From contig OY730172.1 in assembly GCA_963422465.1 (NCBI GenBank), positions 3,224,001 through 3,288,000 of the forward strand: a stretch of DNA of 64,000 bases, in the 5' to 3' direction. This document shows, in pieces, positions 1 to 64,000 of the stretch (positions within the stretch are counted from its first letter, which is position 1; every line of letters begins with the position of its first letter). The position numbers were made by a program, and so were the translations under genes. The stretch comes from Lichina pygmaea (taxonomy: Eukaryota; Ascomycota; Lichinomycetes; Lichinales; Lichinaceae). The notes under the pieces are model-generated. The model did no database searches and had not been told where the DNA came from. It was given only the letters and a program-made list of their open reading frames with translations.

Positions 1-2658
1 GAGGATTAGAAGAAGTATTAGAAAAATAGAAAGATTGTAGGAAAGTTGCTGTTCTGAATTTGAAATAAAGATCAAGAGGTGGTAGGAATAGTTCTCCTTC
101 AATAAGAAATGTAGGAGTAGCTTTGAAGACACCTCCTGTAGTTTTTAGACACTTAGTCTGGAAAAGATTTAGAGAAGAAATATTAGAAGGTTTTTTGTGG
201 GGATTGAACCAGACTCCTACTGCATAGCTGAGAAGTGATCTCAGTATTGCAGTGTAGACAAGTCTAGCAGAGAGAACAGGTAGACCCCATGTAGAAAAAG
301 TAGTTCTGGAAAGTGCTGAGAAAAACTTGGAAGCTTTCTGTAACATGATTTTCTGGTGTTTTTTCCAGAGAAGCTTGGAATCATAGTGTAGTCCCAGAAT
401 ACGCACTTCTTTCTTAGACTGTAGTACCACTTCTCCAAGTCTTAGACTGAGCTGAAGATTATCTGTTCTTCTTCTAGAAAAATGGAGAAGTTTATACTTT
501 TCAGGTGCAAACTTCATTCCATGTTTTCTTGCCCAGTCTAAACACTTGGAGTGAGTAGACTTTAGCTTCAGGAGATTGCTTTTAAGAGAAGGGGAAAATG
601 CCAGAAGGTTTGTGTCATCTGCAAAGCCCAGAGCTGATACACCTTTCTCTGGTGTATGAACAATATTATGAAGATCTGAAATATAGAAAAGAAATAAAAT
701 AGGAGAGAGAGGTGAACCTTGAGAGACTCCACAGTGTACTGGAAACAAAGAAGACTCTGAATCATCAAAAACAAGAGAGGTTTTTCTTTGAGTAGTGAAA
801 GAAAAGATCCAGTTAACAAACCAGCTGGGGATTCCTTTTCTCTCCAGGATTTTCTTGAGAATTTCTGGCAGAACTCTATCATAAGCTCCTGAGATATCCA
901 GAGAAAGAAGACTGGCTACCATTCCTTCCTTCCAGACTTTTTCAACTTGGGAAGTGAGTAGAAATAGTGCAGACTCAGTTGATCTTCCTTTTCTGAAGCC
1001 CATCTGGATTTCTGGTAGCAGGTTTTCTTTCTCAGCCAGTTCACTTAGCTTTGTGGCTGCCAGAGCTTCCATCAGCTTCCCAATTGTGTTGAGAAGTGCT
1101 ATTGGCCTCCAAGCTTTGGCATAGCAATAGGATCCTTTGCTAGACTTTCTCAAGCATATTGTTCTGGCTGCTTTGTATCTGTCAGGGAAATATTCTAGCT
1201 TCCAGCAGGCTTCCAGAACTTTGGCTATCTTTTCATTGAAAGAGTCTCCTAATACCTTTAGAAATCTGTTGGGTAGAGTGTCTTTCCCAGGAGCTGTAAA
1301 AGGTTTTTTCTTTTTCAAAATATTGTGTATATCTTCTTTGGAGATTTCCTGAGATAGCTGGTGTTGTTGGTGGTTGGCTGGCTGGTCCTGGGATTCTGGT
1401 ACTGGCTGGAGAGGTAGAGGGAAGAACTGGGTTTTGAATACTTCTACCTTTTCTGTGAAAGTTCTGGCAGTTTCTCCATCTTGCTTTGTGAGCTCTGGAA
1501 CAATTGGAAGTTCTGGTGGTTTGCCAGCTTTTTCTTTACCCCACTTGGCTATTTTCCAGTGCTTTTGTGTTTCAGCCAGGTTCTGGAGTTGTTCTCTGAA
1601 TATCTTTCCTTTAGCATTCTTGATCAGGTGTTTCTTTTCCTTTATTACCTTTTCAAGTTTGTAGACTGGTTCTTGGTTTTGGAAGACTTTTCTTCTTAGT
1701 TTTCTTTCCTCTTTAATTTTCTCTTTAATCTCTTGGTTCCACCAGGGAACAGTGTACTTTGAGTCTCTCAGAGGTCTTGTTGTCTTGTCAGCCAGTTCTT
1801 GAAGAGCTTTGTCCAGGTTCTCCTGATAGTTGTCCACTTCCTCTCTGTTAAGTAGTGGTGGAATAGGGGGAAGATTCTTAGCTTCTTTCTTGACTTGGTC
1901 CAGATCTAGTGTTCTCCAGTTTCTTTGGTGGGTTCTGGCTTTCTTTGGTGTTTCCAGACTTAGGATTGTCTGAACTGGTCTGTGGTCTGAACCTGTGTGG
2001 AAGTCTAGGTTAATCTGGGAAGAAATAAAGAAATTAAGAAGTGATATAGAAATAAAAGATAAGTCAATAGCAGAGGAGGGAGGCTCTGCCAGTGTTCTTG
2101 CTCTTGTTGGTGTGAAAGGTGCTATTGCCAGCTCTAGTCCTTGATCATCTGTGAGTTCTTTGAACTTAGTAGCTAGTTCAGAGTAGAGTTGGGAAGATTT
2201 GACCAGGATGGGTGGTGGAGGTTCAAGTCAGTCAGAAGAATATGTTCTCCTTCTTTCTCCAGTGCCTGGGCCAGTACATCCAGTAGAGCTTCTGCTGATG
2301 CTCTGTAGTTTTCCTGGTTTGTAGGTGTGAAGTACAGGTTATGTACCCAGAACACTTTTGCTTGCACTCTTATCTCCAGTGATGTTAAATTCTTGCTCCA
2401 GAACACAGGGGTTATAGCTGACCTCTGTATTCTTCTGTTGATTAGAACCAGAGTTCTCCCTAACACTTGGTCTTGAAGAGGGTAGAAGGCTGAGAAGACT
2501 GTTGAGGTACTTGTTTCCTGGTATGGATTTCTCCATAGTTCTTGAAGTGCAATCAAATCCACTTCCTGGAGTCTGGGGTTAGCTAGTAGAAGATCTTGAC
2601 ATGTCTGGCTTTTCTGCACATTATACTGGAGAAGGTTGAGAGTTGGTGTACTCATCAA
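1..2658 (-). pseudogene. LINE A ORF2 (endonuclease-reverse transcriptase), broken and partial
   Basis: ORF2 begins at 2658 (MMSTPTLNLLQYNVQKSQ), overlapping the end of ORF1, with an APE-type endonuclease: LLQYNVQKS, DLIALQELWRNP, HNLYFTPTNQENY, LLTDLNLHHPSW. The first reading frame ends at 2173. Reverse transcriptase follows in other frames, with the palm region at about 1080-560 (the antisense of the FADD-type motif lies near 610-640). The region at 1-240 matches the post-RT part (YTAILR, LLSYAV, FLIEGELF) seen in LINEs B-E. Several frame breaks make it inactive. The C-terminal CCHC region lies outside the window. Confidence 0.75.
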
Positions 2659-4109
2659 ACCTCTGGGTTAGAATCCCCAAGTATCTCAAAAGAGTTTTGT
2701 TTTGGAAGATTAGTGGTAGTCTTCAGGTTTTGCAGAGAGGTTGCTTGAGAGCTAAGTCTTGCACTTGATCTAGTTCTCACCAGCTCTCCCTGTTTTCTTT
2801 TCTTCCCATCCTCTCTATCAGATAGATTAGGGCCACTTCCAGTATTGGTGGTCTGGCTTGGAGAGAAGATAAAAGTGGAAGAGATGTTTTCTGGAGTGGT
2901 GTATCTTCCAGGTCTGGTGAGCCAGGATTCTCTAGCTTTCTGTGTAGCTTCCTGCTTTTTAGGGCAGACTTTTTCCCAAGCAGAGTGCTTTCCTCCACAG
3001 TTAGCACATTTGGGAACTAGCTTTTCTTGAGGAATTAGACAATCTCTTCTGGCATGTTTTCCTCCACATGCCAGGCACTGTGCTTGAGCTTGGCAGGTTC
3101 TTGCCTGGTGTCCAAACTTTGAGTATTTGTAGTATTAGACCACTGATGTATCCAGAAGTGCTGGCTCTACTTCATGGATCATGTGGCCAAGTACAACTCC
3201 TCTCTTGATTAGTAGATTAGCTTGCTCAGGTGTTGCAAGATCTATGTGCAGAGATGTCACAGATTTCTTAAGAAGTTTGGACTTTCTGGTCCAGTAGGTT
3301 CTCAGGATTTTGACCTGGTTTTCCATACCAGGGTTTTGTCTGAAGATAGTCTTAGTTGTCTCTTCCAGGTTATCTGGGTTAAAGTCCTTTGTTTGAACTC
3401 CATGAACCATGACTGGGAAGATTCTGGAAGAGATCTTAGCTTCTTCAGAGAACACTGCAGAGATCCAGTCTTTGTTCTGTTCTAGTTGGGTCTTGGCTGA
3501 GGGAGATTCTAGAGAGATGATAATATCACCAGAAGGGAGCTTTCTGACTGCTCTGATGTCTTTCTGGCAAGATGTAGGAACTTTGTTCTTGATAGCCTGC
3601 ACAAGCTGGGAGGGTGTTCTGTTTCCTGTCTGTGCTGTTTGGACTCCAGGTCTGATAGTAATCTCACTGAAGATTCTCTGGGGAACTGGAATTTCCTGAA
3701 CTGTAGCTTTCTGGACTGCTTGAGCATAGAAGAGATTAGATGCTGGTGTTTGCATATTTTTCTTAATTCTGTCCAGTCTCTGGAGAACTTTCTGGATCTC
3801 TTGTCCAGTGGTGGAAGGTGTGGCTATATGGCTTGCTAGCTGGGTGGTGATTTCCTTCCATGCTGTCTGTACCTTTGGGGGAGCTTTAGACTGGTTTAGC
3901 CAGACTTCAACAATCTGGGATACTGGCAGTGTGTTTTCTCCAGCTTGTTGGTCTGGTGTTGCCAGAGAGGTATCTTGTTGGCTTGGCTCTGGGGGAGTAG
4001 ATAAAGAAGAAGAGCTGGATTGGATGTTGGGGGATCTGGGAGCCAGTATAGAGATTGGTACTCTAGAGTTGTGTTGGAGATGACTGGGTTTTTTCTTTTT
4101 TGAAGCCAT
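2651..4109 (-). pseudogene. LINE A ORF1 (gag-like RNA-binding protein), interrupted
   Basis: ORF1 starts at 4109 (MASKKKKPSH...) and stays open for 324 codons to 3135. There a TAA stands where the other copies have a CAA codon just before the zinc-knuckle region (a C-to-T change at CpA, the RIP type). Beyond the stop, at about 3130-2960, the frame still encodes the knuckles (KFGHQARTCQ, CLACGGKHARRDC, CANCGGKHSAWEKVCP), the fungal Tad1 ORF1 pattern of tandem CCHC motifs. The N-terminal third is Pro/Ser/Thr-rich, the middle is the conserved ORF1 core, and the C-terminus is basic. Its role in a live element would be to bind the LINE RNA in the RNP. Confidence 0.75.
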
Positions 4110-4860
4110 AGCTCTGGGTTTCCAGTAGTGATATCTTTAGAGAGCTGAGAGAGTTGAGGGAAAGAGAAGAGTACCCTGACTTCCCAGCAGTAGTGATCTA
4201 GCCCTGAGTCCAGACCTCAGAGCTAGACTTTCCTGGGCAGCTTCTTCCTTCTAAGCTCTGGGTTAGGTCTGGGAGTATTCACCTAGACTAGGGACCAGAC
4301 CCCCTATCTAGACTTTCCTTGAATTCTTAGATTCTGCCAGCCAAGAGTAGAGCTCAAGTTATTCCACTTTTCCACTCTCTGTTTTCCTCTTGAACTGGGA
4401 GTACTTACTCAATCCTGGGACCACACCCCAAGACTGAGTGTTCCTAGGTAATTGGGGCCTGTCCCCAGTTGTCCAGCAAACCACTAGTCTCTCTCTCTCT
4501 TGTTATTGGTAGTCTGTTGCTTGTTGAAGTTGAAGATCGTAGAGTCTGGGATCACAACTTTTGACAAACAGGTTGAGTTTTTCAAAGTGATGGGTTTTCA
4601 CCTTAAGGTTTTGGTGGTTTGAGGGTGGAACTCGGCTGGTTTCCAGGACTTCTGACAAAATGCGGTGATTGCCAGAAGTGATGGTCCTTGGGTGTAGTTG
4701 TACTAGGAAGAGATCCTCCATCTGTGAGAAGATAGAACAGAGTAAAAGGCTGACACAGGCTGTTGAGAAAGCCTGTAACAGAGGGTGGAGTGCACAATCT
4801 TCTTGAGAGCTAAGCAGAGAGTGCACTGATCAGGCAGAAAAGCCAGCAGGCATTCCTGTA

Positions 4861-5330
4861 TTGTTCACAGTGGACATTGTTGGTGGGGCAGTGTACTCAA
4901 CAGACTTGACAGACTGTACAGATTACATACTCCACAATAGCTTTATTTTGGACTGTGGAGCAACTACACATGTCTGCAACAATTGTCAACATTTTTGTAC
5001 ATTCATACCAGCAGCTGACAACAATCTCTACACTGGAGATCAGACTATTGCTATCTTGGGATTCAGAACTGTTGACATCACAGTCCAGCTCCCCCAAGGT
5101 TGAACAAAGACTACTTCTCTTTCAGACATCACATACATCCTATTATTCCAGACAAGCACAGTGTTGTACAGATGTTTTGAGAATGTCAGAGGCTATTGGG
5201 ACACACAGAGTTATCTGCAGATGCTGATGTACAAAACAACCCTGTACACCATCACAGAGATGTGCTACAGATGGTATGTGATTGAGTACAACCTATTGAA
5301 GAAGGCATCAACACAAGCCTTGCCACCACA
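4861..5330 (+). mobile_element. Ty1/copia pol fragment (protease region), fossil
   Basis: A fragment of a copia-class gag-pol reads FILDCGATTHVCNNCQHFC, TIAILGFRTVDITVQLP, then DITYI and a pre-integrase-like stretch ending around TEMCYRWYVIEYNLL. This is the layout of the copia aspartic protease followed by the gag-pre-integrase segment. No integrase, RT or RNase H of copia type follows, because a tandem repeat array takes over. LINE A's 5' end abuts it directly, so LINE A probably inserted into this element. It is broken and old; too little remains to estimate its age. Confidence 0.75.
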
Positions 5331-5394
5331 GTACTTGGTGACAGACTCAGTGACAGACTTGGTGACAGACTCAGTAATAGATTCTGACCTGACA

Positions 5395-6220
5395 CACACA
5401 ACATCAACACTCACCAACAGCTGCACACCTGGCAGCACACCCACCAACTGCACACCCACCAGCTGTGTGCCCACCAACTGCACACCCACTGACTGTGCAC
5501 CCACCAACAGTGTGCCCACAGACTGCATGCCCACCAGCTGTGCACCTGGCAGCACACCCACCAACAGTGTGCTCACAGACTGCACACCCACCAGCTGCAT
5601 GCCCAACAGTGTGCTCACTGGCTGCACACCCACTGACTGCATGCCCACCAGCTGTGCACCCACTGACTGTGTGCCCACCAGCTGCACACCCACCAGTGTG
5701 CCCACCAACAGCACAGTCACAGACTGCACACCCACCAGCAGTATGCTCACAGACAGTGTGCTCACCAGCTGTGTGCTCACCAGCAGTGCACCCACTGACA
5801 GTGCACTCACCAACTGCATACTCACTGACTGCATGCCCAGCTGCACACCCACCAGCTCTGCACCCACTGGCTGCACACCCACCAGTAGTGCACCCACCAA
5901 CAGCACACCCACCAGCAGTGTACTCACAGTCAGTGCACCCACTGGCTGTGTGCTCACTGGCAGCACACCCACCAACAGCACACCCACCAACAGCATGCTC
6001 ACAGACTGCACACCCACCAACAGCACACCCACCAACAGCATGCTCACAGACTGCACACCCACCAGTTGTGTGCCTGGCTGTGCACCCACTGGCTGTGTGC
6101 CACTGGCTCTGCACCCACCAGCTCCACACCCACCAGCTGTGTGCTCACAGACTGTGTGCCTGACTGCACACTCACAAGCTCTGCACTCAACTACACACCC
6201 ACCTGACAGTATACCTGACT
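5395..6220 (+). repeat. 15-bp minisatellite encoding Cys-x-Pro-Thr pentapeptides
   Basis: About 820 bp of imperfect tandem repeats with a 15-bp unit near TGCACACCCACCAGC (variants with AACAGC, GACTGC, GTGCTC). Because 15 is a multiple of three, every frame stays largely open. The plus frame continuing from the copia fragment reads CTPTN, CAPTD, SVPTD and similar; the other plus frame reads HPPTA/VCSQT, and the minus strand gives Val/Gly-rich repeats. The array follows the copia fragment in frame, so it may have expanded from the variable linker of that pol gene. Function is unknown. Overlapping long ORFs on both strands are by-products of the repeat. Confidence 0.9.
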
Positions 6221-6229
6221 GCTGTGCAG

Positions 6230-7090
6230 CTCACTTGAACTGGAGGGGTGTGTCAGCTGGAGGAGTGAGAAGACCAGTTCTTGCTTGCTGCTAGAGCCAA
6301 GTTCATGTGAGAGAAGAGAACTCTTACTGTATATTGGTGTCAACCAGGGACTTGACAGGGAGTTGATAGTCTGAGGATTTGCAGGAGTTCAGAGATCAGC
6401 CTTCTCCTGAGTGACAGCTAAATTGTTTGTCTGCATGTGACAGTGTGCAGAGTTTTCTTCTTGGTCATCACGTCTAGATTCTTAGTTAGAGAGAGATAGA
6501 ATAAACACACTTATTCTCTGGCCAGCCACCAGTTCACAAATTGTCACATGAAAATCCTGGATGATGTTGTGTGAATATGATGTGCTTGACTCACCACATC
6601 TCTATAAATTCCCACTCTTCCTCTCCAACCTGGAAATTCTCTTGTTCTTCATCAGCAAAAACAGAATTTACATATGTGGTGTAGAGTGTCTGGGATGCCC
6701 AGGATGCCCAGAATGTCCAGAACACCAAAGTAAAAAAACACTGTTATTTACACTATCAGATGCTATCAAAAACATCAGATAAAGTCAGTTCCATACTAAG
6801 GAAAGCTAGTCACCAGCCACTATACTAAAAAGACTAGCTGCCAGCTGCTATCAGGTGATAGCTGGCATCTTGACACTTGCTAGTAGCAAGAAGATAGCAC
6901 CAGATGTAGTGAAGATAGCATCTGACAATAACCTGTATCTTGGTCATAGTCCCTAGCAGCAAGAGTGTCAGGAGCTGTGCAGCTTGCATAAGCACCTGAC
7001 TGGGTTTGGCTGCATGTCATCTTACTTAGCAGTCACATAACTTGTATGTATCAAGTCATGTGATTATTAAGCAAGATTCATATAAGCAGA
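6230..7090. other. Unassigned spacer with LTR-like traces
   Basis: No convincing gene. Short direct repeats occur at about 6690-6725 (GGATGCCCAGGATGCCCAGA). Two stretches look like LTR pieces: around 6564 (TGTTGTG start, then TCTATAAATTCC) and around 6968 (TGTCAGGAGCT start, then a TATA-like ATATAAGC near 7080). The word TGTCAGGAGCT with a CTGACTGGG block recurs near 29468, so this is probably a copia-type LTR family represented at both sites. Ends and target duplications could not be confirmed. Confidence 0.35.
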
Positions 7091-7646
7091 CCTTCTCTCC
7101 AACACTGGTTGGAAAGCCAGTTGTCAGTTTCTATCTATTGAGTGATCAAACTCTTCCCAGAACCACGTTCTTCAAGGACCATCATTTTTGACAAACACCA
7201 CAATTTGTCATATGTTCTGGAAAACAGCCGAGTTCCTCTCTGAAACCACCCAAACCTTAAGGTGAAAACCCATCACCTTTGAGAATCACACCTGTTTGTC
7301 AAAAGTTGTGATCTTGAATCCATGATCTTCTTCTTCAACAACCAGCAATCTACCCACAACCAGAGAGAGAGAGTCTTAGGATAAGAGGAATAGTTAGAGT
7401 CTGACTGACTCTGGAGCTAGCAGAGTCTTTAGCTCAAGGAAAGTGTAGATAGGGGGTCTGGTCTCTAGTCTAGGTTAATACTTCTAGCTTTGCCCAGAGC
7501 TTAGTTAGAAAAAGCTGCCCAGGAAAGTCTAGTCTTGGGGATTAGTCCCAGGACTAGATTATTACTGCTGGGAAACCAGGTGACTCTTCTTTCTGGCAGT
7601 ACTCTGCAGACAGGAAACACCCAACCAGTGCCAAACAATCTCTAAC

Positions 7647-9035
7647 ATAGCTCCCAAGAAAAAACTCACCTTTTCAGAAAGTAACACCAGAGCTACACCA
7701 GCTATACTCTCCCAACCAGCTCCCAGTCTGGCTAGCACCCAGTCCAGCTCTCCTACCCCCCAACCAGCTCCCCAGAGTGACTACAAACTAGTAGACTCCT
7801 GGATCAAAACTCAACCAGTCCCAGAATCCATTCTGAAAAGCTGGGAAAATATCAAAAAGAACTCCTTCCCTACAGAAGCCCAGTCTAGCTCTACTGGCCT
7901 CACCAACAGAATCTTCCAGGAGCTGGAGAATATCAACAAGCGGCTGGACAAACAAGAAGCCAAGCTATCATATGCCCAGGCTGTCCAAAAATCTATTCCA
8001 GCACAAATCCCTCTACCTGCAAGAATTCTCAAAGAAGTTCTTGTACATCCTGGTATCCAGCCACCTGACATGGCTAATAGAACTCACATCCAGCTTTTCC
8101 AGACTGTTCAAGACAGACTACCCAGCCCCTACAACAAGCAGGTCAGAGCAGTAAGGAAACTTCCTTCAGGGGATATCCTTATTAACACAGAAAGCCAAGA
8201 GACTAAAGTCTTCCTAGAGAAAAACTCTGCCTGGGTATCAGCTATCTTCACAAAGGAAGCAACCATCCAGCCCAAGAGATTTCCAGTTCTGATCCATGGA
8301 GTCAGAACAGAAGATATCCAACCTGAAGACCTGGAGAAAACCTGCCAGATAATCCAGAACAGCAACCCATCTCTGAGCAAGCAAATCACCATCCTGAGAG
8401 TCTACTGGTCTAAGAAGGCTATAGCTCAAAAGAAGCCAGTTACCTCTCTCCACCTGGATCTGGCTACCCCTGAACAAGCCAATCTTTTGATTGAGAGTGG
8501 GCTAGTGCTGGGGCACAGGATGCATGAAGCAGAACCTTTTCTGGCAGACACAGTTATTGCACAATGTTTCAAGTACTTTGGCTATAGGCACCAAGCACAC
8601 TTCTGCAAGAACAAAGCTGTGTGTGGTGCCTGTGGAGGCCAGCATGAAAGGAGAGCCTGCCAAGTTCCTGAACAGTTTCTCAAGCCAAAATACTGCAACT
8701 GCAGAGGAGCTCACCCAGCCTGGGCTAGTGTCTGTCCAGTACGCCAGGAAGCAGCCAAGAAGGCAAGAGAAGCATGGAACACACACCCAGGAAAATATGA
8801 GATCCCAACAGCTACCTCTGTTCCAGCTCTACAACCCCCCCCAGTTATGTCTTTCCCTCTCTCTCAGTCTCTACCAGGGGGGAAAAAACGTAAAACAGCT
8901 GAGCCAAGCAGAAGCTCAGAGAGATTCAGAGGTGCACTCCCAGAAGTGCAAATTCTTTCTTCAAGATCAGCCAACTCTGGAGGAAAGCTACCAGCTAACT
9001 CCTTCAAGATCTTTGATACTGAGATGTCTGCATGA
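7647..9035 (+). pseudogene. LINE B ORF1, intact frame but start codon ATA
   Basis: The frame is open from 7647 to the stop at 9033-9035 (462 codons). The codon aligned with the ATG of LINE A ORF1 is ATA here (before APKKKLTF), so the first ATG in frame is 8070, which would remove the N-terminal third. Domains: a Pro/Ser/Thr-rich N-terminus, a conserved core (NKQVRAVRKLPSGDILI, TSLHLDLATPEQANLL), then knuckles CFKYFGYRHQAHFC, CGACGGQHERRAC and CNCRGAHPAWASVC, and a basic tail. It binds RNA in the family's RNP. ATG-to-ATA is a TpG-to-TpA change, matching the RIP-type decay seen in ORF2. Confidence 0.75.
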
Positions 9036-12000
9036 AAGACACAAAGCTGACACTTCTCCAGTATAATGTGCAAAAAAGCCAATCAGTCCAAGAGCTACTG
9101 CTAGCAACCTCAGCTCTCCAAGAGGTGGACATTATTGCACTTCAAGAGCCCTGGAAAAACCCTCACCTAGAAACAAGCACTTCAACTGTTTTCTCTTCCG
9201 TTCTTCCTCTCTACTGTTCAGAGATTGGCAGAACACTTTTTCTTATTAATAAAAATCTGAAACTCTCTTCTCTTCATCCTACCTTCTGGAATAAAGACTT
9301 TGTTTCTCTTGAAATCTACTTGGAAAACTCTTCTACTTCTCTTTGGGTACATAATCTCTACTTCACCCTATCAAGTCAAGAAAACTACACAGAGGCATCA
9401 GAAGCTCTTCTCTGTTTACTCCAAAATGCTTTACAAGAACAAGGACAACATATTCTTCTCACAGACTCAAATCTTCACTACCCAGACTAGTCAAAGAAAA
9501 GAAGACTGTACTCTGAGACTGCAAACAAGTTTCAAGACCTAATGAAAGATTTAAATCTGGATTTAGCTATTGCACCTTTCACCCCTACCAGAGCAAGATC
9601 TCTTTCTGAAAAACCATGTTCTTCTATTGATCTGTCTTTTATTTCTTCTTCTCTTTCTAACTCTCTGATTTTCTCTAAAGTGGCTCTTCAGTTCTTTCAT
9701 GGGTCTGACCACAGACCTGTACTAACCTGCCTGGACCTGGATCCTCCAAGGAAAATCTGGAAACCAGAAAGAAACTGGAGAACACTGGACTCAAACCTTG
9801 CAAGAGTAGAGTGTGAGAAGCTACACCTGCCCTTCCACTTCCAAGACAAATATGAAGTGGATGAGTACTTGGAGTATCTTGACAACTTTCTCCAAGAAAT
9901 AGCAAGCAAATCCACACAGCTCCAGAAGCAATCTGGCCACTCAGTTCCCTGGTGGAATCAAGAGATCCAAAACAAGGTTAAAGAGGAAAGAAGAGTAAGA
10001 AGAAAAGTGCAAAAAAGGCAAGCAAGTCAAGAGGAACTTGAGCAAGCAACTAAGCTCAAGAAGAAGGCAGTCAGAGATGGAAAACAGAACACTTTCAGAC
10101 AGCAAATCCATAAGCTGGCCAGCTCTTCAAAGTTCTGGAAGCTTGCAAAGTGGGGAAAGTCCAAAGCCAACAAGACTCCTGATCTTCCTCTGGTTCCTGA
10201 CCTGGAAACACAAGAAGGAATAGCCAAAACCTTTGAGGAAAAGACTAAAGCCTTCTCACAACAGTTCTTTCCAAAAGCTCTAGTTCCAGAACCAGGCTCA
10301 GAAAGCTCCCAGACTATCTCTGAGATACAGCTCTCCCAGGAGGTAACATGTGAAGAAGTGGAGCAAATTCTGGCCAAGAAGAAACCTTTCACAGCAGGAG
10401 AGAGAGATAAGCTGCCAAATGGATTTCTGAGAGCTCTGGGGCCTAGGTTCTGCCAAGCTCTAGCTATTCTGACTTCAACATGCTGGAAACTGGAGTACTT
10501 CCCTGAAAGATTTAAGAGTGCAAAAACAGTCTGCTTGAGGAAACCTGGCAAGGGAACCTACAATCAAGCTAAAGCCTGGCGCCCTATAGCTCTGCTAAAC
10601 ACAACAGGCAAGCTGATGGAAGCTATTGCTGCAGCCAGACTAAGCAAGATAGCAGAAGAAGCTGGACTATTGCCAGATATCCAGATGGGCTTTAGGAAAG
10701 GAAGATCCACAGAAGCAGCACTTTTCCTTCTAACCTCCCAAGTGGAAAAAGTCTGGAAGGAAGGCATGGTTGCATCCCTACTCTCACTGGATATCTCAGG
10801 AGCCTATGACAGAGTTCTCCCCAAGATACTACAGCAAATTCTGAAAAGAAAAAGAATACCTGCCTGGCTAGCTTCCTGGATCTACTCCTTCTGTGATAAG
10901 CACTCTACCACTCTTGTCTTTGATGATTCTGAGTCTTGTTCAATTCCTATTCATTGTGGAGTTCCTCAAGGTTCTCCATTATCCCCTATTCTTTTTCTAT
11001 TCTACATTTCTGAATTGCATGAGACTGTGCATACTCCGTCTTCTGGTGTATCTGCCCTGGGGTTTACAGATGATATAAATCTGCTTGCTTTTGGTCACTC
11101 CTTGAAAAGTAACCTTCTGAAGTTAAAGAACACAAACCTCAAATGTCTATCATAGGCTGCAAGACATGGAATAGTCTTCTCTCCTGAGAAATATAAAATA
11201 CTTCATTTTTCCAGAAGAAGATCAGACAATCTTCAGCTCAAGCTCAGACTGGGGAATGTGATTCTCAAACCAAAAGAAGAAGTGCGAGTACTTGGAGTGT
11301 ACCTAGATGCAAAGCTCCACTGGCACAAACACCAGAGGATTATTCTTCAAAAAGCACAGAAAGCACTCTCTTCTCTTTCTAGAACTTCCTATTCTACTTG
11401 GGGCTTTCCAGTTCACACATCATGTCTGGTGTACACTGCTATACTGAGATCTCTACTGAGCTATGCAGTGGGGATCTGGTTTAACTCTCTAAGAAAATCC
11501 TCCAATATCTCTTCTCTTGTTTCATTTCAAAACAGATGCCTAAGACTTATTGGGGGTGCCTTCAAAGCCACTTCTTCTTTTCTATTAGAGAGTGAGCTTT
11601 TTCTTCTACCTCTAGACCTATACTTTAAATTTCACACTGCCTGTTTTCTTTCTTCTATTCAAAACTCCCCTCTCAAATACTTTCTTGACAGTATCTTTTC
11701 CACTATTTCCAGCTATGTCTCTCTCTTGAAGAAACCTTTAAAGGAATCCTCAACTATCTCTCCTAAGTGGAAATTCACTTGGTTAAGTGAAATAACTACT
11801 AACCAGGCTAGTTCAAAGAAAGAACTACAAAAGCTCTTTACTAAAGAGTGGGAAGACCAATAGGAAGAGAAGAAAAGAAGAAGCTATCCAGACTGGCAGA
11901 CTTTCTGTCAAAAGCCACACAAAAACAATCTGAAGCTCTACAAAGAGTTACAGAAAGCTGAGGCAAGTCTGCTACTGCAAATCAGGACTGGAAGAATTGG

Positions 12001-12274
12001 TCTGGCAAGTTTTCTTTTCAGAGCTGGAGTTCCTGACTTCCCTACCCCACTATGTGTGTGTGGCCAAGCAGAAGAAACTGCAAAATATATCACCTCTTCA
12101 TGCTCTCTTTATTCAAGACAAAGACAACAAGTCTCTTTTAATCCCCAAGACTTCACCACTATTATTTCAAACCCAGAGCTACTACAGAAGTTCTTGTACT
12201 GGTTTATGTCTTTGAAAAGACTAAACCAGTTTAATCTAGCTTTCAAACTCCACTATTCCCAATCCAATACCTAG
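9032..12274 (+). pseudogene. LINE B ORF2 (APE endonuclease + RT), three TGG-to-TAG stops
   Basis: ORF2 starts at 9032 in an ATGA overlap with the ORF1 stop. Endonuclease: LLQYNVQKSQ, DIIALQEPWKNP, HNLYFT, LLTDSNLHYPD; then FFHGSDHRPVLTCLDLD. RT: DISGAYDRVLPKI (~10790), GVPQGSPLSPILFLFY (~10960), FTDDINLLAF (~11070; other copies have FADD). The C-terminal CCHC module is PLCVCGQAEETAKYITSSC (~12050). One frame runs throughout, cut by TAG at 9488, 11153 and 11861, each where the sister copies have TGG. No RNase H motif is seen between RT and the CCHC module. It would be inactive as it stands. Confidence 0.85.
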
Positions 12275-13780
12275 ATTCTCTTCTCTTACCAGAAACTTCA
12301 AGATTTCTTTTGTTACATTCCCTAGTCACACCCTGCCTTCAGTTTTTATCTCTTCAACAGTTTTCTGAAGGAGTTCACTATTAGCTAGAAGATCTGCATG
12401 GCTGTAAAGCTACTACCAGTGTAAGAATCAAATAAAAATAAAATAAATAAATAAATAAAGCATCAATGATGTTTTGGGACCTGACATCCTTGATGTCTTT
12501 GGCACTGCCTATGTGGATGACATCCTTGTCTACAGTCAGACACTCAAGGAACACTGGAAGCATGTCAAGCTAGTTCTCAGTCGACTACAAGATGCAAGCC
12601 TACAAGTTGACATCTCCAAGTGTGACTTTGAAGTGCATCAAGTGAAGTACCTTGGCCTCATCATTCAGTCTGCCACTGAAGATGGCTGACCCAGATCTGT
12701 GAGCATGGACCCAGCCAAGACCAATGCCATCAAGGAGTGGAATCCTCCTGCCAGTCTCAAGGAAGTGCAGAGCTTCATTGCCTTTGTAAACTTCTACCGC
12801 TGGTTCATCAAAGACTTTGCCAAGCTTGTATCCCCACTCACAGCTCTGACCAAGAAGAATGTTGCCTTCAAGTGGGAAACCCCAGAGCAGCACTTGTTTG
12901 AAAGTATCAAGAAGGTGTTCAGTACTGCACCCATCCTGCAGTACTTTGATCTGGAGAAGGAGTGTGTTGTTGAGACTGACACTTCTGACTACGTCTCTGG
13001 TGCTGTCCTGTCACAGCCAGACCATGAAGGAGTTCTACACCCTGTTGCCTTCTTGTCACGCTGCCATCTGCCAGCAGAATGCAACTATGAGATCTACGAC
13101 AAAGAGTTGCTGGTAATTGTCTGTGCCTTTGAAGAATGGTGAGCAGAGCTTGAAGGATCTCCAGAACCTGTCAAGGTGATCTCTGATCACAAGAACTTGG
13201 AGTACTTCATGTCATCAAAGTGCCTTTCCCACCGTCAAGCCTGTTGGAGCAAGTTCTTGTCACACTTTAATTTCAAGATCAGCTACTGTCCAGGCAGTCA
13301 GTGCAAGGCTGACACCCTCACTTGACATTCCCAAGACCTCCTGTCAGACAGTGATCCCTGTCAAGACTTCATGGAGCAAGTTGTCCTCAAGCCCAAGAAT
13401 CTTGCACATTCAGAGGTTCAAGTCAAGCCCATCCAGATCCTGAGATGTTCAGAAGCTGCACCAGTTGACACTGAACCTGATGCTGCACCTCTTTCAGACA
13501 TCATCCAAGCTGCCTATAACAACCTTGCTGAAAGTGATCCAGTGGCAACAGTGTCACAGATACTAAGGGATAGTGTCAGGTGTCACAGTTCTGGCCCAGT
13601 TGTATATCTGGCACAAGTCACACACCTTGCCGGGAAGTTCCATCTGCACGCACCTTGCTGGGAAGTTCCATCTGCACTGTTGCCTGTTTGCTCCACTGTT
13701 GCCTGATCCCCTGCCTATAAGAACTTCTCCTGCTCCCCCAGCTTCTTCTCTTCTTTTCTCTTTTTCTTCCTTCCTTGTCT

Positions 13781-14537
13781 TGTGACAAGGCAATGGCAGA
13801 GCAGAACTTGAGCCTAACTGATTTGGTAACCTTGACCTGACTTGGCTTGAGACTTGAGACTTGGATTGATGTACAAGATGATTTTGATTTTTGATTTGAT
13901 TTGATTCTTACACTGATTTGGCTGTTAAGCTATGCAGAACTTCTTGAAGGATTTTTGTCTCTGGTAGACTTGACTCAGGGACCTCACACATTTACTGTAC
14001 ACCCCGTGGTTTGTAGTGTACGTACTGTGGGAAAACCCCAAACCCCGTAGGGGAAATAGGAAAACCACAGTAATGAGGGTTTTGTGGATCTTGACAGATA
14101 TTGGGTGAGCTATTTCTTGGGGGTTTTCATACATCTTGCGAGGAGTACATCTTAGACAAGTTCTATAAATCTCAGGGGTTTTTGTGGCAGAATGTGGGGT
14201 GGGTCAGATTCAAACTGACAACTGGTTTAGTCAGGTTCTCCAGGCCTGACACCACTAGTTCCGGGTCATGGGTGCCACGTAGTGGGAAACTCTCACCAGC
14301 TTCCCACTACACCATGCCACCCTATGTACAAGACGAAAGACAAGGAAGAAAGAAAAAGAGAAAAGAAGAGAAGAAGCTGGGGGAGCAGGAGAAGTTCTTA
14401 TAGGCAGGGGATCAGGCAACAGCAGAGCAAACAGACAACAGTGCAGATGGAACTTCCCGGCAAGGTGCGTGCAGATGGAACTTCCCAGCAAGGTGTGTGA
14501 CTTGTGCCAGATATGCAACTGGGCCAGAACTGTGACA
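13781..14537 (-). mobile_element. Solo LTR of Gypsy-1 family (minus), nested
   Basis: A reverse-oriented Gypsy-1 LTR (on the plus strand TGTGACAAGGCAATGG ... CCAGAACTGTGACA) sits inside the plus-strand solo LTR. It is flanked by TGTCT (13776-13780) and TATCT (14538-14542), a 5-bp target duplication with one mismatch. It is split by the SINE at 13882-14323. The result is the order half-LTR(+), half-LTR(-), SINE, half-LTR(-), half-LTR(+), which at first sight resembles a complex inverted repeat. Confidence 0.85.
13882..14323 (-). mobile_element. tRNA-like SINE with LINE-type tail
   Basis: A 442-bp insertion with no coding capacity, flanked by a 13-bp target duplication, ATGTACAAGATGA (13869-13881) and ATGTACAAGACGA (14324-14336). 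Read on the minus strand, it begins AGGGTGGCATGGTGTAGTGG, which contains a pol III A-box-like TGGTGTAGTGG. A B-box-like GTTTGAATCTG lies about 110 bp in, and a second A-box-like TGGTGTCAGGCC lies about 45 bp before it. It ends with CAGTGTAAGAATCAAATCAA and further ATCAAA repeats, nearly the same as the 3' end of LINE C. A shared tail and long duplications are what is expected if the LINE machinery moved it. Only one copy is in the window. Confidence 0.7.
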
Positions 14538-15646
14538 TATCTTTTGTCTTGTACATCAATCCAAGTCTCAAGTCTCAAGCCAAGTCAGGTCAAGGTTACT
14601 GAATCAGTTAGGCTTGAGTTCTGCTCTGCTATTGCCTTGTCACATCAGGCACAGTCGAGAAGTGTCTCTCTCAGACTGCAGCTTGGAAAATAACTGTCTC
14701 TTCTACAAGAACTGACTCTGGATCCCTGAGAACAATGAGCTACACCTACACCTGTTCCAAGAAGCTCATGACCAAGCAATAGCTGGCCACACTGGGATTG
14801 CCAAGACCCACAATCTTCTGTCTTGTTGGTACTATTGGCTAAAGATAGTGAACATTATATAGCAGTACATCAGTAATTGTCATGTCTGCTCTCAAGCAAA
14901 GCCTGCCTGTGATCGCCAAGAAGAGCTGCTGTCTCTTCCCGTACCTTAGCAACATTGGTAGGATCTGGCTATAGATTTCATTACTGACTTGCCCAAGTCA
15001 AGAGATGCCTGCTTCCCTGGTGCCAAGCACATCTGGGTCATCACTGACTGTCTCACCAAAGAACACCACTTTGTGCCATGTGCTGAGATAACAACCTCAC
15101 ATCTTGTCTGGATGTTCATCCAGTTTGTTATCTGTACCCATGGCTTGCCCAGGAGCATTGTCTCAGACAGAGAAGGTCAGTTTGTCAGCTTATTCTGGAA
15201 AGCACTCTGTGCCCATCTTGACGTTGAACTACGACTATCCTCAGAACACCACCCAGAGACAGATAGTCAGATGGAACAAGAGAATCAGGAGCTTGAACAC
15301 TACCTGAGATCCTATGTCAACTATCTCCAAGATGACTGGGTCCAATGGCTTCCTCTGGCAGAGTTCACGCAGAACAACTCCCAGTCTGATTCCTCTGGCA
15401 TGTCACTGTTTTTTGCCAACAAAGAGTTCTATCCACAGCTCAGCATCACACCCATGAGTGAAGTCTGCAACCAAGATGCTATGGAAATCTCTGGAGAAAT
15501 GACGCAGATTCTGGAACAGTTGCAAGCTGAACTCCGACTATCCCAGGAAGCTCAAGCTCACACCACCAATTTGCATCAAGTCCTGTCATTATCCTATCAA
15601 ACTGGAGATCTTGTTTGGCTGAATACCAAGAACATCAGAACACGCC

Positions 15647-16202
15647 TGTTATGACCCAGGGGATGGGAGCCACTCATTTATAGGCAATCAGGCCGCGGGC
15701 CAGGCAAGAGGACACCATGGAAGTCAAGTGACCAACCAACAAGGGGTCACGTGACTGTCGAGACACACAGGAGTCTCGACACAGGATGCATGAAGCATCG
15801 AGACAATCTCACCAGTCTCGACGCAGGATGCATGAAGCATCAAGACAATCTCACCTGTCTTGACGCAGGGTGCATAACATGGTGGGACCATCAAGACAAT
15901 CTCACCTGTCTTGACATCAAGACTGTCGAGACAATCTCAATCATCTTGACAGGCCAGCACTATATAGTCTGGCGATAGTTCCCTTATGGAACAATCGTCT
16001 TCAACTCATGTTGTGATCCAGACAACTAGATCTACTTCAATACAATCCTTTGTACGAAGCTGTTGATCAGGTGTCACCACCACCACATTCCACCAAACCC
16101 CTTCGCGCTCCTTGACACTCCTCTCCTGCAAGAACCAACCCGCCTTCCACCTCTCGCCCTAATCCTATACTCGGATAGGACAGTACAGTACAGACCGCAA
16201 CA
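15647..16202 (+). repeat. Gypsy-2 5' LTR (556 bp)
   Basis: TGTTATGACC ... GACCGCAACA. U3 carries three to four copies of a ~43-bp unit around GTCTCGACGCAGGATGCATG (about 15755-15930), built from GTCTCGAC/GTCGAGAC inverted halves. A TATA box ACTATATAGTCTGG lies at about 15957-15970. The 3' part from the TATA box onward is nearly identical to that of Gypsy-3. Confidence 0.9.
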
Positions 16203-19200
16203 CTTTGAAGACCCTCAAGGATAAGTACCTTAGGAGCAACCAACCCCAACTTCCCAGATGGAAAGATTAGCGTCGCCAAGCCAGACCTGTTCTACGGCGA
16301 AAGAAACAAGGTTGACGACTGGCTCATGCAACTCCAAGTCTACTTTCAATTCCAACCAGAGATGAAGCTGCCTAAGGAAAAGTGGCCCCTCTTTGCAACC
16401 ACTTACATGAGAGGTAATACTTATTGATGGATCAAGCCCTACGTCAACAAACATCTCTCAGGAAACAGAGACCATGACAGCATAACAGAATGGATGACAA
16501 AATGGACACGATTCAAGGACAAGATCAAAAGGATCCTTGGACTATCTAACAAAGACAAAGTGGCTATACAAATGATCCAGCACATTAAATAACAACGCTC
16601 AGCCGCAGAGTACACCACGCAGTTCAAACAATACTCAGTACTGACTGACTGGGACGACAACACTCTGATGGTCATGTACTGACATGGACTTAAGGAAAAC
16701 ATGAAGGATGAAATCACCTTTGACAGATAAGCGGTGGACACACTGGACGAACTCATCGCACAAGCAATCAACATCAATGACAAACTATTCAAGCAAGTGA
16801 TGGAGAAACACCACGACAGAGGATACAGCCACCCTGCATGGCATGTGAGCAACCACTACAAGCTGCCTAACAAGACACTGCCACATGATCCATATGGCTA
16901 TGCACCCATGGAACTGGATGCAGTCCACCACAAGGGAAGGTTCACAAAGGGAAGGAACAACAAAAAGGGGAAAGCACTGAAGTGCTATACCTGTGGCAAG
17001 CTAGGCCACATGGTGAAAGACTGTTGTTCAAAGAACAAGGTGCACCGACAGCAACTTAATACACTTGACAGAGACTGGAATGTCATCAAGCCAGAGGACC
17101 CACCAGGAGAGGCTCAGCTATCCCTCAAACAATAGGACAACTACGATCAGACATTGGAAGCAGCCCACCAACTGGTAACATCAGGAGGTAAGGACCTACC
17201 AGAACTGACAGGTCAGGATAAGGGACAGGAGCCCTTAACCACCTCTGATAGAGACTGAGACAAACCCACGTCTATCAAAGAAGAAATACCACAAGGAAGC
17301 TATGCTTACAGCATGGACTCACGAAATCTACAGCATGGTGAACTACAGTGGAGGTTTTGCACGAAGTACTACTGCACCTACCACAAACAACTACAAAGGT
17401 ACGGAGGACATTCACCCTACCACACCACCTGCCACAAGCATTGGGTCAATTGCGAGAAGGATGCGTGTGAGATCCATCTTTGGGACAAACGCCAACACAC
17501 TGCATTCCCCGGGCACACACATGATTGGCACGAACACCTCATGTTCCTACAGCAAGGCAACAACCACAACTGCTACGTCAACAATTGGCAGTACTGCCTC
17601 AAGCCTGGATGTGACAAGCATCAGCAAGACAAATTCATGAACAGATTCCTCAGGACTGATGGGAATGGCTGGACCTATTGCCCAGTCAGTGGAAAGACAC
17701 TTCAATCAGGAAAAGACTGAACTCCCTTGTCAAGGGGTGACATCGGAAGCTTAACAACATGACCCCTAGCAACGCAAAGCACCTGCGATTGCCTGTGTCA
17801 CTACACACCAACACGCCAGTACAGACATACGCACTTGTTGACTCTGGAGCCAGTGGAAGCTACATTTCAAGACAACTTTACAACACCCTCAGCACTGGAA
17901 GGAGACGCAAGCAGCAGCCCTATCAGCTCGTGATGGCAAATGGACAGACAGAGCTAGTCTGCCATGAGACACAGCCAATGGAAATAGTTACCGGACACCA
18001 TGCTGAAAGGATCCACCTTGATATTGTCGAGTTGGCCACTCAGGATATCTATTTGGGGATGCCTTGGCTAAAGAAGCACAACCCAGTTGTTAACTGGAAG
18101 ACAGGAGTACTCATGTTTAGGAACTGCACTAACAACGCAGCTCGGACCTGTTACCAGCCGCAGAAGGTGTGGACAGATGAGGGAAGGAGTTCTCAGTGGA
18201 ACCTCACTGACAGAAAGGACAACTCTCAAGAGAAGAGGTCTGCCTTGACAGGCACACCCCGGAACCAGGTGGCCAAACAGTCAGAGATGAAGAGAGAGGA
18301 AGTTGTTAACCCTCTGGAGATCCCTGAAGAGTACTGACCTGGGTATGATAACCTCTTTCAGGAAGAGACAACAACAGCAGTGTTGCCTAAGCACCAACCT
18401 TGGGATCATGAGATCAAGTTGCAACCAGGGACAGAGCCAGGATTTGGACTAATTTACCAGTTATCAGAGAAAGAGCTCCAAGTACTTCGCGAGTACCTGG
18501 AGGAAAACCTGAAAAAGAGTTTCATTCAAGAATCTCAATCACCAGCAGGATACCTGATACTATTTGCACTAAAGAAAGACAGAAGTCTTCGACTTTGTGT
18601 GGATTACAGGAAACTCAACAACATTACCATCAAGAACTGATATCTGTTGCCAAATGTGAACAAATTACAAGACAGGATCAGCCAAGCTACAATCTTTACC
18701 AAGCTGGACTTGAAAGGAGCATACAACCTGATACACATGAAAGAAGGAGAAGAATGGAAGACAGCCTTCAGAACCTGATACAGACACTACAAGTATCTGG
18801 TTATGCTATTCGGACTCACAAACACACCAGCAACATGTCAAGCATTGATCAACAACATCATCAGAGCACACCTGGACCAAACAGCTATCGTCTACCTGGA
18901 CGACATTCTTGTCTACTCGAACACACAACAAGAACATACCAAACATGTGAAGGATGTTCTACGATGCCTACAAGAGGTAGGGCTCAAGCTCAACCTGAAG
19001 AAATGCGAGTTCAACAAACTGGAAGTTGAATTCCTCAGATACATCATAGGGATTGAAGAGATCAAGATTGACCCTGAGAAAATCAAAGTGATTCAGCAAT
19101 GGCCAACACTGACATCAGTTAAGGAAGTACAAGCCTTCCTAGGATTTGCCAACTTCAACTGACAGTTCATCAAGAACTACTCACAGATGGCAACACCACT

Positions 19201-21191
19201 GACAGAACTCACGAAGAAGGACGTGGAGTACTGGTGGACGGAGAGACAACAAAAAGCATTCCAACAGCTCAAGGACGCTTGCGCCAAGGAACCAGTTCTC
19301 CTCAACTTCAAGACAGGCCAACCGACATGAATCAAGACAGACACTTCAGATCAGGCAGTGGTAGCATGTCTATGCCAACAGGCAGACAGCAAGTGGCACC
19401 CAGTTGCCTACTACTCACGAAAAATGACACAAGCAGAACAAAACTATGATATCCACGATAAAGAGCTACTGGCAGTCATCAACGCACTCGAACACTGGAG
19501 AGTGTACACGGAAAGCAGTTCTGAACTCACCATTCTCACAGACCACAAGAATCTGACAACGTTCACAACAACCAAGAAGCTGAACAGATGGCAAGTCAGA
19601 TGGGCTGAACTCCTAGGGCAACACAAGTTCAAGATCTTGTATACCCCTGGACAAGACAATAGGAGAGCAGACGCACTAAGCCGACAAAAAGACCACATGG
19701 AAGATGATGAACGCCAAGGAACAATCTTACAGCAGGACCAGCAAGGAAACCTGGTGCCTCAACCACAGATCAACAAGCTCACGGCAGAAGACACTGAAGA
19801 ACTAATAAGGAACTACCATGACAATCCAGCACATGGTCACCCAGGAATCTCCAAGACCACAGACCTTATCCAACAGGCAGGGAACAATGTCATTAACCTC
19901 TGACAACATATCACAAACTACATCAGCAAGTGTCTACTATGCCAGAAAAACAAACATGGAAGACATAAGCTATACAGAGAAAGACACCCGAACACAATAC
20001 TGAGAGGCCTGTGGGAAGACATGTCAATGGACTTCATCACAAAGCTACCCAAGTCCAAAGACCCAGTCACAGGAATCACCTACAACTTGATTATGGTGAT
20101 AGTGGACAGATTCACAAAATATCTAATAGCAGTACTATTCAAGGAGACCCACACAGCAGAACAGTTGGGACACCTCTTACTGGACAGGTTGGTCAGAGAC
20201 CACGGAGTTCTGATCACAATCATTACAGACAGAGATAAACTCTTCACATCCAACTACTGGAAGACAATCAGTGCAGCCATGGGAACAAAACCCAAAATGT
20301 CTACAGCCTATCACCCACGAACTGACAGCCAGACGGAGTGAGTGAACCAAGTCCTGGAGACTTACTTACAGCATTACATCAACAAGACCCACAGCAATTA
20401 GGTACAGTTATTACCGGTGGCACAGCTGGCAATCAACCAGCACAGATCAGACTCAACAAAGGAATCACCATTTTTTGCCAATTTTGGACAACATGTGAAC
20501 ATCAGGATGCCAAGCAGAGCTTCACCAAACACGGAGAAAGCACTCCAACACAACAAGCTCCTACGACAAACACACACGATGATGAGGCACTACCTTCAAG
20601 AGACCTCAGAAAGAATGCAATGTCAAATAGACAAGAAATCAAAAATAGTACCTCAGCTAAAGAAGGGGGATAAAGTCTACCTCCTCACAAGAAATTGGAG
20701 AATGAAGAAACCAAGAACAAAGAAACTGGACTATGTTAAGGTCAGACCATTTCCAGTCGAAGAAAAAACCAGACCAGTCAACGTCGGACTGCGACTACTG
20801 AGAGACGCTCAGGTACACCCAAACTTTCACATCTCAATGATCGAATTAGCCAACCAGAGCACACCCTTGCAGGAAATGTTTCATTACCAACCAGAGGAAG
20901 AACAGGAATTCAAGGCTGAACAGATCCTGAAGAGAAAAGGTCAGCGATACCTTGTCAAGTGGAAAAACTACCCAGACTCGGAAAATACCTGGGAGCCACT
21001 CAGGAACCTCGCGAACTGCCAGCTCCTCCTGTAGCAGTTCTGGCAGAAGCAGGACTGAACAGCTCAGCCTGCAGCGTGGACACGTCAATAACTGTTGCCG
21101 ACAAGTCTTCACCATCCACCTCCATTTCAGCAACAAGGCACTGGAGCTTCTTCTTTGCTCAACCCTCAGCACCCTCAAGAACCTTTCACTT

Positions 21192-21431
21192 TCAGGACAC
21201 ACAAGCCTGCAGCTTGGCAAGCTGCTCAACAAGAGCATCCCGCTTGGCCTCATCAACAGCCAAATTCTTGTGAAGGTTATCCTGAGTCATGTTCAGCAAC
21301 TCCCAAGAAAGTGACACACAGGACTTCCCATGACAAGTGCATTCAGCGCACTTCAACTTATTGTTGTTGTCAGACATTCGGAAGCAGGGCTTGTGGTTCA
21401 AAACACAGAAGTCACACAGAGCAAGTGACAC
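21192..21431 (-). other. Antisense Cys-rich ORF in Gypsy-2 (fossil accessory gene)
   Basis: An open minus-strand stretch between the chromodomain and the 3' LTR. It reads LCDFCVLNHKPCFRM, then KLKCAECTCHGKSCVS, SWELLN, and an acidic/basic heptad-like helix (DEAKRDALVEQLAKLQ). The C-x2-C ... C ... C-x2-C ... C spacing suggests a zinc-binding module followed by a coiled coil. The counterpart in Gypsy-3 (27919-28233) keeps the Cys pattern despite strong divergence, and similarity extends beyond this open stretch on both sides. It resembles small Cys-rich 'hypothetical proteins' I recall from fungal retroelements. The function is unknown. This copy is broken. Confidence 0.6.
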
Positions 21432-21544
21432 AAAGTTATGATCACAGATCTGGGCTGCCAGTTGGTTTCAGTAAGCAGAGGCATGTGATTTTGCAGACAT
21501 ACTCAAGAATTCATCGGGATGATGAATGAAGGAAAGGAGGGTAG

Positions 21545-22144
21545 TGTTACGACCCAGAGGATGGGAGCCACTCATTTATAGGCAATCAGGCCACGGGCCA
21601 GGCAAGAGGACACCATGGAAGTCAAGTGACCAACCAACAAGGGGTCACGTGACTGTCGAGACACACACAGGAGTCTCGACGCAGGATGCATGAAGTATCA
21701 AGACAATCTCACCAGTCTTGACGCAGGATGCATGAAGTATCAAGACAATCTCACCAGTCTTGACGCAGGATGCATGAAGCATCAAGACAATCTCACCTGT
21801 CTCAACACAGGGTGCATAACATAGTGGGACTGTCAAGACAATCTCACCCGTCTTGACGTCAAGACTGTCAAGACAATCTTGATCGTCTCAACAGGCCAGC
21901 ACTATATAGTCTGGCGATAGTTCCCTTATGGAACAATCGTCTTCAACTCATGTTGTGATCCAGACAACTAGATCTACTTTAATACAATCCTTTGTACGAA
22001 GCTGTTGATCAGGTGTCACCACCACCATGTTCCACCAAACCCCTTCACACTCCTTGACACTCCTCTCCTGCGAGAACCAACCCGCCTTCCACCTCTCGCC
22101 CTAATCCTATACTCGGATAGGACAGTACAGTACAGACCGCAACA
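21545..22144 (+). repeat. Gypsy-2 3' LTR (600 bp)
   Basis: TGTTACGACC ... GACCGCAACA, preceded by the polypurine tract GAAGGAAAGGAGGGTAG. It is 44 bp longer than the 5' LTR, the size of one more U3 tandem unit. The tandem units span about 21655-21870 and the TATA box lies at about 21900. Confidence 0.9.
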
Positions 22145-22504
22145 ACGCCACCCATGCAAAAAGTTTGACGACAAGTGGATTAGACTATTCAAGATGTTGA
22201 AGACAGTCGGAAGCCATGTCTGCCATCTGGAGCTTCCACATACTCTCAAGATCCACCCTGTCTTTCATGTTTCCCTTCTACATCTGACACCTGCTAATCC
22301 TATCCCTGGCCAATCAAATGAACACCCTGGCCCTGTCATTGGTCAAGACACAGATGAAGAGTTCCAGGTTGAAGAAATCCTTGACTCCAAGCCAGCAATG
22401 TCTTGACAGAAGTTCAAGTACCTGGTCAAATAGTCTGGATAGCCAATTGAAGATGCCACTGAAGAGCCTATTGAGCATCTTGACAACACCAAAGACACCA
22501 TCTA

Positions 22505-23135
22505 TGTTACAACCCAGGAGGAACACAGTCTTTATATACTCACAGAAAGCAGCAGACAGGATACTGGACAGAAGTACCAGGCAGTGTGACACAGGAACCA
22601 GTCACGTGACCGGCAAGACAAACCGGAGGGTGCTCGCCGCAGTATACATATGCACAAACAAGTGAGCAAAGTGAGCAGAGCTCACCCAGCTCACCACAGC
22701 GTGCATGAAAAGTGAGCAAAGTGAGCAGAGCTCACCCAGCTTGCTGCAGCGTGCATGAACAAGTGAGCAAAGTGAGCAGAGCTCACCCAGCTCACCACAG
22801 CGTGCATGAACTGTGAGCAAAGTGAGCAGAGCTCACCAATCTCACCAAGTGAGCAAAGTGAGCAGAGCTCACTATACTCACAAACTGGGCACTATATAGT
22901 CTGGCGATAGTTCCCTTATGGAATGATTGTCTTCAACTCATGTTGTGATCCAGACAACTAGATCTACTTCAATACAATCCTTTTGTACAAAGCTGTTGAT
23001 CAGATGTCACCACCACCATGTTCCACCAAACCCCTTCACACTCCTTGACACTCCTCTCCTGCGAGAACCAACCTGCCTTCCACCTCTCACCCTAATCCTA
23101 TACTCAGATAGGACAGTACAGTACAGACTGCAACA
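22505..23135 (+). repeat. Gypsy-3 5' LTR (631 bp)
   Basis: TGTTACAACCCAGGAGG ... GACTGCAACA. U3 contains about four copies of a ~50-bp unit starting GTGAGCAAAGTGAGCAGAGC (about 22660-22880). The TATA region CACTATATAGTCTGG lies at about 22890, followed by R-U5 nearly identical to Gypsy-2. Confidence 0.9.
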
Positions 23136-26100
23136 CTTTGAAGACCCTCAAGGATGAGTACCTCAGGAGTAACCAACCCCAACTTCCCAGATGGAAAGAT
23201 TAGTGTCGCCAAGCCAGACCTGTTCTATAGTGAAAGAAACAAGATTGACGACTGGCTCATGCAACTCCAAGTCTACTTTCAATTCTAACCAGAGACAAAG
23301 CTGCCTAAGGAAAAGTGGCTCCTCTTCGCAACCACTTACATGAGAGGCAATGCTTATCAATGGATCAAGCCCTACATCAACAAACATCTCTCAGGAAACA
23401 GAGACCACAACAGCACAACAGAATGGATGACAAAATAGACACAATTCAAGGATAAGATCAAAAGGATCCTTGGACTATCTAACAAAGTCAAAGTGGCTAT
23501 ACAAATGATCCAGCACATCAAGCAACAACACTCAGCCGCAGAGTACACCACGCAGTTCAAACAATACTCAGAACTGACTGACTGGGACAACAACACCCTG
23601 ATAGTCATGTACTGACGTGGACTCAAGGAAAACATGAAGGATGAAATCACCTTTGATGGACAAGCGGTCAACACACTGGACAAACTCATCACACAAGCAA
23701 TCAACATCAATGACAAACTATTTGAGTGAGTGATGGAGAAACACCACGACAGAGGATACAGCCACCCTGTATAGCATGTGAGCAACCACTACAAGCTGCC
23801 TAACAAGGCACCACCACATGACCTATATAGCTATGCACCTATGGAACTGGATGCAGTCCACCACAAGGGAAGGTTCACAAAAGGAAGGAACAACAAAAAA
23901 AGGAAAGTACTGAAGTGCTATACTTGTGGCAAGCTAGGCCACATAGTGAAAGACTGTTGTTCAAAGAACAAGGTGCACTGACAGCAACTTAATACACTTG
24001 ACAGAGACTGGAATGTCATCAAGCCAGAGGATCCACCAGGAGAGGCTCAGCTACCCCTTGAACAATAAGACAACTACAATCAGATATTGGAAGTAGCCCA
24101 CCAACTGGCAACATCAGGAGGCAAGAACCTACCAGAACAGACAGGTCAGGACAAGGGACAGGAGCTCTTAACCACCTCTGATGGGGACCAAGACAAACCT
24201 ACGTCTATCAAAGAAGAAATACCACAAGGAAGCTATGCTTACAGCATAGACCCACGAAATCTACAGCATGGCAAACTACAGTGGAGGTTTTGCACAAAGC
24301 ACTACTGCACCTACCACAAACAACTACAAAGGTACAGAGGACATTCACCCTACCACGCCACCTGCCACAAGCATTGGGTCAACTGCGAGAAGGATGTGTG
24401 TGAAATCCACCTTTGGGACAAACGCCAACACACCGTATTCCCCGGGCACACACATGATTGGCACAAACACCTAATGTCCCTACAGCAAGGCAACAACCAC
24501 AACTGCTACATCAACAATTGGCAGTACTGCCTCAAGCCTGGATGTGACAAGCATCAGCAAGACAAATTCATGAACAGATTCCTCAGGACTGATGGGAATG
24601 GCTGGACCCATTGCCCAGTCAGTGGAAAGACACTTCAATCAGGAAAAGACTGAACTCCCTTGTCAAGGGGTGACATCAGGAGCTCAACAACATGACTTCT
24701 AGCAACACAAAGCACCTGCAATTGCCTGTGTCACTACACGCCAACACGCCAGTACAGACATACACACTTGTTGACTCTGGAGCCAGTGGAAACTACATCT
24801 TGAGACAACTCTACGACACCCTCGGCACTGGAAGGAGACGCAAGCAGCAGCCCTATCAGCTCACGATGGCAAATAGACAGACAGAGCTAGTCTGCCATGA
24901 GACACAGCCAATAGAAATAGTTACCAGACACTATGCTGAAAGGATCCACCTTGATATTGTCAAGTTGGCCACTCAGGATATCTATTTAGAGATGTCTTGG
25001 CTAAAGAAGCACAACCTAGTTGTTAACTGGAGGACAGGAGTACTCACATTTAGGAACTACACTAACAACACAGCTCAGACCTGTTACCAGCCACAGAAGG
25101 CATAGACAGATGAGGGAAGGAGTCCTCAGTGGAACCTCACTGACAGAAAGGACAACTCTCAAGAGAAGAGGTCTGCCTTGACAGGCACACCCCAGAACCA
25201 GGTGGCCAAACAGTCAGAGATGAAGAGAGGAAGTTGTTAACCCTCTGGAGATCCCTGAAGAGTACTGACCTGGGTATGATAACCTCTTTCAGGAAGAGAC
25301 AACAACAGCAGTGTTACCTAAGCACCAACCTTGGGATCATGAGATCAAGTTGCAACCAGGGACAGAGCCAGGATTTGGACCAATTTACCAGTTATCAGAG
25401 AAAAAGCTCCAAGTACTTCACAAGTACCTAGAGGAAAACCTGAAAAAGGGTTTCATTCAAGAATCTCAATCACCAGCAGGATACCCGATACTATTTACAC
25501 CAAAGAAAGACAGAAGTCTTCAACTTTGTGTGGATTACAGGAAACTCAACAACATTACCATCAAGAACTGATATCTGTTGCCAAATGCAAACAAATTGTG
25601 AGACAGGATCAGCCAAGCTACAATCTTTACCAAGCTGGACTTGAAAGGAGTATACAACCTGATACACATGAAAGAAGGAGAAGAATGGAAGACAGCCTTC
25701 AGAACCTGATACAGACACTACAAGTATCTGGTTATGCTATTCAGACTCACAAACACACCAGCAACATGTCAAGCATTGATCAACAACATCATCAGAGCAC
25801 ACCTGGACTAAACAGCTATTGCCTACCTGGACAACATTCTTGTCTACTCAAACACGCAACAGGAACATACCAAACATGTGAAGGATGTTCTATGATACCT
25901 ACAACAGTCAGGGCTCAAGCTCAACCCAAAGAAATGTGAGTTCAAAAAACCAGAAGTTGAATTCCTCAGATATGTCATAGGGATTGAAGGGATCAAGATT
26001 GACCCTGAGAAAATCAAAGTGATTCAGCAATAGCCAACACTGACATCAGTTAAGGAAGTACAAGCCTTCCTAGGATTTGCCAACTTCAACTGACAGTTCA

Positions 26101-27918
26101 TTAAGAACTACTCACAGATAGCAACACCACTGACAGAACTCATGAAGAAGGATGTGGAGTACTGGTGGACGGAGAGATAACAAAAAGTATTCCAACAGCT
26201 CAAGGACACTTGCACTAAGGAACCAGTTCTTCTCAACTTCAAGACAGGCCAACCAACACAAATCAAGACAGACACTTCAGATCAGGCAGTGGGAGCATGT
26301 CTATGCCAACAGGCAGACAGCAAGTGGCACCCAGTTGCCTACTACTCACGAAAAATAACACAAGTGGAACAAAACTATGATATCCACAACAAAGAGCTAC
26401 TGGCAGTTGTCAACGCACTTGAACATTGGAGAGTGTACATGGAAAGTAGTTCTGAACTCACTGTTCTTACAGACCACAAGAATCTGACAATGTTCACGAC
26501 AACCAAGAAGCTGAACAGACAGCAAGTCAGATAGGCTGAACTCCTAGGGCAACACAAGTTCAAGATCTTGTACACCCCTGGACAAGACAATAGGAGAGCA
26601 GACATACTAAGCTGATGAAAAGACCACATGGAAGATGATGAACACCAAGGAACAATCTTACAGCAGGACCAGCAAGGAAACCTGGTGCCTCAACCACAGA
26701 TCAACAAGCTCACGGCAGAAGACACTGAAGAACTAATAAGGAACTACCATGATAATCCAGCACATGGTCACCCAGGAATCTCCAAGTCCAAAGACCCAGT
26801 CACAGGAATCACCTACAACTTGATTATGGTGATAGTGGACAGATTCACAAAATATCTAATAGCAGTACTATTCAAGGAGACCCACACAGCAGAACAGTTG
26901 GGACACCTCTTACTGGACAGGTTGGTCAGAGACCACGGAGTTCTGATCACAATCATTACAGACAGAGATAAACTCTTCACATCCAACTACTGGAAGACAA
27001 TCAGTGCAGCCATGGGAACAAAACCCAAAATGTCTACAGCCTATCACCCACGAACTGACAGCCAGACGGAGTGAGTGAACCAAGTCCTGGAGACTTACTT
27101 ACAGCATTACATCAACAAGACCCACAGCAATTGGGTACAGTTATTACTGGTGGCACAGCTGGCAATCAACCAGCACAGATCAGACTCAACAAAGGAATCA
27201 CCATTTTTTGCCAATTTTGGACAACATGCGAACATCAGGATGCCAAGCAGAGCTTCACCAAACACAGAGAAAGCACTCCAACATGACAAGCTCCTACAAC
27301 AAACACACACAATGATGAGGCACTACCTTCAAGAGACCTCAGAAAGAATGCAACATCAAATGGACAAGAAATCAAAAATGGCACCTCAGCTAAAGAAGGG
27401 GGATAAAGTCTACCTCCTCACAAGAAATTGGAAAACAAAGAAACCAAAGACAAAGAAACTTGACAACATCAAGGTCAGACTATTTTTAGTCAAAGAAAAA
27501 ACAGGACCAGTCAATGTCAAGATACAACTACCAAGGGATGCCAGAGTCTATCCAAACTTTCATATATCAATGATTGAACCAGCCAACCAGAGCACACCCT
27601 TGCAGGAAACATTCTATTATCAACCTGAAGAAGAACAAGAGTTTGAAGTTGAACAGATCCTGGCTAGGAAAAGTCAGCAATACTTCGTCAAGTGGAAAGG
27701 ATACCCAGACTTGGAAAATACCTGGGAACCACTCAAGAACCTTGTGAACTGCCAGCTTCTTCTGCGACAGTTTTGGCAGGAGCAGGACTGAACAGCTCAG
27801 CCTGCAGGAGAGACATGTCAATGACTGATCAAGTCAAATCCTCACCATCCAACTCCATCTCTTTCACCAAGCACTGAAGCTTCTGCCTTGCACAGACCTC
27901 AGCGCTCTCCAACATCTT

Positions 27919-28233
27919 TCACTTCTGAGATAGACAAGCCTGCACTGTGGCAAGTTGTTCAAAGAGTGTGTCGTGCATTGCCTTGTCAGTGGCCACATCC
28001 TCACAGAGGTTGTCCCAGGACATGTTCAGAGATTCCCAGGACACAGAGACACAAGACCTTCCGTGCTGAGTGCACGCAGCACATTTCAACTTATTGTCTT
28101 CTCCCAACATCTGGAAGCACAGATGACCACAAAGAACACAAAAGTTGCAGGGCGTACGTGAAACAAAACCCTGATCGCAGATTTGAGCAGCAAGCTGAGT
28201 TCGGCTAACAGTCACACATGACTTTGGAGGCAT
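27919..28233 (-). other. Antisense Cys-rich ORF in Gypsy-3, open for 104 codons
   Basis: A minus-strand ORF that starts 43 bp inside the 3' LTR boundary and runs toward the chromodomain. It begins MPPKSCVTVSRTQLAAQ and continues with CNFCVLCGHLCFQM, KLKCAACTQHGRSCVSVSWE, and a helical tail with an Asp/Glu- and Leu-rich heptad look. It shares every Cys of the CxFC, CF and CAxCTxHGxSC core with the Gypsy-2 ORF, although the remainder is only about half identical by eye. A small zinc-binding protein with a coiled coil is the likely fold type. A promoter on the opposite strand in or near the 3' LTR would be needed for expression. No function can be assigned. Confidence 0.65.
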
Positions 28234-28276
28234 GACTGGATTTCATCAAGATGATGAAAGATAGAGAGGAGGATAG

Positions 28277-28749
28277 TGTTATGACCCAGGAGGAACACAG
28301 TCTTTATATACTCACAGGAAGCAGCAGACAGGATACTGAACAGAAGTACCAGACAGTGTGACACGGGAACCAGTCACGTGACCGGCGAGACAAACTGGAG
28401 GGTGCTTGCCGCAGCATGCATGAAAAGTGAGCAAAGTGAGCAGAGCTCACCGATCTCACCAAGTGAGCAAAGTGAGCAGAGCTCACTATGCTCACGAACT
28501 GGGCACTATATAGTCCAGTGATAGTTCCCTTATGGAATGATTATCTTCAACTCATGTTGTGATCCAGACAACTAGATCTACTTCAATACAATCCTTTTGT
28601 ACAAAGCTGTTGATCAGGTGTCACCACCACCACATTCCACCAAACCCCTTCGCACTCCTTGACACTCCTCTCCTGCGAGAACCAACCTGCCTTCCACCTC
28701 TCACCCTAATCCTATACTCGGATAGGACGGTACAGTACAGACCGCAACA
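28277..28749 (+). repeat. Gypsy-3 3' LTR (473 bp)
   Basis: TGTTATGACCCAGGAGG ... GACCGCAACA. It is 158 bp shorter than the 5' LTR, about three fewer U3 tandem units (only one to two remain, about 28425-28495). The TATA region lies at about 28505. Confidence 0.9.
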
Positions 28750-28852
28750 ATCTACAACTTCCATGAGAAATACCCAAGGAAACCACAGGCACAGAACTAC
28801 ACCCACGAGCGGCCTGAGGCTCACAGGAGTTCGCCATGTGAAGGAGGGAGGT

Positions 28853-29200
28853 AATATCATGGTTCTGGCCCAGTTGCATATCTGGCACAAGTCACGCACC
28901 TTGCCGGGAAGTTCCATCTGCACTGTTGCCTGTTTGCTCTGCTATTGCCTTGTTGCATATCTGGTACAAGTCACGCACCTTGCCGGGAAGTTCCATCTGC
29001 ACTGTTGCCTGTTTGCTCTGCCGTATCCCCTGCCTATAAGAACTTCTCCTACTTCCCCAGCTTCTTCTCTTCTTCTTTTCTCTTTTCCTTCCTTGTCTTT
29101 TGTCTTGTACATCAATCCAAGTCTCAAGTCTCAAGCCAAGTCAGGTCAAGGTTACTGAATCAGTTAGGCTTGAGTTCTGCTCTGCTATTGCCTTGTCACA
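28853..29200 (+). repeat. 3' LTR of Gypsy-1 copy 2
   Basis: A Gypsy-1-type LTR ending TTGCCTTGTCACA at 29200. The interior has a partial tandem duplication: the block from CATATCTGG to TTTGCTCT appears twice, at about 28870-28940 and 28950-29020. It follows a purine-rich stretch (GTGAAGGAGGGAGGTAA, ending about 28852). Confidence 0.8.
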
Positions 29201-29290
29201 TGAAGGTATTCTGTTTTCTATCTCTGACTGCTTTTTTCTTCAGCTTGGTTGCTTGCTCAAGTTTCTCTTGGCTTGCTTGTCTAGCCAAGT
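29201..29290 (-). mobile_element. LINE ORF2 scrap
   Basis: The minus strand encodes ASQEKLEQATKLKKKAVRD and KQNTF, matching the linker of LINE ORF2 between endonuclease and RT. It abuts the end of the Gypsy-1 copy 2 LTR, so that element most likely inserted into an older minus-strand LINE whose other side was lost. Confidence 0.8.
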
Positions 29291-29636
29291 GGTAATAGTG
29301 ATATAGAGAAAGTGACTCCATCAGAACACAAGTAATCTCAACTGCAAGACAACAACAGTGGTGAGAATTCAACTGCTTTGGCATAGTAAGAAGTGAGAAG
29401 ATTCTGGGACAGAACTCTTGGAGAGAACAGGTGGTGTTACAGTCAAAGTCAGAGTCTTGCCAGAGTGGAATTGTCAGGAGCTAGTTGCCTGACTGGGCAC
29501 TTAGTCAGTTGGGGTTTCCTGACTAAGCAGGTGGGTGCAGCCACACTTATCTATCGCTAGTACGGAGATGTCGGGCACTAAGTCCAGACATAGTAGTCTT
29601 TTGGCTCAGTTCCACTTTAGCCTACTCTGTACAGCA
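29291..29636. other. Unassigned flank of LINE C, possible LTR trace
   Basis: No gene seen. At about 29468 the word TGTCAGGAGCT followed by CTGACTGGGCA resembles the LTR-like start at about 6968. The right end contains the 11-bp target duplication of LINE C (29626-29636). Confidence 0.3.
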
Positions 29637-30127
29637 ACCACCAAAACCTTAAGGTGAAAACCTATCACTTTGGGTAACCCAGCCTGTTTGTCAAAAGTTG
29701 TGATCTCTGAATCTTTGATCTTCAACTTCAACAACCAACAGACTATCTATAACAAGGCAGAGAGTGGCCAGTGGGATTCTGAAAGACTGGGGACAGGCCC
29801 CAATTACCTAGGAACACTCAGTCTTGGGGTGTGGTCCCAGGATTGAGCAAGTACTCCCAGTCAGACAGAGATAACAGCTTGAACTTCTCTCAAGAGAAAC
29901 ATCTAGCATCAAGAAGATCAGGGCTCCCAGGATAAGAGGAATAGTTTAGAGCTTGCCTCTAGTGCTGGTAGAGTTGAAAAACTCTAGGAAAGCTCAGGCA
30001 GGGGGTGTGGTCTCCAGCTTGAGTTAATACAGCCAGATTTCCCTAGAGTCTAGTTGGAAAAGACTGCCCAGGAAAGTACAGTCTTGGGGAGTGGTCCCAG
30101 GATTGTGCAATTACTGCTAGGAACCAG

Positions 30128-31570
30128 GTGACTCTTTGTGAACAACCCACTGTGCAGGTTACCTACCCTATACCTGTCAAAAAGAAGAAACCGGACTCCT
30201 CCCAGAACACTACCAGAAAAACAACACTTTCTCCAACAATACCAGCTCCCAGTTCTGCTGGTACTCGGCCTAGTTCTTCTACCCCCTATCCAGCTCTCCA
30301 GAATGACTACAACCTACTGGACTCATGGCTCAAGACTCAAGCTACCCCAGAATCTGTACTGAAAAGCTGGGAGAATATTAAGAAAAACTCTTGTACTAAT
30401 GAAGCCCAGTCCACCAAAACCCAGTCTCTCCCCACTGGTCTGACCAACAAGATTTTCCAGAAGCTGGAGAATATTAGCAAGCGGCTAGACAAGCAAGAAT
30501 CTAAGCCATCATATGCCCAGGCTGTTCAGAAACATATCCCAGCTCAAATCCCTCTAGCTCCAAGGATTCTGAAGGAAGTTCTTGTCCACCCTGGTAACCA
30601 GACACCTGATATGGCCAACAGGACTCACATCCAGCTTTTTCAAGCTCTCCAAGACAGACTCCCCAGTCCCTATAATAAACAAGTCAGAGCAGTGAGAAAA
30701 CTTCCCTCAGGGGATATTCTTATTAACACTGAAACCCAAGAGACTAAGAGTTTTCTGGAGAAAGACTCTGCCTGGATATCAGCTATTTTTACCAAGGAAG
30801 CAACTATCCAACCCAAGAGATTCCCAGTGTTGATTCATGGAGTCAGAACCACAGACATCCAGCCAGAAAACCTGGAAAAAACTCGCCAGACTATCCAGAA
30901 CAGCAACCTATCCCTGAGCAAGCAAATCACTATTCTAAGAGCCTACTGGTCAAAGAAGGCTATAGCTCAAAAGAAACCAGTTACTTCACTCCACCTGGAT
31001 CTGGCCACCCCGGAACAGGCCAATCTTCTAATTGAGAGTGGAGTAGTGCTAGGCCACAGATTGCATGAGGCAGAGCCTTTTCTGGCTAACACAGTGGTGG
31101 CACAATACTTCAAGTGCTTTGGGTATGGACACCAAGCTCGCCTGTGCAGGAATCAAGCTGTATGTGGTGCCTGTGGAGGCCAGCATGAAAGAAGAACCTG
31201 CCAAATCCCTGAGCAACTGCTAAAGCCAAAATACAGCAACTGCAAAGGAGCTCACCCAGCCTGGGCTAGCACATGCCCAGTACGCCAAGAAACAGTCAAG
31301 AAGGCAAGAGATGCATGGATTTCCCGCCCAGGGAAGTATGAGATCTCCACTGCTACCACTGTCCCAGTCACACAGTCTCCAGTTACTTTCCCCTTCATAC
31401 AGACTCTTCCAGGAGGAAAAAGACAGAAAACCACAGAGCCAACTAGAAGCTCAGAGAGACTCAGAGGAGGGTCTCCAGAAGTGCAAATTCTGTCTACAAG
31501 ATCAACAAACACAGGGGGAAAGCAGTCAGTCAACCTCTTCAAGATCTTTGAAGATGAAATGTCTACATGA
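30128..31570 (+). CDS. LINE C ORF1, intact RNA-binding gag-like protein (480 aa)
   Basis: The only ORF1 here with an intact frame and ATG. The N-terminus is Pro/Ser/Thr-rich and basic (~1-110), and a helical stretch NKIFQKLENISKRLDKQE (~100-120) may mediate oligomerisation. The conserved core follows (SPYNKQVRAVRKLPSGDILI; TSLHLDLATPEQANLLIESG), then three Cys motifs near residues 330-385 (YFKCFGYGHQARLC, CGACGGQHERRTC, YSNCKGAHPAWASTC; the first Cys of the third is Ser here). The C-terminus is basic and Ser-rich. In Tad1-type LINEs this protein coats the RNA. It ends in a 4-nt ATGA overlap with ORF2. Start chosen by alignment with LINE A ORF1, although the first residues differ. Confidence 0.8.
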   Translation: MTLCEQPTVQVTYPIPVKKKKPDSSQNTTRKTTLSPTIPAPSSAGTRPSSSTPYPALQNDYNLLDSWLKTQATPESVLKSWENIKKNSCTNEAQSTKTQSLPTGLTNKIFQKLENISKRLDKQESKPSYAQAVQKHIPAQIPLAPRILKEVLVHPGNQTPDMANRTHIQLFQALQDRLPSPYNKQVRAVRKLPSGDILINTETQETKSFLEKDSAWISAIFTKEATIQPKRFPVLIHGVRTTDIQPENLEKTRQTIQNSNLSLSKQITILRAYWSKKAIAQKKPVTSLHLDLATPEQANLLIESGVVLGHRLHEAEPFLANTVVAQYFKCFGYGHQARLCRNQAVCGACGGQHERRTCQIPEQLLKPKYSNCKGAHPAWASTCPVRQETVKKARDAWISRPGKYEISTATTVPVTQSPVTFPFIQTLPGGKRQKTTEPTRSSERLRGGSPEVQILSTRSTNTGGKQSVNLFKIFEDEMST

Positions 31571-33955
31571 AGAATACAAAGTTCACACTTCTTCAATACA
31601 ATGTGCAGAAAAGCCAATCAGTCCAAGAGCTACTTCTAGCAACCCCAACTCTTCAAGAAGTAGATATTATTGCACTTCAAGAACCCTGGAAGAATCCTCA
31701 CCTTCAAACTAGCACCTCAACTGTTTTTTCTTCTTTTCTTCCTTTATATTCTCCAGAGATTGGTAGAACTCTTTTTCTTATTAACAAAAACCTGAAACTG
31801 TCATCTCTCCACCCTACTTTCTGGAGTAAAGACTTTGTTTCTCTTGAAATTCATCTGGAAAACATCTCTACTTCTCTGTGGGTGCATAATCTATACTTCA
31901 CTCCCTCAAGTCAAGAGAACTACCTACAAGCATCAGAAGCTCTTCTCTGTCTACTCCAAAATGCTTTACAAGCAAAAGGGCAGCATATTCTTCTTACAGA
32001 CTCAAATCTTCACCACCCTGACTGGTCAAAGAAAAGAAGACTATATTCTGACACTGCACACAAGTTCCAAACTCTAATAAAAAACTCAAATCTGGAGTTA
32101 GCTATTGCACCTTTTACACCCACAAGAGCTAGATCTCTTTCCCACAAACCCTGGTCACCTATTGATCTTTCCTTTATATTTTCTTCTCTTTCTAACTCTC
32201 TAATCTTTTCTAAAATTGCTTTGCAGTTCTTTCATGGGTCTGACCACAGACCTGTACTAACTAGCCTGGACCTGGACTCACCAAGAAAAACCTGGAAGCC
32301 AGAAAGGAACTGGAAAACACTGGACACAAACCTGGCAAAACAAGAGTGTAATAATTTGCAGCTGCCCTTCCACTTTCAAGATAAACATGAAGTGGATGAG
32401 TACTTGGAATATCTTAACCACTTTCTCCAAGAAATAGCAGACAGATGCACAGAACTCCAGAAGCAATCTAGCCACTCAGTCCTCTGGTGGAACCAAGAGA
32501 TCCAAACTAAAGTTAAGCAGGAAAGAAGAATAAGAAGACAAGTGGTCAGAGGACAGGCAAGCCAAGAAGAGCTAGAAGAAGCAACTAAGCTCAAGAAGAA
32601 AGCTGTCAGAGAAGGCAAACAGAACACCTTCAGAAAACAAGTTCATGAGCTAGCCAGTTCCTCAAAATTCTGGAAGCTTGCAAAGTGGGGAAAATCAAAA
32701 GCTAACAAGACCCCTGATCTTTCTCTGGTCCCTGATCTGGAGACTCAAGAAGGACTAGCCAAAAGCTTTGAGGAGAAGACAAAATCTTTCTCAGCTTAAT
32801 TCTTTCCAGAAGCATGTGTTCCAGAACCAAGTACAGAAAGTCACCAGAGTACTCCAGAGATCCAGCTTTCTCAGGAGGTTACCACTGAAGAAGTGGAGCA
32901 AATTCTGAACAAGAAGAAACCTTTTACAGCAGGAGGAAAAGACAAGCTGCCAAATGGATTTCTGAAAGTGCTGGGTCCCAAGTTCTGCCAAGCTATAGCT
33001 GTTCTCACATCAACATGCTGGAGACTGGAATACTTTCCAGAGAAATTCAAGAATGCAAAAATAGTCTGTCTAAGAAAACCTGGCAAGGGAATCTATAACC
33101 AAGCTAAAGCCTGGCGCCCAATAGCTCTGCTAAACACAACTGGCAAGCTGATGGAAGCTATTACAGCAGCCAGACTAAGCAAGGTAGCAGAAGAGGCTAA
33201 ACTCTTGCCAGAAATCCAGATGGGGTTCAGGAAAGGCAGATCAACTGAATCAGCACTTTTCCTTCTAACTTCCCAAGTGGAAAAAGTCTGGAAAGAAGGC
33301 ATGGTTGCATCTCTACTTTCTCTGGACATCTCAGGAGTATATGACAGAGTTCTCCCAGAGATTCTTCAAAAGATTCTGGAGAGAAAAGGAATCCCTCTCT
33401 GGCTAACTTCTTGGATCTTCTCTTTCTGTACCAGACGTACCACCACCCTAGTTTTTGATGACTCTGAGTCCTCTTCTATTCCTATTCACTGTAGAGTTCC
33501 CCAAGACTCCCCTTTGTCTCCTATTCTTTTTCTATTCTATATTTCTGAACTTCATGAGACTGTACATTCTCCTACTACTGGTGTTTCTGCTCTGGGAGTT
33601 GCAGATGATACAAATCTGCTTGCATTTGAACACTCTCTGAAAAGCAACCTTCTGAAGTTGAAGAATACACATCTTAAATGTCTATCTTGGGCTGCAAGAC
33701 ATGGAATAGTCTTCTCTCCTGAGAAATATAAAATACTTCATTTTTCCAGAAGAAGATCAGACAATCTGCAGCTCAAGCTTAGACTTGGGAATGTGATTCT
33801 AAAACCAAAAGAAGAAGTGCAAGTATTGGGAGTGTACCTGGATGCCAAACTCCACTGGCACAAACACCAGAGAATTATTCTTCAAAAAGCACAAAAAGCA
33901 CTATCTTCTCTTTCTAGAACCTCTTACTCCACCTGGGGCTTTCCAGTTCTCACAG

Positions 33956-34222
33956 TGTCACAGTTCTGGCCCAGTTGTATATCTGGCACAAGTCACGCAC
34001 CTTGCTGGGAAGTTTCATCTGCACTGTTGCCTGTTTGCTCTGCTGTATCCCCTGCCTATAAGAACTTCTCCTGCTCCCCCAGCTTCTTCTCTTCTTCTTT
34101 TCTCTTTTCCTTCCTGGTCTTTCATCTTGTACATCAATCCAAGTCTCAAGTCTCAAGCCAAGTCAGGTCAAGGTTACCAAATCAGTTAGGCTTGAGTTCT
34201 GCTCTGCTATTGCCTTGTCACA
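33956..34222 (+). repeat. Gypsy-1 copy 3 5' LTR (267 bp)
   Basis: TGTCACAGTTCTGGCCC ... GCCTTGTCACA. It contains a C/T-rich block (CCCCCAGCTTCTTCTCTTC) and TATAAGAACTTCTCC as a likely TATA region near 34057. Confidence 0.92.
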
Positions 34223-37200
34223 CTATGAAAGACCTACCCAACCATAACACACTTCACCAAGCCATGTTCACATCCTTGTCATGTCTCAACAACCAGACCA
34301 AGCCATGCCAGTTGCTGGAAATGATAAGTTCCTTCACAACATGTTTGCAGAATTCATGCAAATTCAAGCTACTAACACTACTCCCAAGTCCAAGTCTGAA
34401 CACACTGCTGACCCAGAGATCTTCAGTGGCGATGGTGGAAACACGGAAATCATGTATGAGAAGCTTGAGAGCTTCATCATGTCACTGTCACTCAAGATGA
34501 TACTCAACACTGACTGGTACCCCACGGAAACATCACAGATTGCGTACGTCTTTTCACGCACAACTGGCACTGCACAGTCCTACATCTCAGCTAAGATCAC
34601 GGCTGGCCAGTACATTGACTGGCACAATATCATCCAAGATCTCCGGAACACCTTCTCTGACCCAGACCCAGAGTTCCTAGCTCAGAGAAAGCTCATCACC
34701 TTGCGTCAGGCCAACTGTTCCTTTGCCGAGTTCTTCACAGAGTTTAATCAGTATACTCCACGCACAGGCTTCAACGACAAGGCCTTGAAGTGCCATCTTT
34801 GATGTGCTGTCTCTGAAGAGCTTGCCAAGCAGCTTGTCAGCATCAACCTCAAGGACATCAGCTATCAGAAGCTTGTTGAGGAATGCCAGCTGCAGGACAA
34901 CCAGTTGTGTGCCACTTCTGCCAACTCTCACTGTCTACGTCAAGCACCTCCCACTCAAGCCTCAGTTCCACAGTCAGGAGCTTCAGTTCTGTGTCCAGGG
35001 TTCATCAAGCCAGTCTTCACGCCACAGCCACCACGTCCTACTATAGATCTCAGCTATTCTAAGCTGACACCAGAAGAGTGAGAACATTGCTGAAGCAAAG
35101 GCCTCTGCTTCTACTGTGGGAACCAAGGTCATGTCTCAACCTTCTGTCCAGTGAAAAGCATGCCTGTTGTTGCCACCACCACAACCACCACCAAGTCTAC
35201 CACTGTTGAGACTACTCCAGAGTCAGAAAACAAGTAGTCCTTGGTCATCGTCACACCCAAGAACATGAAAAGAATCTCCATGTTGGCTATCTGTCTCCAG
35301 ACCAGCAATTGGACAGCAAGTGCTTGTTTCTTCCTTGTATCCTAGATGGGAAATTCAAGTGCAATACTCTTATTGACTCTGGCTGTTCAGTATTTGGCTG
35401 TATTGGTGCTTCCTTTGCACTATCTCTTCACCAAGAACCTCTCCCCTACCCACGCACATTGCGATCGTTTGATGGCAAGACATCACAAACCACACATCTC
35501 ACCAAGACAATCATGACCACAGCACATGGTGTGCACCAGGAAGAAGTCTCTCTCTTTGTGTCTCCTGGTCTTCACTATGATGTGATTCTGGGGATGCCAT
35601 GGCTCCAGAAGCACAGGCCACACATTGATTAGATAAACACCTCAATCATGTTCAAGTCAGATCACTGCTGATCCACATGCCTCAAGTCAAACAATAGCTA
35701 TCCAATCTCTTTGGATCTTGAAGCCAAGATATCTGCTGGAAAGTCTCAGAATCTCAAGCCCCTTTCTGCCACGCCAATCCCCATCAATACTGCTGTATTT
35801 TCTCTCCTTGCTGCCAAGCCAGATCACCAGATGTTCAGTGTTTCTCTGAGAGACATTGAGCAGGTGTTGAAGCCAAAGAAGTGTGTGGATCCTGCCACAC
35901 TTCTCCCTGCTCAGTACCACAAGTTCCTGGATGTCTTCAGCAAGGATGACGCTGACAAGCTTCCTCCTCTACGCCCAGGAGTTGACCACAAGATCAAGAT
36001 AGAACCAGAAACCCAGGCACCCTCTGGACCTCTGTATGGCATGAGCAGAGAAGAACTTGAAGTTCTCAAGAAGTACCTGACAGAGAACCTGAACAAGAGC
36101 TTTATTCAAGCATCTTCATCACCTGCTACTGCACCAGTCCTCTTTGTCAAGAAGCCAGGAGGTGGATTGTGTTTCTGTGTAGACTACAGAGCACTCAACA
36201 CTATCACCATCAAGAACTGTTACCCCCTACCACTGATCTGGGAGATGTTGGACCAGCTTTGCAAAGCTGTGTGGTACACCAAGCTTGATATTGTTGGTGC
36301 CTTCAACTGTATCTAGATGAAGGAAGGTGAAGAATAGAAGACTGTGTTCCGCACACGCTCAGACCTCTACGAATACCTTGTTATGCCCTTTGGTCTTGCC
36401 AATGCTCCAAGCACATTCCAGAACTACATCAATGATGTTTTGGGACCTGACATCCTTGATGTCTTTGGCACTGCCTATGTGGATGACATCCTTGTCTACA
36501 GTCAGACACTCAAGGAACACTGGAAGTATGTCAAGCTTGTTCTCAGTTGACTACAAGATACAAGCCTGCAAGTTGACATCTCCAAGTACGACTTTGAAGT
36601 GCATCAAGTCAAGTACCTTGGCCTCATCATTCAGTCTGCCACTGAAGATAGCTGACCCAGATCTGTGAGCATGGACCCAGCCAAGACCAATGCCATCAAG
36701 GAGTGGAATCCTCCTGCCAGTCTCAAGGAAGTGCAGAGCTTCATTGCCTTTGTAAACTTCTACCGCTGGTTCATCAAAGACTTTGCCAAGCTTGCATCCC
36801 CGCTCACAGCTCTGACCAAGAAGAATGTTGCCTTCAAGTGGGAAACCCCAGAGCAGTGCTTGTTTGAAAGCATCAAGAAGGTGTTCAGCACTGCACCCAT
36901 CCTGCAGCACTTTGATCTGGAGAAGGAGTGTGTTGTTGAGACTGACACTTCTGACTATGTCTCTGGTGCTGTCCTGTCACAGCCAGATCATGAAGAAGTT
37001 CTACACCCTGTTACCTTCTTGTCACACCACCACCTGCCGGCAGAATGCAACTACAAGATCTACAACAAAGAGTTGCTGGCAATTGTCTGTATCTTTGAAG
37101 AATAGTGAGCAGAGCTTGAAGGATCTCCAGAACCTGTCAAAGTGATCTCTGATCACAAGAACTTGGAGTACTTCATGTTGTCAAAGTGCCTTTCCCACTG

Positions 37201-38998
37201 TCAAGCCTGTTGGAGTGAGTTCTTGTCACACTTCAATTTCAAGATCAGCTACTGTCCAGACAGTCAGTGCAAGGCTGATGCCCTCACTCAACATTCCCAA
37301 GACCTCCTGTCAGACAGTGATCCCTGTCAAGACTTCATAGAGCAAGTTGTCCTCAAGCCCAAGAATCTTGCACATTCAGAGGTTCAAGTCAAGCCCATCC
37401 AGATCCTGAGATGTTCAGAAGCTGCACCAGTTGACACTGAACCTGATACTACACCTCTTTCAGACATCATCCAAGCTGCTTATAACAATCTTGCTGAAGA
37501 TGATCCAGTGACAACAGTGTCACAGATGCTAAGGGATAGTGTCAGGCACAGTCAAGAAGTGTCTCTCTCAGACTGCAGCTTGGAAAATAACTGTCTCTTC
37601 TACAAGAACTGACTCTGGATCCCTGAGAACAATAAGCTACACCTACACCTGTTCCAAGAAGCCCATGACCAAGCAATAGCTGGCTACACTGGGATTGCCA
37701 AGACCCACAATCTCCTGTCTTGTTAGTACTATTGGCCAAAGATGGTGAACATCATATAGCAGTACATCAGTAATTGTCATGTCTGCTCTCAAGCAAAGCC
37801 TGCCTGTGATCACCAAGGAGAGCTGCTGTCTCTTCCTGTACTTTAGCAACATTGGCAGGATCTGGCTATGGATTTCATTACTGACTTGCCCAAGTCAAGA
37901 GATACCTGCTTCCCTGGTGCCAAGCACATCTGGGTCATCACTGACTGTCTCACCAAAGAATACCACTTTGTGCTATGTGCTGAGATAACAACCTTGCATC
38001 TTGTCTGGATGTTCATCCAGTTTGTTGTCTGTACTCATGGCTTACCCAGGAGCATTGTCTTAGACAGAGGAGGTCAGTTTGTCAGCTTATTCTGGAAAGC
38101 ACTCTGTACCCATCTTGACGTCATGCTACGACTATCCTCAGGACACCACCCAGAGACAGATGGTCAGACAGAACAAGAGAATCAGGAGCTTGAACACTAC
38201 CTGAGATTCTATGTCAACTATCTCCAAGATGACTGGGTCCAATAGCTTCCTCTGGCAGAGTTCACGCAGAACAACTCCCAGTCTGATTCCTCTGGCATGT
38301 CACTGTTCTTTGCTAACAAAAGGTTCCATCCACAGCTCAGCATCACACCCACAAGTGAAGCCTGCAACCAAGATGCTATGGAAATCTCTGGAGAAATGAC
38401 GCAGATTCTGGAACAGTTGCAAGCTGAACTCCGACTATCCCAGGAAGCTCAAGCTCACACTGCCAATTTGCATTGAGTCCTGTCACTGTCCTATCAAACT
38501 GGAGATCTTGTTTGGCTGAATACCAAGAACATCAGAACACACCACCCATGCAAAAAGCTTGACAACAAGTGGATTAGACTATTCAAGGTGTTAAAGACAG
38601 TCGGAAGCTGTGCCTGCCATCTGGAGCTTCCACACACTCTCAAGATCCACCCTGTCTTTCATGTTTCCCTTCTATGTCTGACACCTGCTAATCCTATCCC
38701 TGGCCAATCAAATAAACACTCTGGCCCTGTCATTGGTCAAGACACAGATGAAGAGTTCCAGGTTGAAGAAATCCTTGACTCCAAGCCAGCAACATCTTGA
38801 CAGAAGTTCAAGTACCTGGTCAAATAGTCCAGATAGCTAATTGAAGATGCCACTGAAGAGTCTATTGACCATCTTGACAACACCAAAGACACTATCTACA
38901 ACTTCCATGAGAAATACCCAAGGAAACCACAGCCACAGAACTACGCCTACAAGTGGCCTGAGACTCACAGGAGTTTGCCATGTGAAGAAGGGGGGTAA

Positions 38999-39265
38999 TG
39001 TCACAGTTCTGGCCCAGTTGCATATCTGGCACAAGTCACACACCTTGCCGGGAAGTTCCATCTGCACTGTTGCCTGTTTGCTCTGCTGTATCCCCTGTCT
39101 ATAAGAACTTCTCCTGCTCCCCCAGCTTCTTCTCTTCTTCTTTTCTCTTTTCTTTCCTGGTCTTTCATCTTGTACATCAATCCAAGTCTCAAGTCTCAAG
39201 CCAAGTCAGGTCAAGGTTACTGAATCAGTTAGGCTCAAGTTCTGCTCTGCTATTGCCTTGTCACA
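38999..39265 (+). repeat. Gypsy-1 copy 3 3' LTR (267 bp)
   Basis: Same length as the 5' LTR and collinear with it. It is preceded by the purine-rich GTGAAGAAGGGGGGTAA. Target duplication CACAG follows at 39266-39270. Confidence 0.92.
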
Positions 39266-40306
39266 CACAGCATGCCTTGTGTACACTGCAATACTCAGAT
39301 CTGTACTGAGCTATGCAGTGGGAATTTGGTTCAACCCACTCAGAAAATCCTCTAATATTTCCTCTCTTATCATATTCCAAAACAAATGTCTGAGACTTAT
39401 TGGGGGTGCTTTGAAAGCCACTCCTTCTTTTCTATTAGAGAGTGAGCTTTTTCTTTTACCTCTAGATCTCTATTTTAAATTTCGCACAGCTTGTTTTCTA
39501 TCTTCTATCCAAGCCTCCTCTCTGAAAGAGTTTCTTGACAGTACCTTTTCTACTATTTCTTCCTATGCTTCTTCACTGAGGAAACCTTTAAAGAAATCCT
39601 CAACTATCTCTCCTAATTGGAAGTTCACTTGGTTAAGTCAAATAACTACTAACCAGGCTAGTTCAAAGAAAGAACTACAAATACTCTTTACTAAAGAGTG
39701 GGAAAACCAATGGGAGGAGAAGAAAAGAAAAAGCTATGCTGGATGGCAGGTGTTTTGCCAGAAACCTCACTACAACAACCTAAAGCTCTACAAAGAGCTA
39801 CAGAAAGCTGAGGCAAGTCTACTACTGCAAACCAGAACTGGGAGAATTGGTCTAGCAAGTTTTCTTTTCAGAGCTGGAGTCCCTGACTTTCCTACCCCCC
39901 TATGCATGTGTGGTCAAGCAGAAGAGACAGTAAAGTATATTACCTCTTCATGCTCTCTCTACTCAAGTCAAAGACAACATGGTCTTTTTAACCCCCAAGA
40001 TTTCACTACTATTATTTCAAACCCAGAGCTTCTACAGAAGTTTCTGTACTGGTTTATGTCTTTGAAAAGACTAAACCAGTTTAATCTGGCTTCCAAACTT
40101 CACTATTCACACTCCAACATCTAGAAGCTTTTCCTACCAGACACTACAAGATTTCCTTTTGCTACACTTTCCAGTCACCTCCCTGTCTTCAGTTTTTATT
40201 CCTTTAAAGGTTTTCTGAAGAAGTTCACTATTAGCTGGAAGATCTGCATGGCTGTAAAGCTACAAACAGTGTAAGAATCAAATCAAAAATCAAAATCTGT
40301 ACAGCA

Positions 40307-40666
40307 CTGTGTAACAGGAACAACTATAGTCTGAACAGAAGAACTATTGGACTGGTTGCTCTGCTTGACCTGTTAGACCTGCTTGACCTGTTCAGACAGG
40401 GCAGGCAGAGCAAGCAGAGCAGGCAGAGCAAGCAGAGCAGGCAGAGCAAGCAGAGCAGGCAGAGCATGATACTTCTTGAGTGGAACATCTTCCCAGAAAT
40501 CTCTGTATATAAGAGCACCAGGGAGAATAGCTCTCCAGACTGAATGTACTATAGCAACAACAATAGCAAGAGAGTTACCCATCTTGCTATTCATCTATTG
40601 AGTCCCTGTTCTTCTTACCCAGACACACAGACCAGCCATCTTCTGTGTGAACTTGGCCTGGTCCTT
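40307..40666 (+). other. Possible solo LTR of an unnamed family
   Basis: A 360-bp stretch starting near TGTGTAACAGGAAC and ending near CCTTAACA. It holds a tandem repeat (unit ~18 bp, AGCAGAGCAGGCAGAGCA type, about 40398-40467) and a TATA-like TGTATATAAGAGC at about 40503. That layout (U3 repeats, TATA, leader) is LTR-like, but no clean target duplication was found. It joins directly to the DNA left of LINE C (before 29626), since LINE C split them. Confidence 0.35.
40398..40467. repeat. ~18-bp tandem repeat (GCAGGCAGAGCAAGCAGA type)
   Basis: About four copies of an 18-bp unit alternating CAGGCAGAGCA and AGCAGAGCA; purine-rich on the plus strand. Confidence 0.85.
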
Positions 40667-40680
40667 AACACTGGATAGAG

Positions 40681-42465
40681 TTGGACTATTGCCAGATATC
40701 CAGATGGGCTTTAGGAAAGGAAGATCCACAGAAGCAGCACTTTTCCTTCTAACCTCCCAAGTGGAAAAAGTCTGGAAGGAAGGCATAGTTGCATCCCTAC
40801 TCTCACTGGATATCTCAGGAGCCTATGACAGAGTTCTCCCCAAGATACTACAGCAAATTCTGAAAAGAAAAGCAATACCTGCCTGGCTAGCTTCCTGGAT
40901 CTACTCCTTCTGTGATAAGCGCTCTACCACTCTTGTCTTTGATGATTCTGAGTCTTATTCTATTCCTATTCATTGTGGAGTTTCTCAAGGTTCTCCATTA
41001 TCCTCTATTCTTTTTCTATTCTACATTTCTGAATTGCATGAGACTGTGCATACTCCCTCTTCTGGTGTATCTGCCCTGGGGTTTGCAGATGATACAAATC
41101 TGCTTGCTTTTGGTCACTCCTTGAAAAGTAACCTTCTGAAGTTAAAGAACACACACCACAAATGTCTATCCTGGGCTGCAAGACATGGAATAGTCTTCTC
41201 ACCTGAGAAATATAAAATACTTCATTTTTCCAGAAGAAGATCAGACAATCTTCAGCTCAAGCTCAGACTGGGGAATGTGATTCTCAAACCAAAAGAAGAA
41301 GTGTGAGTACTTGGAGTGTACCTAGATGCAAAGCTCCACTGGCACAAACACCAGAGGATTATTCTTCAAAAAGCACAGAAAGCACTCTCTTCTCTTTCTA
41401 GAACTTCCTATTCTACTTGGGGCTTTCCAGTTCACACATCACGTCTGGTGTACACTGCTATACTGAGATCTCTACTGAGCTATGCAGTGGGGATCTGGTT
41501 TAACCCTCTAAGAAAATCCTCCAATATCTCTTCTCTTGTTTCATTTCAAAACAGATGCCTAAGACTTATTGGAGGTGCTTTCAAAGCCACTCCTTCTTTT
41601 CTATTAGAGAGTGAGCTTTTTCTTCTACCTCTAGACCTCTACTTTAAATTTTGCACTGCCTGTTTTCTTTCTTCTATTCAAAACTCCCCTCTCAAATACT
41701 TTCTTGACAGTATCTTTTCCACTATTTCCAGCTATGCCTCTCTCTTGGAGAAACCTTTAAAGGAATCCTCAACTATCTCTCCTAAGTGGAAATTCACTTG
41801 GTTAAGTCAAATAACTACTAACCAGGCTAGTTCAAAGAAAGAACTACAAAAGCTCTTTACTAAAGAGTGGGAAGACCAATGGGAAGAGAAGAAAAGAAGA
41901 AGCTATCCAGGCTGGCAGACTTTCTGTCAAAAGCCACACAAAAACAATCTGAATCTCTACAAAGAGTTACAGAAAGCTGAGGCAAGTCTGCTACTGCAAA
42001 TCAGGACTGGAAGAATTGGTCTGGCAAGTTTTCTTTTCAGAGCTGGAGTTCCTGACTTCCCTACCCCACTATGTGTGTGTGGCCAAGCAGAAGAAACTGC
42101 AAAACATATCACCTCTTCATGCTCTCTTTATTCAAGACAAAGACAACAAGTCTCTTTTAATCCCCAAGACTTCACCACTATTATTTCAAACTCAGATCTA
42201 CTACAGAAGTTCTTGTACTGGTTTATGTCTTTGAAAAGACTAAACCAGTTTAATCTAGCTTTCAAACTCCACTATTCCCAATCCAATACCTAGATTCTCT
42301 TCTCTTACCAGAAACTTCAAGATTTCTTTTGTTACATTCTCTAGTCACACCCTGCCTTCAGTTTTTATCCCTTCAAAGGTTTTCTGAAGGAGTTCACTAT
42401 TAGCTAGAAGATCTGCATGGCTGTAAAGCTACTACCAGTGTAAGAATCAAATAAAAATAAAAATA
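40681..42465 (+). mobile_element. LINE D, 5'-truncated Tad1-like LINE
   Basis: Starts within the RT domain (GLLPDIQMGFRKGRS) and ends with the family tail GTAAGAATCAAATAAAAATA. It is flanked by a 14-bp target duplication AACACTGGATAGAG (40667-40680 and 42466-42479). The RT has DISGAYDRV, PLSSILFLFY and FADDTNLLAF. The frame is open except for one TGA at 41304-41306, where LINE B reads CGA; it then runs 41307-42293 to the CCHC module PLCVCGQAEETAKHITSSC. It is almost identical to LINE B, so this is a recent insertion. Truncation at the 5' end is normal for target-primed reverse transcription. Confidence 0.92.
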
Positions 42466-42487
42466 AACACTGGATAGAGAGCTATAT

Positions 42488-43549
42488 TTTTTTTAATTTT
42501 ATTTGATTCTTACACTGATAGTAGCTTTACAGCCATGCAGATCTTCTAGCTAGTAGTGAACTCCTTCAGAAAACCTTTAAAGGAATAAAAACTGAAGGCA
42601 GGGTGTGACTAGGGGATGTAACAAAAGAAATCTTGAAGTCTCTGGTAGGAGAAAAAAGATCTAGGTATTAGATTGGGAATAGTGGAGTTTGAAAGCCAGG
42701 TTAAACTGGTTTAGTCTTTTCAAAAACATAAACCAGTACAGAAACTTCTGTAGAAGCTCTGGGTTTGAAATAATAGTGGTGAAGTCTTGGGGATTAAAAG
42801 AAGCTTGTTGTCTTTGTCTTGAATAGAGAGAACATGAAGAAGTGATGTGTTTTGCAGTTTCCTCTGCTTGACCACACATGCATAAAGGGGTAGCAAAATC
42901 AGGAACTCCAGCTCTGAATAGAAAACTTGCCAGACCAATTCTCCCAGTTCTGATTTGTAGTAGCAGACTTGCCTCAGCTTTCTGTAGCTTTTCGTAGAGC
43001 TCCAGATTATCTTTGTGTAGCTTTGGGCAGAAAGTCTGCCAACCTGGGTAGCTTCTTCTTTTCTTCTCTTCCCATTGGTTTTCCCACTCTTTAGTAAAAA
43101 GCTTTTGTAGTTCTTTCTTTGAACTAGTCTGGTTAGTGGTTATTTGACTTAACCAAGTGAATTTCCAATTTGGAGAGATAGTTGATGATTCCTTTAAAGG
43201 TTTCCTCAGTGAAGAAGTATAAGAAGAAATAGTAGAAGAGGTACTGTCAAGAAGAGTTTTCAGAGAGAAGGTTTGGATGGAAGAGAGAAAACAGGCTGTG
43301 CAGAATTTGAAATAAAGATCTAGAGGTAAAAGAAAAAGCTCACTCTCTAATAGAAAAGAGGGAGTGGCTTTGAAAGCACCTCCAATAAGTCTTAGACATC
43401 TGTTTTGGAATGAAACAAGAGAAGAGGTATTAGAAGATTTTCTTAGAGGGTTGAACCAGATCCCCACTGCATAGCTCAGAAGAGATCTGAGCATAGCAGT
43501 GTACACAAGACATGATGTGAGAACTGGGAAGCTCCAAGTTGAGTAGGAA
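42488..43549 (-). mobile_element. LINE E, 5'-truncated LINE with open ORF2 C-terminus
   Basis: A minus-strand LINE 3' end flanked by a 15-bp target duplication GATAGAGAGCTATAT (42473-42487 and 43550-43564). The A/T-rich tail lies at 42488-42515 (complement of GTAAGAATCAAATAAAATTA). ORF2 C-terminal codons run from the 5' truncation to the stop at 42661; from the Met at 43506 they give 281 residues without a break (LLSYAVGIWFNPLRKSSN ... PLCMCGQAEETAKHITSSC). Its insertion overlapped the target duplication of LINE D, so it landed after D. Confidence 0.92.
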
Positions 43550-43564
43550 GATAGAGAGCTATAT

Positions 43565-44148
43565 AGCTCTCAGGTCTGAGAGAGTATCAATCATCATCTT
43601 CTCTCTGCTCAGAGCAGGCTATTGTCTTTTAGCTCCAGTATAGATGAAGTGTTTACTTCTTACTCAGAGCTACAGCAACTTATAGATATAGCCAGCCCCA
43701 CTGCTAGTAAGACCCAGGTAGACTGGAGACTGTTGAGAAAGATAGCCAACTATCTGAGAGCTGGCAACTCTCTGACAGTCTAACACTAAGACACAACATG
43801 CAACAATAAGCCACTGGCTGAATCTGAATCAGAATCAGAATAAAAAATGAAAATTCATCTTTGATAGGCTTTGGGAGAGTATTTCTTGTAATAAGTACAA
43901 GTTATTGTTGTTGTTGTTGTTGTTGTTGTTGCTGTTGGGGGTTTGGGTTTGGGCTTGGGGGTGAGGGATGAGGGGCTGGGGAGAGGAGAGGTTGGGAGAG
44001 AGAAGAGAGAGGGTTGGGGGTATCAGCAAGGCTATTAAAGTACAAAGGTCGCGAGAGGTCCAGGGGACCCCCATAGCATCAGGCGATCAAAGAGATCGTG
44101 AGATCAAGAGATCGTGACGCGAAGAGATGACAAAAGAGACTATGGGCA
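43565..44148. other. Boundary spacer between repeat-rich and gene-rich halves
   Basis: No gene. It holds a (GAATCA)n-like, A-rich stretch at about 43825-43850 that could be an old LINE/SINE tail, a (TTG)n microsatellite at 43905-43930, and a G-rich stretch (43935-44020). GC content rises sharply after about 44,040. GAGATCGTGAGATCAAGAGA at about 44090-44115 is a short imperfect repeat. The 3' UTR of the gene at 44149-46671 probably lies in the right part. Confidence 0.6.
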
Positions 44149-46671
44149 TCAAAAGACGTCGTCTGGCCATTCAAATCCATCGTCACCAGCACCGGCCCCG
44201 ACACTGGCACCAACACTGGCACCAACACCAGCTCCCGTATCAAAAGTAGCAGCAGGACCGACACCAATACCGGAACCAATGCCGACGCCAGAGCCAACGC
44301 CAACGGCATCGAGCGCACCGTCGAGCTTAGCACGAGCATCAATCAATCGATCGTGCAGGTCGCCCGTGTCGCCGTGTCCAGCTCCAGCTGCGCCGTCTCG
44401 CGCGGTTGCGTTCGCGACGGCGGGCCCGGCTGCGTTCCCGGTCTCGGTCTCGACGGCGGATGCGGTTGCGTTCCCGTTGCCATTTGTTCCGTAGCCGTTG
44501 ACGGCGACACCGAGGCCCCTCCTGCTCCGGCCCAGCGACGAGGCGGTGCCGAGGACGACGACGCCTTCTCTGCCGCGTACGCCGGGGGGGCCGACGGTCA
44601 TGTGGAGAGCGGGCGAGCGAGGGAGGACCTTCTTCGTCGGGCGCGCGGGCGCGGCCAGGCTTCCCGCTTCGGCCCTGACACCGACCGACGAGCTGGAAGA
44701 AGGAGGACTGCCAACCGACGCCGAGATGGAGGACGACGTCGAGGCCGCGACGGAAGACTCCAGGCCGGACATCGACGCTCTGCTCCGCAGCTGTCGAGTG
44801 GCGGCAGGAGAAATTGGGGGAAGAGGAGGAGGTGGTGGCGAGATTGATCGACGCGGAATCTTACTCCCCTTGGGTCTCGTCGACGCGGAGAGGGACTGGT
44901 CCGACTTCGCCGTGGCGGCTCCCGTCGTGTGACGCGGCGTGAAAAGACCTGTGGCCGGGCTCGTCGAAGGGGCCGGCTGCGGGAGACGACGCATGGACGA
45001 CGAGGGCGCCGACGACGGCGCGTCGACGGCCATGCTCTCCTCCGCGATCGACTGGATCACGGCCGGACGCGGCTCGAGCGCGCTCTCGAACTGCGCGACT
45101 TCGTTGGTGAGGGCCAGCGTCGACGAGATCGAGTCCGCGCGCGGAAGACTGCGCTCGACGGTGTCCTGCGCGTGCTCGTCCGTGGGCAGGGGGCAAGGCG
45201 CCGCCTCGACCCGGCGTTTCTTGGACGGGGACGAGACGGGGTGAGCCGGCGACTGCTCGCGTCCTTCGTCCGTCTCGTATCGCGCCATGTGGTCCCCCGC
45301 GCTCTTCCTCTTTCCGGGCGTCGTGTTGCTCCCGCGTGGCGAGGACCGGTCCGTACCTTCTCCTAGGTTCATAATCCTCAACGGAGACGTGGCCGTCTTG
45401 GCCGCAGCGTCGACCCCGGCTATCCTCTCATCAAAACTGCCCCGGGACCCACCCCCCTTGTCGTGCTCGGCCGGCTTGTCCGCCAGCAGGAGCCGCTCAG
45501 ACGGCAGAGACGGCAATGTGCCCCCGACAAAGGCCTTCATGGTCAGCGTGTTCGCAGGCAGCGGTCGCAGCCCGGGCCGTTGCGCCTGGCCCATGGCCTC
45601 GTCGAGCTCGCGGCGCGCGCTCAGCAGCTTGCCCTCGAGATTGCTGACCCGCTTGCTCAACCTCTGCTGTCGATGCAGATCCTTCCTCGACTTCTGCGTC
45701 CGCAGCTGGTGGTGGTCCGGCTCCGCGCTGTCGGTGTCGTCTCCGGGCACTGCGGGAACGGCCGGGGCCGTGCCCAGCGAGACCAGGCTCTCGGATGTGA
45801 GCCGGTGGATGCCGGACTTGACTTTCTTGAGGTTCGGCACCGACGGCTTGCGGAAGTGGAACGGGTTGCGATGGCTCGCCGTCGACTCGGCTCCCGGGCT
45901 CGCGATCGGCTCGCCCTCGGTCGCCGGCTGCCCTGGAAGGTCCTTGTCGTCATCCTTGCCGGTCTGGTGCCGGCCTGCTTGCTCCCGAGGCTCCCACCGC
46001 GAGGCCGTTTCTGTCCGGACGGCCGGCTGGACCGCCGAATCCTTGTGCTGCGTCACGCTTGCACCGGTCTCGGTCCGGCGCGCGCGTGTCGTCACCGTCG
46101 GCGCGGGCAGACGTCCGTCCTTCTTCATCTCGGCGTAGATCCTCTCGACTCGGTGACGATGGTCCTCGAAGCTGTATACTTTGGCGCCTCGCAATCCCTC
46201 GCCGTCGTGTTTCTTCTTGGTGCTCGCGGTGCTGAGAGCAGATGCGATCGATTTCCCAAAGCGGAAGATGCCCGATCGCCGTTGTCCGTCCTTGTCTGCC
46301 TTGGCGCTCGGGTCAGGATGTTTGAGCTCGTCTGTCGGGGCGCCACGAGGAGGGTCGGGCAGGGGCTTCATGAGCGGCGCCGCTTGGACAGCTTCAGCGG
46401 GCTGTCCGTCCTGGATGTACCGATCCAGCAAGGCTTCATCTGCCGTGAAGCGAGTCGGCGGCACGGCGCTGGCGCGGTCATGCATGCTCCCTTCGAGGAA
46501 CGCCGACGGTCGACCGACAGCAGACGTTTGGGCATCTTCGTTCGGTGTCGTGGTGGTCTTCGCCGCGGCATCCTTGCCGTCTGCTAGCTGTCCATGGCGC
46601 TCGTCCAGAATAGTATCTCTGCTCGTGCCAAAGCGACGTCGGTCCCTGTTTCCTTGTCGATGCTCCATCAT
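44149..46671 (-). CDS. Conserved-type disordered fungal protein, 840 aa, unknown function
   Basis: A single-exon ORF of 840 codons, high GC, with no catalytic domain that I recognise. It is mostly low complexity (Ser/Pro/Ala/Arg) with ordered-looking islands: KVYSFEDHRHRVERIYAEMK (~165-185), a basic stretch NPFHFRKPSVPNLKKVKSGI followed by TSESLVSLG (~265-300), a coiled-coil candidate RLSKRVSNLEGKLLSARREL (~338-358), and basic nuclear-signal-like motifs (SPSKKRRVE; GSKIPRRS). The C-terminus has Gly/Val/Ala repeats from a 12-bp DNA repeat, then the acidic-aromatic end FEWPDDVF. I recall proteins with these islands and this end in Sordariomycetes, sometimes labelled nuclear RNA-binding, without functional proof. 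A nuclear scaffold or regulator is a guess. Two Met codons start the ORF; 46671 is the outer one. Confidence 0.75.
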   Translation of the reverse strand: MMEHRQGNRDRRRFGTSRDTILDERHGQLADGKDAAAKTTTTPNEDAQTSAVGRPSAFLEGSMHDRASAVPPTRFTADEALLDRYIQDGQPAEAVQAAPLMKPLPDPPRGAPTDELKHPDPSAKADKDGQRRSGIFRFGKSIASALSTASTKKKHDGEGLRGAKVYSFEDHRHRVERIYAEMKKDGRLPAPTVTTRARRTETGASVTQHKDSAVQPAVRTETASRWEPREQAGRHQTGKDDDKDLPGQPATEGEPIASPGAESTASHRNPFHFRKPSVPNLKKVKSGIHRLTSESLVSLGTAPAVPAVPGDDTDSAEPDHHQLRTQKSRKDLHRQQRLSKRVSNLEGKLLSARRELDEAMGQAQRPGLRPLPANTLTMKAFVGGTLPSLPSERLLLADKPAEHDKGGGSRGSFDERIAGVDAAAKTATSPLRIMNLGEGTDRSSPRGSNTTPGKRKSAGDHMARYETDEGREQSPAHPVSSPSKKRRVEAAPCPLPTDEHAQDTVERSLPRADSISSTLALTNEVAQFESALEPRPAVIQSIAEESMAVDAPSSAPSSSMRRLPQPAPSTSPATGLFTPRHTTGAATAKSDQSLSASTRPKGSKIPRRSISPPPPPLPPISPAATRQLRSRASMSGLESSVAASTSSSISASVGSPPSSSSSVGVRAEAGSLAAPARPTKKVLPRSPALHMTVGPPGVRGREGVVVLGTASSLGRSRRGLGVAVNGYGTNGNGNATASAVETETGNAAGPAVANATARDGAAGAGHGDTGDLHDRLIDARAKLDGALDAVGVGSGVGIGSGIGVGPAATFDTGAGVGASVGASVGAGAGDDGFEWPDDVF
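44185..44330. repeat. 12-bp-type tandem repeat inside the 840-aa gene
   Basis: Imperfect copies of GGCACCAACACT / GGCACCAACACC and related CCGACGCC units. On the minus strand they encode the Val-Gly-Ala-rich C-terminal stretch of the 840-aa protein. Confidence 0.7.
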
Positions 46672-48179
46672 GTTGCTTCGTGATTCCGTAAGACTTCGTC
46701 AACCATGAAGCGGTAGGGCTATGAAAGACGACCGAGAGTCATTCTGCGCCGAGAGTCAAACACCTGAAGACTGGTCGAGTGAGCGCGATACTCCTGCGGC
46801 CCTCGAAAGGGGGTACACAGGATATCTTGAATTTCAAGAGTCGGCGAGTGCGCGAAGGTTAGCGCCACCTCACACCACAAGCCCCCGACCTCCTCTTTCT
46901 CGGTGCCACAGAGTCGACCCAGCAGTAGGCGACGTAGGCCAAAGACTCTTCAAACCACCCTCAACTCTTCGTCTCTCGCACAGAACGTCCACTCTTCCTC
47001 GTCGAAACGCACAAGCAGGCGATGTCTTTTCCCTCCGCGCCCTCTCGGCCCCACCAAACCTCCAATTACTTTCCGCAGCAAACCCCCAAAGGAAGACCCT
47101 AAAGGCTGCCAGTAGAAAAGCTACCGCTGGCAGTAGAAACAAAGTCGAAGAGAGAGATACAGACCAGGCAGAGTGGAAAAAGAAAGGAGAGAGAAGTGGG
47201 GTCGGGATGATCAAACAATCAACAATGCTCGTTGTTCTGTCGTCCTGTGGGCTAAGAAAACATCGGACGGTCTCGCCAAGCGCCGTTGACGTTTTGCCTA
47301 TTCGGGAGTGATCAAAACAATGTTGTTGCTGGCGGCATCGTAAGGCGCGGTGTATGACGTAAGAATTGCTTTGCCGGGTGTGCGCGAATTGAGTTTCTGT
47401 TTGAGTACGTACTGTACGTACGTACCGTCGTACCGTCGTACCGCCGTACCCTCTTACGGCGTTCCGTACTCGCGTAGTTGCGTACGGTACGGGAAGCTGC
47501 AGGCGTATGGAGCGTACTCTATACTTCTATACTTACTCGTACGAGTACTCCGTAGTCGTGGAGAGGCGACAATTCTCATTGAGAGCTAGCTGAGCAGACT
47601 ACGGTTCCGTACTAGTATATCGACATTGGCAAGCACGGCAAGGAACCCCCTGAGAACACAAGTGAAAACATTCCTGATATTTCTGACACGTCTGAGAGTA
47701 CAGGACAAGATTGATCTTCTCCTAATAAGTAAGGAGCACGTACGGAGTACACAGCCAGCGAAGCACCTAGGCTGACAGTACTTGGTACTTCTGTTGAAAC
47801 GTGCAGAACTACGTTACGTACCGGACATACGGAAGTAGAGGAGCCATGAATACTTATCGTTGCTGGACATCTCGGCAAATACATTGAGGCTAGAGTATTG
47901 ACGCAAAAGTACTGAGAGAGTCTAGGTTTCTACAGCTCCAGTTTCCTAGTGACTTTTGCATCCTACAGTGACCTGTACGAGTATACCCGGGAATTTCTGA
48001 ACACCAGCCTACTCGTACGTTACGATACTCGTCGCACACCGGTACTTGGATCATGGTGAGGTTGCGCGCGTGTGGCTGACTCTAACCATCCATGAACTGC
48101 AAGCCTGCGATACGAATTCACATGTTGCTGCAATCCACTTGAACCGCGACCGTGGTGAAGCCATCCCCAAAACTCCACG
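46672..48179. other. Intergenic region between two divergent genes
   Basis: A head-to-head promoter region for the 840-aa gene (minus) and TRS130 (plus). It contains a pyrimidine/purine-rich segment at about 46860-47200, a run of CGTACGTACCGTCGTACC-like tandem words at about 47405-47500, and the palindromic word TACGGAGTAC at 47741-47750. An ORF of 196 codons on the plus strand (46721-47311) has no recognisable domain and is not called. No RNA gene seen. Confidence 0.6.
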
Positions 48180-51100
48180 ATGGAGTCATTGTCGAGTTCC
48201 AAGGTGACCGGTCCGTGAGTCGATACCTACCACGAAAGAGTGACCGGGTATCGTTGCTAAACCCGTTCGTTGGCTGCAGTCGAGTACTTCGATCCTTCGG
48301 GGGTCTTCCCCTTGATCTCCTCCGGCTTGCTGGCGCGGCTGCCGTTGCGGAACCTGCACTGGAAGTCCGCCACCAGGCCTCTGAGGTCGATCGCCTCTCT
48401 CCACGTAGACTTGATACCGCATCATGCGCATGAACGTCCGGTATCACAAGCACCGGCCCCGTTAGTATCGACCTCGGATGTAGCTGGTCTGGGCAAGGAT
48501 CGCACCTCGACGGGAAGTCGTGAGGAGCAGGCCTCGCGACCATGGATGCACCCTCGATCGTCGACGGAGCCGAAGATAAAGCCGGAAGCCAACGCTGGTA
48601 CCATCAAGAGCCCTCTGAAGGAGAGACGACATCAGATCCCGGGCTTACGACAGACACCGTACCTGAAGATCTACTTGCTCCGTTGTGATGACAACGAGAC
48701 GTACAAATCCTCGTCGAGGAAGCTGTTACGGGAATGGATCAAGACGGCGACACCACCGTCAACTTCTGCTTCGTCGAACGCGCAGGAGAACCACGACGCG
48801 TCTGAGTGGATGATCGTCCACGTCGCCGTACCGAGCTCGATTGCGGCCTCGACCGGCTCCGGCGCTCAGGGCGGTCCGTATGGAACGGCGACGGAGAGGC
48901 AGGGAGGCGGACCGAGATGGCCAGGAAAGGGACCGACTACTGTCTACGAGAAGACCCGGGCCGATTTCAACAGCTCCGCCAAGCTCAGTCTCGACCGCGT
49001 TGCCCAGATTCGACTGCACGAGACGGATGTTCCGCCTCATCTCCTTCCAAGCGCCGCCCGAAAGAAGGAGACTCTGTCGGACGACGGTCAGCAGGATCGA
49101 GAGACGGCCTGGTCGGATCTCATCGCAAAACTCCGGTCGCTCATCCTGGCGTCCTTTGACCGCAGGGTCGCTCAGTACGAGGAAGATATCCGCCAGCGCG
49201 ATGCGCAGCGCCACCTGCCCGGCTGGAACTTCTGCACCTTTTTCATCCTCAAGGAAGGCTTGGCCCGTGGCTTCGAGAGCGTTGGGCTGCTGGAGGACGC
49301 CTTGGTCGGGTACGACGAGCTGGCTGCAGGTCTCGACGCCGTCGCCCGAGAAGCGGTCTCCGAGGATGGCGAGATCCGTGGATCCATCTTTCTGCACTAC
49401 ACCGAGGACCTTCGACATCGAGCCGAGTCCGGCCGAGCCTCGATGCAGCGAAAAGTGCAGCGGGCCGACGCGGCTGACAGTGACGACGCGGCCGATGAGG
49501 AAGACGTCAACGAGGAATTGGCGGTTGTGGTGGTGCCTCTCGACGACGCAATGAAGAGATATCGAGACTTGATTCTCTCGAACCAGATCTCCCTCTTCGA
49601 CTTCCGATGCTACCTCTTTGCGCGGCAAATGTCCTTGCTCCTTCGTCAGGCCAACGCCACATCGTCCCCCTCCCGACTCAGAGCCAAGCTCCTGGCCGAG
49701 ACGGAGCTTTTGTCGTCCGGAAGCTATGCTGTCGACGACAAGAGCGACCCTGCGGCTGGGAAGGCATCCACCGCCGATCCGGAAGACCTGATCGTGCTTG
49801 CGGAGCTGTGCCGAAGGGCGGTCGAGTTCCTCCCGTCCGCTGCTCGAGTCTTGCGGGCCGACCTCGAGAATGGATTCAAGCAGTCCGAGCAGTCCGAGCA
49901 GTCCGAGAGCGACTCGACCGCTCGTGTCATCGAGAACATGCTGTATTCTTGGATGTTCTCCGCCAGCCGCCAGATCCTAGCAGAGACCTCGACAAGAACC
50001 CTCCCGTTGCCGCCTTCATTTCTCGACCAGGCTCAAGCCTCGAACTCGAAGACGCTCCCACATGGGGGGATCGGCGCTGAGCCGAAAACATCGATCCAAG
50101 AGCCCAAGACGATGTTGCACCCAGCACGACAGAGCATGTTGCCGCCGCACCAAGACCGCTCCGGTGCGGCATCGAGCGCGCGCCGTCCCTCCGCGGCCCT
50201 GCAAGCTGCCTTGTACCCTCATCGAAACGAACACCTCCGCTCAGGAATCGAGCAGCTCGCGAACTGCCGCGCAGAGCTGCACCTCATAGTCAGAAATGCG
50301 TTGAAGCGACTGGGCTCCGTCCACGGCTGGTCAGCCGACCTGGCGACCGTCTACGAATCGGAATTTCACGATGCCTCTGCGCTGCAGGAGGTCAGCCTTC
50401 AAGATGAAAGCCCGCAGGCGGACAGCGTGTCCAAGACGAGAAAGGCCACGAGTGGCCAAGTAGCCGCAAGTACGGCAGGCATCGAGGACAAGCTGCTTCG
50501 GGCTGGCTTGGGAGATCAGGATGCGTTCTACCGCCTGTACGAGGTCCGTTCAGCTTTCCACTCCGTCTTCGGAAACCCGTCCGACTGACAGGATCTGGCT
50601 AGATCCTCTGTGATCGGATCTTGAGACACTTCAGTCTCGCTCGCAAGATCGAGTCCATGGAGACGACCTTGGCAGATCTGGCCGTTCTCAAGTAGTATGT
50701 GCACCTCATCAGTCCCCATCTGCGGACTCAACAGTCTGATGCGTCGAGCAAGCCGGCAACGCGACTTTGCGACGGCGGCTGGGTACTTTGGCCGCCTGGA
50801 ACCGTTCTACACCGAACGAGGCTGGAGCCTGGTCGGGACCTCCATGCTACAGATGCACGCTCGGTGTCTGAAGAACCTCGACCGCCATCGTGACTCGATC
50901 CGCGTCCTCTTGGAGCTCATCGCGAGGGCCGTTGCAACGGAGAGGCTGGCTGCCGCTCGCCGTAGAGGGAGGCGCGGGCCTTCTCTCGATTTTCGAGACG
51001 ACGAGAAGCTCACGAAGAATCAATTGCTTCACGACGGGCCAATCCCTACCCATCGCTACTTTGCTGTCCTCTTGGCCTACTCGAAGGACTTGCCAAAGGA

Positions 51101-53461
51101 GCTGACGGCCCCTCTGAGCAAGTATTTTGGCGACGTGCACGTCGAACCCTTCAATCGTCATTTCGCAGACAAAGATGGCTTCCAATTGCGGCTACGCATC
51201 ATGCATCTGCTCCCCATCGAGCTTACTGTCGACAAGGCCAGGATTAAGATGGTGGCGGCGTCGGGTGGCCAGGGTAGCGATCTCTGGCTCGAGAGCGACG
51301 GTGCAGTCGCTCTAAAGCGAGGCACGACAACCATCCTCGTCGGTACACATGTGAGGGAGGGACCAGCGCCCTAGGCCTCTCCATGATTGACTGACCTCCG
51401 TCCAGAATACAATGCCGGGCTCGTGGATCGTCAGCCACGTTATCATCCACATCCAAAAGCTCGTCTTTGTCCACGATGCCCTTCCCGGCGTGGTAGGCCC
51501 GGCGACCCCAATCACCTCCGTCGCCTCTCGCGCGAAAGCCTCGGCGGCGACCAAAGGCTCGATCGTAAACTTCTATCCGCGACCCAGTGCGCTGTCGGCC
51601 AAGGTCGAGCTGCCCCAGCACATCTTCCTCGACGAGCCCAGATCGGTCGAGGTGGTTGTCTCCTCCGGCTGGAATCGCGTCGACCGAGCCGAACTTCGCA
51701 TCCGCGCCGCCTCGGCCGGCCTGAGGCTACAGACGGCCAACGCCCAGACCTTCGACCAGGGCTTGACGATCACGGGTCGGCCATCCGCGGGAGTGCTCGA
51801 GCTCGGATCAGTCTCCGCAGGCGTCGTGGCGCGGGTCAAGTGTCCATTTGCGCTGGAGAGACCCTTTCCGGACATTTCGGTACGTTTGCGAGCGTGCGCT
51901 ATGCGGGCCGTGGAACTGCAAGCTGACCTTCGGCTCCGTCTCAGGTCAAAGTCGAGGTCGACTACTGGACCGAGCAGGGGCGGTTCTCCTTCTCAACAAC
52001 ATCGAGCATCGGGCTCACGTTGCCTCTCGGGGTGCACGTGCACGACGTCTTCACCAGCAAGGCAGCATTCTCGAAGTTCAGCGTGTCCACGGCATCTTCG
52101 GTTCCGCTGCGACTACTGAGCGCCGAGTTGAACAGTCACGGGTCGCTTTCGGTCACGTCGCCGCCCACTTCAACGGGGCCCTCACTGATCTTTCCCAAGC
52201 AGCCGGCGTCGTTGGTGTGGAAGATCGCATCTCCTTCAAGACGCACCGCCGCCGGACATCGTGAGCAGCAACGGCTGGCACTGACGGTCGCGTATCGATG
52301 TCTCGACGAGGAGATATGTCGTCTCGCCGAGTCGGCTTTGATCCACGCGCTCGAGGCCAGCAGCTACGCAGAGATGTCGTGCCTCCTGGGCCCGGCCTTA
52401 CGCGGACATGTGCGAAGGGCGCTGTCGGCGTCGATGCTGGAGAAGGTATGCCTGCTGGGCGAGCTCGACATCGGAGCATTCGATGACATCCGATGGGACG
52501 ACGCTCTCAAAGCCGTTCCGCCTGAACGGGCCGCGGCGGTGCGGCAATGGCTCATGCAATGGCACGAGGTAGGCTCACCTATTCGGCCAGGCCATGCCGA
52601 CGAAAGCAGCTGATCCGGGCGGCTCAGACACACAAAAGCGTGGAGCTCTCGACAGTGATCGACTCCCCTTGCAACCGGACGGTCACATTGCCCTTCGAGC
52701 TGCCATCGGTCCAGGTGGTGCACACGATCGACCTCGTCCTCGTCAACGGTGACGGGACACCGCTCAAGGCTGCTTCTCCCTTTAGCGTCGGACACATGCT
52801 CATGGCCGAGCTGCGCGTCGTACACTCACGGGCCTGGGATGCCACGCGCAAGGCGGCGTCGGCGGATCCGACGACGCACGCGGTCGGCGCTCGAGGCGGC
52901 CGAGAAGAGGCGATCGACTTCGTCTACGAGATCCACGTCGACCTGGAGTCGTGGTTGGTGGGAGGACGCCGGCGGGCACGTTTCAGCGCCAAGGTACGCA
53001 TCCCGCCTCTCCTCTCCACGTGAAACTTTGACCGCCGAGGGAAGGACCGTCTCACGTGGCATCTGCGCGGGTTCGATCAGGAGAACGAAGTGCATCGATT
53101 TCCGGTCATGCTGCTGCCATTGCGCCCAGGCCATCTACTCCTCCCGGCCGTCAGCATCACCCCGATCGCCACCGAGGCTGGCTCGACGGCCGCGAGCCGG
53201 TCCGACGCTCCAACGACGTCAGCCGGTCCCTCGAGCCGCTTCCGATGCGAGACGCACAACCGCAGCCAGGCCCAGACGGTGCTGGTACTGCCGGACGTCA
53301 CGAGCACGACCATGTCGCTCGAATCCGGTGCGACGGGCTCGAGAGCCAATCTCGCCGGAACGAAGTCGGCCAAGGACGGCGCCACCACCGAAACCGACCT
53401 CGTCGGTTCTCTGTGGTCACGGTCAGCCGGTGGCGCCGGCGGCATCGACAGCCGCGCATAA
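48180..53461 (+). CDS. TRS130: TRAPPII complex subunit Trs130 / TRAPPC10 (1633 aa, 8 exons)
   Basis: Trs130 is a large subunit specific to the TRAPPII tethering complex, the exchange factor for Ypt31/Rab11-type GTPases at the late Golgi. Exons by splice-site reading: 48180-48210, 48280-50543, 50603-50694, 50735-51350, 51406-51879, 51945-52568, 52610-52993, 53045-53461; total 4902 nt, in frame. Diagnostic family stretches: SSSKVTVEYFDPSG and ARLPLRNLHWKSATRPLRSI (N-terminus), LPGWNFCTFFILKEGLARGF (~300), ADLAVLKYL...AAGYFGRLEPFY (~790), then the beta-rich C-terminal half with VKVEVDYWTEQGRF, YRCLDEE and ESWLVGGRRRARFSAK. Start: the ATG at 48180 yields the family N-terminus across a 69-nt intron with a GCTAAC branch site. 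Least certain: introns 3 and 6 (40-41 nt), the GTCCGT donors of introns 1 and 2, and the AAG acceptor of intron 7. Length is a little above what I expect for filamentous ascomycetes. Confidence 0.88.
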
Positions 53462-55932
53462 GGGAATGCCGTCATCAGAAGGGTTGCAGGGATTGACAGC
53501 ACAACCCTAGCAGACTTTTACATGTGAGACTACCGCTATCGACGATACAGTACGTAGCTCGAGCTTCTCACATGTGAATGAAGCGGATAGTACGGAAGTA
53601 TGTCCGTATCTACAGTCTTATGTACAGCATCGCTACGTAACTTGCTGGGTACCCTCTACATTACCCTGTCATGGCCTGACTCGGTCCTGCTAGGGCCCTC
53701 TTTTATCCTGAAGGAAGTTCCTTGTACTCCGTACCTCGCTTCCCCACCAGCATAACGTGCTCCAGCAGTCTCGTACCCGTGACATGGGGGGGTAATACCC
53801 CCCTATGGCACGGGTATCCACAATCTAGTTTCTGTACTCCGTACATACGTACTACCAGTACTGTAGTTGCAAGCCATCATCATCATCGTCATCATCATCA
53901 TCATCATCATCATTCACCAGCGATATGCCAGCCAGTCAGCCTAAGCCATTCACAGTAGACTACGGAGGGATACCGTAGCTGATGCCAATGGTCCCGTACA
54001 TTACATACGTAACTTACGTACCTCTGTCCATAGGTGATACCGGTACATCATCACATGCGACAAGAAAACAGAGCAGTCGGGGGTTCGATTTGTTAAGAAT
54101 TCTTGTCGTACGTACTGTACTTCCGTACCTACAGCGTCGGTACAGTAGATACAAGTGCTGGCAGATACGAAAAGTACCTGCACGTATGCAGTACTTGACT
54201 CAGCAGGAAAAAGCTCAACGCTACGTATGGATGGGGTGGGGTGGAGGGGATGTCTAAATTGCGCGACCTCTGTCGTTGGATAATTCTGTGAAAAGAACAG
54301 ATCACTTTTGAAAAAACCGAAGCAATCACCAATAAACAAGAGCCCGTGGTTTTTGTCCAACACCGGTAATTCTACGGACGCGTTGACAAGACGATTCAAT
54401 TTGCTCTGGCAGTGCCTAGGCAACTTCTGCTATACTTCCTACTCACTCGTAGATACGCAGATGCGTAGATTGCCGTTACGATCCACTCAGATTCATCTTC
54501 CTAAGATCAAAGGCGGATTCCTCGCAGGTTGTGGCTCAAGGGCGTGGCTCCAGGGTGCTGAGAAAGTCATGAGATGCCTGTCTAGGGCTCAGATCTCACG
54601 GGGGTCCCTAATCGTAGCTTGTCGAGATGGGCTTCAAGGGCTATTGATGGTAAGTGGGAGTATTGCTACTTCTGGCAGGATGAACGTCCGATGACCCTAG
54701 TTGTTATTCTGTTTCGGCGGTCAAGGATATGCGCTCCTCGATCTTTAAGGTTGATGTACCCTTCCACGCCTCCCTGCTTTCGACCTGTGCAGATACTACG
54801 TACAGCGCATGCCCTTATATGTTCTGATACGTATGTATGTACACAGGTACTCCGAGGTCTTTCAACAGAAAGATCTTCAGTACAGACTACCTCGGTAGCA
54901 CAGTGCCAATCTTTCTGATAAGCTGAAACAAGGCAAGCCCTGCGGTCCAGATCCCTCTTATGGTAGTAAGTTTAATAGACGGTGAGGTATTTTGAACTGC
55001 AGATTCTTCTGATATTTCGCTCGTAGACTTCCAACGCATGTATTCGTAGGAAAGACTATGGAGCAATGAGAGCCAAGGAGCGTGCACGGGTCCAAGGGTT
55101 TCGTGGCTGGTCAGTGCCGGCGTGCGTTGTGCCTGCATCATGCATGACAAACGAAGTTGTTTTTTGGGGGGGAAGAAATCTTTAATCTTGCCCTAATTCA
55201 TGAAGGGCCCCTTTTTTATTTTTGCTTAAAGACGTACAAGTATTTTTCCAGGATCGAGATTGTATCAAGGTACATGAGCCAACGTACGGAGGTACGGAGT
55301 ACAGCGCGTATACACGTAACACGTACTAGTGTATCGGTACAACGTACATACGTACTTCCGGCGGTGAGGAGGAAGAGGTGCTTACTGCGAGTGACTGGAA
55401 ATAACGAGTTTAAACGTTTTTCTGTTGGGCCCACGGGGTGTCAAAAGACCAGAAGAAACGTGTTTTGAGGCTGCGAGTGGCTGTTTGCCCCCAGCCGATC
55501 GAAATCTTGATTTTTTTTCCCCGAGACTGGGCAGCAGATTGGGGATCGCGAACGACCGGGGTTTGAGTGAGCGTCACCTGCTCCATCGTCATCCTCAACC
55601 ACATCGTCATCCTCCCCCGTCACTCACACAGGAGTCGACGACACAAGAGTAGAGACGAGATCCTGTTAGGTTACCGTCCTGCCGCCTTGCTCTCTCTCAA
55701 TTGACCCGATCCGCCGGTTGATGGTCCTACAAGGTGAACGACCATTTCTCCTCGAATATCTCACTATCGTTTCATATTCTTCTGTCCCGACGCTTGTATG
55801 AAATCTGTCAGCTCACCGTCTGTTCAGTACCGGATCGAAGCATCTTTGACAGAAGAAGACGGTCGACCGCCCTTCGCGAAGCTCAGTCGCATCTCTGTCC
55901 GCCCGCAAAAGCATAAACCCCCGCACGACACG
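53462..55932. other. Intergenic region, TRS130 3' side and desaturase promoter
   Basis: 2.5 kb with no supportable gene; short ORFs lack coding character. It holds the palindromic TACTCCGTA words at 53725 and 53835 and TACGGAGTA at 55293, a (TCA)n run at 53875-53913, CGTACGTACTGTAC-like runs (54100-54140), and a T-run at 55511-55518. The last ~300 bp (C/T-rich) should be the promoter and 5' UTR of the desaturase gene. Confidence 0.6.
53875..53913. repeat. (TCA)n microsatellite
   Basis: About 12 copies of ATC/TCA with one CGTC interruption, in the intergenic region downstream of TRS130. Confidence 0.95.
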
Positions 55933-57475
55933 ATGGCGGACCTGGAGCTGCCTCGCAAGAGGCTACTGTCGCAGCCGGTGCTTGCGGACACCTCGGCGCT
56001 GGCCGAATCGTCCGCCAGCTCCATCGTGCCCTCCACCGTCAACACCCCGGTCGGCTCGGGCTCGTCCACGTCGTTGTCGTCGCTGGCCTCGGCGGAAGAA
56101 CCGACCAACGGCAAGCTTGTGGATACGCACGGCAATGCCTTCGCCATCCCCGACTATACGATGAGAGACATCCACAATGCGATCCCGGCCCGCTGCTTCG
56201 AACGCTCGGCGTTGCGGGGCCTGTGGTACGTCGCCAGGGACATGGCCAGCCTCGCGGTCACGTTCTACCTCTTCCACCGCTTCGTGACGCCCGAGCAGGT
56301 CCCCTCGATCTTGTTCCGCGGCGTCCTCTGGACGCTGTACACCTTCGTGCAGGGTCTCTTCGGCACCGGGCTCTGGGTCCTGGCGCACGAGTGCGGCCAC
56401 CAGTCGTTCTCGCCTTCCAAGGTCTTGAACGACACCGTCGGCTGGATCTGCCACTCGGCCCTGCTGGTGCCGTACTTCTCCTGGAAGATCTCGCACGGCA
56501 AGCACCACAAGGCCACGGCCCACCTCGAGCGTGACATGGTCTTCGTGCCCAAGCGGCGGGAGGAGTTTGCCTCGGCCACGGGCCGTCTGGCGTACGAGCT
56601 GTCGGAGCTCGTCGAGGAGGCCCCGATCGCGACGCTCGTCCACATGGTGCGCCAGCAGCTCGGCGGCTGGCCCGTCTACCTGACGGCCAACGTCACCGGC
56701 CACAACTACCACGAGCGTCAGCGCGAGGGCCGCGGCCGTGGCAAGCGCAACGGCTTCTTCGGAGGCGTCAACCACTTCAACCCGTCGAGCCCGCTGTACG
56801 AGGCGAAGGATCAACACCTGATCTGGCTCAGCGACCTCGGTCTGGCCATCGTCGGGGCCGTGCTCGTGCTTGTCGGCCGCACCTATGGCTGGTCGAACCT
56901 TGCCCTGTGGTACGGTGCTCCGTATCTCTGGGTCAACCACTGGCTGGGTGAGTCGTCTCTCTTGGGCCTTTTCGCATCGACGCTTGCTCTTGTGGTGCTG
57001 ACCTGAGTCCCCTTCCTCGACAGTCGCCATCACCTATCTCCAGCACACCGATCCGCGCTTGCCGCATTACGAGGCCAAGTCGTGGAACTTCCTTCGAGGA
57101 GCTGCGTCGACCATCGACCGCGAATTCGGCTTCATCGGACGACATCTCTTCCACGGCATCATCGAGACGCACGTGCTGCACCATCACATCTCGGTCATCC
57201 CGTTCTACCACGCCGACGAGGCGACCGCCGCGATCAAGCCGGTCATGGGCCAACACTACCAGGCCGACACGCGCGGTGGCTCGTTGGGCTTCCTGCGCAG
57301 CCTCTGGACCAACTCGCGAGTGTGCCAGTGGGTCGAGCCGCTCGAATCGGCGCGCGACGAGGGCAGCGGTGTCCTCTTCTACCGAAACCACAACGGCATC
57401 GGGCTGGCGCCTCAGAAGCTGGCGCCGACGGAGACCGAGGTAGTCATGGCCGACGACGTGGAAACCGTCAAGTGA
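55933..57475 (+). CDS. FAD2: Delta-12-type (oleate) fatty acid desaturase, 488 aa, 2 exons
   Basis: An ER membrane di-iron desaturase that turns oleoyl chains into linoleoyl chains. Exon 1 is 55933-56947, the intron 56948-57023 (GTGAGT...GACAG), exon 2 57024-57475. The joined reading NHWLVAITYLQHTDP is the family sequence. The three His boxes are HECGH (152-156), HGKHH (188-192) and HVLHH (388-392). Other family marks are FGTGLWVLAHECGHQSF, TGHNYHERQREGRG and DREFGFIGRHLFHGIIETH. Four or so hydrophobic segments lie at ~105-150, ~170-185 and ~310-350. Start: the ATG at 55933 has A at -3 and G at +4; an in-frame ATG at 55798 has a poor context and would add 45 unusual residues. The Ser-rich 70-residue N-terminus is typical. 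A delta-15 (omega-3) or bifunctional activity cannot be excluded from sequence. Confidence 0.93.
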
Positions 57476-58825
<1,350 letters not shown>

Positions 58826-61365
58826 TCATCTCGTCTTGTCCAGTTCGCCGAGCGCCCTCTCGAGCAACGTCAACAGGTCCCTGCCGCCGACGGGAGTGTA
58901 CGTGACGACGCCCTGCCGCGGATCCGTGGGCTCGCGAAAGCTTTCGATGCCCGGGCTGACCCGGGCCCAGGCGCGCGCCTGGCGCGAGATGCGGTGCCGG
59001 TGCAGGCCGAAGTGGCGCCGCGCAACGTCCTGCCAGATGCTGTTCCGCCAGGACGGGTCGAGCAGCCACGGCAGGAGCGCGTAGCGGACGGTCAAGGCCA
59101 TGCGGTCGAGGCTGTACTGGCGACAGACGGCCTGGGCGTAGGCGCCCGTGGCCTCGCCGTTGCCGGGCTCGTTGCGCCAGGGCTCGCTCGTGAGAACCAT
59201 GCCCTGGATGCTGACCAGCACCGACAGGATCGTCGACCTGCGCGCCTGCCACTTCGCCTCGGCCGGTCCGTCGAACGTCCCGAGAAGCGAGAGGGACACC
59301 TTGCCGTTCGGATGCAGGTTGGGGTTCATGTCGGCGATTCCACCGTTGGTGCCCCTGAGGACGACAAAGGGGGGCACGTCGGGATATCGTGGCCCCGCCG
59401 CCAAGTCAAATCTAATGGAAGGCGTCGTCCCCCTCAGTCCTTCCGGCAGAAAAGGTGGGCTCGGATCGAGACAGACCCAGGACTTACGCGAAGAGGCCGT
59501 TCTCGTACGGAGTATCCGATGGCCCCACCACGAGACACTTCATCACGCCCGGTGTCTCTGAGGATGTCTTAACGAAGATGCCTTCGGGAAGGGATGTCGC
59601 CATGCCGGCTATCTCCTTCATGAGGTACGGAATTCGACCCTTTCGAGAGTGGGACGTGGAAACGCAGCCAAGGAGCTGATTTCGTTCAATGACGGCGTCC
59701 GTCAACTCGAAGCAGGCTTCCTGGTGAAAGGCCGTCCAAGCCTTGGCGGTCTCGCTGTCGGATTTGGTTTCCACGGTCGACAGCCCGACATCCTCCTTTG
59801 GGTTCTCGACCCCGGGCCCAACTCGAGAATGCACCTTGACGACCGTCTCGTAGAGCTGCAGACTGACTCTGTCAGCATCCGAGCGCATCTCTCGACGGTC
59901 CTCAGCACCCTTTCCGAGCTCCAGCATGATACGGCTCTGCTTCACTAGGTTGTCTAGCCTGGACACCAACGAAGCTGCGTTGCCGTCCTCGGCACCCCCG
60001 AGCTCCAGCATCTGCCCGGCCGACGCCGCCTTTCCCTTTCCCTTGCGATCAGGCACCACCGCTCGACAGCACCTGGAGCCCGCTTGTGCCACGCTTATAG
60101 TAGCGTTCGCCTGTAACGAGGTCATGCGTTGAACTGTGGCTACCCAAGACGTTGACAAAGTCTAGGGCGGGAAAGTACACTGAAGCCCTCTTGCTGATGT
60201 CGGCGATGGAGTCGTTGCGGAGCAACTGCCCCATCTTGTCGATGAGAAGCCCCAATCGAAGAGCGGCCTTGAGGCATGACGGCGGCAATTCGTAAAAAGC
60301 GGAGCTTGGCCTGTGATGACGTGACGGCAGAAGATGCGTTATCAGGGTCAGAAGCTGGCCGAGGACGCTGTCCGTCAGGGCATCCGCACTCTGGAAGTTG
60401 ATTGTCCGAACTGCCAGTGCCCCGTACATGTTCGCTTCGTTGATCATGGCAGCAACGTTTTCGAAGCCGCGGTTGGACACGTATCCTACTCCCTTGTTCT
60501 GCTTCCGATGTTTACCGTACATATCATTCGGGAGGGCCGCGTCATGTTTCGTCTTCTTGCCGCTCTCCATTTCCTGCATCTTTAGCTCGACCTGGTCATA
60601 CCTGGCCAGGAAAACCCAGATGGCGAAGAGCCGGCCGCGGTCGCAACACCAATCAAGATGCCCAGTATCCGTGCGCGCCGTATTGACGCCCACCGTCGGT
60701 TCCTGCTCGCACCCAAGACAGGTGACTGTACGACAGCCCATCCTCGGGCAAGGGACCGCGCAGATGGAGACGGGGGGCCCGAGGAGTGTCCAGCGGCCAG
60801 GGCATTTGACCAATCTGCGAGGTGTCTCTTGGGATCGAGATCGCGAGTGACGGAAGCATGGCATTTGTGACAGCGTACGGCCGTGATCTTAACATAAAAA
60901 TCCTGAACATTTGCCAGATCCCTATGCGCAGCTTCATTCAGGCTGATGCGCTCATGCGTGTGCCTTGCGAGAGAGCCGCCATAGTGCCTGGGCGTATCCG
61001 CAATTCTAACTTGAAAGAAAGTCAGAGGAGCTGACTTTATGTATCGACCTTGAAGTTGCAAGTACAGCTTGATATTGTATCCAGCTGGCCACTTTAGAAG
61101 GGAACGAAGACAGACTGTGGAAGGTGTGTGTGAAGTAGGGGATGAAAGAAAAGTCTTCGAGCGCAGCGAAGAGCAGTACGTAAGGGTGTGGTCGACATGA
61201 AAGCAGGACGGTGAATGCGCCGCATTCACGACCTTCAATGTTGATCGCCATGATATTCGAGTGTGGCAACTTCGCCAGATGTAGTGAAGCCATCTCGTGA
61301 GCCGGCATCATATCAAGAACCACTTGGTCGCGGTTAACGTGACAATCGTGATGGAGTCTCATCAT
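58826..61365 (-). pseudogene. UBE2O-like ubiquitin-conjugating (E2) gene, apparently broken, active-site Cys replaced by Ser
   Basis: The family carries E2 ubiquitin transfer in its C-terminal UBC domain. Here that domain reads MATSLPEGIFVK, VMKCLVVGPSDTPYENGLF, a 76-nt intron (59412-59487, GTAAGT...TTAG), FDLAAGPRYPDVPPF, MNPNLHPNGKVSLSLLGTF and WQARRSTILSVLVSIQ, to the stop at 58826. The position after GKV is TCC (Ser, 59294-59296) where family members have the catalytic Cys (KVCLSLLGTW). Upstream lies the N-terminal region typical of the fungal proteins: a Cys cluster (CHKCHAS; GCRTVTCLGC), TDTGHLDWCCDRGRLFAIWV, and GSHSSTHDLVTGERYYKRG. Two frame changes break it: at a six-G run on the plus strand (60772-60777) and near 60049-60062. 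The N-terminus (HSNIMAINIEG...CRPHPYVLLFAA, up to 61365) is tentative and needs an intron. It is either a pseudogene, or a UEV-like inactive E2 with assembly errors. Confidence 0.7.
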
Positions 61366-64000
61366 CAGCGAAAGGGGCCTAAGTTATGCCAACGTTGTAA
61401 GAAACCTGTAGGGCTAGATTGTTTTCCAAAGTGACTCAATCCCATTATCATACATACCTTCTGGCTGTTACTCTTCTGTTCCTGAATTTCCTAGTTCTTG
61501 TGCTCCCTTGTTGTTGTCATTACTCGACTATAGATTTCCGAACACAAAATCAAAATGTTGATATCACTCGATGTCACGGAAAAGTTCTGGAGCCCTTTGC
61601 TGGTCTGCACAGACTTTGAACAGGTGTGTAGGTGATGAGGACAGAAGAGCAGCTTGAACAGTGTGTTGTATGCTGTGTACAATCACATTCCCTGTCCTTT
61701 GCCTATATGTGGACGAGCCTTTGCGTAAGCCAAAAACAATTTGATCATCAGCTTGGGTAAGATGTCAGATAAATCACGCCGTATACATACCCAGCCCTGG
61801 TTTTCAGATCGCCAGGACTTGCACTCTAGGTATGGCATCAGCATTCATACCGTAAGCCACTGCATTTGCCTTGCCTTGGTCTTTTCTTGCGTAGTGTACC
61901 ATGGCTAGATCTGAGCCACAGTCAGCGGACATCAAACAAGTCCTATGGAAGGTCCCAGTCACAATAATCAATGTCTACTCACCAGAATACAGGCCTAGCT
62001 GACAGTCCGCGGCGCAGCGGTGTATCTTGTCTTTGCTTCAACCAATACCGAGATCGTCGCTATTGGGTCATCCATACGATACGTGTTATATCAGAGCGTA
62101 GGTAATTGTCTGCTTCGCCTCGCACAGCTCGTGGGATTTTGGGGTGCCTCCCTGTACATCAGACGATACTACCATACAGTACGTACGTACCGGACATAGA
62201 TCAGAACTGGCTTGAGCAATAGGGTCGAGGTGAGAGCAGACCCAGTGACATCCAGCCACGAAAATGTTCGCAGATGTTGATCATTCTTGAGTGTTTGTGG
62301 TTCCTCATCAAGACAGATCAGAATGATATTGTTAGTATCTTGTGCCACAGTGCAGGATAAACGTGAGCGTACCTCCAGAAAAAGCGCTACAACCCCGTCA
62401 GCTCTTGTGAGGCATCTCGAACCTTGAAGACAAACTTACCCAGCAGAGCTAAAGATTGAACAAGAGTCAAGTTCAAAAGTTGTCATATGATGAAACGCCA
62501 TGGTTATCAAGTGCAAACATCTTGACACTTTTTCAACTCTGAAATCTCTAGCCTCAAGCCGTAATGTACGATAGGACTCTAATTGTCATCAACTCATGTT
62601 TTCAGACCCTTTCTGTTCATCACAAAAGGAAATTTCTGTAAGTACCTCGACTCCCTTAGATCCCTTCTCTATCCACTCTCCAACTTCCCTCTTCTTCTCT
62701 CTCACCATCACTTTCTCATACTGATTCTCTCTCCCTGATACCAAGTATACACAGCGAGAAACATGCGAGATTATGGAAACTGGAGAAACAGGGAGAACGG
62801 GGACATTGAGATTTTCTGAAATTCTGCATCGTATGCCACCAGTTGTAAGCCCCTTCTTCTGGGCCAGCATGTTCGACCACTTGGTTAAGCAGCCAGTGAA
62901 TCTTCAGTCCTTTTTTTAGGGGCAGGATTGCTGTAGGTATCTTGCTTCAAGTCAGACCAGATATTTTCTTCTGTTGCCTCCTCAAGCACACTTCCTCACG
63001 TCAACACCCTCTTCTTGCGCCCCCCCCCCCCCAACTTCTTCCCCTCCTCCATCGCCCTGTCCGTCCCTATTGTTCTCCCTCTCCATACTCAGGAGAAATA
63101 GAAACAGAGTGTCGTCGTTCATGGATGTCACCCATTGAATGTACGTCGTTCAAGAGAAGACCGGTGTTCCACAAAATTTCTGCCTTGCATTTGCGCCACA
63201 CATCCGAAACTCCACTAGGGTGATGTGAGATATGTTCCACGAGTGGCGATGATGGTATTCTGGCTTGCAGATGCCACGGGAGTAGCACTTGTCGGTGTGT
63301 TGTTGAGAAGGAGGAGCAGGATGAGGGGTAGGGAGGGAAAGAGTGGTGAGGACTGGAAAGATGGCATGCGATCCGAGAACTGGTAACATTCTCGCCAGCA
63401 ATTCTCATGATGCATAGGAGATATCCTTCGAACGATTACCGGCCTCCATCAATGTAGACCTAGCACATCTTAGTAGACGACTCGTGATCTGAAAGTGGTG
63501 GCACGGGTGGATACTTGGATATCGACATGAGCATGTCTTGTGTTGTGAGTAAGAGTATGAAGTCACTGGATGCGTCCATGTGACGTACGTACGTTACGTA
63601 CGTAACTACTCGTACTTTTCCCCACCACGCCCGCCAGTAGAGTACCGTACGGAAGAGCCTTCGTACCTCCCGACGTAAGTTTTTTTTACCTGGCACTTGC
63701 CTTCGTGGTTACGTATGTATGTATGTACTCCGTACTCCGTATCTGGTAGTCGTAGCTACTGATGTACAAAGCACCTCCGTACTTCCGCACAGCAGTGCCC
63801 CTTACCGTACTGGTAGGCCCGCACGGCCCGGTACGGAAGTACATGCTTCCATAAGTAGCACTTGTGAACACTTGTCGCAACCTGCAATTGTAACTTACAA
63901 ACATGGAAACAAGTTCAGACATAGTGTTGAAGCACTGCTACTAAATTTGCGTCATGATCTGGCTATGTGAGGAAAGTAAAGTACAGCATGTTCAGTTCAG
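61366..64000. other. Terminal region without a supportable gene
   Basis: No clear coding region on either strand. A minus-strand stretch at 61830-61960 reads ADCGSDLAMVHYARKDQGKA before a stop and could be an exon of a small intron-rich gene, but it cannot be joined to others with confidence. There is a C-run at 63021-63032 and GTACGTACGTTACG-like words at about 63585-63605. Two overlapping TACTCCGTA words lie at 63726-63741. No tRNA or rRNA seen. Confidence 0.5.

Follow-up and report, generated by a model that had tools for sequence, protein, structure and literature searches.

An antisense gene with Zn2Cys6-like cysteine spacing before the 3' LTR of Lichina pygmaea chromoviruses: a candidate regulator of its own LTR

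The window, i.e., the whole stretch of 64,000 nucleotides of Lichina pygmaea DNA that was analysed, contains two Ty3 chromoviruses, G2 and G3, which carry a cysteine-rich antisense open reading frame (aORF) just before the 3' long terminal repeat (LTR). It was asked whether this frame is a gene at all, what kind of protein it encodes, and what such a protein might do for the element. A preliminary description had proposed an antisense accessory gene, perhaps for a zinc-binding protein expressed from an antisense promoter in the LTR. The frame and its neighbour on the inner side are the following.

27919..28233, minus strand: G3 aORF, 104 amino acids, C-x2-C-x6-C-x11-C-x2-C-x6-C and a possibly helical tail
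21192..21500, minus strand: G2 aORF, same frame, one in-frame stop in the window copy, open part 21192-21431
27075..27791, plus strand: integrase C-terminus, SH3_Tf2-1 and chromodomain, end of pol (domain search)

Translation of the window gives a G3 aORF from ATG to TGA (27919-28233, minus strand; 104 codons), lying on the strand opposite to gag-pol between the chromodomain ORF that ends pol (27075-27791) and the 3' LTR (28277-28749), with the ATG on the inner side and separated from the LTR by 43 nt. The G2 frame aligns to it without gaps over 104 codons (window 21500-21189). Its open part, 21192-21431, is the portion downstream of the in-frame stop, and its ATG is placed at 21500 by homology. 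Both proteins are 56.7% identical over these 104 codons. The coordinates first given for the G3 frame and the G2 open part as well as the core CxFC..CF..KLKCAxCTxHGxSC were correct.

Both elements appear to have landed in a single older Ty3 element (14989-15654, 22145-22504, 28750-28850), of which integrase and chromodomain pieces were recognised by eye between and behind G2 and G3. In that element, the distance from the pol end to the next LTR-like repeat is apparently too short to accommodate an antisense gene. The window further contains an inverted repeat of 201 nt (13581-13781 and 14337-14537, 97% complementary, 555 nt apart), a degenerate minisatellite at 5328-6123 with periods of 15 to 87 nt and long open frames on both strands, and several LINE copies that from the look of their ORFs we take to be Tad1-like (8070-11863, 30128-34500, 39258-43506; Exo_endo_phos_2 was assigned to 31567-32799 by domain search).

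The frame is not confined to the window. Searched against the 8 contigs (32.5 Mb) of the genome from which the window comes, the G3 ORF gave at least 150 scored matches from 496 candidates and the G2 ORF at least 150 from 490, and hundreds of element copies bear the aORF near one end on the opposite strand. The copies analysed were those that could be excised whole, 49 of G3 and 24 of G2; excluded were a copy lying at the edge of its locus and L001, which duplicates the copy in the window. The G3 sample comprised the window copy, the matches of ranks 2-8 and every second match of ranks 10-88 (48 of the 150 listed) and an extra copy from L038, the G2 sample the window copy, 20 of the 150 listed matches spread across the table and three copies found in G3 loci, and both samples are biased towards copies resembling the query.

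Across all 104 codons, 30 of 49 G3 copies have no stop in the antisense frame, and none of the 49 is free of stops in any other frame. Among the 24 G2 copies, 5 have the antisense frame without a stop, and 10 do when only codons 1-100 are considered; a stop at codon 103, present in 17 of 24, is taken as the normal end of the G2 aORF. One sense frame is stop-free over the whole segment in 8 of 24 G2 copies, and in G3 the sense frame is broken in most copies solely by a near-terminal stop that is common to 49 of 49. In the window copies, the sense frame is open at 27888-28208 (G3) and 21095-21529 (G2). As the sense frame is nearly as open as the antisense frame, openness alone cannot single out the aORF, and the sense frame across the G3 aORF (window 27924-28205), open yet unselected, is a warning against trusting open frames at this place. 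A stop recurs at one N-terminal antisense codon (17/49 G3, 11/24 G2), intact copies exist, and past that codon (codons 12-100) the frame is open in 46 of 49 G3 and 17 of 24 G2 copies. Minor alleles within the families are mostly of CpG type (635 of 821 in G3, 240 of 366 in G2), and thus the copies are decaying. Such decay, and a stop that recurs at the same codon in G2 and G3, point to methylation of CpG sites and their deamination in L. pygmaea.

The comparison between the two families was more informative than the frames themselves. In 1176 G3 x G2 pairs, the antisense frame showed a pS of 0.728 and a pN of 0.234, i.e., a dN/dS of about 0.11, a value that is approximate because pS is near saturation (the cysteine core taken alone is saturated). 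The open sense frame reached 1.26, and other frames ranged from 0.84 to 1.26 with one exception, sense frame -1, at 0.23. Differences per site at antisense codon positions 1, 2 and 3 were 0.29, 0.22 and 0.53, and of the columns in which each family has an 80% majority, 15 of 81 first, 12 of 89 second and 43 of 84 third positions differed. Cysteine, SW and LN sites persist between the families. Within families, no frame stands out among the 49 G3 and 24 G2 copies and all are near-neutral: antisense dN/dS was 0.60 in G3 and 0.55 in G2, other frames gave 0.42-0.66 and 0.49-0.78, respectively, and codons 1-24 of the antisense frame gave 1.06 and 0.89. The family-wide dN/dS proposed earlier as a check was therefore uninformative within families, at about 0.6 in every frame, but decisive between them. 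The claim of more conservation than expected by chance is borne out by this between-family change (0.11 versus 1.26), whereas frame openness alone would not have proven it.

The six cysteines of the G2 and G3 proteins have the spacing of the Zn2Cys6 (Gal4-type) cluster, C-x2-C-x6-C-x11-C-x2-C-x6-C. Scanning 305,211 bases for this exact pattern yielded 55 places, all of them G2/G3 aORFs. A looser pattern, C-x2-C-x6-C-x(5-16)-C-x2-C-x(6-8)-C, in which x(5-16) was our own choice and is wider than the PROSITE range, was absent from 20 shuffled windows and gave 73 matches: the 55 G2/G3 aORFs, 4 of another family (C), 13 translations of U3 arrays and 1 of a minisatellite. Because array and minisatellite translations match as well, the loose pattern alone is no proof of a Zn2Cys6 protein.

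The four C matches (in L009, L017, L038 and L048) belong to a different gene, whose protein has the canonical Zn2Cys6 motif CxxCRRDxAKC...CxxCxxKxxRC, a long tail and an acidic end. In L009 and L038, it lies antisense behind the chromodomain pol end of another element family (domain assigned by eye) and overlaps the pol C-terminus by about 140 nt. Within this overlap (L038:4395-4534, L009:940-1079), both strands may be coding. As a query in the same genome, the C gene gave at least 150 scored places from 309 candidates for its two groups together, a close group, C1, and a second, C2, at about 57-68% identity. Among 24 C loci read, 21 entered the alignment (A3), and L009, L017 and L048 were excluded as broken or cut. 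Between C1 and C2 (8 x 13 copies, 104 pairs), antisense dN/dS was 0.21 over codons 1-124 and 0.09 in the cysteine core, and the other frames gave 0.67 to 2.74 except for the mirror frame, at 0.39 and 0.21, respectively; in the pol-overlapping end, the antisense frame gave 0.42 and the mirror frame 0.31.

The aORF might be a chance opening or the shadow of a sense gene, as 36 of 49 G3 and 9 of 24 G2 copies have no stop in the first 93 codons of the sense frame. This is hardly credible, and it is ruled out not by openness but by selection in both comparisons (G2 x G3, C1 x C2). Between G2 and G3, dN/dS is 1.26 in sense and 0.11 in antisense. In frame -1, which is open in no copy (0/49 G3, 0/24 G2), synonymous sites coincide with antisense third positions, and the low value of this frame is a reflection of these. 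It is thus well supported by these sequence comparisons that the aORF is a real coding gene under selection as a protein. The proposed antisense accessory gene is supported by the between-family selection and by two further chromovirus groups with a selected aORF at the same place.

As to the kind of protein, each of the six cysteines is retained in 43-49 of 49 G3 and 23-24 of 24 G2 copies. Most other cysteines of the window copy are variable (kept in 29 to 35 of 49), and C100 is kept in 42 of 49 G3 and 21 of 24 G2 copies. The Pfam family Zn_clus (PF00172, cut-off 21 bits) was reached by no protein scanned, and G2/G3 members had no Zn_clus match at E<=10; they are therefore named Zn2Cys6-like and not members of the family. 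Zn_clus was the Pfam family matched by most C proteins, 11 of 21, with a best score of 16.9 bits and a best E of 0.0088, below the cut-off. Against PDB, all six matches of a single C1 protein at E<=10 were Zn2Cys6 proteins (Gal4, Hap1/Cyp1, Lac9), weak at E 0.73-6.5, and in the match at E 0.73 the C1 tail aligns along the Gal4 tail; unlike this single member, the C-group profile found zero Zn2Cys6 chains in PDB. Comparison of the C and G2/G3 profiles brought the six cysteines into register, but at a probability of no more than 6% (P 0.006). The basic residue that normally comes after the second cysteine in Zn2Cys6 proteins is absent from G2/G3, and a PROSITE-like pattern of basic residues between the second and third cysteines fits the 4 C-family loci and 0 G2/G3 copies.

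A genome search with Zn_clus listed 40 places and was thus blind to hundreds of aORFs. Of these places, 34 exceed the cut-off, which may be an undercount as introns were ignored; for a filamentous fungus, 34 is few. An AlphaFold prediction of the G3 protein from a two-sequence input was unusable (pLDDT 49), with a helix at 84-102 at a pLDDT of about 50.

Other likenesses of the G2/G3 protein were considered and set aside. The 45 sequences matched by the G3 ORF in PDB at E<=10 were 44 G-protein beta subunits and one RACK1, with a best E of 0.0011 and the next at 0.39, and this likeness was judged to be chance; the G2/G3 profile found nothing in PDB. Pfam matches of single members, such as DUF5477 (6 of 23), scorpion toxin (3), PHD-like (2) and others, were also judged to be chance, because all were below the cut-off and the models vary between members. 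DUF3716 was matched by 1 of 23 members (E 0.016), and the term was not found in the literature searched. A search of IMG/VR for relatives of the aORF gave 3 pattern matches, none of which was confirmed.

Taken together, the C1 and C2 products are likely Gal4-type clusters, and the G2/G3 product is a probable one. The zinc-binding reading put forward at the outset thus gains from the exact Zn2Cys6 spacing and from the motif in the C groups, but the Pfam cut-off for Zn_clus was not reached.

The features of the LTRs in the window are listed here.

22505..23135, plus strand: G3 5' LTR (LTR comparison)
28277..28749, plus strand: G3 3' LTR; target-site duplication ATCTA flanks the element
15647..16202, plus strand: G2 5' LTR (LTR comparison and repeats D12, D2)
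21545..22144, plus strand: G2 3' LTR; target-site duplication ACGCC
28302..28310, minus strand: G3 antisense TATA box, 77 nt upstream of the aORF ATG, near the beginning of the 3' LTR
21574..21580, minus strand: G2 antisense TATA box, 80 nt upstream of the aORF ATG, near the beginning of the 3' LTR
28507..28512, plus strand: G3 sense TATA-like site, by eye; about 94% identity to G2 resumes from here
21903..21908, plus strand: G2 sense TATA-like site, by eye

An antisense TATA box lies at -95 to -60 in 49 of 49 G3 copies (-75 and -77 being the usual positions) and in 24 of 24 G2 copies (-79 to -81), compared with 0/49 and 0/24 in three control stretches of equal length. The box of the window copy belongs to the LTR and is about 25-34 nt away from the junction with the internal region, and from this distance the antisense start would be expected near the junction. 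In the C loci, an antisense TATA box was found within about 130 nt in 0 of 24; their TATA-like site is beyond the array and seems to be sense-directed. The suggested antisense promoter in the LTR is a candidate in G2 and G3, where the TATA box is fixed in 73 of 73 copies, but such a box is absent from the C loci read.

A fixed antisense TATA box would also fit an element for which the antisense transcript and not the protein matters, for example as a double-strand RNA brake, an idea that is raised for plant elements in a review (PMC7264820). This is improbable for the elements studied here, since selection between families acts on amino acids (dN/dS about 0.11) with third positions changing most, and since an RNA role alone would not yield the pattern of kept cysteine, SW and LN sites.

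Beyond the antisense start and before the sense TATA, tandem arrays were found in all four groups. Those of the window are given below.

22660..22881: G3 U3 array in the 5' LTR, 50-nt unit; GTGAGC/GCTCAC, mostly in 9-nt steps
28427..28495: G3 U3 array in the 3' LTR, shorter
21655..21891: G2 U3 array in the 3' LTR, unit of 42 nt; half-sites resembling GTCTYRA/TYRAGAC, with steps of mostly 17 and 25 nt
15757..15932: G2 U3 array in the 5' LTR (repeat analysis)

Units are 50 nt long in G3, 42 nt in G2, 69 nt in C1 and 35 nt in C2 (one locus each for C1 and C2), and they contain short half-sites in both orientations. The G3 unit has two direct and one or two inverted GTGAGC at 9-nt steps; G2 half-sites are mostly alternating, at 17 and 25, those of C1 have steps of 9 and 26, and those of C2 alternate at 25 and 10. 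The G3 half-sites occur 17 times in the G3 5' U3 and 0 times in the G2 U3, and the G2 half-sites 13 times in the G2 U3 and 0 times in the G3 U3. The first statistic applied, pairing over the whole unit, was negative in G3, G2 and C2 (241, 274 and 811 of 1000 shuffles reach the value) and gave 11 of 1000 in C1. A second look, adopted after this test, was based on runs: paired runs of >=5 in one unit were reached by 0 (G3), 4 (G2), 1 (C1) and 11 (C2) shuffles per 1000, and runs of >=6 by 0, 2, 32 and 12, respectively. In five control units from the window, paired half-site runs were not enriched; one of these comes from the apparent LTR of the outer element, which is without such a gene. Inverted 7-mers in whole LTRs numbered 12 and 10 in G2, 7 and 14 in C1, and 9 and 18 in C2, with shuffle means of 0.5-0.8. 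In G3, the 5' LTR showed no excess (2 versus 1.4 in shuffles) and the 3' LTR a weak one (4 versus 0.8, shuffle maximum 4).

C1 and C2 have the half-site GGACGAG and a nearly identical loop between the second and third cysteines in common, and G2 and G3 differ in both. This correspondence of half-site and loop across the four groups is suggestive only, because C1 and C2 are related. A CGG-N12-CCG site was observed in the C LTRs of 5 of 8 loci.

From the sense TATA onwards, across gag and as far as integrase, the identity of G2 and G3 in the window is about 94% (pS in reverse transcriptase 0.10); then identity falls to 77-83% in the chromodomain, 63-69% in the aORF and 52-66% with many gaps in U3, before it returns to 95%. 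The corresponding pS values are 0.47 for integrase C-terminus and chromodomain and 0.74 for the aORF. Ahead of the integrase core, about 180 nt of G2 (19866-20048) have no counterpart in G3 (window 26781). The comparison also covered 44 loci holding G3 genes only. In these, reverse transcriptase (31 loci) is 94.2% identical to G2 and 93.2% to G3, and integrase (41 loci) 95.0% and 95.2%, whereas the chromodomain (44 loci) is 83.5% identical to G2 and 93.7% to G3. Their aORFs match G2 at 67.1% in 27 loci and G3 at 91.8% in 44; G2 U3 is matched somewhere in the locus by 4 and G3 U3 by 44. G2 and G3 thus differ in one 3' cassette of chromodomain, antisense gene and U3 array. The type of the aORF agrees with that of the adjacent U3 in 73 of 73 copies, which is weak evidence as gene and U3 adjoin.

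What the protein does with this neighbourhood can be read in more than one way. It might be a genuine zinc-cluster protein that acts elsewhere, in nuclear import, integration targeting or host silencing, while the U3 arrays serve transcription factors of the host. Arrays of enhancer repeats are common in LTRs, and the chromodomain, which belongs to integration, shares the exchanged cassette. Such a role is possible, though we would sooner expect it to be wrong: inverted half-site runs are found in the units of four groups and are absent from five control units, and the G2 and G3 arrays differ as the genes do, although neither fact about the arrays demonstrates binding. Another account concerns the cassette itself, which could stem from a single template switch in reverse transcription, with gene and array functionally unlinked. 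Chromodomain, aORF and U3 adjoin at the 3' end of the RNA, so that one switch would be enough, and we regard this as a substantial possibility, if short of an even chance. It leaves unexplained why arrays of inverted half-sites stand beside an antisense zinc-cluster-like gene in all four groups.

The best explanation, which as a whole model we consider evenly poised between right and wrong, is a self-encoded DNA-binding regulator of the element's own LTR. The aORF is an accessory gene of these chromoviruses. Read leftward from a promoter near the beginning of the 3' LTR, it would encode a Zn2Cys6-like (Gal4-type) protein that is small, dimeric and able to bind DNA. This protein would bind the U3 arrays of inverted half-sites, which separate the antisense start from the sense TATA, and might thereby control LTR activity in one direction or in both, a form of self-regulation in which the regulator and its sites travel together in the exchanged cassette. 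The layout can be likened to that of GAL1-GAL10, which share an upstream array. Zinc binding, dimerisation, expression, binding to the array and the direction of regulation are what we infer from the letters of these elements. A more far-reaching form, offered tentatively and rather doubtful in full, would be a repressor/operator-like module, in which an antisense Gal4-type regulator and its own half-site array in a bidirectional LTR promoter are exchanged whole between elements of near-identical gag-pol, giving separate immunity-like regulatory groups in one genome.

Antisense genes at this position have precedents. Boty-like Ty3 elements of Botrytis cinerea reportedly carry an antisense gene, brtn, which is said to have been described by Zhao et al. 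in Virology in 2011. PMC7264820, PMC8365987 and PMC4227169 cite brtn as an additional antisense gene. Like the aORF, it would be an additional gene of a fungal Ty3 element, placed antisense between pol and the 3' LTR, and judging from the name brtn-106 used in PMC4227169, it may be of similar length. Plant elements have antisense aORFs between pol and the 3' LTR as well, namely Grande gene23, RIRE2 and Retand TRP28; according to PMC7264820 and PMC11963269, gene23 is nuclear and has its own promoter, and tandem arrays lie nearby in about half of the Retand elements, while TRP28 is predicted to be DNA-binding (PMC11963269). Their protein domains differ from those of G2, G3 and C. The same sources mention HTLV, in which a gene is read antisense from a promoter in the 3' LTR, but protein and element are unrelated. 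A review (PMC7264820) states that it is not known what antisense genes located between pol and the 3' LTR do. In the titles and abstract openings covered, with most subscription journals outside this scope, a Zn2Cys6 antisense gene in an LTR element was not found.

With Gal4, Hap1 and Lac9, the aORF product has in common the six-cysteine spacing, a short linker and a tail that is possibly a coiled coil; it differs in being much shorter, below the Pfam cut-off and encoded antisense on a retrotransposon, and G2/G3 are without the usual basic residue after the second cysteine. Antisense accessory genes at this place are already known from Boty brtn and the plant aORFs, whereas the Zn2Cys6-like identity and the matched U3 arrays appear to be new. 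For one antisense gene of this kind, a definite type of protein can now be named, along with signs of selection and candidates for both its promoter and its binding sites. If the proposed regulation is true, LTR retrotransposons would carry their own transcription factor together with its operator array as an exchangeable module.
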